Source: a virus. From it: 34,543 nt of DNA. The position numbers were made by a program, and so were the translations under genes. Position 1 is the first letter of the stretch. Every line of letters starts with the position of its first letter. Below, piece by piece: positions 1 to 34,543 of this stretch. The DNA is taken from the IMG/VR virus record IMGVR_UViG_3300010151_007800, positions 1 to 34,543 of that record; one strand, written 5' to 3'. The notes under the pieces were generated by a model. That model saw only the letters and a program-made list of their open reading frames with translations. It had not been told where the DNA came from and did no database searches.

Positions 1-2418
1 CTCTAGATCATATGTGCTAGGAGTGCTCCCCGTTATTGACGGCGACCAAGGATAAGTTGCTGGCTTGACACGGACGGCAAAATTCCATTTAGAATTATTA
101 TACACATCCTTCATCACACTACTTGTCAGCAGTGGTACGCAACCACCACTACTTCCAGTAAGTTTAAAATATGCATCTTTGTCATGAAGACTAGAGCGAT
201 GTACGCTGACTTGAAAATTTGCTATATCTGGTGTGTGCCAGGACAAACTTTCAGGATTATTTGGATCTACCGTGTGAACCCCAAACAAAGATGAATCAGA
301 AAATGGTACATAAAAACTTAACTTAGGAGAATCTGACAACCTTATAGGAAATAAAACTTCAGCTTCAAATGTGGCTCCATTGATTTGATTGAAGGACGTT
401 CCCGATAAATAGGAACGAGATCCGCTATCGCTTAGACTTGACGATTGATATACCGTTGCTTCAAAGCTTCCTGTATTATGAAAGTTAGCATAATTTTTTT
501 GAGTTGATGTAGACTCATAATTCTCTTTAAGTTCAAAGGTTATTTGATCCCCATAGAGATTAGTTTTGATCAACTCCTCTCCGACACCATAGCACCTTAT
601 CAGGCTTCTAATAGACTTCTCAGTGCCCTTTGACTTATAGATGCTTACAAGATTGTTATATATGTTTTGATAAATTCTATTTTTAGTATCGTTTATCTTT
701 TCGGTGAATAGATGGTAATCATCTCTATCCGACAATTTTTCAATCGCTCGTGCGACTTCGAAAAGCTCAACGGATGTAAAACCAGTCGAGTCCAACAATC
801 GATCAGCAAACGGATAAGGTTTATAGCTACTGCTGATATAATCGTTATCTTTGATAGATGGCAAGCTTTTAGCTTGAATTTGAAGCTTATCAAAATAACT
901 TGACATTATTTGAGTCAGCTTTAAAAGCGTCTCACCACTCTCAGTATCTTCATCGATGATCCATGAAGGGATTGAATCATAAACCATCGCGTTATTGTTC
1001 AAATCATGAGTCTGACCCTTATTGACTAGCGTACTTAGTTTAGACGAAACATCAGGGTGATATGAATATAAGATCGGATCTCGGAATTCAAAAGCACTTG
1101 CGCTTGATTCAATCATGGCAGAATTAGTAGAACGGGAGCCGGAAGAATATCCTGTCCATAAGCCGTTAGTTATTCTGCCAGAATAATCTAATATCTTTTG
1201 GTCGGATGATGTTACATTTGTTATACCTTCATTAAATTTATAATAGACCCCTAAATCAACGGGGTTCGTATAATCATACTTTGTAGAAGCATTATAGGTT
1301 CGCGAAAAATCAGTATTAGTTCCACCATTGATTTGAGAGAACCAGTTTAATCCAATATCTTCAGAACTTCGTTTTGTTTTCCAAAACCTAAACTCATCCA
1401 TAGAACCCGATAATTTTGCATAACCAAGGGCACCAGTTACCGGAGAGCTAATAGACGTACCCATAGCGCCGATCCAACCCAACATAGACCCGTCAATTTC
1501 ACCAATACTTCCAGTAGTGGTGGTGTCATTGAGTTGTCCATTCAAATAAAGTTTTGCCTCTAAACTTGCACTATTGTTGATAAAAGAAAAGGCATAGTGG
1601 TCCCACGTAGAGCTAGTAAGGTTTATGTTTTGACCTAGTTTTCCAAGATTAGAATCTAAAAACCCCCCAGTCGTTCCTGATTGATATGCAATTGAAAACT
1701 GGTGTGGTGTGGTTCCAAAATCACACTCTACTCGAAGGCGGCCATATGAGCTACCAAGAGAAGCACTGTTCCATACATCAACAAATATTTGTTTTGTTGA
1801 CTCAGCCGCAAGGGACCATCCGTTCTTTTTGAACCAAAACTCAACGGTGTTTCCCGCTGTGGCATTAAGTTCTAAATTAGATTGCTGGTTCAAAAGCGCA
1901 TTATAATAATTTGCATCTGGAATTGCGCCCTGGTTAGATTCAAAAGCTCGTGCTAATGTGGTATTCGGTGTATCGGATGGGTGTGGTCCGCCTTTGAAAG
2001 AGATATATTCATCGATAAGAGGTTCTTCGTATCCACTAATACCCCCTGCGCCAAGACCACCATAATTGACACCTAGTTTTATATACCCTGTGGTCCGGGG
2101 ATATTCTTTATCGTAAATATAAAGATCAAAAGACGAAGCATTCAGTTCCCAATTGAATTTGTCTTTACCCGAGCCATCATAAGGGAATTCGTTTTCTATA
2201 TAAGAAAATGCGTCCTTGTAATATTGTTTGGCAGATCCATAAAAGGCAAAATTTTCGGGCTTTGCAAAATCGACATAAGGCTCGACTTTATTCTGTACTT
2301 CTAAACTAGCATTTGAATAATCAGCAGACTCAACACCTGGGTCTGTGTCGTTCAGACTTTTGGATACTAAGGATTGGTTATTAGCATAAGATTTGAAAAG
2401 ATCTTTTATATTTGCCAT
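1..2418 (-). CDS. Partial tail fibre/structural protein with LamG-like domain
   Basis: An open frame starts at the ATG at 2418 (MANIKDLFKSYANNQS...) and runs without a stop to base 1, giving 806 residues with the C-terminus outside the window. Residues about 175-360 look like a concanavalin A/laminin-G jelly roll: strands such as EFWFKKNGWSLAAE, WDHYAFSFINNSAS and the hairpin KLYLNGQLNDT are typical of Laminin_G_3 domains in phage fibres and adhesins. The rest is rich in Ser, Asn, Tyr and Gly, as in virion surface proteins. The gene begins 6 bases after the stop of the DNRLRE-like gene and is the last seen in the baseplate series. I infer a distal tail or fibre protein that may bind host-surface glycans. 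The assignment as a structural protein is fairly secure; its exact place in the virion is not. Confidence 0.75.
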   Translation of the reverse strand, partial: MANIKDLFKSYANNQSLVSKSLNDTDPGVESADYSNASLEVQNKVEPYVDFAKPENFAFYGSAKQYYKDAFSYIENEFPYDGSGKDKFNWELNASSFDLYIYDKEYPRTTGYIKLGVNYGGLGAGGISGYEEPLIDEYISFKGGPHPSDTPNTTLARAFESNQGAIPDANYYNALLNQQSNLELNATAGNTVEFWFKKNGWSLAAESTKQIFVDVWNSASLGSSYGRLRVECDFGTTPHQFSIAYQSGTTGGFLDSNLGKLGQNINLTSSTWDHYAFSFINNSASLEAKLYLNGQLNDTTTTGSIGEIDGSMLGWIGAMGTSISSPVTGALGYAKLSGSMDEFRFWKTKRSSEDIGLNWFSQINGGTNTDFSRTYNASTKYDYTNPVDLGVYYKFNEGITNVTSSDQKILDYSGRITNGLWTGYSSGSRSTNSAMIESSASAFEFRDPILYSYHPDVSSKLSTLVNKGQTHDLNNNAMVYDSIPSWIIDEDTESGETLLKLTQIMSSYFDKLQIQAKSLPSIKDNDYISSSYKPYPFADRLLDSTGFTSVELFEVARAIEKLSDRDDYHLFTEKINDTKNRIYQNIYNNLVSIYKSKGTEKSIRSLIRCYGVGEELIKTNLYGDQITFELKENYESTSTQKNYANFHNTGSFEATVYQSSSLSDSGSRSYLSGTSFNQINGATFEAEVLFPIRLSDSPKLSFYVPFSDSSLFGVHTVDPNNPESLSWHTPDIANFQVSVHRSSLHDKDAYFKLTGSSGGCVPLLTSSVMKDVYNNSKWNFAVRVKPATYPWSPSITGSTPSTYDLE

Positions 2419-2424
2419 AATTTT

Positions 2425-4251
2425 TCACTCTATTACTTTAAACTTGTAGGTATGGTGGTGTTCGTCGTAGGCTCCGTTAACATAATAAGAAAACGAAAGT
2501 CCATATTCAAATCCCGACTCTAATAATGATACATCTAAGTCGAAATAACTACCTGAAACATCATAAGATAATTCAGTATATTTGATACTTCCTGTTCCAT
2601 AGGGAACAGCTACATAATCGTCAATAGTTCTAATGACCTTATAATATATTTTATCAATAATATAATTTTGTATTCCAGCTTGAGCGACAGTGTATATTGT
2701 TGGGTTCCAATTTTTCTTTCGTGTATAAACACGAAGTCGGGCTCCATCAGCTCTTGAGTATGCACTTCGCAGATTACTAATAGAAGTAATATAATCTTGA
2801 GTTTCGTAAATGGCTGAAGAATCAAAAGACTTTGGTTTAATACTGCCGGTATAATAATAGGTCGAACCGCTAAACCACCTATCATAAACAACTTCTTCAG
2901 TAGTGGTCAGTGCAAACGACGCACTATAAATACCAGTTGCAACCCACCCTCCGGTTACAGGCTGATTGGGGGTTGTCGTGATTTGTGTGCCAGCGGAAGA
3001 TGAATCATAAATATTAACATAAATTGACCCTGTTGAAACACCAGGCAAGTCCGTCAACTGCTGACGCACATAATTATAAAAATAAATCGTATTCAAATTA
3101 TCTGCCGCACTCAAGTTCGAACTAGAGAGGTAAAAGGTTCCGCGATGATCTTTTCGTGAATCATCCCATCTTGCCTCAATTATTGGGCGCTTAAAAAAGT
3201 ATTCACTTCCGCGAGCCGAAAACATTTTTGAATAATAAGAACGATTTCCGTTTTCTTCACTAGAGGTGAGAAACACCCCTACTCCATAGTTTTCATAGCC
3301 ACCACCGGAAGTTCCCTTGATCCACTGCTCAACTAGACCAGTTATATCCACTTCAAGATCTTCTCTGCCATTCGTAAAGGTTTGCGAATAATTATAAGCA
3401 GAATAAGCCGAAGCAGTAAGATAGTCGCCTCCTTCGTTTGTCCAAGCACCACCGGAACCTCCGGTAAAGTCTGTTACCGTCAGGGCGGCGGGATTACCAA
3501 AATCGTCAGAGACAGCGGTATTACCAATTAAGCCCCCGGCAGCTTGAACCACAGTCACAACCCCGCCGAGCCTCGTCGCGCTTAATTTTGAATTAGCATC
3601 TAAACAAGTTGCTAGGTTAGTTGCTGTATTCGCGTTACTCGTAGCGACCTCAAAAGTAGGGGTGTCAGTGTCAGTGGTTGTTGTTGTCTCGCCCGCAGCG
3701 CCATAAGCCCCTATTATAGTTCCATCAGTTGTAATAATAGTAATAGTAATGCCACTTGGATCACCCTCAATTATGCTGTAATCCACTATCGTTATAGTTG
3801 ATGTGCCATATCCACCTACTGAACTTGCATTGATCCAATTAGAGCCCGTTCCATTATAGGTTTGATCTGAATAGTTTTCCATATCCAAACCATAACCTTC
3901 TTGCCATGACTGAGAAACAGGGCTCACATTCAGGGTGAAATCAATAGGCAAAGTTTTTGTGCTCACAACATCAAAAACACGCAAATAAAAATTTACACTA
4001 CCGCTAGCTGGAATAATTCCCGCAGTTCTATCGGCAAGGATGGTCGTACCAGGATCACTTGATGAAACGGGGAACTGAACTAAAAATCTGGCTAGTTCGG
4101 AAGATGAGCTATTTGCCTGACCAAAGATTGAAAACACCTCCAAAGAGTCTGCCAACCCCATATTGCTTCCAGTCCCACGGGTTGTAAGATTGGCTTCATA
4201 GGCATTAGTGATTGTATTATCCTTGGTGGCAAGATATCTTCGTAGGCTCAT
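2425..4251 (-). CDS. Virion tail protein, DNRLRE/CBM96-like fold with inserted module
   Basis: This 608-residue protein starts with an ATG directly after the gp6 stop. Residues about 10-120 and 270-360 together resemble a DNRLRE/CBM96-like beta-sandwich: ELARFLVQFPVS early, then SQSWQEGYGLD, and later DLEVDITGLVEQWIKG followed by NYGVGVFL. Between them, at about residues 150-265, lies a Thr/Ala/Gly-rich stretch (GETTTTTDTDTPTFEV, NTATNLATCLDANSKLSA, GGVVTVVQAAGGLIGNTAV) that looks like a separate module of the kind repeated in aquatic phage adhesins. The C-terminal 250 residues are Tyr/Ser-rich beta-type sequence ending in a His-rich turn (DEHHHTYKF). Its position after gp6 and before the LamG gene suggests a baseplate-periphery or fibre-attachment protein. 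The fold is a pattern-based call, not a proven homology. Confidence 0.6.
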   Translation of the reverse strand: MSLRRYLATKDNTITNAYEANLTTRGTGSNMGLADSLEVFSIFGQANSSSSELARFLVQFPVSSSDPGTTILADRTAGIIPASGSVNFYLRVFDVVSTKTLPIDFTLNVSPVSQSWQEGYGLDMENYSDQTYNGTGSNWINASSVGGYGTSTITIVDYSIIEGDPSGITITIITTDGTIIGAYGAAGETTTTTDTDTPTFEVATSNANTATNLATCLDANSKLSATRLGGVVTVVQAAGGLIGNTAVSDDFGNPAALTVTDFTGGSGGAWTNEGGDYLTASAYSAYNYSQTFTNGREDLEVDITGLVEQWIKGTSGGGYENYGVGVFLTSSEENGNRSYYSKMFSARGSEYFFKRPIIEARWDDSRKDHRGTFYLSSSNLSAADNLNTIYFYNYVRQQLTDLPGVSTGSIYVNIYDSSSAGTQITTTPNQPVTGGWVATGIYSASFALTTTEEVVYDRWFSGSTYYYTGSIKPKSFDSSAIYETQDYITSISNLRSAYSRADGARLRVYTRKKNWNPTIYTVAQAGIQNYIIDKIYYKVIRTIDDYVAVPYGTGSIKYTELSYDVSGSYFDLDVSLLESGFEYGLSFSYYVNGAYDEHHHTYKFKVIE

Positions 4252-6054
4252 TTATAATACACTCCCCACAATATCTTGAGAAGGATATTTTATTTCCAGT
4301 ATAACATTCTCTGGTGTCATAATAGTGCGCCCATCAGGGCTAGTTACTTGTAACATATCAAAATTAGCGTTGGAATAAAGACCACCGGAAATAGTGCCGA
4401 TTGAGACATCCGCTGTATCTATAACACCAAGCACAGAATTGAGTGTAGAATAAACCTCAGTAATTGAAAATGGTTCGCCAATTTCAAATTTTTGTGTATA
4501 AAGATCGGATAAAGATGCAATCGCATCATTTAGAACCTGATACTTATTTGCTTCAACATCAGCAACAATGGAAAAACTAATCCTTACATTAACTACTTTT
4601 GCATCTAAAATATCAATGGTGTCGTTAATCATTCTATGTCTATTGAGCCATGTTTTCAGGTTTTGTTTCACAACCATATTTGTAGATTCGAGATTAGTGT
4701 TTTCATCTTCAGAAATCACAAAAAGGTTTATATTTCTCTTTGATGAACTCAAATCCCTCATAACACTAATCCGTTTAATTGCACCAAATTGTGGTGGCAT
4801 TTGATATGCAATACCTCTATAATCCTGTGCTGTAACAGCTCTGTTTTGGCTTGCAAATGAATCGCCAATTCTTATCTTTAATTCATCAGCAGATGGAAGG
4901 CTTACATCTCCCAGAATGGCATCATCATTTGAAACCTCTAGAGAAGATTCTACTTGAGCCGCAGAAGCAAGATTAAGATCTGTCAAATTTTCAAATTGAA
5001 AAATTCGACCGGCGATACTGCTTAATCCACCAGCGCCAACATTAACATCTCCGCTTGTATTGAGTCGGTATACTATGGTCAATTGAGTATTTGCTGGTGA
5101 TACTCCAAGCTTATCTGTTCCCAACAAGTTTGTAGGATCAAAACTTGTATCTGTCACATAATTTTTACCATAAAAATCTAAAACGCTAGTTGATGGGTCT
5201 ATTAATGGATTTTGAGTTATATTTCTTTCGGAACCAAAACCAAACTGTATAATTGTTTTTTCTCTTTGTCTCTCGGCTGTAAAGCGTCGGGGTACGGCTA
5301 TCGGTTTAAGGATGCTGCGGGCTTTATTGTTGTTGGATTCATCTCTATTCGTTACCGTCGCAAAAACAACATCTTGCGACAAATGATCCACTCTAAAATA
5401 TTCATGACCTTCTGCATCATAACAAGCAATAACCTCAGTTATATTACTATCAGAAAGCTCAATTTTTCTAAATTTTTCAAAATCTCCAACATCAACAATT
5501 TCTTCTTTTATTTCCCCAGAAACTACTACGCCAGAAGCCTTTATCGCAAAAAAAGTAGGAACTCCGGTAGTCTCATTGGCAGAGGATACGACAACTTCAT
5601 TTTTAGGATTAGAAAACATAACATCCTCACTCAAAATAAATAAGGCACCTGTGTTTGATGTTAGAGCTGTTCCGCTTTTTAATATAGGCATATATCTTGT
5701 ATCTGGTCCCAAACCTGATGAATTAGCTGGTACGATTATAAAAAAATTAGCGATACCAGAAGATGATGGGTTTCCATTAAATTGAAACCCCATTTGTTTG
5801 CCAAGTTTTAGAATATTTTTATATTCTATGGCTGTGTCTAAAAAAGATTCATTAGCGTTATAGTCTACATAATAGGATAATATATCCCCAACATAGGATA
5901 CTGTATCCAACATTAGTGCGCCAAAACCTGCTTCGTTAAAATCCTGAAAGGTGTTGGGATAATATCTTTTGGAGTAATTAACTAAATCATTCTTGATAGA
6001 GTTAAAGTCCCTTGATGTATAATTTATTGTGGGATAAAGCTTTTTTGAACTCAA
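4252..6054 (-). CDS. 6: Baseplate wedge protein, gp6/J-like
   Basis: A 600-residue protein of the T4 gp6 / Baseplate_J type. The N-terminus (YPTINYTSRDFNSIKNDLV, then FNEAGFGALMLDTVSYVGD) is the characteristic gp6 opening, and the central DELKIRIGDSFASQNRAVTA followed by DYRGIAYQMPPQFGAIKRI matches the Baseplate_J core. In T4, gp6 dimers join the wedges into the inner baseplate ring that controls sheath contraction. The frame starts with TTG at 6054 rather than ATG; an AAGGAAG Shine-Dalgarno lies about 9 bases upstream, and the protein reads as gp6 from its first residues, so TTG is the likely start. It follows the gp25-like gene, an order shared by many contractile-tail phages. Length is close to T4 gp6 (660). 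Confidence 0.9.
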   Translation of the reverse strand: MSSKKLYPTINYTSRDFNSIKNDLVNYSKRYYPNTFQDFNEAGFGALMLDTVSYVGDILSYYVDYNANESFLDTAIEYKNILKLGKQMGFQFNGNPSSSGIANFFIIVPANSSGLGPDTRYMPILKSGTALTSNTGALFILSEDVMFSNPKNEVVVSSANETTGVPTFFAIKASGVVVSGEIKEEIVDVGDFEKFRKIELSDSNITEVIACYDAEGHEYFRVDHLSQDVVFATVTNRDESNNNKARSILKPIAVPRRFTAERQREKTIIQFGFGSERNITQNPLIDPSTSVLDFYGKNYVTDTSFDPTNLLGTDKLGVSPANTQLTIVYRLNTSGDVNVGAGGLSSIAGRIFQFENLTDLNLASAAQVESSLEVSNDDAILGDVSLPSADELKIRIGDSFASQNRAVTAQDYRGIAYQMPPQFGAIKRISVMRDLSSSKRNINLFVISEDENTNLESTNMVVKQNLKTWLNRHRMINDTIDILDAKVVNVRISFSIVADVEANKYQVLNDAIASLSDLYTQKFEIGEPFSITEVYSTLNSVLGVIDTADVSIGTISGGLYSNANFDMLQVTSPDGRTIMTPENVILEIKYPSQDIVGSVL

Positions 6055-6077
6055 TTGTCTGGTCTTCCTTGATATAA

Positions 6078-6479
6078 TTAGTCACTAACAGTAGTTATAT
6101 CGAGGTTATCATATTCATCTAACGGCCCAATCGCATATTCTATCCTCATAGATAAAAAATTATTTGGCTGTCCTTGGAAGCCAGCCATTTGAGGGGTCAC
6201 AAAAGATATATCAGTTATAATAATGAATGGCATATAGGTATCAACCTGCGTATCAATTCTTGCCGAAATGCTCGAATACAATTCTGGACCGTCATTTTCA
6301 AAAAGAAATTTCTTTATTCCCACGCCGAAATTGGGGTCCATCATTCTTTCCCCAGGGGCAGTAAAAATAAGATTTTTAAAATTTTGCTTAATCAGATCTT
6401 TATAATTCTGTAATAATTTATATGTTCCATTTTCGCTACTCCCAAGTGTTAGCGGTAATTTTGGTGTAAGTCCAGCCAT
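6078..6479 (-). CDS. 25: Baseplate wedge subunit, gp25-like
   Basis: A 133-residue protein with the gp25/GPW signature, including TAPGERMMDPNFGVGI at about residues 40-55 (family pattern TxxGER...P.FG) and an N-terminal helix LLQNYKDLIKQNFKNLIFT. gp25 has a lysozyme-like-named but non-enzymatic fold; it sits at the inner baseplate and, with gp6, initiates the sheath. The length matches the family (about 130). The ATG at 6479 has a good GGAGGAAAT site just upstream. It lies 23 bases before gp6 in transcription order, so the two wedge proteins are co-expressed. Confidence 0.92.
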   Translation of the reverse strand: MAGLTPKLPLTLGSSENGTYKLLQNYKDLIKQNFKNLIFTAPGERMMDPNFGVGIKKFLFENDGPELYSSISARIDTQVDTYMPFIIITDISFVTPQMAGFQGQPNNFLSMRIEYAIGPLDEYDNLDITTVSD

Positions 6480-6499
6480 TTTATTTCCTCCATTTAATA

Positions 6500-9400
6500 T
6501 TAGTCACAATCGCCACCATCTGTTTCCATATTGGGAAGTGGTCCACCTGGTTTTTTCATATCGCAACGCTGTTTTTCCTTATCGCTCGATGGTGCCTCAA
6601 GTATTTGATTTCCAGGTGCATCATCCCAACCGAAGAACGGTAGCCACGCCATACCCAAAGGTGTAAGAGGCGGACCAATTGGAAAAAATGTAAAAGGAGG
6701 CACATCCATAGGTAGTAGCCCCAACGAAATTAAAAACATTGGTATTGTAGGAATGTCTATGCCCAACGAACATTCTGTCTCGGGAGGTCCAAAGGGGCTT
6801 CCAGAATTTCCTCCTTCTAGATCACCACTAGCAATTTCATTAGCGCGGTTGCCTATTTTTTTCGCCTTGTTTATAGTAGCCACAAGCGCAGGTCCAATCT
6901 TCTTTGCCGCTTCTTGTATCATACTAGCAATCTTAATATTTGGACTAAACGCCTGGCCAGCGCCTTTGAAAAGACCAAAGAGAAATTGTGTAGCTAATTT
7001 ACCAAAATCAAATCCAGGCGGAAGCCGTCCATTGGCTAACTCAACTGCCATATCTTGTTGTTCCCACGTAAGATCACTATACCTATAATTTCCACTTGTT
7101 ACGAGCGCCATAAAAGACATTCTCAACTGTGACTTGGTGTTTGAGAAGACATCATTCAGGCCTGGGTACGGTAAAACATATGTCGCATTATATAAGGCGT
7201 CTATAGAAGCCATTCTTTTAAGGGGGAAACAATAATCAAACAAAAATTTATATTCATCAGTTTCTTTGAGCATCCCTAAAAGTTGAGGGGCAGCATTTTG
7301 ATATTCATTTAGATAATCAGGTGGAGTAAGTATATTAGGAATATTCGCATCAATTTCCACGCAAGCGACGGGAAAAGAATAGGTGGTAGCTTGACGATTC
7401 CCCGACCAAGCAGCAGGGTTGGTATATGTTTTATTTTTTTGCGAAAAAGACGTATTATAATTTGCATTCCCGGTGCCGGGAGTAACCATGGCGATTTGTA
7501 AGTCGCGACTTTCGGTCTTGAAGACAAGCCTCAATCCATATCTTACAAACTCAAAAAAGTTCGTAGATGAATTAGGGGGAACAGTGTTTCCTGATTGATT
7601 AGATTGGCCGCCCGTTGATACAACTGACGCAGGAGGGATAAAGGAAACGGTGCCATCAGTGTTACAATCGTCATCTTGTTCTATTACTGTTGGGTCTAAA
7701 ATATTGATTCCGGCCGTGACGAGTCCACTAACAGTTAGTAAGTGGGGCAGCGGATCATTGGGGTTCCATAACTCAAAGTTTGGTATATCAAACACCCCGG
7801 TCTTAGATTCTTCAGCACCCCGGTCTGTCCACCCCCTAGGTTGCACTCGTATATATTTCTCTAGAACTAGGCTTCCATTTCCCCAATCTTTTATTCCTTT
7901 AACTTCATCACGAATTGCCTGTGCATGATTGGCGCTAAACTCGCCGCCAACATGAAAGGTTTTATTTATCTCGATCAAATCATTTGAATCATAGATTGTT
8001 TTTTGTTCTTCACCAGCGTCTAGTTCTGGAATCCACCCAATAAAAGAATTGGCATCTCGTAAACCGCGTTGACGGTCTGCGGCAGATCTTCTTACATTTG
8101 TGTTACTGCTATCCATTAATAAATTATCCAAAGATTTGCCAGGATTGGTGAGCCCCGCCAATTTCAAAAGACGATTTACAGAATATGCCATTTCTTCTTT
8201 GATAAAGAAATCCAAAGCCACCGCATAATGTGTTTCTGGTGGGTCCGAAACTAAATCATCGCGGGATGCGGCTACTAGATTATAGGCTTTTAGTGTTTGA
8301 GCAATAAATTCATCTAAGTAGCCTTTTGCTTCTATCTCTAGGGAAATTTGTTCCCTAACATATGCAATAAAAACAGGATCAAGATCTTCAACTTGAAGTT
8401 CGCTAAAAGTGACAAGAGTCTTTAATACAATTTCAAGAGTATAAACACGTACTGTGGTTTTTATGATTCCAAATATTGCTGCTGATTCAAAAGCGTTATC
8501 TTTATTGCTCCCCAATCCAGTCACATTAGGGGAGTTACCTTTAATACACAGAGAATTCTTATATTGCTCCATTATATTTTCTTTAATATCGTCGAGGCCC
8601 AAGAGACTTCGGTCGCTGCCATCGCGACATCGTAGCGGAACCAAATTTAAAATACTAAACAAATTATCGATTGTCAAAAATGGAGAATCACGAATTTCAA
8701 AAAGCCCCTGTGACATAAGATCTCGCAGGATTTCTTCGTATAAAGAATTGATTCCGGCTGTTGAGTTCTGATCTTCCAACAATGCATTCACAACATTGTC
8801 AAACATGCCAGCTTGATTGGATATAAAGTTCTGACAATAATATGGTTGATCGGTTCGACCCATCGAACCTAGAGAGCCAGTATATATACTTTCTCCTTGA
8901 CCCCAAATTGTTTGTAAGAATTGTGCGAAATTCTTTTCCTTAGAGGCTGCAGCCTGTAATACAGTCGGATCTGGGTTTTGTAGGGTACTGTCTTGGATAA
9001 TTCCACGACTAGATAAAACACCGCTAGTTGCTTGGTCCATATCTAAAATAAACATTTTTTCATAAATTGCTGCGTCGGTCCCTGAGTTGAAATCCGCCAA
9101 CAACTTAATTGAAAATTGATCTTTATTCTCTGGTACATCAGAGAACATACGATATAACACCGTGTATCGATCTGGTCCAAAAAAGTTACCCAATCCAGAG
9201 CCGCCCAGGGCTGCTTGAAAAGCTTGATTTCTTCTTGCTTCTGTGGAGATGGTGTCGAGCAAGCCTCCTTGTTCTAGATTCGTCTTTAACAAATTGTCTA
9301 TGTTTAGTTGTAAAAGCTTTCTATCTGTTTCTAACCTGGACCTGGGAAGTTCGTTCGTAATGATGGGCGTAGAGCCACCCACATAAGTTGTTTGAAAATT

Positions 9401-12241
9401 GTTGTATACTCCGCCTTCGCCAGTATTTCTATCAGGCTTCATGCCAGGGCAGAAAACAATTTTTGTCTTGGGTTTATTAATGGGCTCTTTTCCATCGTTC
9501 CACTTGATGGTTCGGATGATCCCGTTCTTTTCATATTCAGCCACCTTGATCTCGGACTGATCGCTTTGGCTCGCGCCAGGTTCGCCAGCCCAAGAAACAA
9601 AATCGGAAAATGGTACGCCAGAGAGGGGAATGATTGCGTCTTCGTTAAGGCTGAACCGATCATTAAAATCATCCCTGGTCCATGGTTCTGATTGCCAAAA
9701 TTCTGGTTTTGGTTTATATCCCTGTTCGATTGCCATAGAAAAATGAGGATTAATCATTTTCCAACTACCGTTGACAAATTGTGCCCCTTGTTCTTCTCGA
9801 CCTGGAACAACTCTCGGAATTGGCTCGATTCCATCAGGAACTTCTATTTGCATCATATCGGGAACTTTTATCACATCATACATAAAAGCGTTTCCAATTC
9901 CGTCGTAAATCGTCCCTAGTGTGTTTTTCATCTGAAAGGTAAAGGATGCGTGATCTTGAGGAACCAATCCTTCCACTATTTTTCCATCTTTATAAGAGCA
10001 ATAAATTGGGGGAACTGCGTCTTGTAATGCCCGAGAAGGATCAAGCAAAAGCTCATTCAGTTGTTGGGCTCTTTTTCTGGCTCGGTCACGAGAACCATTA
10101 TTTTGAGCTTCGATAATTGATGGAGGAACGTCTTTCAAACCCAAATAATAACTTCGTCTATCACTGTCCTGCTTATCACTTAAACATCCCGTTATACTGG
10201 GGGATATTTCAGCAAAAGCCTCTAGTTGATCGTCAAGATCATCCTGATCTATAAGATCGCCAGCCGATGCAAAAAAATCGTTAATGCTATCCTGATCTGC
10301 CAAGAGTGATTTAAGTATACAATATGGATTAGTTGCGGCGTTAGTCTCGTCACACCCCTTAGCAAGATTATCAGCTACCGCTTTAATAACTTTTTGAGCT
10401 GCTGGTGGAGCTTTTCCCTCTAATACTTTCTTTGTTTCTCCGCATGTTAAAGTCGCAGAAAGTTCATCAAAAAATTTTCCAACTGCTGAATCAGTTGCCG
10501 CGGCCGCTTGACCAAAAGAAGGTGTAGCCACTATAGGGGCTGTTAAGGTTTTCAGTTGATCCGGGCTAACTTTTTTTGTTAAGTTGCTCAAAAAAGCACT
10601 CGTGTTTTCCTGCTTATTAGTATCGGCTAGACCGTTGGATACTCCCTCTAAAGCAGCGTTTCCGGTAGTAAGAATAGCTGGACCAACAAGCCCGCCAGCG
10701 AAGTTCTTTAAGCCGCCCTTTTTCATTAAATCATTGATGCCCACCGCGCCATAATCTTTACAAGAATCGTCGGGAGCAGTAGAACAATTATCAAGGAGTG
10801 AGTAAATAACATTTTTTAACATTTCCCATAGTGCTTTGAATATTGCCTCAACGATAGCCTTCACAATAGCTTTGGCAATATCCCACATAATGTCAACTGT
10901 GGGAAGAAGATCGTCCAAAGTTAAAACAGGAATTTTTAAAATCTCATTGAGATCTGCTGTAAACCTCCTAATGTCCAAAAGAAATTGTTTAAATTCTTCA
11001 ATGGGCAGATCCAAAGCAAGACAACGTAGTGCAGCACGGACAATATAAGTCATTCCAGTTTTATCCAGAACTTCGTGATACATGGACTCAATTGAATTCA
11101 TTTTACCTATCACTTTGTCTAAGTTTCCAATTACATTATCACCAACAAAGTCGCGGGCTTTTTTTTGTTGGGCTTCTATCCTTTTCTTATAATTTGGATC
11201 TTCTAAAGCAGCCGTTTCTTTTTCAAGTTCGGTAAGGTTCTTTTGGGGCTTAGACTTTATCTTTAGCTTCTTTTCCTTTTCTTTGTGAACAAGATCGCTA
11301 GTATGCTCCACTAAGGCTGGTGGATATTTTATAAATCTTTTAAGAAATTCTTCCCAATCAATGGAGGCTCCCGTTGAGGTTGCTGATGGTGAGTTGACTC
11401 CGATTTCAGATGCAACAGAATTTAGTTCCTCTAGATTTTGATAAATGGATATAGTATTGCTATCTACAAAATCCGAATCCTTAAAGTTATCAAAGCCCTT
11501 ATATAGATCAACAAAATCATCATCTTGACTTATTTGACCATATTGAAGTTTATATTCTTTATCTACTCCCAAAATTACCAATTCAGAATTAGATTCCTCA
11601 AAGGCAAGATCATTGGCTCCAATCAATTGTATAAGACGAGAGTAAAAACTATTTATTTTTTGTACCTGCTGCTCGAAGCTGAAATCATATACACGACCAC
11701 CATAGTTGGTGGCTCCCACATTATATAATTTCATAAGTTTGGATACATTCTGAGAATATAACTTGAGATTATGTGTTTCTATTTTTACTTCTTCATATGC
11801 TCCAACGTGTGGAACCTTTTCTTTACCAGGAAGATCATCAAAGCTCCATGTCGTTGTCGTGGGCGGTTGGGTTGCCTCGTCAGTTAAAATCTTTGTTTGT
11901 GGTATAGTAACTAAAACTTTTATTGTGTCAACGGGTCTGGTAGAAATATATAAGCCAGAAGATCCAGTAGGTATTTCTGGGTAAACATTTTGATATACCT
12001 GATGAGCTTTATCAAAGTAATTTAATATCTCGTTAGTTCCCGACTGAAGCAATATCTGACTTGAAGTGAATGCGGCCGTGTATTTTGCAATAAAATCATT
12101 ATAATTCACAAACTGTGTATCCACCGATACACCATAGCCACCAGAATTATTATATAAAGATGGTTCATAAAAAGGAACATCACCTTCTGTTCCCGTCCAA
12201 TCTACGTTTACCATAGATTTTATGTTTTTTGTGTTACTCAT
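6500..12241 (-). CDS. Very large virion-associated protein of unknown function
   Basis: At 1913 residues this is by far the largest gene in the window. I do not recognise a family. It begins with an ATG 5 bases after the spike-like gene and ends 21 bases before gp25, so its setting is purely baseplate/tail. Visible features: a Lys/Glu-rich likely coiled coil around residues 310-365 (KEKEKKLKIKSKPQKNLTE); a long amphipathic helix with AKAIVKAIVEAIFKALWEML at roughly 455-490; a Cys-containing stretch after it (NCSTAPDDSC, LTCGETKK, KGCDETN); and a Pro-rich hydrophobic C-terminal segment (IPMFLISLGLLPMDVPPFTF) before a charged tail. It could be a giant wedge/hub component, in the place that smaller separate proteins such as gp7 or gp53 fill in T4, or internal packed material; the sequence does not decide. 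No stop or frameshift breaks it. Confidence 0.7.
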   Translation of the reverse strand: MSNTKNIKSMVNVDWTGTEGDVPFYEPSLYNNSGGYGVSVDTQFVNYNDFIAKYTAAFTSSQILLQSGTNEILNYFDKAHQVYQNVYPEIPTGSSGLYISTRPVDTIKVLVTIPQTKILTDEATQPPTTTTWSFDDLPGKEKVPHVGAYEEVKIETHNLKLYSQNVSKLMKLYNVGATNYGGRVYDFSFEQQVQKINSFYSRLIQLIGANDLAFEESNSELVILGVDKEYKLQYGQISQDDDFVDLYKGFDNFKDSDFVDSNTISIYQNLEELNSVASEIGVNSPSATSTGASIDWEEFLKRFIKYPPALVEHTSDLVHKEKEKKLKIKSKPQKNLTELEKETAALEDPNYKKRIEAQQKKARDFVGDNVIGNLDKVIGKMNSIESMYHEVLDKTGMTYIVRAALRCLALDLPIEEFKQFLLDIRRFTADLNEILKIPVLTLDDLLPTVDIMWDIAKAIVKAIVEAIFKALWEMLKNVIYSLLDNCSTAPDDSCKDYGAVGINDLMKKGGLKNFAGGLVGPAILTTGNAALEGVSNGLADTNKQENTSAFLSNLTKKVSPDQLKTLTAPIVATPSFGQAAAATDSAVGKFFDELSATLTCGETKKVLEGKAPPAAQKVIKAVADNLAKGCDETNAATNPYCILKSLLADQDSINDFFASAGDLIDQDDLDDQLEAFAEISPSITGCLSDKQDSDRRSYYLGLKDVPPSIIEAQNNGSRDRARKRAQQLNELLLDPSRALQDAVPPIYCSYKDGKIVEGLVPQDHASFTFQMKNTLGTIYDGIGNAFMYDVIKVPDMMQIEVPDGIEPIPRVVPGREEQGAQFVNGSWKMINPHFSMAIEQGYKPKPEFWQSEPWTRDDFNDRFSLNEDAIIPLSGVPFSDFVSWAGEPGASQSDQSEIKVAEYEKNGIIRTIKWNDGKEPINKPKTKIVFCPGMKPDRNTGEGGVYNNFQTTYVGGSTPIITNELPRSRLETDRKLLQLNIDNLLKTNLEQGGLLDTISTEARRNQAFQAALGGSGLGNFFGPDRYTVLYRMFSDVPENKDQFSIKLLADFNSGTDAAIYEKMFILDMDQATSGVLSSRGIIQDSTLQNPDPTVLQAAASKEKNFAQFLQTIWGQGESIYTGSLGSMGRTDQPYYCQNFISNQAGMFDNVVNALLEDQNSTAGINSLYEEILRDLMSQGLFEIRDSPFLTIDNLFSILNLVPLRCRDGSDRSLLGLDDIKENIMEQYKNSLCIKGNSPNVTGLGSNKDNAFESAAIFGIIKTTVRVYTLEIVLKTLVTFSELQVEDLDPVFIAYVREQISLEIEAKGYLDEFIAQTLKAYNLVAASRDDLVSDPPETHYAVALDFFIKEEMAYSVNRLLKLAGLTNPGKSLDNLLMDSSNTNVRRSAADRQRGLRDANSFIGWIPELDAGEEQKTIYDSNDLIEINKTFHVGGEFSANHAQAIRDEVKGIKDWGNGSLVLEKYIRVQPRGWTDRGAEESKTGVFDIPNFELWNPNDPLPHLLTVSGLVTAGINILDPTVIEQDDDCNTDGTVSFIPPASVVSTGGQSNQSGNTVPPNSSTNFFEFVRYGLRLVFKTESRDLQIAMVTPGTGNANYNTSFSQKNKTYTNPAAWSGNRQATTYSFPVACVEIDANIPNILTPPDYLNEYQNAAPQLLGMLKETDEYKFLFDYCFPLKRMASIDALYNATYVLPYPGLNDVFSNTKSQLRMSFMALVTSGNYRYSDLTWEQQDMAVELANGRLPPGFDFGKLATQFLFGLFKGAGQAFSPNIKIASMIQEAAKKIGPALVATINKAKKIGNRANEIASGDLEGGNSGSPFGPPETECSLGIDIPTIPMFLISLGLLPMDVPPFTFFPIGPPLTPLGMAWLPFFGWDDAPGNQILEAPSSDKEKQRCDMKKPGGPLPNMETDGGDCD

Positions 12242-12245
12242 TACT

Positions 12246-13247
12246 TTATGTTGTATTATTGTGTCTGCTGTTTATATATCCATCACAAGCAGGATTGAAA
12301 TATTTCTGCGTGAAAATACCTAAATTGTTTTTAATGTTTATCATAGATATTTTGCTTGAAGTTAATTGATCAATTGAGGTCTTAATTCCCTGCGCTGCAA
12401 CAGGGAATGATGGGCATGTTTCCCAGATAACCCCACCAGGAACAGTAATAACCTTTTGAGGGGCTAAGTGCGTGTGGTGAGTGAGCTTCCGGTTAAGGTG
12501 AGATTGATATGTCATTACAGCATCCACGATTCCAGTCAATTTATCTACGTGCGTAACAAGCTTTTTTAATGCCTCTATCAGATTCTCACCCTTTACTAAG
12601 GGCTGTAAAATTTCATCATCATTATTTGCGATTAAATCAATACCATTGACTGATGCAACTTCGCCACCTTGCGAATTATATCCGTCAACATGGGTAACTA
12701 ATTTAATTCCTTCACGCGCAATAATCCTAATACCGTCTGCTTTTAGGGCAACTGCTGATTTTGCGGTGGCTACTCCAACTTTTCCATCAGCCAAATCAAA
12801 ATTTTTATCAACATCAGTTTTTTGACTAATATAAATACGGGCTGCATCAAAAGCAAAATTTGGATCGAGCCACATTTGCTTATTCCTCAATTGCTTTCGG
12901 GTATCCTTCTTTTTTGGTTCAGGCTGGTATTTTTTGGGGCATGGTGCGCCGCGACCTACGACGATATCAATTGCGCCCGCTTGCGTATTGTTTATGTATC
13001 CGCTTCCGCGACCAGCGGGTCGATCACGACCTAGCACGATATAAGTATTGTTTGCTCCACTAACAACTTTCTCGCTTTTAGTTTTAATATACTTTGGTAG
13101 TGGTTCCGGCAACGGATCTCCGCTAATTCCGCGAAAGTTGTTGCGTACAGTTGAAGGTAGCTTTTCTAGATCTTCTTCTTGGTCTGGATTTGCGCCTTTA
13201 ACATCAAATTGCTTTTTATAGTCTGAAGTACATATTTCTTCTGTCAT
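12246..13247 (-). CDS. Baseplate spike-like protein, gp5 C-terminal type
   Basis: A 333-residue protein with a short-strand, turn-rich middle (residues about 65-100 and 135-210: YIVLGRDRPAGRGSGYINN, IDIVVGRG, ARIYISQKTDVDKNFDLADG, VALKADGIRIIAREGIKLV, GIDLIAND) resembling the repetitive beta-prism/beta-helix of T4 gp5 C-terminal needles and VgrG spikes. It is followed by a helix (NLIEALKKLVTHVDKLTGIV) and a His-rich turn HHTHLAP at 257-263. It lies directly after the gp5-like OB-fold/peptidase gene. I infer that it forms the membrane-piercing needle as a separate polypeptide. No PAAR tip protein was recognised. The role rests on repeat style plus position. Confidence 0.55.
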   Translation of the reverse strand: MTEEICTSDYKKQFDVKGANPDQEEDLEKLPSTVRNNFRGISGDPLPEPLPKYIKTKSEKVVSGANNTYIVLGRDRPAGRGSGYINNTQAGAIDIVVGRGAPCPKKYQPEPKKKDTRKQLRNKQMWLDPNFAFDAARIYISQKTDVDKNFDLADGKVGVATAKSAVALKADGIRIIAREGIKLVTHVDGYNSQGGEVASVNGIDLIANNDDEILQPLVKGENLIEALKKLVTHVDKLTGIVDAVMTYQSHLNRKLTHHTHLAPQKVITVPGGVIWETCPSFPVAAQGIKTSIDQLTSSKISMINIKNNLGIFTQKYFNPACDGYINSRHNNTT

Positions 13248-13282
13248 AATATTTTACCAATAGAGCACATCATCATTTTCTA

Positions 13283-14320
13283 CTATCTACTTTCCATTTG
13301 GATTCTAGCAAGCTCACTATTATCATACAATTGAACGTGGGCGACATCCCGAAAAGATGTCCAATCTCCACCCCAGATTAGTTGTACTCTTTTTGCTTCT
13401 TGGCCAAGTGCTCTCCAAAACCCGTTTGCTTCGGCGGCATCTTCCCATCCCCATCTCTCGTCAACAATATCAGCAGCATAAGAATTCTTTTGCCCATTTT
13501 TATAAGCTGTATGAAAACTAAATAAAAGTTTGCTCTTTCCTTCATTATAGAGAATTCTTTGTTCTGCAAGAGTTCGATGAGCAAAAAATATTTTTGGTTT
13601 GAATCCTCGGTGTTTAAGAGCTGTAATAACACTTTCTACTTTCGGTCGAAATACAGAATCCAAACTCTGTAATTTTTCTTCTTGTGAAATTCTTGCGGAC
13701 GCTGTGTTGGGTTTGGTTCTATCAACTCTTTTTGCACGACTAGACGCAAGAGCAACAAAATCTGAATCAGATGACTTCAAATCAGGAAGCCTGGGTCTTT
13801 TGAAAAAATTCTTAGAGGTATTGTTACGAGGAATCCAGGGGGTGGGCTCATCAAAAACCGCACCAAGATATTGACCACCAAGTTGGTTTTCTACATCGTC
13901 AAAGGAAACATTTACGACCTGACCAACTCCTTCTGGTCGGTCGAGCTGAACCGACGTGGCAGTAAACGTTGGATGCTGATCTACTAAACTCTGATCAAGT
14001 GTGCCATCCGGCTCAACATGCTCAAATGGATCACAAATCATAGCATGTAATTCAGGTATTCTTACGACAATTCGTGTAAGCTCGGTTGGGCTACTCATTG
14101 GGTTCATCCTTGCCGCTGCCGACCACGTAGATTCATCATAAATCCGCAAGCATATTCCCTTAAAAATTTGAATATTAGAAAAAAGATCTGGTGTAAAATT
14201 ATCAGCAGATAAATTCTTTAAAGTTGAGATTCCTGAAGTTTCATTGGTTCTGTAATCTGAAAAAGTATCAGACTTTTTAACTTTATTGAGGGAGCCGAAA
14301 CGGTAATTTAAAATTGCCAC
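13283..14320 (-). CDS. Baseplate hub protein with M15 peptidase domain (gp5-like)
   Basis: The 345 residues divide into an N-terminal part with an OB-fold-like region (about 80-160: TRIVVRIPELHAMICDPFE, then PEGVGQVVNVSFDDVENQLG, YLGAVFDE), as in gp5-type hub proteins, a basic linker, and a C-terminal peptidase (about 222-345). The peptidase shows M15/VanY features: H270 in FSFHTAY, D284 in YAADIVDE, the WGGDWTSFRD motif and H328 in DVAHVQL, giving a plausible H-D-H zinc site. M15 phage enzymes cleave peptide cross-links in peptidoglycan (D-Ala-D-Ala or L-Ala-D-Glu bonds). By analogy with the lysozyme of T4 gp5, it would open the cell wall during DNA injection. The start is GTG at 14320, with GAGGAAG a few bases upstream and abutting the previous stop TAG. 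Confidence 0.78.
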   Translation of the reverse strand: MAILNYRFGSLNKVKKSDTFSDYRTNETSGISTLKNLSADNFTPDLFSNIQIFKGICLRIYDESTWSAAARMNPMSSPTELTRIVVRIPELHAMICDPFEHVEPDGTLDQSLVDQHPTFTATSVQLDRPEGVGQVVNVSFDDVENQLGGQYLGAVFDEPTPWIPRNNTSKNFFKRPRLPDLKSSDSDFVALASSRAKRVDRTKPNTASARISQEEKLQSLDSVFRPKVESVITALKHRGFKPKIFFAHRTLAEQRILYNEGKSKLLFSFHTAYKNGQKNSYAADIVDERWGWEDAAEANGFWRALGQEAKRVQLIWGGDWTSFRDVAHVQLYDNSELARIQMESR

Positions 14321-14623
14321 CTATTCTTCCTCATTATCATTCAGTTCTCGAAACAACTGTTCGCGATCATCGTCTGATAATCCTAATGATGATTTTTCTG
14401 TTTTTTGTTTTAGAGCCGCGATCTTTACAAGTTGTTCGTTTGATCTTTGTAAAGTTTCTACATATTTGGCAGCAGTCAGTGCTACGTCGCGATGGCGATC
14501 TTCTGCTCCGCCAAGGTATTTTATTAAGTCCTTTAGTAAGTCCTTGGTTTGCTCTCGATCTTCTCTGATATTACCCAGGGCTTCATCAGCCAATTTTTCA
14601 AAATCATGTTTCATTCGTTCCAT
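14321..14623 (-). CDS. Small coiled-coil protein of unknown function
   Basis: A 100-residue, highly charged and mainly helical protein (DREQTKDLLKDLIKYLGG; VETLQRSNEQLVKIAALKQK) with an acidic C-terminus ending NDNEEE. I do not recognise a family; a small terminase-like or assembly chaperone role would fit size and composition but is not shown. Two starts are possible: ATG 14623, overlapping the sigma-factor gene by 13 bases, or ATG 14614, which forms an ATGA overlap with its stop and gives 97 residues. Its stop is directly followed by the GTG of the hub/peptidase gene, so it is translationally tied to baseplate genes. Confidence 0.65.
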   Translation of the reverse strand: MERMKHDFEKLADEALGNIREDREQTKDLLKDLIKYLGGAEDRHRDVALTAAKYVETLQRSNEQLVKIAALKQKTEKSSLGLSDDDREQLFRELNDNEEE

Positions 14624-15294
14624 TTCTTTTTGAAACTACGATAATCAACCCTAAACCTATTAAGGCTGTTCAAAACCTGCTTAGTGTTCAAATTTGTAAT
14701 TTCTCTAATGTATAAATAAATAGCCTTCTTATTGAAAATTTCAATCACATCTGGTTCTGCTAGTAAGATCTTAATTGCTTTCAAAACCTTGGCTTCATTT
14801 TCTTTCAGATTTTGTTTTTCCCATCTATAGATTTCTTTCCAGAGATGCTCCATATATTCTTTCCATTCCCTAACCTCGTCATAATCGTTATATACGGCGA
14901 GGTGCCTGGACTCTGCATTTTTGGATATATCTTCATATGCTGATTCTCTACGAAGTTGGATCGCTGTTTTTTTGACTTTGGCAATAAACCAGTTCTTTGT
15001 TATAACACTGAAATATGAAAACGCTTTAGAACCTTTAGTGGCATCAAAATTACTCAAAATGGTTATAAGATGGATTTCACATTCATCTTTCAGCATGGAT
15101 ACGTTAGGTAAGTTTGTAAATTTATATGTAAAAACAATCTTGTTTATCATCTCTAGAAAAACAGGTCGAATCACATCACGATAAACAGCATTCCGATATT
15201 TCATATCATCCGAAGCAATATAGTCCAAGATAGCGTGTTCATGAACAATGGTAAAATATTTTTTACTTTTACGCTTCGATGTCTTCTTCGTCAC
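14611..15294 (-). CDS. 55: gp55-like late-transcription sigma factor
   Basis: A 227-residue protein resembling T4 gp55, the diverged sigma-70 relative that directs host RNA polymerase to late promoters (TATAAATA type) with the sliding clamp. The best segment is residues about 80-110: ILSNFDATKGSKAFSYFSV followed by ITKNWFIAKVKKT, the region-2-like helix (FDP.KG..PFAYF...... F...) that recognises core polymerase and the -10 element. The N-terminus is very basic. The predicted start is GTG at 15294 with GGAGG about 9 bases upstream, inside the end of the TM-protein gene; a later start would lose only the basic tail. It would be expected to drive the structural genes downstream and possibly the plus-strand protease. 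Confidence 0.78.
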   Translation of the reverse strand: MTKKTSKRKSKKYFTIVHEHAILDYIASDDMKYRNAVYRDVIRPVFLEMINKIVFTYKFTNLPNVSMLKDECEIHLITILSNFDATKGSKAFSYFSVITKNWFIAKVKKTAIQLRRESAYEDISKNAESRHLAVYNDYDEVREWKEYMEHLWKEIYRWEKQNLKENEAKVLKAIKILLAEPDVIEIFNKKAIYLYIREITNLNTKQVLNSLNRFRVDYRSFKKKWNE

Positions 15295-15631
15295 TTTCCA
15301 TATCCTCCGATGCCTGAAGTAATTGTTGTGCTAATTCTGGCTGTGTAAAGGAATAAATTTGTTCATATCCCTTGAGATATTCTATCATCTCGTTTGTGTG
15401 GTCGAGGAGGGATTTCAATGTTTCATCGCCATAAAAGGTGGGCATTTCGTAAACAGAACTCAAGTGCTCTCTGAACGCATCCATCAAACTAAAAATTTCA
15501 GTGCTTGCTTCAGCCGCATTATAAACCGTCTCGATCTTCCTCAAGGTATTTTTAGCATACCCAAACATAAAAACATTAATGAGAACAGAAATGCCCGCAA
15601 TTACCGAAAGAGAAATTATCACATAACTCAT
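15269..15631 (-). CDS. Small single-pass membrane protein
   Basis: The 120 residues start with one clear hydrophobic segment (VIISLSVIAGISVLINVFMF, residues 4-23), followed by a helical soluble part and an acidic tail (EDMESDEEDIEA). This suggests an N-terminal membrane anchor with the C-terminus in the cytoplasm. Similar small anchored proteins occur next to gp55 in aquatic T4-like phages, but I cannot name a function. The ATG at 15631 has a strong AGGAGG site and forms an ATGA overlap with the FmdB-like gene. Its 3' end overlaps the sigma-factor start. Confidence 0.75.
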   Translation of the reverse strand: MSYVIISLSVIAGISVLINVFMFGYAKNTLRKIETVYNAAEASTEIFSLMDAFREHLSSVYEMPTFYGDETLKSLLDHTNEMIEYLKGYEQIYSFTQPELAQQLLQASEDMESDEEDIEA

Positions 15632-15894
15632 TTTTTATACCTCCTGGTTTTTAAGTCAGATTGATCCTGCTTCAATTCTTCTTTCGCTTCAGCGATGGCA
15701 CTCTCAACAACGCTTCCAACTTTAGAATCTCCACGAATTTTAGAATCTTTTTGGGCTATAAAAATCTCGCTTGGTATGCGGTCGATATAACCATCTCCTC
15801 CACAATTCTTACAAATTGTATAAGTTTCGTGCAAGGAGTGGAAAACCTCAAAGTGTGAATCGCACTCACTACAATTATAAGAATACCTAGGCAA
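15628..15894 (-). CDS. FmdB-family zinc-ribbon protein
   Basis: An 88-residue protein opening with PRYSYNCSECDSHFEVFHSL and a second pair at CKNCGGDG. The four cysteines C8, C11, C28 and C31 form the CxxC...CxxC zinc ribbon of the FmdB/CxxC_CXXC_SSSS family, which is usually described as a putative regulatory protein. The C-terminal half is charged and probably disordered. The frame starts with TTG at 15894 (upstream AGGAAA), overlapping the previous gene's stop by 8 bases; no better start exists before the first cysteine. It belongs to the same coupled run of small genes leading to the late sigma factor, so a transcription-linked role is possible but unproven. Confidence 0.8.
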   Translation of the reverse strand: MPRYSYNCSECDSHFEVFHSLHETYTICKNCGGDGYIDRIPSEIFIAQKDSKIRGDSKVGSVVESAIAEAKEELKQDQSDLKTRRYKK

Positions 15895-16075
15895 CGGTTT
15901 CCTGTTCTGGTTCTTTTACTTCTACCATAGGTGGGTTTTCCACAATTAATCCGTCTACCGAATTACTAAGTTCAAACCCCTTTATCATCTCTGTTATATC
16001 AGTTTGTTCCATGAGTCCCTTTTGTAGTGCGAGCATTAAAGCCCCCACTGCTTGATTAGATAATTTAAATGTCAT
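15887..16075 (-). CDS. Small conserved phage protein, unknown function
   Basis: A 62-residue acidic protein (KLSNQAVGALMLALQKGLME; VDGLIVENPPMVEVKEPE). The pattern SNQAVGALMLALQ...QTDI...V.NPP is of a type I associate with short proteins in T4-like cyanophages, but no function is known to me. The ATG at 16075 has a good AAGGAG site. It is first in the small-gene run, with a 94-base gap upstream (16076-16169) that separates it from the glycan cassette. In that gap I see a weak TTTGC/GCAAA hairpin but no convincing promoter. Confidence 0.7.
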   Translation of the reverse strand: MTFKLSNQAVGALMLALQKGLMEQTDITEMIKGFELSNSVDGLIVENPPMVEVKEPEQETVA

Positions 16076-16169
16076 TTTTTTCTCCTTATTAAAAAACTTT
16101 TCGCTATTCTTTGCTTTATCGCAAATAAACGAAGATTCAGAATGATCGTGATTTTTCCAACTTTTTTCT

Positions 16170-16634
16170 TCACATCACTTCATTAATTTTCCTTTGGATT
16201 TTTAAATTGTCATATTGAGAAATATAATCGCTACAAATTCCCGCACAATTTAATTCTTTATGTTCGTATTTTTCCGGTAAAACACAAATCGAATTAGGGG
16301 TCAATATCTGCCCAGGAAAGGTCCAAATATATTTTTGTGATGTAAGAGTAACCGCATCATTCTGATGCCAAAAACAATGAACAGATCCTTCTTTGATCAT
16401 AGCAAATAGCGCGTCAATATTTTTTGCATGACACCATAATTTCTCATTTTTTAAAAACTCTACACTAATCTTATACTCGGGTGTGTCGTGCCCAAGGTAA
16501 AACTCACCATCCATTAACGATACATCCACCTCCACATCATAATTTTTAGATAAAGCATCAGTAATATAATTTGGATGATTTTCGTGATCAGGAATCCTTC
16601 CTTCAATGTTTCCTCTGTGTGAAATTAATATCAT
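16170..16634 (-). CDS. GDPD-like (glycerophosphodiester phosphodiesterase-fold) protein
   Basis: From the ATG at 16634 the protein has 154 residues and starts MILISHRGNIEGRIPDHENH. This reproduces the GDPD/PI-PLC-like barrel start: H6-R7 (HRG), E18-N19, then E35 and D37 in DVEVDV and H49 in YLGHDTP, matching the catalytic and metal-binding set. It is far shorter than typical GDPDs (about 240), so the second half of the barrel is missing or reduced. A frame extension upstream to 16715 would overlap the WavE-like gene by 77 bases and adds unrelated sequence, so 16634 (4 bases after that stop) is chosen. It is last in the glycan cassette. A role in removing or transferring a glycerophosphate-type decoration, or in phosphodiester sugar chemistry, is inference. 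Confidence 0.72.
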   Translation of the reverse strand: MILISHRGNIEGRIPDHENHPNYITDALSKNYDVEVDVSLMDGEFYLGHDTPEYKISVEFLKNEKLWCHAKNIDALFAMIKEGSVHCFWHQNDAVTLTSQKYIWTFPGQILTPNSICVLPEKYEHKELNCAGICSDYISQYDNLKIQRKINEVM

Positions 16635-16638
16635 TGTT

Positions 16639-17475
16639 TTATTGTAGTTTGCAAGCGGAATGATCGTTGACATAACACTCCCACTTGTATGAAAAATTTT
16701 TGATCGAATTATCAAACGCCCAGTTTTCTTTTAAAAAATTTTCAAAATTTAGATCGCGTGTATGATCGGAACTCACCAAATTTCCAAAATGTTCCGGGCC
16801 CACCTTGGCGCTTACAAACTTATAAGCTATGTATCTTTCGTGCGAAATTATCCTCTTATCTGTATTGTACGGAATATTATAATAATTAATTATATCATCT
16901 TTATAGCCGAATGTCCAGTAATCGCTAATATACCAGCACACCTTTTGTTTATTTTTCCCCCAACCTAAAGTTAATAATTTCTTTTTAAAAATATCATTAG
17001 GCGGCTTGTCGATTTTCTGTTTCCACCTTGGAATAAACTCATTCAAGTTTTCCAATTTTTGATCAGCTCTCAGTTTAAGATAGTAATCACACTGAGGATA
17101 TATTTCTTTCGCTAAATTGACTCCCCTTTTGGTTGTCAAAATATGGTAATTTAAATTTGAGCCAGGTATCTGCGGGATAATCTCATCTGATCGAACATTA
17201 AATTCTTTTCCCTTAATACCTCGCTCGCGTGAAGATTTATTATTCGTAGTTATGCTTAAAACTTCACCGCTCTCAATACTATCATTTGCTATGAAGACAG
17301 TATTTTCTTTAACGTATTTATTTAAACACGAATCATAGCTGCTAACCACAATATTATCAAATCCGCTGTTTTTGTAATAGCGCACAAGATCTTCCATTTG
17401 GTCGGCGTTTACCGAATATCCTTGCAATATAATTACGACATCATCAAAATCAAAGTGTTTCCATTCAGACTTCAT
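16639..17475 (-). CDS. WavE-like LPS glycosyltransferase
   Basis: Starting at the ATG at 17475, which forms an ATGA overlap with the RuBisCO-like gene, the protein has 278 residues. It begins with VVIILQGYSVNADQMEDLVR and contains CDYYLKLRADQKLENLNEF, a Rossmann-type opening and the KxRxD motif typical of the WavE/GT-A-like family that builds LPS core or capsule. Near the C-terminus lies a conserved HERYIAYKF segment. The frame could extend to 17490 but the coupled ATG is better supported. It would act in the host cytoplasm, transferring a sugar to a surface glycan. Donor and acceptor cannot be read from sequence; the neighbouring nucleotidyltransferase may supply the donor. Confidence 0.72.
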   Translation of the reverse strand: MKSEWKHFDFDDVVIILQGYSVNADQMEDLVRYYKNSGFDNIVVSSYDSCLNKYVKENTVFIANDSIESGEVLSITTNNKSSRERGIKGKEFNVRSDEIIPQIPGSNLNYHILTTKRGVNLAKEIYPQCDYYLKLRADQKLENLNEFIPRWKQKIDKPPNDIFKKKLLTLGWGKNKQKVCWYISDYWTFGYKDDIINYYNIPYNTDKRIISHERYIAYKFVSAKVGPEHFGNLVSSDHTRDLNFENFLKENWAFDNSIKNFSYKWECYVNDHSACKLQ

Positions 17476-18659
17476 TCGACATATCCCCACTTTGAAATTG
17501 CTTCTTTGTACTCCTCTTTCGGCACATCATCAATAGCTTGACGCATTGCCATAGCGCCAAATACAGTACCTCTAGGATGACCATGAATTGCCCCTCCCAC
17601 ATTTGCCATATAGTCAACCCCAAATCTTTTATTTATAGCCTTAATTAAACCTGGGTGCATACCACAACTTAAAGCTGGCATTACATTATGTTGACGAAGG
17701 GTAGTCAAGGTTGTTTGAAGTTCAACTTTGTTGTCACTCATATACCCACCCCACATTCCAGCATGGATAAAATCAACGCCCATCAAGCCAGCAAGATGAC
17801 AAACAACATTCCACTCAATATGATAGTCGTGAGCTTTGTTTGTTAAAATTTTATCACCACTTTTTTGAAAATGAAGAAATAAAGGTAAATCTAGTTCGCG
17901 TAAAGATTTATAAATTCCCAACCCACTCCAGAAATTTACATGAACCGAATTTCCTCCAAGACTATGAACTTGTTTTGCACGTTCCAATAAATAAGGAGAG
18001 TCCGAGTTTATACACACGGAATAAATTACTTTTTTATTTTTTAAATAATCCATTATTAAAGGTACTCTCTTTTCTATGGGGCACATGGCTGGATTTGACA
18101 TAATCTCATCTTCTTTAATAAAATTAACTCCTCCGTCAACCATCTGTTTCACCATCTCTAAAAGAATCTCTGGAGTTATTCCAATTTTCGGCTTAACAAT
18201 TCCGCCGAGGACGGGTTTATCGTAAACTCCGGTAAACTCTCGAATTCCCTTAATCCCAAACTGCGGGCCCATAAAATATTCATCCTCTATCTTTCTAGGA
18301 AAACAAATATTTAAAACATGACATTTTTCCACAATGTCAATATCCATTTGGCCACCCATTATTTGACACAAAATATGAGAGATGCCGTCGTGTTTAAAAT
18401 CTGTATTTACAATTGGAAAAGCTATTTTAACCTTACCTTGTTTTTTCTCTTTTAAAGTATTTTCATCTTCTATCACAATACAGGAATGTCTTTCAAACAA
18501 TTCGTCAGTCTCCCACGAATTGCGAACATTTGGGTTCCCGACGCTTTGACCGATTGCTAATGCCCAAGCCGCATCTCTTAGTGTGGTTTTGGAGCATAAA
18601 AAATATTCAACTATGAAATAATCATCTGTATTAATATTTTTAGTGAATATATTAAACAT
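17472..18659 (-). CDS. RuBisCO-like protein (RLP, form IV type)
   Basis: A 395-residue relative of the RuBisCO large subunit. The barrel motifs are clear: GGIVKPKIGITPE (152-164, K156/K158 equal K175/K177 of plant RuBisCO), GVNFIKEDEIMSNP with K182, D184 and E185 (equal K201 carbamate, D203, E204), FIHAG with H299 (H327), ALSCGMH with S331 and G333 (S379, G381), and VGGAIHGHPRG with G355/G356 (G403/G404). Carboxylase residues are changed: H294 to Q265, R295 to K266, N123 probably to Gly, and loop-6 K334 to Y306. It therefore keeps the metal centre but not the CO2-fixing chemistry. Known RLPs are enolases, isomerases or sugar-acid decarboxylases/transcarboxylases; the substrate here is unknown. 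The gene is enclosed by sugar genes and overlaps the WavE-like gene (ATGA), so a glycan-precursor role is inferred. Confidence 0.9.
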   Translation of the reverse strand: MFNIFTKNINTDDYFIVEYFLCSKTTLRDAAWALAIGQSVGNPNVRNSWETDELFERHSCIVIEDENTLKEKKQGKVKIAFPIVNTDFKHDGISHILCQIMGGQMDIDIVEKCHVLNICFPRKIEDEYFMGPQFGIKGIREFTGVYDKPVLGGIVKPKIGITPEILLEMVKQMVDGGVNFIKEDEIMSNPAMCPIEKRVPLIMDYLKNKKVIYSVCINSDSPYLLERAKQVHSLGGNSVHVNFWSGLGIYKSLRELDLPLFLHFQKSGDKILTNKAHDYHIEWNVVCHLAGLMGVDFIHAGMWGGYMSDNKVELQTTLTTLRQHNVMPALSCGMHPGLIKAINKRFGVDYMANVGGAIHGHPRGTVFGAMAMRQAIDDVPKEEYKEAISKWGYVE

Positions 18660-18714
18660 TAGGCTCCGTCTTTGACGTGTCTATTTCAACAAAATCATAA
18701 ATTTCATTTCTCAT
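18652..18714 (-). CDS. Possible 20-codon leader ORF before the RLP gene
   Basis: The ORF encodes MRNEIYDFVEIDTSKTEPNV. Its ATG lies inside the last codons of the cupin gene and its TAA overlaps the first codons of the RLP gene (stop 18652-18654, RLP ATG 18657-18659), so it fills the 44-base gap exactly. Possible readings: a coupling ORF that delivers ribosomes to the RLP start, the remnant of a lost gene, or chance. No good Shine-Dalgarno sits before the RLP ATG other than in this ORF, which mildly favours coupling. It has no recognisable domain. Confidence 0.3.
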   Translation of the reverse strand: MRNEIYDFVEIDTSKTEPNV

Positions 18715-19024
18715 ATTTATCTCCCGGTATTGAAGGAACTTTTATAATTAACACTTTGCAGTCCTCCAAAAAGACTGGTGCCGCCCATTCTTCTTTTTCG
18801 ATTACGAAAAGTTGACCGGCGTTAATTTCCTGATCACAAACTTTCATTTTTCCCTCAATCAATAAATTAAACTCATTAGATAATTTGTGAAAATGAGGAG
18901 CCCAATATTGATCTTTCTTATATTCGTGAACGCCTACTTCAAAGTCTTCTGTTTGCAGAAGACTTGGTTCAAAGTTTCCAATAAACCAACCTCGTGTATA
19001 GTCTTTCAAATTATAGACTTTCAT
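18704..19024 (-). CDS. Single-domain cupin protein
   Basis: The 106 residues fold as one cupin barrel: motif 1 APHFHKLSNEFNLLIEGKMKV (positions 42-62: H44, H46, E51) and motif 2 GQLFVIEKEEWAAPVFLEDC (70-89). Motif 2 lacks the usual His, so metal binding is incomplete. The opening KVYNLKDYTRGWFIGNFEPS is of a kind seen repeatedly in phage and bacterial glycan clusters beside nucleotidyltransferases. Cupins in such clusters often isomerise or epimerise sugars or sense them; no reaction can be assigned here. The ATG at 19024 overlaps the end of the nucleotidyltransferase gene by 14 bases, implying coordinated expression. Confidence 0.75.
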   Translation of the reverse strand: MKVYNLKDYTRGWFIGNFEPSLLQTEDFEVGVHEYKKDQYWAPHFHKLSNEFNLLIEGKMKVCDQEINAGQLFVIEKEEWAAPVFLEDCKVLIIKVPSIPGDKYEK

Positions 19025-19745
19025 AATACTTCCTTAAAAATTTTTCTAAGTCATCTGGAACTCCAACCGCATTATGTTGAAAATTTGCAACATGATATAT
19101 GGAAATATTTTTACCATTATTTATAAGATAGTTGTAAGTTGGACCAACATAAAATTCGCCATTTGGTGCCGTATCTTTATTTTCCATCATCTCCATAGCT
19201 GATTCAACAAAATCTCTGCCATGTTTCCAATAATGAATTCCATTTAAAGATATATCGCTGATAACAACCTTTTCTTTAATTCTCTTTACATTCCCACGCT
19301 GATCGATTTCAGCATAACTATTCTTGGGAGTTGTGGAGGTATATGTCACGATAGCCCCATCTACATCCGGGTATCTAACGCAATGTAAAAACTTTTTAAA
19401 ATCCCAAAACATAATTTGATCACAATTAGCAATAATTAATTCTTCCTGATTATTGATATACTCCTTCATCGCTAAACAAGTATCAGTGGGACCAGATGTT
19501 ATTTCGTCTACAATTTTTATTCGGAGATTAGCACACACATTTTCCAAAATGTTTACTATTCGATCAATATCTTTTGTACGTCGTAAAACAAACAAGAATC
19601 TAGCATTCTCGACTTTACTGGTGAAGGCCTCTATCGCTCTTTGTATCATGGGTTTCCCACAAATATCTATAAGGAATTTTGGTCCGATAAAACGAGATCC
19701 TTCAAAGCGACTTCCGAGCCCAGCCATAGGTATTAAAATATTCAT
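19011..19745 (-). CDS. Sugar-phosphate nucleotidyltransferase
   Basis: A 244-residue NTP_transferase-family enzyme. The N-terminus MNILIPMAGLGSRFEGSRFI carries the nucleotide-binding GxGSRF loop, followed by GPKFLIDICGKPMIQ with the conserved lysine K23, and IIANCDQIMF at about 105-114 supplies the metal-binding Asp. The C-terminal GEFYVGPTYNYLINNG and the ending match short RmlA/HddC-like enzymes without a left-handed helix domain. It would couple a sugar-1-phosphate to NTP, giving an activated sugar for one of the glycosyltransferases. Which nucleotide and sugar is not readable. It overlaps the RmlC-like gene by ATGA at its start and the cupin at its end. Confidence 0.85.
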   Translation of the reverse strand: MNILIPMAGLGSRFEGSRFIGPKFLIDICGKPMIQRAIEAFTSKVENARFLFVLRRTKDIDRIVNILENVCANLRIKIVDEITSGPTDTCLAMKEYINNQEELIIANCDQIMFWDFKKFLHCVRYPDVDGAIVTYTSTTPKNSYAEIDQRGNVKRIKEKVVISDISLNGIHYWKHGRDFVESAMEMMENKDTAPNGEFYVGPTYNYLINNGKNISIYHVANFQHNAVGVPDDLEKFLRKYYESL

Positions 19746-20008
19746 TTGTTATATTTCTCTTTTTTAGTGGGATTTTTTGCTTCCTCATAATCAGACTTTA
19801 ACATACCTAAAATGCGTGAATCCAAGTTTTCCATTGGTTTGTCCCACTGATAATGTAAGCCACACACGACGCCTTTATGGGAAAAGGAAATATTGTCTTG
19901 GCAAAAATCTTCTTCTAGTTCTTCGCTGATGGAGCGAGAAAAGGATTCAAAAAAATATCCCCTGCTATCAGTATATGACTTGCCTTTAAATAATTTGCAA
20001 TTCTTCAT
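19742..20008 (-). CDS. Truncated RmlC-like (dTDP-sugar 3,5-epimerase) protein
   Basis: From the ATG at 20008 (a GTG one codon earlier is also possible) the protein has 88 residues. The first 60 match the start of dTDP-4-dehydrorhamnose 3,5-epimerases: YTDSRGYFFESFSRS, then DFCQDNISFSHKGVVCGLHY and QWDKPM, with the catalytic-type His in GLHYQ. Normal RmlC proteins (about 180) continue with GKLVRV... and the second half of the barrel including the proton-donor Tyr. Here the sequence changes after KPM to an unrelated Lys-rich helical tail (ENLDSRILGMLKSDYEEAKN). It is therefore unlikely to epimerise sugars alone. It could be a decayed gene still in frame, or a re-used small domain. Its preserved ATGA coupling to the next gene suggests it is still translated. 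Confidence 0.65.
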   Translation of the reverse strand: MKNCKLFKGKSYTDSRGYFFESFSRSISEELEEDFCQDNISFSHKGVVCGLHYQWDKPMENLDSRILGMLKSDYEEAKNPTKKEKYNK

Positions 20009-20011
20009 CAC

Positions 20012-20209
20012 TTAATTTGGCTTCCCCGCTAATTCTTTTAAAAGTGAAGCAATCTTCATATCACTTTCATTTACTTTACTAATTAATTTTCTTGCTTCTT
20101 TCGGCGCAAAACGAAAAGACAGCCTCAATATATCCATCCAATTGACATTATTTTTTGATCTAATGTTTTCAATATCGTTAATTATTTCATCATCTGTTCT
20201 TTCAGACAT
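20012..20209 (-). CDS. Small helical protein of unknown function
   Basis: A 65-residue charged, all-helical protein (DEIINDIENIRSKNNVNWMD; ILRLSFRFAPKEARKLISKV). The start NNVNWMDILRL...AP.EA is of a kind I associate with small proteins in nonulosonic-acid and other sugar clusters of bacteria and phages, but I know no function for it. The ATG at 20209 has a strong GAGGAG site and overlaps the formyltransferase gene by 28 bases. Conservation of a helical mini-protein between two sugar enzymes suggests an accessory or carrier-like partner; this is inference. Confidence 0.7.
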   Translation of the reverse strand: MSERTDDEIINDIENIRSKNNVNWMDILRLSFRFAPKEARKLISKVNESDMKIASLLKELAGKPN

Positions 20210-20766
20210 TTTATCTCCTCAATTGTAGTGTTCCAACCATTCGGTAAATTATTCCAAAGTCCTTTTAAAATTTTTGAACAATGATGAGATCCTTCTTCTT
20301 TATTCTGCGGAGTTCTAATATAATTTTCATTTGTAAAATTATCCCATTCTGCAATAAACAATTTTTCAACTTCATCTTTAAGACGCTGATATGTTAAAGC
20401 CAAGGTATTTTCAGTTGGACCAAAAGCGACTTTCGTTTGAAAAATAACACCGCCTGTATCAATGCCCTCGTCCATAAAATGTATAGTAACACCTTTTAGA
20501 GTGTCATCAAAAAAACTCCAAAAATTTGGATCAGCGCCGCGATTCCATGGCAAATACGATATATGTAAATTAAGAATGGAATATCTATCCAAAACATTTT
20601 TTTTAATTATATGACGATAACCATAGCTTATAACATAATGGGGATCTATTTTTAGAAAATCATCAAGTTGTAATTTTTTATCTTCGATTACTATCTCATA
20701 ACCAGCATCGCGCAAAAATTCTACGACTGAACTATGATCGCCTAAATAAAGAATCTTATTTTTCAT
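20182..20766 (-). CDS. Sugar N-formyltransferase (methionyl-tRNA formyltransferase fold)
   Basis: A 194-residue formyltransferase-domain protein. The core NLHISYLPWNRGADPNFWSF (66-85) and GVTIHFMDEGIDTGGVIFQ (92-110) carry the catalytic trio N66, H68 and D103 expected for 10-formyl-THF-dependent N-formyltransferases. It lacks the C-terminal tRNA-binding domain of Fmt, so it most likely acts on an amino-sugar. In the context of a dehydratase, aminotransferase and NeuB-type synthase, the likely target is the 4-amino group made by the aminotransferase, a step normally done by an acetyltransferase. The ATG at 20766 forms an ATGA overlap with the synthase gene. Confidence 0.85.
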   Translation of the reverse strand: MKNKILYLGDHSSVVEFLRDAGYEIVIEDKKLQLDDFLKIDPHYVISYGYRHIIKKNVLDRYSILNLHISYLPWNRGADPNFWSFFDDTLKGVTIHFMDEGIDTGGVIFQTKVAFGPTENTLALTYQRLKDEVEKLFIAEWDNFTNENYIRTPQNKEEGSHHCSKILKGLWNNLPNGWNTTIEEIKCLKEQMMK

Positions 20767-21758
20767 ATCATTACTTCTGTCAAAACTTCATCTTCGTCAA
20801 TATCTTTTTTTGCTTTTTTACCAATCATTTCGTAATATCGAAAAGCTTCAATCGAATTTTCTAAAGTCGGGCGTTTGGTCGTAATGTTTTTTTCAGTGAA
20901 ACATTCTCCTTTCTTAATCACACATAAGGATACCACAGAACGCATCGCTTTTTTAAAATTATATTCACTTGCCGTAAACTTACCACTTTTGCTTTTACAA
21001 ACATCTTCCGCAGTTCGAATATTTTGAACCATTTGCTTTAATTCACTTGGCTCTATTGCAAAGCTATGATCGGGACCAACCAGATTCCGAGACAAAGTAA
21101 AATGTTTTTCTATAACAGAAGCACCCTTAGCCACTGCCAGAGGAGGAATAAGAATTCCCGGCGTATGATCTGATAACCCCACTTTAATATTGGAAATACT
21201 GTTTTTAATATTACTAATCTGATTTAAATTAATATCCGTAAACGGAGTTGGATATGCATTGTTCCCATGCAGGATGGTTATATCTGGTGTTGTATTTTCG
21301 ATTTTTACCCATTCAATAATATCACGAATAGAATCTAAATCACTACCAATGCCCGCTGTAATAATCAACGGTAGTTTTGTTGAAGCTACGCATCTTACAA
21401 ATCTTGGATCAGTGGATTCAAAACCAGCAATTTTCAACCTTTTCACTCCGATTTCATAAAGTTCTTCAACCGCCCGTTCGTCAAATGGGGTTGACATAAA
21501 CTCAATTCCATTATCATCACAATAAAGTTTTAAATCGCGATGCCAGCCGCGAGGTAATTCTATATCCTTTATCAGTTTAGGGATATTCTTGTAACCGGCA
21601 AAATCGGGCGTATTTTTAGAATAAAGAGTATCAGACGAATATGTTTGAAACTTTACTGCATCAGCTTTGGCGGAAACCGCTACATCAACAAGAGCCAACG
21701 CTTGTTGGTAATTTTGATTATGATTGGCACCTGCTTCCGCTACAATAAAAGTTTTCAT
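20763..21758 (-). CDS. NeuB-family nonulosonic acid synthase
   Basis: A 331-residue enzyme with a complete NeuB layout: AEAGANHNQNY (7-17), DAVKFQTYS (33-41), FMSTPFD (87-93), HGNNAYP (164-170), GLSDHTPG (194-201) and EKHFTLSRNLVGPDHSF (217-233), followed by a C-terminal SAF/antifreeze-like domain (about 270-331). H198 and H219 are spaced as the two metal-binding His residues of NeuB. The enzyme condenses phosphoenolpyruvate with a six-carbon amino-sugar to give sialic, pseudaminic or legionaminic acid. The neighbouring inverting-type dehydratase and DegT aminotransferase favour a pseudaminic/legionaminic-type product, but NeuB, PseI and LegI cannot be separated by eye. Confidence 0.93.
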   Translation of the reverse strand: MKTFIVAEAGANHNQNYQQALALVDVAVSAKADAVKFQTYSSDTLYSKNTPDFAGYKNIPKLIKDIELPRGWHRDLKLYCDDNGIEFMSTPFDERAVEELYEIGVKRLKIAGFESTDPRFVRCVASTKLPLIITAGIGSDLDSIRDIIEWVKIENTTPDITILHGNNAYPTPFTDINLNQISNIKNSISNIKVGLSDHTPGILIPPLAVAKGASVIEKHFTLSRNLVGPDHSFAIEPSELKQMVQNIRTAEDVCKSKSGKFTASEYNFKKAMRSVVSLCVIKKGECFTEKNITTKRPTLENSIEAFRYYEMIGKKAKKDIDEDEVLTEVMI

Positions 21759-21838
21759 TTCTTGATAGTTGCGATAAAGGTTCCTGTTTTGTTGATCCAG
21801 TACTTGTTATCATTTTTATTTTTTTTTACTGTAGTCAT
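21755..21838 (-). CDS. 27-residue ORF bridging aminotransferase and synthase
   Basis: The ORF starts at the base directly after the aminotransferase stop (GAA TAA ATG ACT) and ends in an ATGA overlap with the NeuB-like start, so it fills the gap exactly. The product is basic and short: MTTVKKNKNDNK, then YWINKTGTFIATIKK. I recognise no family. It could be a real micro-protein, a coupling ORF, or the end of a deleted gene. Exact fit on both sides makes chance less likely than for an arbitrary short ORF. Confidence 0.4.
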   Translation of the reverse strand: MTTVKKNKNDNKYWINKTGTFIATIKK

Positions 21839-22906
21839 TTATTCTTCTCTCTCTAAGTTGACTATCTTTATTATACCATCTAAATTTTCTTTTTTTAAAT
21901 TTTGATGAATAGGTAAATTTATTATGCGATCTCTAAATCCCTCGGTTTGAGGTAAGTTCGATGGCGCGTAAAATAATTTTGTTTGATGTAAAAATGGGTA
22001 ATGATACGAGCCACATAAATTATTTTTTCTCATTTTTTTCCTTAGCTCACCTGATGAGCTTTTGTTCAAGATCAAGGTTGCAAGATAATAAGATGAATTT
22101 GCATCATGATTAGTAAAGTAACCAACCGAAGGATTTATATGGTTTTTCAAATACTCAAAATGGTCTTTTCTAATTTTTACATTCTCAAAGCAAGTCGAAA
22201 GTTGAGATAATCCCAGAACCGCGTTAAGATTGTTCATATAAAAATTAAAACCATTGTCGATAATATCATAAGAATCTCCAATATCTTGTCTGCCAAAATT
22301 CCGATATCGGCGAATATAATCATTAGCTTCTTTATTATCAGTAGCTAACAAACCACCACTACTCATCGCTACAGGCTTAACGGGGTGAAAAGAAAAGAAG
22401 GTATAATCAGACTCGATAATGGGAGCAATACAGTGAGCCGAATCGACAACAACTATATCACCCCATTTAGTTTTTTTGATGTTGTCAATAAGGTTATCTA
22501 CATTACTCACGCCACCATACAAAACTGGCATAACTATGGATTTATTAAAGTCGGGACGATGTTTTCTCTTTAGACAATAGGAATCAAAATCAAATAATAA
22601 GTTTTCATCTACATCCACAAAATGAACTGTATGTCCGTTCTTTCGAGCTGCCCAGGCGGGTGACACAAACCCTAGTGATGGAGTATAAACATCACACTTT
22701 CCATATTTATCATATAAATAAGCAAATAAACAAAAAGCTGCGGACGATGCTGAGTTTAGGCTGATATTATATTTCTTCTTCGAATGAGTTGCATATTCTG
22801 TTTCGAATAATCCCACCTTTTCTCCGAAACCGATGTTACCAGATTCTAATATTTCTGAAACTTTTAGAATATCTTGTTTAGTGATTGTTGGCTCAAATGA
22901 CCTCAT
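21839..22906 (-). CDS. DegT/DnrJ/EryC1-type sugar aminotransferase (PseC-like)
   Basis: A 355-residue PLP-dependent aminotransferase. Signs are LNSASSAAFCLFAYL (50-64, cofactor phosphate site), TPSLGFVSPAWAARKNG (75-91), VVVDSAHCIAP (152-162, Asp pairing the PLP nitrogen) and FFSFHPVKPVAMSSGGLL (170-187) with K177 as the Schiff-base lysine. Such enzymes add the 4-amino group to UDP-4-keto-6-deoxyhexoses in pseudaminic, legionaminic and perosamine-like pathways. The Gly-Glu-Gly-Gly of many members is SSGG here, a mild change. The start is a TAATG overlap with the methyltransferase stop. A relic of a second aminotransferase start lies upstream at 23658-23741. Confidence 0.88.
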   Translation of the reverse strand: MRSFEPTITKQDILKVSEILESGNIGFGEKVGLFETEYATHSKKKYNISLNSASSAAFCLFAYLYDKYGKCDVYTPSLGFVSPAWAARKNGHTVHFVDVDENLLFDFDSYCLKRKHRPDFNKSIVMPVLYGGVSNVDNLIDNIKKTKWGDIVVVDSAHCIAPIIESDYTFFSFHPVKPVAMSSGGLLATDNKEANDYIRRYRNFGRQDIGDSYDIIDNGFNFYMNNLNAVLGLSQLSTCFENVKIRKDHFEYLKNHINPSVGYFTNHDANSSYYLATLILNKSSSGELRKKMRKNNLCGSYHYPFLHQTKLFYAPSNLPQTEGFRDRIINLPIHQNLKKENLDGIIKIVNLEREE

Positions 22907-23640
22907 TACTTTAAAGTCTTATAATAGGCCTCAAGCCTATCAAGAGAAGCGGTTCTATCTTCATGAGAAGTTGGTGTAGGATCTGAATTATATAAATCAA
23001 CAATTATATAATTGGTAAAACCAACCTTTTGCAGAGGAAGTGGTACGTTATTATTGAAATAAAAATTATATCCTTTTTTACGATAAGTTTCAACTAGGTT
23101 ATTTCTCCACAATAGCTGATTGCTTATTCTCCATTTGGGATTATCTTCTTTATTACCAGATATTAGTTCATTTTCTCCAATATCTTCAAAATGTATTATG
23201 TATTTTTTAGCTATACGGATGAAATTATCCGTCACCTCATCTATACTTTCAGGTGATTGGTGTATCATAACACCCGAACTAAATACCATATCATAAGAAT
23301 TTTCTTCAAAATAATTACTTATATTAGAAAGTTTATCCAAAACAAATTTACAATTTGGAATATTATTATTACAAAAATCTATTGCCGTATCTGATATGTC
23401 GATCCCAGCTAAATCTAAATCGGGATTTCTTTTTAAAAGTTCGAATTCGAACGCTCCATAACCACACCCAACATCCAATATAGAATTAATATTTTTATCG
23501 TGACCTAATAAAATATCTAATCTAAAATCTAAAGATTCTTTACAAATTTCATTATCAAAATAGCTATCAAAATAGCTTTTTCGGCGTCTTATACCATCTA
23601 TAGTTTTGCTCCAATAATTCTCAGTTTTATTTTGTAACAT
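22906..23640 (-). CDS. Class I SAM-dependent methyltransferase
   Basis: A 244-residue protein with motif I ILDVGCGYGAFEFELLKR (54-71), the acidic loop LAGIDISDTAI and the post-motif YDMVFSSGVMIHQSP (about 114-128). The C-terminal part (KVGFTNYIIVDLYNSDPTP) is of the kind seen in pseudaminic-acid-cluster methyltransferases. Within the glycan cassette it most likely methylates a sugar hydroxyl or amine. It has its own strong GGGAGG site before the ATG at 23640, unlike most neighbours, which rely on overlap coupling. It sits between the dehydratase and the aminotransferase, where the relic at 23658-23741 suggests it was inserted later. Confidence 0.85.
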   Translation of the reverse strand: MLQNKTENYWSKTIDGIRRRKSYFDSYFDNEICKESLDFRLDILLGHDKNINSILDVGCGYGAFEFELLKRNPDLDLAGIDISDTAIDFCNNNIPNCKFVLDKLSNISNYFEENSYDMVFSSGVMIHQSPESIDEVTDNFIRIAKKYIIHFEDIGENELISGNKEDNPKWRISNQLLWRNNLVETYRKKGYNFYFNNNVPLPLQKVGFTNYIIVDLYNSDPTPTSHEDRTASLDRLEAYYKTLK

Positions 23641-23657
23641 ATTGACCTCCCAGTCTT

Positions 23658-23741
23658 CTAATTAATTGTTATACCAGTTTTTGTTAACCCTGCCAACTCA
23701 TCAATATCCTCCTTAGTAATCGAAGGTTCAAAACAATTCAT
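23658..23741 (-). pseudogene. Relic of a DegT aminotransferase N-terminus (27 codons)
   Basis: The ORF reads MNCFEPSITKEDIDELAG then LTKTGITIN and a TAG stop. It aligns with the start of the intact aminotransferase, MRSFEPTITKQDILKVSE, at M, F, E, P, I, T, K, D and I in the first dozen or so positions. Its ATG makes an ATGA overlap with the dehydratase stop (23738-23740), exactly how an aminotransferase gene would be expected to follow a PseB-type gene. The reading frame then ends and a methyltransferase begins 17 bases on. I read this as the stump left when an aminotransferase was replaced or displaced. DNA-level differences are many, so it is not a recent duplication of the intact copy. Confidence 0.7.
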
Positions 23742-24721
23742 TCAGAATCTTTTAGCCCCCTATTGATCAAAGAAAATAAAAAATCTATATCCTTATTAAC
23801 ATGAAGGGACGAATTAAATTTCTTCCCAAGATATACTTTATCATGGGTGTGCTCTTTGTTTGTATATTGAGGAAGAATACACAAGAGACTATCAGAAAGT
23901 TGCTTCGCAAATGGTAATTCAGTTTCCGATAACATATCTTCGTGAATTTTCTCGCCCGGTCGTAAACCAATTACCTCATGCTCTACTTCCTTTACTTTAT
24001 TTATCTTTTTTATAGCTTCAATTATTGTTCCCATTTCAAATGAATTGATTTTGGGTATAAATACTTCTCCGCCTTCAGCATAAGTCAAAGAATCAAGCAC
24101 AGTATCAACAGCATCAGTTAACGTAAATAAAAATCGAGTACATTCCAGAGAGGTCACTTTGATTTTTTTATCCTCCGAGATTAAATCTAACCATCGTGGA
24201 ATAAAAGAGCCTCTACTAGCAATCACATTTCCATAACGTACTGATGCGAATATAGTCGATTCTGAACTATAATCAAAATTAGTAAAAATACGTTCTGCAA
24301 TAAACTTAGTTGAGCCATACACATTAACGGGCTGACAGGCTTTATCAGTTGAGATCAACATACATTTTTTAACTCCCGCCTCCAGAGAAGCGACAGCAAC
24401 ATTTCTTGAACCATCAATATTTGTTTTAACACATTCATCTGGATGAAATTCCATATCATCCACCCTTTTTAAAGCGGCTGTGTGTATGACATAATCCGGC
24501 TTATGAATGAACATCGAAGTCTTTAGCTTTTCTAAATCCCTAACATCACCTATGATCCTGGTAATGTCAGGCTGATCGGCAAAGTAGATCGCTTGTTTCC
24601 CTTCATCTCGGCTAAAGACAATAATCTTCCACGTTGGAAAGCACTTCTTGATTTTTTTTATTAAAGCCTTTCCTAGTGAGCCCGTGCCGCCTGTTATTAA
24701 GATCTTTTTATTTATCATCAT
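23738..24721 (-). CDS. UDP-sugar 4,6-dehydratase (PseB/FlaA1 type)
   Basis: From the ATG at 24721 the protein has 327 residues. It has the Rossmann loop ILITGGTGSLGKAL (7-20), the VFSRDEGKQ strand of the FlaA1/PseB family, the NTG-like ALKRVDDMEFHPDECVKTN segment, and the active site STDKACQPVNVYGSTK with T125, D126, K127, Y135 and K139. The C-terminal LRPGEKIHEDMLSE is also typical. These enzymes turn UDP-GlcNAc into a 4-keto-6-deoxy sugar, the first step of pseudaminic/legionaminic-type pathways. The frame extends to 24751, but the doublet ATG at 24721/24718, overlapping the cytidylyltransferase stop, gives the family-like N-terminus. Confidence 0.92.
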   Translation of the reverse strand: MMINKKILITGGTGSLGKALIKKIKKCFPTWKIIVFSRDEGKQAIYFADQPDITRIIGDVRDLEKLKTSMFIHKPDYVIHTAALKRVDDMEFHPDECVKTNIDGSRNVAVASLEAGVKKCMLISTDKACQPVNVYGSTKFIAERIFTNFDYSSESTIFASVRYGNVIASRGSFIPRWLDLISEDKKIKVTSLECTRFLFTLTDAVDTVLDSLTYAEGGEVFIPKINSFEMGTIIEAIKKINKVKEVEHEVIGLRPGEKIHEDMLSETELPFAKQLSDSLLCILPQYTNKEHTHDKVYLGKKFNSSLHVNKDIDFLFSLINRGLKDSE

Positions 24722-25403
24722 GTCGTGGCTCGTCTCTATAGAGTTTTTCATACAATTGAAATTCCCATTCGTGATCTATGTCAAACGTTTCGTGTTGCGG
24801 AACCTTCCACAATTCAATATCACCAGGCTTATCAAACTTTCCCATCCACACCCCTCTGCTAATTTTTTCCAAGGAACCTCCGTATAAACAATGAGCCGCT
24901 TCATAAACGGCAGTTGAGGTTTTAGTATCCATTACTCCGTTACGGAGAGGAGTTAAAAAGTTTCCATCTGTATCCCAAAAATAATTTTTCTTTTCAATTA
25001 CACCAAACATACCGTCCGATGTTGAGTTTTTATAATCTTTCCAAAAATCATTAATAGTTTGGACCGAAATAAAGGGGCAACATGCATTGAGCATTATAAC
25101 ATATTTAGCAGGTAATTTATCCCACCATTCAAAAATTTCTGTAAGTGGAAACCCCTCAGATCTAGATGACTTTTCGCTCCTGTGAAAAATGTTTATGGGA
25201 TATTTTTTACAAATATCCTTAAGTTCATCCTCGTATACAGAGCACCAGATATTTTTATTAGGAATAACGGATTTTACTAACTTATTTAAAGCAATATCCA
25301 TCAATGTAGTGTTAGCGAAGGGGCGGGACATCTTGCCCTTACAACGATGAGAAGATAAGCGAGCTTGTACTATAATAGCAACTTCATTTGTTTTCTTTAT
25401 CAC
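24708..25403 (-). CDS. CMP-nonulosonate cytidylyltransferase (NeuA/PseF type)
   Basis: The protein carries VAIIVQARLSSHRCKGKMSRPF at its start, the nucleotide loop ARxxSxRxxGKxxRPF of NeuA/PseF/KdsB enzymes, then VIMLNACCPFI (the substrate region of the family) and an ETFDIDHEWEFQL metal-site stretch near the end. It would activate the nine-carbon acid with CTP. The open frame reaches 25490 but would then overlap the DUF115-like gene by 74 bases with unrelated residues; the GTG at 25403, 13 bases after that stop and preceded by AGGAAAG, is a better start and gives 231 residues, a normal length. It lies next to the dehydratase, as expected for this pathway. Confidence 0.87.
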   Translation of the reverse strand: MIKKTNEVAIIVQARLSSHRCKGKMSRPFANTTLMDIALNKLVKSVIPNKNIWCSVYEDELKDICKKYPINIFHRSEKSSRSEGFPLTEIFEWWDKLPAKYVIMLNACCPFISVQTINDFWKDYKNSTSDGMFGVIEKKNYFWDTDGNFLTPLRNGVMDTKTSTAVYEAAHCLYGGSLEKISRGVWMGKFDKPGDIELWKVPQHETFDIDHEWEFQLYEKLYRDEPRHDDK

Positions 25404-25416
25404 TACTATTTCTTTC

Positions 25417-26238
25417 CTAATGTTCAAGAAAAGAACTTGCTTGCTGTGCTGAAATTCTAGGTATCTTTGGGTGCCAATTACTAACTTCACTTATTAAAGA
25501 TAGGTTAACATTTTTCTTTTTTAGCCAATCATACAGTGGTCCCGTTCCTTTATGTGTTAGGTCAAATTCCCACTTTTTATAATCTAATTCGTGTTGCGTT
25601 TTGGGACTAGAATCCAAATGAATGCCGCGTCGGGGTTGAGATGATAATTTTTTCCATTTGGTTCCACCATCCAGCCCAATAGCAAAAATGTTTTTTACCC
25701 CTACGTGAAGTGCCATATAAAGCACGGTTTCAATAACAAGACTAGGACCACAAGGTCGCAAATAAGTATTATCAAAAGTTCCCTTTTCAAAATCTTCATT
25801 CTGAAGTATATAACCCATATTGTTATTAGGATAAACGTCTGGATCTAAAACTTTGCAAAAAATATCCCATTGTTGGAAATCGCCGATTCTCTGTCTAGCC
25901 ACAGATTCATCAAAGCCGCTGCTTCCGACGATGATAGGCTCTTTTTTTGCTTCATACTGATACCCAACAAAAGAATTATGAACCGGCAAATTACAATCAT
26001 TAAAAAAGTGAAAATCGCAAACATCCTGAAAGAAATCATAAGAATTTTTAATACAAAAAACCAAATTCTTTTTCAATTCATTCTGTAAAAGTTCTAATTG
26101 TGTGTCGTTGGATGAAGGGCCCGGCGCGATGATAAAACATGCCTTATCTTCATATTTATTTTTCAAAAACGAAATTCTATTTTCATACCCATCAATAAAA
26201 TAAAGCTTGTTTTTATAATCAACTGTCTGTGAAAGCAA
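25417..26238 (-). CDS. DUF115/GT42-like glycosyltransferase, possible nonulosonate transferase
   Basis: A 273-residue protein with ACFIIAPGPSSNDTQLELLQ near residues 33-52 and CGPSLVIETVLYMALHVGVK followed by NIFAIGLDGGTKWK in the second half. The APGPS loop and the S-x-V-x-E-x-x-x-x-M-A... GIDGG pattern match the DUF115 (motility accessory factor) and GT42 sialyltransferase superfamily, which transfer nonulosonic acids from CMP donors. A gene next to a CMP-transferase supports that. The start is TTG at 26238, 5 bases after the GT stop, with AGGATAG upstream; there is no nearby ATG. Donor specificity cannot be told. Confidence 0.7.
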   Translation of the reverse strand: MLSQTVDYKNKLYFIDGYENRISFLKNKYEDKACFIIAPGPSSNDTQLELLQNELKKNLVFCIKNSYDFFQDVCDFHFFNDCNLPVHNSFVGYQYEAKKEPIIVGSSGFDESVARQRIGDFQQWDIFCKVLDPDVYPNNNMGYILQNEDFEKGTFDNTYLRPCGPSLVIETVLYMALHVGVKNIFAIGLDGGTKWKKLSSQPRRGIHLDSSPKTQHELDYKKWEFDLTHKGTGPLYDWLKKKNVNLSLISEVSNWHPKIPRISAQQASSFLEH

Positions 26239-26243
26239 TAGTT

Positions 26244-27494
26244 CTATCCTACAACAAAATTAAATAATTGTTTGCCGAGATCTGCGCTATTTCCTGTTTT
26301 CTTTAGCATATATTTTCGGGCTTCTTTGCCTCGTCTAGACAATTCTTTTGGATTATCTTTCCAAAGAGTATAGGCTTCCCGTAATTGTTTTCTAGCTGAT
26401 AAAAGATCGGTATCGTACCAATTGCTCTCGCAGGAGTAAACCCCTGGAAAGACAGAATCAAAAGACGGAGTTTCGATGGTTTTTACTATAAAATTATGTT
26501 CTTTATTAACAAAGTCAACATGACCGCCGCGATCATGAACTATAACTGGTGTAGAATGTAGGATCGATTCTGCAATTGGTAGTCCAAAGCCCTCGGCTTT
26601 GCTGAATAAGGCAAACACACTTGAATTTTTATATAAAAAATTCATATTCTCTTTACTCACAAGACCATACAACAATGTCAATTGGGATTTATTTGCCTCT
26701 CCTAATTTATTAGAACAAATTCCCCTTTTATACTTCATAATTTCTTGAGCTATTTGATTTTGTTGTCTCTTTTGAAATTCAGGATCACTCACTTGAATAT
26801 TTCCATAAGTTTTTACTATCAAGTTGCAATCATCTTGATCGTGAAATTCCATAAGAAAAGCTTTTGCCACAGAAATAAGTGATTTACGATCTGTCCATTG
26901 ACCAACGGTCAAACAATTAAATTTATCTGGATTGCAAAGATTTTTATCCAAAGTAACCGATTCTACATTTGCCGCGTTTGCAAAAGAATCGTTTACTAAA
27001 TGATGAACCACACCAACTGGCATCTCATTGTCATACTCCTTCAAGGACTTGTCAAAAGATACCTTATTCCATTCACACGGAACAATTATTTTTTTTATGT
27101 CTAAGCCCAGGAATATATCATTCCAGCGAGGAGGTATCGAATCTGTTTCCCAAACAGTAAAGAAGATATTTTTCAATGAATTCCTGGCAAACATGTGAGT
27201 TTGCGGCAATTTTTGCGCGTAAACGGGTGGATGATGAACCACATAAAAATAATCTTTATCTTTGACAAAGGCTTCCATCTCTTGATTATCAACAAAAGAA
27301 TATTTATCAATCATAGCATCTTCTTCTGGTGTTAGACTATTCATTTGATCTGCGACAATGGGAACAATCTTAAAATCTACATCGATCTTTGATTTTTCAA
27401 AATAAGCCAATAGGGATTGAATATACCCACGACCAGCAACACCATATCCACTTGGATCTTTTACTTGCCCTTGATAAACTATTTTATATTTCAT
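26244..27494 (-). CDS. GT-B glycosyltransferase (family 4 type), first of three
   Basis: A 416-residue GT-B protein. The N-terminal VYQGQVKDPSGYGVAGRGYI is a glycine-rich acceptor-domain loop; the C-terminal domain shows FNCLTVGQWTDRKSLI and FALFSKAEGFGLPIAESI, whose EGFGLP..E is the nucleotide-sugar donor motif, then TPVIVHDRGGHVDFV. It resembles its two upstream neighbours. It would elongate a surface glycan in the host cytoplasm. The ATG at 27494 forms an ATGA overlap with the second glycosyltransferase. Confidence 0.85.
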   Translation of the reverse strand: MKYKIVYQGQVKDPSGYGVAGRGYIQSLLAYFEKSKIDVDFKIVPIVADQMNSLTPEEDAMIDKYSFVDNQEMEAFVKDKDYFYVVHHPPVYAQKLPQTHMFARNSLKNIFFTVWETDSIPPRWNDIFLGLDIKKIIVPCEWNKVSFDKSLKEYDNEMPVGVVHHLVNDSFANAANVESVTLDKNLCNPDKFNCLTVGQWTDRKSLISVAKAFLMEFHDQDDCNLIVKTYGNIQVSDPEFQKRQQNQIAQEIMKYKRGICSNKLGEANKSQLTLLYGLVSKENMNFLYKNSSVFALFSKAEGFGLPIAESILHSTPVIVHDRGGHVDFVNKEHNFIVKTIETPSFDSVFPGVYSCESNWYDTDLLSARKQLREAYTLWKDNPKELSRRGKEARKYMLKKTGNSADLGKQLFNFVVG

Positions 27495-28732
27495 AATACT
27501 ACACTTAGTAATTGCTGGTCTTGAGATGCTAATGCTTCCATAATAGAATCAGTATATTTATTATAAATTATTTCTTCTGTCATAGTTTTGTTCAAGTATT
27601 TCTTTAGCTTATTTGCTAGTGATTTAGAAGCCACCTGATTCTTGTGCATACTTCGCAGAGACTTTTTATAAGCCCATTCTTTTACAAAGCACCAACTTGA
27701 ATCCGCCCGTAAAACGCCTTCCCATTGAGCTTCCTTCTGTATAGTTTTAATATCATAGGGAACTGAAGTAAACATCTGCTTGTTTTTAGTTTTACCATTT
27801 TTGTCTTTAGTAGGGACGTATAGATAATCAACTTGACCACCCCAAGCAGGGCAGATAACAGGTAATCCACTATACGCAGCTTCAAAAACCGGCAAGCCGA
27901 ATCCTTCACCGTGAGAAATATTAATAAGTGCTTTGATTTTTGGATTACAGTACAATGCAGTCATCTCATCCTCTCTCATATCTCCATGGAGCAAATAAAT
28001 ATTGCATTTCTTATCTTTATATTCACTTAGCGTTTCGTCTAACTTAATTTTACAAGCCATCCGATCTCTAACGGAATTCTTGGCAAGCGAAGTTTTTATT
28101 ACAAGCCCAACTTCTTGATCATAGAATTCCTCGACAAACCATTTAATTGTATTTTCTAAATTCTTGCGCGGAATCCAAGTACCAACAACCAAAAAATTAT
28201 AATCATCGACTAACTCTAAATCAATCTTAGCTGGTTCAATATTTTTTACAGGATATCCAATCACATCAATCTGGCGATCTACTTTTGCAATAAATTGTTC
28301 TCCATTTTGATTTTGAACCGGAAAATCAGTATTTTCGAAGCCAAATTTCGCATGTTCAGAAACCACAATTATCTTATCCATTTGTTGTGATTTCTCAATC
28401 CACTGAGGAGCAATTTTTGTTGTTTCGATTCCAGCCGTAACGCCAATGTTTATCGGAGCTAATCGCTCCCATTCATTCGGTATGGTGACTTGAATTGATA
28501 AATCAAATTGACCACCTTGTTGTCCATAAGCAATAGTCCTTTGCAAAATTGAATCAATCCATTTTCTTTCTTCTGTGTCTTCCCACAGCCAGCTAGTTGA
28601 TCCCCATGGAGTTGTAATTAAATAAATATCAAATAAATCCTCTCTACTCTCAAGTGACCTAAGTACCAATCGTGTATGTTCTCCATACCCGCTTTGGCTT
28701 AGGGCTGGACCTCTTACTAATATTTTTTTCAT
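27491..28732 (-). CDS. GT-B glycosyltransferase (family 4 type), second of three
   Basis: The ATG at 28732 makes an ATGA overlap with the third glycosyltransferase, giving 413 residues that begin MKKILVRGPALSQSGYGEHT; the open frame to 28777 adds unrelated residues. The donor domain contains YNFLVVGTWIPRKNLENTIK and INISHGEGFGLPVFEAAYSG, with GLPVICPAWGGQVDYL after it, the normal GT4 layout. It differs from the neighbours in its middle but shares the opening SGYG loop. Sugar specificity is unknown. Confidence 0.85.
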   Translation of the reverse strand: MKKILVRGPALSQSGYGEHTRLVLRSLESREDLFDIYLITTPWGSTSWLWEDTEERKWIDSILQRTIAYGQQGGQFDLSIQVTIPNEWERLAPINIGVTAGIETTKIAPQWIEKSQQMDKIIVVSEHAKFGFENTDFPVQNQNGEQFIAKVDRQIDVIGYPVKNIEPAKIDLELVDDYNFLVVGTWIPRKNLENTIKWFVEEFYDQEVGLVIKTSLAKNSVRDRMACKIKLDETLSEYKDKKCNIYLLHGDMREDEMTALYCNPKIKALINISHGEGFGLPVFEAAYSGLPVICPAWGGQVDYLYVPTKDKNGKTKNKQMFTSVPYDIKTIQKEAQWEGVLRADSSWCFVKEWAYKKSLRSMHKNQVASKSLANKLKKYLNKTMTEEIIYNKYTDSIMEALASQDQQLLSVVL

Positions 28733-30069
28733 ACTGCTAACAACTCCCATCTTTTGTAATTTTTTCGCGTTTCCCATGAACCATGTTTCCTATGAGTGTC
28801 CAAAAGCAACTTTTCCCATTGTTCCGCAAATTTAGTAAAGCTATAATTCTCCATGACGTGTTTTCTTCCCGCTTTTCCTAATTTTTTTCTTTTTTCTCGA
28901 CCGAAATCGTACATTTTTCGGAAAGATTGGGATACTAATTCTTGCGATAATCTGTCTTCATAAATAAATGGCACCTCTTGAGAACCAATAATCGCTTTTG
29001 ATGAAGGTTCCATGCCGATTCCAAATTCATACTCTTTTATACCAGGTTGAGTGACATTTCTTTCAAGCATCATCTCTTCTGAAACTTTGTCTAGGAGCGT
29101 AACTTGTTCTTGTAAGCCACCGGTCATTGTAACTATAATTGGTGTTTCGCAAGAGAGGGATTCAAATGTAGCAAGACCAAATCCTTCCGCATCTGAGACG
29201 TTTATAGTACAATCGGCCGCACTATAAATTTTCGAAAGAGCATCTGGTGGAATTTTTTGTGCAGATATTAAAACTTCTCTATTGTTAAGATTTAGGTTCT
29301 GGATAATAGCATATAAATCTTGTCCATTGGGATCTTTTGGCTCAGTGTGCATTAGTAATATTGTTTTTGATGTTTTTCCATCTTTTTTAAGTTTTTTTAT
29401 AAAGTCATTATACCAATAAATCAAAGATCCGCTTTGTTTGCGACGAGCATTTCTATTGTTCCAAAAAATTAAAAAATCATCATCTTCTAAACCAAAATGT
29501 TCTTTTCGAAAAGAGCTTCTTTCAAGTTCACTAATGGGGGAAAATAATTCACTAGGAATTGCATGAGGGATATACACTTCTTGAGTATCCGGCGAAACGC
29601 TTTGAACAATATCCGAAGTTACTTTAGATATTGTAGCTATGACATCAGTAGAATCATACCACGACTTGTTGAATGTTGGGTAAGGAAAATTATCCCATAC
29701 ATGATAATATACCATAGGAACCAAAGAGCGAATCTCGTTTTCAATATCCCATAGCCACGGATAAAATCTTGGATCTGTCATAAACCACAAAACATCTGGC
29801 TTGTGTGTTCTGAGAACAGAACGAATAGTTTCTTGAGTGCCATACCCATCTACAGGATAGATTACCCAATCATCTCCAAATTCGTCAGTCTTTTGTGGAT
29901 TATGATCCTTATGTTTTATTGCACCGCCAAGGCTAATAAATTCAAACTTTCCTGTTTTAAGCATCTCAACAATAAAATATTTTGTTTGAGTTCCTACACC
30001 GGATGGTGAGAGGGGGTGATCTGAGATTGTTAATACTTTTATTTTTTTTGCTGGTTCTAGTTCTTCCAT
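28729..30069 (-). CDS. GT-B glycosyltransferase (family 4 type), third of three
   Basis: A 446-residue GT-B protein from the ATG at 30069, preceded by AAAGGAG; a TTG one codon upstream is the only longer start. It opens with KVLTISDHPLSPSGVGTQTK and carries FLIFWNNRNARRKQSG in the hinge, INVSDAEGFGLATFESLS as the donor motif and CETPIIVTMTGGLQEQ. The TMTGGLQEQV variant and the wide hinge are typical of phage and aquatic-bacterial members. It is the first of the three glycosyltransferases in transcription order and closes the glycan cassette; the nuclease gene lies 9 bases upstream. Confidence 0.86.
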   Translation of the reverse strand: MEELEPAKKIKVLTISDHPLSPSGVGTQTKYFIVEMLKTGKFEFISLGGAIKHKDHNPQKTDEFGDDWVIYPVDGYGTQETIRSVLRTHKPDVLWFMTDPRFYPWLWDIENEIRSLVPMVYYHVWDNFPYPTFNKSWYDSTDVIATISKVTSDIVQSVSPDTQEVYIPHAIPSELFSPISELERSSFRKEHFGLEDDDFLIFWNNRNARRKQSGSLIYWYNDFIKKLKKDGKTSKTILLMHTEPKDPNGQDLYAIIQNLNLNNREVLISAQKIPPDALSKIYSAADCTINVSDAEGFGLATFESLSCETPIIVTMTGGLQEQVTLLDKVSEEMMLERNVTQPGIKEYEFGIGMEPSSKAIIGSQEVPFIYEDRLSQELVSQSFRKMYDFGREKRKKLGKAGRKHVMENYSFTKFAEQWEKLLLDTHRKHGSWETRKNYKRWELLAV

Positions 30070-30078
30070 CAAACTCCT

Positions 30079-30846
30079 TTATGGACACCACTCCGTTCTG
30101 TAAAATTCACATTTCGCGCAACTAAGACGATTTTTGGGGTGGTTCTTATTATGGATATTATACACGGCTTTATTTAAAACATTAAGCGAATTGTTTATTT
30201 TTTTTTGTCCGCTGGAAACTCTAAAGATTTCTATCCTGTTTTTTTTGGCTGTTCGCTTCAATAATCCAAAGTATGTTTCTACCATAATCGGATCAATATT
30301 ATGCTTCTTACAAAAGAAGTGTTTATAATAAGTGAGTTGGTATGTAACCATTTTATCAGTCTTTCGTCTTATATCCCAACCCCAAGAACACGACTTCCAA
30401 TCTATGATGTGATATTTTCCGTCTGGTGTCTTTATCACAAGATCTAGAAAACCTTTATAGTCATAGTTACCTGGGCTGTCTATAATGGGTTCAAAGATTT
30501 GTTCTTCTGCTGAGATGACTGTATATTGTGGAAACTTTAGTTTCAGTGCTTTTAAAACTAGCGCAGCAAGTTCAACACCATGCACTTTCATGTCACCAAT
30601 CATTTTTTGTTCTTTGGCTGTTATTTCTTCTAACTTTCCTAGTTCTTCATCAAATGAGTTACTGAAAATCTTATCATAATCTTCTGTGTTATCTAAAACT
30701 AATTTTTCACAGGCTTCATGAAGCGCAGATCCAAAAGCAGTATAAACATTTCCTGTGAATCCCTTTAATTTATCTATGTAAGTTAATTTATGATAAAAGG
30801 GGCAAAAGTCCCAGTTTTTGAGTGCGCTAAAAGATACATGAGGCAT
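30079..30846 (-). CDS. PD-(D/E)XK nuclease, Cas4/RecB-like
   Basis: From the ATG at 30846 (AAGGAG five bases upstream; the frame can extend to 30864) the protein has 255 residues. Nuclease motifs are H43 in ALHEACEK, D135 in GFLDLVIKT, D149 and K151 in HIIDWKSCS and Q170 in TYQLTYY. Cysteines at 15 (WDFCPFY) and at 243, 246 and 254 (CAKCEFYRTEWC) give the one-plus-three set that holds an Fe-S cluster in Cas4/AddB-type enzymes. Such proteins in T4-like phages are probably used in recombination or DNA processing; no CRISPR array or cas gene is seen here. It lies at the head of the glycan transcription unit. Confidence 0.86.
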   Translation of the reverse strand: MPHVSFSALKNWDFCPFYHKLTYIDKLKGFTGNVYTAFGSALHEACEKLVLDNTEDYDKIFSNSFDEELGKLEEITAKEQKMIGDMKVHGVELAALVLKALKLKFPQYTVISAEEQIFEPIIDSPGNYDYKGFLDLVIKTPDGKYHIIDWKSCSWGWDIRRKTDKMVTYQLTYYKHFFCKKHNIDPIMVETYFGLLKRTAKKNRIEIFRVSSGQKKINNSLNVLNKAVYNIHNKNHPKNRLSCAKCEFYRTEWCP

Positions 30847-30878
30847 ACTAACTCCTTGTGGCATACGCCAACGTTATA

Positions 30879-30893
30879 ATGATAGTCTATCAT
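30879..30893. repeat. 15-bp perfect inverted repeat near the nuclease promoter
   Basis: The sequence atgatagtctatcat has 7-base arms around a single T. It overlaps the -10 element of the candidate promoter at 30884-30912, 33 bases upstream of the nuclease ATG. Its size and placement suit a dimeric-repressor operator, though no repressor is identified in this window. Confidence 0.4.
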
Positions 30894-30912
30894 GTAAAAG
30901 AGAAGAAGTCAA
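30884..30912 (-). promoter_or_regulatory. Candidate sigma-70-like promoter for the nuclease/glycan operon
   Basis: On the minus strand TTGACT and TAGACT are separated by 17 bases, with TGA just before the -10 (extended -10). It lies in the 73-base gap between the metallopeptidase stop and the nuclease ATG. Match is 5/6 and 4/6. It shares its layout with the promoter at 31635-31663, which supports both. Confidence 0.45.
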
Positions 30913-30919
30913 AGAGTAT

Positions 30920-31612
30920 TTAACTAATTTCATTATATATTTTATTAATCTTGGAGTAAAGCACAGGATTTACACTCTTTAATAAATTAGGATCTCCAAA
31001 TAAGTATTCTTCAACACCATTTGCAAAATATTCACGAATTGATGTGACTGAATAAGGAGAAATAAATAAATTTGGTATTATTAATGAAAGACGGTCATAA
31101 CCTATCTCATTATATAATAAATCATCTAATTCATCAGTTAGTTCAGGATCAAAAAAGATATTTCTAGAAAAATAAAAGCCTTCATGATTTAATAAAGAAA
31201 TTAGCTTATCTTTTTTGGCTTTGAATTCATTTTGTATTAATTTATCACCATAAATTTCATAGCCCATCTTTTCTTCTAGGGCGTGTGCTAATTCATGACA
31301 GATATTTCTAGCAATCAGTTCTTCAGAAGCATAATCTATATTTTTATAAGAAGATAAATAAATAACGCCATCTTTAAACATAGCTTCAATATTTCTTTCT
31401 TCTAGCTCTTTAAAGTCACCTATATAGATTCCGTCTATAAGATTTAAGATTTGTGAAGGAATGTTTTTCTCTAAATTCTTAATAATGTTATTGAAGTCAA
31501 TATCATTTGGAAGTTTGTTAATAACAACGACAGGCACACGGCCTTTTAAAAGAGAAAATTCATTTCTGTTTTTTAATGCGCGAGATGAACTGCTTTTTAT
31601 GTAATCTTTCAT
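30920..31612 (-). CDS. Zinc metallopeptidase (HEXXH, ATLF-like)
   Basis: A 230-residue protein with ARNICHELAHALEEKMGYEI, that is H106-E107-x-x-H110, and a downstream SIREYFANGVEEYL segment with E194 as likely third ligand. The pairing of HExxH with E-Y/F-F-A about 85 residues later resembles the anthrax-lethal-factor-like (ATLF) metallopeptidase group. No signal peptide or membrane segment is seen, so it would act in the host cytoplasm or inside the virion. The target protein is unknown. The predicted promoter at 31635-31663 is 23 bases upstream. It lies between PhoH and the nuclease and is probably an early or middle gene. Confidence 0.75.
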   Translation of the reverse strand: MKDYIKSSSSRALKNRNEFSLLKGRVPVVVINKLPNDIDFNNIIKNLEKNIPSQILNLIDGIYIGDFKELEERNIEAMFKDGVIYLSSYKNIDYASEELIARNICHELAHALEEKMGYEIYGDKLIQNEFKAKKDKLISLLNHEGFYFSRNIFFDPELTDELDDLLYNEIGYDRLSLIIPNLFISPYSVTSIREYFANGVEEYLFGDPNLLKSVNPVLYSKINKIYNEIS

Positions 31613-31634
31613 ATATTTAAATAATGTATTTTAA

Positions 31635-31663
31635 TTAATATCATACTTTGCGAAGTCTGTCAA
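31635..31663 (-). promoter_or_regulatory. Candidate sigma-70 promoter for the metallopeptidase gene
   Basis: On the minus strand a perfect TTGACA (31663-31658) is followed after 17 bases by TATTAA (31640-31635), with TGA directly before the -10, giving an extended -10. It lies in the 59-base gap between the PhoH stop and the metallopeptidase ATG. It is the strongest promoter-like sequence found in the window and implies expression by unmodified host polymerase. Confidence 0.6.
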
Positions 31664-31671
31664 GTTAAAAG

Positions 31672-32997
31672 TTAAAGATTTTTTGCACACAAGGTTGCGA
31701 CCTTACTTCTTTCACCTTTAATAAATGTGATGTGCCCTGTGATATCAAAATATTTTAATTTTTCAATCACATAGGTTAAACCGTTTGTAGTCTCATCAAT
31801 ATTCACATTATCTATTTGTTCAATATCACCAGTCAAAACAATTTTAGTTCCTTCACCTACTCTAGTAAGTATAGTCTTTATTTCATGCCTTGTCAAGTTC
31901 TGGCACTCATCAATAATAATATAAGCATTTTGAATTGAACGACCACGAATATAAGTTAGAGCCTCGACCTCGATTATTCTTTTATCCATATACGACTCTA
32001 ACATTAAATTATCATCACCAAATAAGAATCTTAAGTTATCTTGAATTGGCGCAAGCCATGGCACCATTTTGTCCTCTAGAGAACCAGGCAAATAACCAAT
32101 GTCTTTTCCCATGGGTTGTACTGGTCTAGAAACGATTAATCTATTGTATACTGAGGACTCTCCCATTATTTGTTGCAAGCCCGCCGCAATAGCACACAAA
32201 GTCTTTCCGCTTCCTGCTTTACCAATAAGAGAAACTACAGGCACCTTTGGATCTAAAAGTAAATCCAACGCGCAATTCTGTTCTTTGTTTTTTGGTGCTA
32301 TGCCCCATCCATCTGATTCTTTGTGTTGAGGAATTTTTTTAAATTCTGTATTTTCATCAATGAATCTAGTAATTGCTGTTTTCTTTTCATTCGACGAAGA
32401 TACCAACATTACATATTGATTGGGATATAATTCAGCCTTATCATCTATTGCATTATAAAGATAAACATTTTCTCCTGTATAGAAACGGTCAATTATTTGA
32501 TCATCCACAAGTAGCTTTGTAAAGCCACCATATAGTTCCGAACTTTCCTTTATAACATTTTCGCTACTATAGTTTTCTGCATTTACTCCAATAGCATCAC
32601 ACTTGATTCTTAGATTAATGTCATTGGATACTAATATCACCTTGCGGCTTGGAAACTCTTTTATAAGTGTAAGTGCGGTGGCAATAATTTGATGATCAGC
32701 CGTATTAGGGTCATAACCAGAAGGAAGTTCTGATAAATCTGGTGTTTTAGTAAAAACCAATCCGCATCCTTTTCTAATTCGAATCCCTTTTTGAAAATTT
32801 CCTCTATTTCGTAATTCGTCTAGAGTTCTAATAATTCCTCTAGCATTTGCGCCGACACCGTTTGGTCTTTTTTTGTTGTTATCTAATTCTTCTAATACTA
32901 CAAGGGGAACATATATATCTCCATTCCCATAAGAAAAAATTGAATTATAGTCTGTGAGGTAAACGCTCGTATCAAGAACATAAATCTTTTTTGCCAT
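31672..32997 (-). CDS. phoH: PIN-PhoH fusion protein (PhoH2 type)
   Basis: A 441-residue two-domain protein. Residues 1-150 form a PIN nuclease domain with acidic residues D9 (VLDTSVYL), E36/E37 (VVLEELDN), D101 (TADHQIIATA) and D126 (LVSNDINL). Residues about 235-441 are the PhoH ATPase, with Walker A GKAGSGKT (259-266), VSRPVQPMGKDIGYLPG (289-305), Walker B IIIDECQN (360-367) and the sensor VLTGDIEQID. In bacteria PhoH2 proteins unwind and cut RNA; phoH is a widespread phage auxiliary gene, especially in aquatic phages, with an uncertain role. Active-site residues of both domains look intact. The ATG at 32997 has GGAAGT upstream; the next gene is divergent. Confidence 0.94.
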   Translation of the reverse strand: MAKKIYVLDTSVYLTDYNSIFSYGNGDIYVPLVVLEELDNNKKRPNGVGANARGIIRTLDELRNRGNFQKGIRIRKGCGLVFTKTPDLSELPSGYDPNTADHQIIATALTLIKEFPSRKVILVSNDINLRIKCDAIGVNAENYSSENVIKESSELYGGFTKLLVDDQIIDRFYTGENVYLYNAIDDKAELYPNQYVMLVSSSNEKKTAITRFIDENTEFKKIPQHKESDGWGIAPKNKEQNCALDLLLDPKVPVVSLIGKAGSGKTLCAIAAGLQQIMGESSVYNRLIVSRPVQPMGKDIGYLPGSLEDKMVPWLAPIQDNLRFLFGDDNLMLESYMDKRIIEVEALTYIRGRSIQNAYIIIDECQNLTRHEIKTILTRVGEGTKIVLTGDIEQIDNVNIDETTNGLTYVIEKLKYFDITGHITFIKGERSKVATLCAKNL

Positions 32998-33045
32998 ATT
33001 TTACTTCCATTATTTGTTTTGGGTGCCGACAATCCAGCCCCTAAT

Positions 33046-33053
33046 GATAAATA
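33046..33053 (+). promoter_or_regulatory. Candidate late promoter element (GATAAATA)
   Basis: In the 112-base gap between the divergent PhoH and serine-protease genes the plus strand has GATAAATA, one mismatch from the T4 late -10 TATAAATA and matching the NATAAATA form reported for cyanophages. It points towards the protease, 57 bases before its TTG. A gp55-like sigma factor is encoded at 14611-15294. No sigma-70-type -35 is clear here. Confidence 0.4.
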
Positions 33054-33109
33054 GCCAAGCCGTTTGAGATTTTTCCTTATAGTTACTTTGTAGAGGAAAA
33101 AAAATAATC

Positions 33110-33970
33110 TTGAAAAGTGCGGTCGCAAAATTAGTTCTATTATCTATGATGTTCATTACTTTTATAGGGTGTGCTTCATGTGCAACAAGCACCGCCTTAT
33201 TTGGACCAGGAGATCTATTCAGAGATAAAAGACGTTCCTTCATCAAGATTGATATTTATAAAAACATCTACCTAACAAAAACCTCCTCTGCGGTAGCCGA
33301 AGCAAATTTAGAAGAATATGAAATTGATTTACGCTCATCAGCTTCAGGCTTTATTGTTGGTCATGACAGAGAGATTACACTCGTGGGAACTTCAGCACAC
33401 GTTTGTAGTATTCTTTACGGAAATCAAATAAATTATTTTGTGCAGGACTACTCACCTAGAGATCCTGCGTGGAAAATGACTGAAAGGGCTTTATATGTCC
33501 TAAACGATTATAAAGGCGAAACATATGCGGCAATTCCAATTGCTTTTGATTTTGAAGCTGACATTTGTATATTGGGTTCAGCTAAGATTTCGCTTCCAGC
33601 GTTGAAAATTTCCAATTCTAAGCCAATAATTGGAGAGAAGTATTATAATATAGCCGCCCCTATGGGATTATGGTCTTCTAAAATGATCCCGTTATTTGAA
33701 GGATTTTATTTGGGTAGTAAGAAGGTTCGTAGCAACCGAAAAACTTCGTATGTTTTTTCTATTCCTGCCAAGGGAGGTTCTTCGGGCTCCCCAATACTGA
33801 ATAGTTATGGTGAAGTTGTTGGGGCATTACACTCTGCTTATAGAGGGTTTGAAAATTTGTGTATGGCTACCACAAATAAAGAAATTTATATGATTTATCG
33901 TAAGTCTATGAGAAAACTATTAAAAGATTATAATAAATATAAACTTATCATCGCGATGATAAATATTTAA
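33110..33970 (+). CDS. Trypsin-like serine protease with lipoprotein-type signal
   Basis: The only plus-strand gene: 286 residues from a TTG start at 33110 (GAGG lies 13 bases upstream, further than ideal). The start is chosen because it gives a complete export signal: KSAVAKLVLLSMMFITFIGC with a lipobox-like FIGC, Cys at 21. The mature part is a chymotrypsin-fold protease: H97 in LVGTSAHVCSI, D151 in FDFEADICILG and S225 in KGGSSGSPILN (usual GNSGGP). So the triad is intact. It would be anchored to the membrane, facing the periplasm, or lie in the virion. It could cleave envelope proteins or protect against other phages or host factors; no target is known. Internal ATGs at codons 13 and 14 would destroy the signal peptide. 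Confidence 0.8.
   Translation: MKSAVAKLVLLSMMFITFIGCASCATSTALFGPGDLFRDKRRSFIKIDIYKNIYLTKTSSAVAEANLEEYEIDLRSSASGFIVGHDREITLVGTSAHVCSILYGNQINYFVQDYSPRDPAWKMTERALYVLNDYKGETYAAIPIAFDFEADICILGSAKISLPALKISNSKPIIGEKYYNIAAPMGLWSSKMIPLFEGFYLGSKKVRSNRKTSYVFSIPAKGGSSGSPILNSYGEVVGALHSAYRGFENLCMATTNKEIYMIYRKSMRKLLKDYNKYKLIIAMINI
33945..33962. repeat. 18-bp perfect palindrome at a convergent gene junction
   Basis: TTATCATCGCGATGATAA is fully self-complementary and spans codons near the 3' end of the plus-strand protease, just before the stop of the minus-strand 69-residue gene. AT-rich runs flank both sides (AATATTTAAT). It can form a 7-bp hairpin with a CGCG loop in either transcript and could be a weak bidirectional terminator or a protein-binding site. 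Confidence 0.45.
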
Positions 33971-34176
33971 TAGACTACGTGAATATCGATTTCGTGACTG
34001 GACGTGCCTTCTAGATCAATTGGTCTAGATTTCCCATTTAAATCTTTTATGATTATGACGCCCTCATCGTTATGTGGGTCTACTTGATAGCATGTTATTT
34101 CTGCTGGCCCTTCACAAAAAGTTTCCTTTGTGTTTCGATGAGTATATAGTAAAAAAATCTTATCACCAATGTTCAT
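33967..34176 (-). CDS. Small protein of unknown function
   Basis: A 69-residue acidic, beta-rich-looking protein (NIGDKIFLLYTHRNTKETF; EGVIIIKDLNGKSRPIDL). The pattern suggests a small SH3- or OB-like barrel, but no family is recognised. The ATG at 34176 has AAGGT about 7 bases upstream. Its stop overlaps the stop of the convergent protease gene by 4 bases, so the two transcripts are antisense at their ends. Confidence 0.65.
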   Translation of the reverse strand: MNIGDKIFLLYTHRNTKETFCEGPAEITCYQVDPHNDEGVIIIKDLNGKSRPIDLEGTSSHEIDIHVVY

Positions 34177-34229
34177 AATAATACCTTACCATAAGTAGGA
34201 TCTAAGATCAAGAAAAAGAAAAAAAATAA

Positions 34230-34260
34230 TGGAGGTGGCGGGAATCGAACCCGCGTCCAC
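34230..34260 (-). ncRNA. Fragment matching the 3' end of a tmRNA (T-arm and acceptor strand)
   Basis: Read on the minus strand, GTGGACGCGGGTTCGATT continues with CCCGCCACCTCCA. This is the tmRNA (ssrA) 3' terminus: GGAC, a 5-bp T-stem GCGGG/CCCGC around the loop TTCGATT, and the seven-base acceptor strand CACCTCC with discriminator A. The next bases are TTA, not an encoded CCA. No matching 5' strand (GGAGGTG plus the GATTCGAC tmRNA start) is found within the expected downstream or upstream distance in this window, and the stop of the 63-residue gene lies only 37 bases before. It is therefore a partial copy, not a working tmRNA. It could be an attachment-type remnant of ssrA integration or a folded 3' mRNA end; a U-rich run follows about 11 bases after the T-stem. 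Confidence 0.75.
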
Positions 34261-34297
34261 AATGCTTAAATAAATTTGCGATATACAAGGTTATATC

Positions 34298-34489
34298 TTA
34301 ATCTTTCTTTTGGACGAAAGAATTGAGTTCTTCTGCAACTTTAATAACTTGTTCAGAAGTAACAGGCGACCAATTCTTTTTGCCGCTTGTTTCAAATTGC
34401 ATATGAGCGTTCTGCTCTACAATTCGTTGAGCTTGCTGTAGCAATCCTTGTCTAATTTCGTATCCACTTGTATTTTTATTTTCTGACAT
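34298..34489 (-). CDS. Small conserved T4-like phage protein, unknown function
   Basis: The 63-residue protein opens MSENKNTSGYEIRQGLLQ and ends SPVTSEQVIKVAEELNSFVQ then KKD. The pattern G-[YF]-E-I-R...LL.QA..I followed by a second helix PPTSE..I..AE.LN.FV recurs in short cyanophage/pelagiphage proteins in my memory; no function is known to me. The ATG at 34489 has AAGGAGG upstream. The tmRNA-like fragment lies directly downstream, so the two may be on one transcript. Confidence 0.75.
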   Translation of the reverse strand: MSENKNTSGYEIRQGLLQQAQRIVEQNAHMQFETSGKKNWSPVTSEQVIKVAEELNSFVQKKD

Positions 34490-34543
34490 AATAAATGTCC
34501 TCCTTTGTGTGTGTGTTAATTTAAAGCACGGTTTATTGGATAA

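Follow-up and report, generated by a model that had tools for sequence, protein, structure and literature searches.

A RuBisCO-like protein clade in phage and cellular surface-glycan cassettes that may serve nucleotide-sugar supply

Few enzyme families have been studied as thoroughly as the RuBisCO superfamily. For its non-carboxylating members, the RuBisCO-like proteins (RLPs), the roles found are methionine/SAM salvage and apiose catabolism. The closest characterized relatives include MtnW of Geobacillus kaustophilus (2,3-diketo-5-methylthiopentyl-1-phosphate enolase, PDB 2oem) and the OiaX-type RLPs (3-oxo-isoapionate-4-phosphate decarboxylase), which serve sugar catabolism. The RLP of R. 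rubrum is described as an isomerase (Imker 2008, as cited in PMC6302742). Ocean RuBisCO homologues outside the known forms were reported in GOS 2007; the available text (PMC1821046) describes some groups in which N123, H327, and other residues are not conserved, gives them neither a function nor a gene context, and allows comparison with the present clade by description only. RbcL-like proteins on viral contigs from landfill viromes are annotated automatically as CO2 fixation, with no glycan cassette reported in the available portion of that study (PMC12607003). On the glycan side, the CDP-6-glucitol pathway of C. jejuni HS:5, likened here by description, uses a sugar nucleotidyltransferase to activate a ketose phosphate for a surface polysaccharide: the cytidylyltransferase HS5.18 converts fructose-6-P to CDP-6-fructose in capsule synthesis, and a reductase, not an RLP, follows (PMC10918830). 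The first-pass annotation of the present DNA knew of no RLP role in glycan synthesis, and our literature search likewise found no paper tying an RLP to polysaccharide, lipopolysaccharide, or glycan synthesis, nor one on IV-GOS. A sugar-phosphate isomerase role in a glycan setting was not found described for any other member of the RuBisCO family.

We analyzed an RLP gene in the window, i.e., the whole 34.5-kb IMG/VR virus record (Table 1). On the minus strand, the gene order is nucleotidyltransferase, cupin, RLP, WavE-like glycosyltransferase, and glycerophosphodiester phosphodiesterase (GDPD)-like gene. The nucleotidyltransferase/cupin and RLP/WavE-like pairs overlap, and the GDPD-like gene starts a few bases beyond the WavE-like stop, giving an arrangement like a translationally coupled operon. 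The cassette that had been recognized from the sequence is thus real, and it contains a further member, the GDPD-like gene, which the first-pass annotation did not mention, nor did it mention the nonulosonic-acid-type gene set upstream. This set, accompanied by three GT4 glycosyltransferases, consists of an RmlC-like fragment, a formyltransferase, a NeuB/PseI-type synthase, a PseC-type aminotransferase, a methyltransferase, a PseB-type dehydratase, a cytidylyltransferase, and an MptE-like gene. Downstream of the cassette are phage late genes encoding an endolysin and T4-type baseplate wedge proteins. Within the upstream set, the PseB/PseC/NeuB-type genes, the formyltransferase, and the Pse-associated methyltransferase (20182-25490, minus strand) possibly direct the synthesis of an unusual N-formylated, methylated sialic-acid-like sugar by the phage.

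Table 1. Positions of the cassette and its glycan context in the window, and of related fusion genes in other phages
Feature	Position	Strand	Details and basis
RuBisCO-like protein (RLP)	17472..18659	-	395 aa; ATG start, zero internal stops
Nucleotidyltransferase	19011..19745	-	NTP_transf_3/RmlA-like, PMAGxGxRF motif; cassette's first gene; Pfam; PDB best 4evw
Small cupin	18704..19024	-	106 aa; overlaps nucleotidyltransferase stop; weak Cupin_7 match; phrog_24762
WavE-like glycosyltransferase	16639..17490	-	overlaps RLP stop; PF07507 weak, 21.6 bits vs 27
GDPD-like mini-enzyme	16170..16634	-	~154 aa; true start near 16634; HRG/EN/ExD/HD/K residues; phrog_34507
Glycan context (nonulosonic-acid set)	19742..26238	-	Pfam/NCBIfam
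Three GT4-type glycosyltransferases	26244..30072	-	context; Pfam
Nucleotidyltransferase::RpiB fusions, cyanophages	L210:2172-3329; L211:4775-5932; L215-L244		with cupin and GDPD-like genes
Nucleotidyltransferase::RibB fusions	L213:6001-7428 (phage S-SKS1); L245-L254		

The RLP matched PF00016 at 121 bits, far above the cut-off of 30.1, placing it in the RuBisCO superfamily as the first-pass annotation had proposed. An AlphaFold2 model was built from 30 clade sequences (pLDDT 93.8, pTM 0.91), and its best solved neighbors were RuBisCOs and RLPs (Foldseek E 5.6e-30, VIA Z ~45). These solved structures aligned to the model with Z 40-45 and an rmsd of ~2-2.7 Å across 350-390 residues; for G. kaustophilus MtnW, VIA-align gave Z 44.2 and 2.4 Å over 369 residues at 30% identity. 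The scores against NCBIfam family models were far below the respective cut-offs for form I-III RuBisCO (rubisco_III, 171 vs 497 bits; PRK04208, 160 vs 438 bits), for MtnW (TIGR03332 and PRK09549, 134 vs 514 and 163 vs 409 bits), and for OiaX (NF042437, 139 vs 700 bits).

The active-site residues were compared in a table of 26 clade rows mapped to spinach numbering. In the window RLP, K156/K158 correspond to K175/K177, K182/D184/E185 to K201/D203/E204, H299 to H327, and S331 to S379, and both glycines, G355 and G356, are present. H294, R295, and K334 are replaced by Gln265, Lys266, and Tyr306, respectively; all residue calls of the first-pass annotation, including the KPK motif and the three substitutions, were correct. 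K175, K177, K201, D203, E204, F199, S379, and G381 were kept in 26/26 rows, the metal-site lysine being putatively carbamylated, while E60G, T65N, N123G, H294Q, K334Y, and G380C were found in every row. Gln265 and Tyr306 are invariant clade-wide; Lys266 alternates with Ser, and once with Arg, and His299 with Gln. The window RLP carries the whole clade signature, namely Gln294, Tyr334, Cys380, Gly60, and Gly123 together with an adjacent nucleotidyltransferase. The residues for metal binding and enolate formation, and most of those at the phosphate-1 site, are therefore retained, and those that handle CO2 and the distal phosphate are lost. Because K334, H294, E60, and N123 are missing, the protein should not use CO2. 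MtnW has the fold, the carbamate-lysine metal site, and the phosphate-1 site in common with the window RLP, but it has lost K177, keeps H294 and W66, and differs in clade and gene context. The OiaX-type RLPs have the metal site in common with the window RLP, as well as the use of sugar-derived phosphates, which is proposed for the latter; their rows keep K334, H294, and R295 and carry Ala or Ser at K177, the reverse of the present clade.

Two maximum-likelihood trees covered MtnW, the RLPs of OiaX type, RuBisCO of forms I, II, and archaeal III, and three groups of Bacteroidota RLPs; in both, the window RLP and its relatives formed a single group apart from all of these (support 100/99 and 100/100). 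The viral scan identified relatives on 350 IMG/VR contigs, while none was found in 50,697 GenBank phage records and PHROGs contains no family for the protein. The clade is carried by cells as well as phages and is not phage-only: scattered members occur in SAR11, Patescibacteria, Crocinitomicaceae, Verrucomicrobia, Elusimicrobia, Azospirillum, and Legionella among bacteria, and in the DPANN archaea Nano-, Pace-, and Woesearchaeota. Carriage is rare in these hosts (2/397 Pelagibacterales and 4/22 searched genomes of the Legionella genus group), and the phage and cell sequences interleave in the tree, suggesting transfer. The first-pass annotation had raised the concern that the contig might be a chimera of host and phage DNA. 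This was ruled out because RLP relatives share contigs with a T4-type Gp23, the major capsid protein (12/20 RLP contigs examined), and the same cassette occurs on many phage contigs; the window also has flanking phage genes in common with a 126-kb contig, that behind locus L004.

A different group of short RLPs (~370-410 aa; L271-L286) was observed in ~8% of 395 sampled Bacteroidota genomes. These proteins group with RLPs encoded on plasmids of Vibrio nigripulchritudo and Ensifer, the Vibrio plasmid gene adjoining transketolase-like and FGGY kinase genes. Considered as possible kin of the present clade, they were rejected, as they fall outside it and lack the partner genes; none of the cassette partners was found at 14 flanked Bacteroidota loci with a recovered RLP.

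We then surveyed the neighborhoods of the clade members by longest-ORF gene calls at the best 80 of the 350 viral loci, so that the counts apply to those members that most resemble the window. The recurring module was nucleotidyltransferase-cupin-RLP-GDPD-like. Within 8 genes of the RLP, a nucleotidyltransferase was present at 79 of these 80 loci, a GDPD-like gene at 69, and a cupin at 58, and the nearby nucleotidyltransferases belong to one subfamily. Dereplication at 90% identity left 58 viral loci flanked by 3 or more genes on both sides; within 3 genes of the RLP, the nucleotidyltransferase, GDPD-like, and cupin genes were found at 54, 47, and 44 of them, compared with means of 14.0, 12.0, and 11.0 for random positions in the same loci. 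At the cellular loci, the corresponding counts were 11/11 for the nucleotidyltransferase and 8/11 for the GDPD-like gene. All 64 nearby nucleotidyltransferases (64/64) share the strand of the RLP. Other neighbors were glycan genes, i.e., FkbM and other methyltransferases, glycosyltransferases, dehydratases, epimerases, and an aminotransferase. We consider it very probable that the clade is linked to glycan synthesis. The glycan reading of the first-pass annotation, a metal-enolate RuBisCO fold coupled to a nucleotidyltransferase and a cupin, was thus borne out in dereplicated viral and cellular loci, but its coupling to a WavE-like transferase was not: the WavE-like gene is specific to the window's locus, other genes occupy its slot elsewhere, and the clade-wide fourth partner is the GDPD-like gene. 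Neither outcome named by the first-pass annotation as refuting its proposal was observed: the protein lies outside the MtnW clade and its glycan neighborhood recurs, and a chimeric contig was rejected.

The HRG, E-N, E-x-D, HD, and K residues of a GDPD are invariant in the alignment of the GDPD-like proteins. The window gene matched the GDPD 7e0v in a PDB profile search (E 7e-4), and a homologue in phage DSL-LC03 is annotated as GDPD. Pfam (PF03009) gave no match for the window gene or one viral relative, and the fold search of its model returned the GDPDs 2pz0 and 3no3 as best but weak matches (E 0.013-0.017, TM 0.38-0.56). PF03009 GDPD proteins are encoded near the RLP in a nanoarchaeon and a verrucomicrobium (L052 and L046), and at L031 the nucleotidyltransferase carries a fused HAD phosphatase. 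Part of the cassette is missing at L003/L135 and L196. At L003/L135, which in the first scan gave the closest viral relative (68%), the RLP is accompanied by a methyltransferase, with no nucleotidyltransferase within 10 kb. In Legionella (L055-L057, L119, and L120), the RLP-nucleotidyltransferase pair, which is missing from most sampled genomes of the genus group, is divergent from an adjoining LicD-family gene; LicD was seen in the Legionella loci only. Members of the LicD family transfer phosphocholine or polyol phosphate from CDP-linked donors. Together with the GDPD-like enzyme, LicD in Legionella suggests a phosphodiester-linked substituent. At six SAR11 loci (L044, L045, L047, L048, L050, and L051), the RLP lies between two different nucleotidyltransferases, of which the upstream one has lost the GxGxR motif.

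The nucleotidyltransferase, cupin, and GDPD-like families of the cassette are also encoded by cultured cyanophages, which lack the RLP. Bellamy and SynMITS9220M01 carry the nucleotidyltransferase as a fusion with RpiB (PF02502, E 4e-32; PDB ribose-5-phosphate isomerases, E 1e-25), which takes the same slot in the nucleotidyltransferase-cupin-GDPD cassette as the RLP; the two have unrelated folds, and the likeness is one of position and inferred role only. The fusion was detected in 30 IMG/VR contigs, mostly in the order nucleotidyltransferase::RpiB-cupin-GDPD, and no RLP was found near it in any of them. With the fusion phages serving as positive controls, a search for RpiB found none in 21 whole records of RLP phages, the window among them. 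Conversely, no RLP was detected in 20 whole fusion records; the control for this search is indirect, namely that a sister of the profile used, A1, does detect RLP contigs. In S-SKS1-like phages, the nucleotidyltransferase is instead fused to RibB, 3,4-dihydroxy-2-butanone-4-phosphate (DHBP) synthase (PDB, E 2e-48), and the same frame was found in 9 further contigs. The RpiB swap keeps both the cupin and GDPD-like genes, whereas the RibB fusion loci have neither. The nucleotidyltransferase tree places the RpiB fusion together with RLP-associated enzymes of SAR11 and nanoarchaea (92/91), and the RibB fusions nest inside the RLP-associated nucleotidyltransferases. The RpiB fusion contigs are 80-98% identical and collapse to one lineage in this tree; the RibB fusions likewise form one, so the independent swaps are few. 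Two further features of these phages were observed: the S-SKS1 RibB fusion adjoins GmhA-like and transaldolase genes, a second uncharacterized phage sugar pathway, and S-SM2 and Bellamy encode a nucleotidyltransferase-nucleotidyltransferase fusion.

Ribulose-5-phosphate is the product of RpiB and the substrate of RibB, and ribulose-type phosphates are acted on by enzymes of the RuBisCO fold. These relations are most simply explained if the RLP fills an isomerase slot and handles a pentulose phosphate or a close analogue of one; the cyanophage nucleotidyltransferase::RpiB-cupin-GDPD cassette is likely a functional stand-in for the RLP cassette. We therefore favor, on balance, a role of the RLP as a metal-enediolate sugar-phosphate isomerase that replaces RpiB and feeds a nucleotide-activated sugar into a phage-encoded surface glycan; the isomerase reaction itself is somewhat more probable than not. 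The sugar acid that the first-pass annotation had offered as an alternative product found no support; the RpiB swap points to sugar-phosphate isomerization. Gene co-occurrence gives no substrate for the RLP, and a pentulose phosphate is put forward only tentatively.

In the proposed mechanism, Mg2+ would be held by carbamylated K182 with D184 and E185, while K156, K158, and the phosphate-1 site (S331, G333, G355, and G356) would bind a phosphorylated ketose, probably a pentulose phosphate. A C2-C3 enediolate stabilized by Mg2+ would form, and its reprotonation would give an isomeric or epimeric ketose phosphate. The R. rubrum RLP provides a precedent for enediolate isomerization by an RLP. The adjacent nucleotidyltransferase would then convert the product to an NDP-sugar or NDP-polyol, a step for which ketose-phosphate activation by HS5.18 is a precedent. 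The cupin and locus-specific methyl- and glycosyltransferases may tailor and transfer the activated sugar, and the GDPD-like enzyme may handle a phosphodiester. RpiB acts at the C1/C2 carbonyl and RuBisCO-type chemistry at C2-C3 beside a C1 phosphate, so the two steps need not match, and the nucleotidyltransferases of the RLP and fusion cassettes may differ in specificity.

The RLP could instead catalyze another enolate reaction within the glycan cassette, such as decarboxylation or aldol-type C-C chemistry yielding a branched or shortened sugar phosphate, by analogy with RibB on ribulose-5-P and OiaX on oxo-isoapionate phosphate. The S-SKS1-like fusion of RibB to a nucleotidyltransferase of the same kind would fit such a reaction, and RLP clades elsewhere catalyze decarboxylation and transcarboxylation (PMC6302742). 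However, the CO2-side residues K334 and H294 that the OiaX rows keep as Lys and His are Tyr and Gln throughout the clade, and it is the RpiB swap, not the RibB set, that keeps the cupin and GDPD-like genes. We regard this explanation as unlikely. Still less likely are a step downstream of nucleotide activation, with an NDP-linked ketose as the substrate of the RLP, and a non-catalytic role of the RLP in partnership with the nucleotidyltransferase. CDP-6-fructose shows that NDP-ketose intermediates exist (PMC10918830), but the invariant metal site and lysines argue for catalysis, all or almost all rows retain S379, G381, and G403, which belong to the phosphate-1 site for a monophosphate, and the RpiB part of the nucleotidyltransferase fusion is an enzyme of sugar monophosphates. 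A methionine/SAM-salvage enzyme, of the MtnW or MTA-isoprenoid type, that lies near glycan genes only via a shared accessory region is highly improbable: RLPs of known function include salvage enzymes and Geobacillus MtnW is among the closest fold matches, but the MtnW models score far under their cut-offs, the clade separates from MtnW at full support, K177 is invariant in the clade and absent from the MtnW rows, and the partner genes recur across dozens of dereplicated loci. A bona fide or degenerate carboxylase for phage CO2 fixation, encoded by an rbcL auxiliary metabolic gene, would agree with the function assigned automatically to viral RbcL (PMC12607003), but it is the least probable of these explanations given the loss of E60, N123, H294, and K334 in 26/26 rows, the tree placement, and the lack of a small subunit or phosphoribulokinase among the annotated neighbors.

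A sugar-phosphate isomerase role is thus our preferred reading. The new clade, large and well separated, ties a known fold to glycan assembly, a role that would add a biosynthetic function to those of the RLPs. That this RuBisCO-superfamily clade has lost carboxylation and serves nucleotide-sugar supply for surface glycans is moderately probable. The broader proposal, that a RuBisCO fold was recruited as a nucleotide-sugar-pathway isomerase that can be exchanged for RpiB, with T4-type phages as its main vehicle of spread, is plausible but falls slightly short of probable. If true, it would be new to the superfamily as a biological role and probably also as a reaction, and would explain at least some of the virome rbcL hits now read as CO2 fixation; the clade cautions against taking viral rbcL hits as carbon fixation. 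The RpiB and RibB fusions offer a testable guess at the substrate, a pentulose phosphate. The cassette would represent an uncharacterized phage tool for surface sugars, of which SAR11, DPANN archaea, and Legionella encode versions of their own.

Several other features were observed. At the SAR11 locus L045, the RLP island lies between thyX and an Mrp/ParA gene. In the window, genes for an M90-like metallopeptidase and a trypsin-like protease (30920-31612 and 33110-33970) are located near PhoH-PIN, and a 1913-aa ORF without a PHROG match (6500-12241, minus strand), beside the baseplate genes, possibly encodes a long tail fiber or adhesin.
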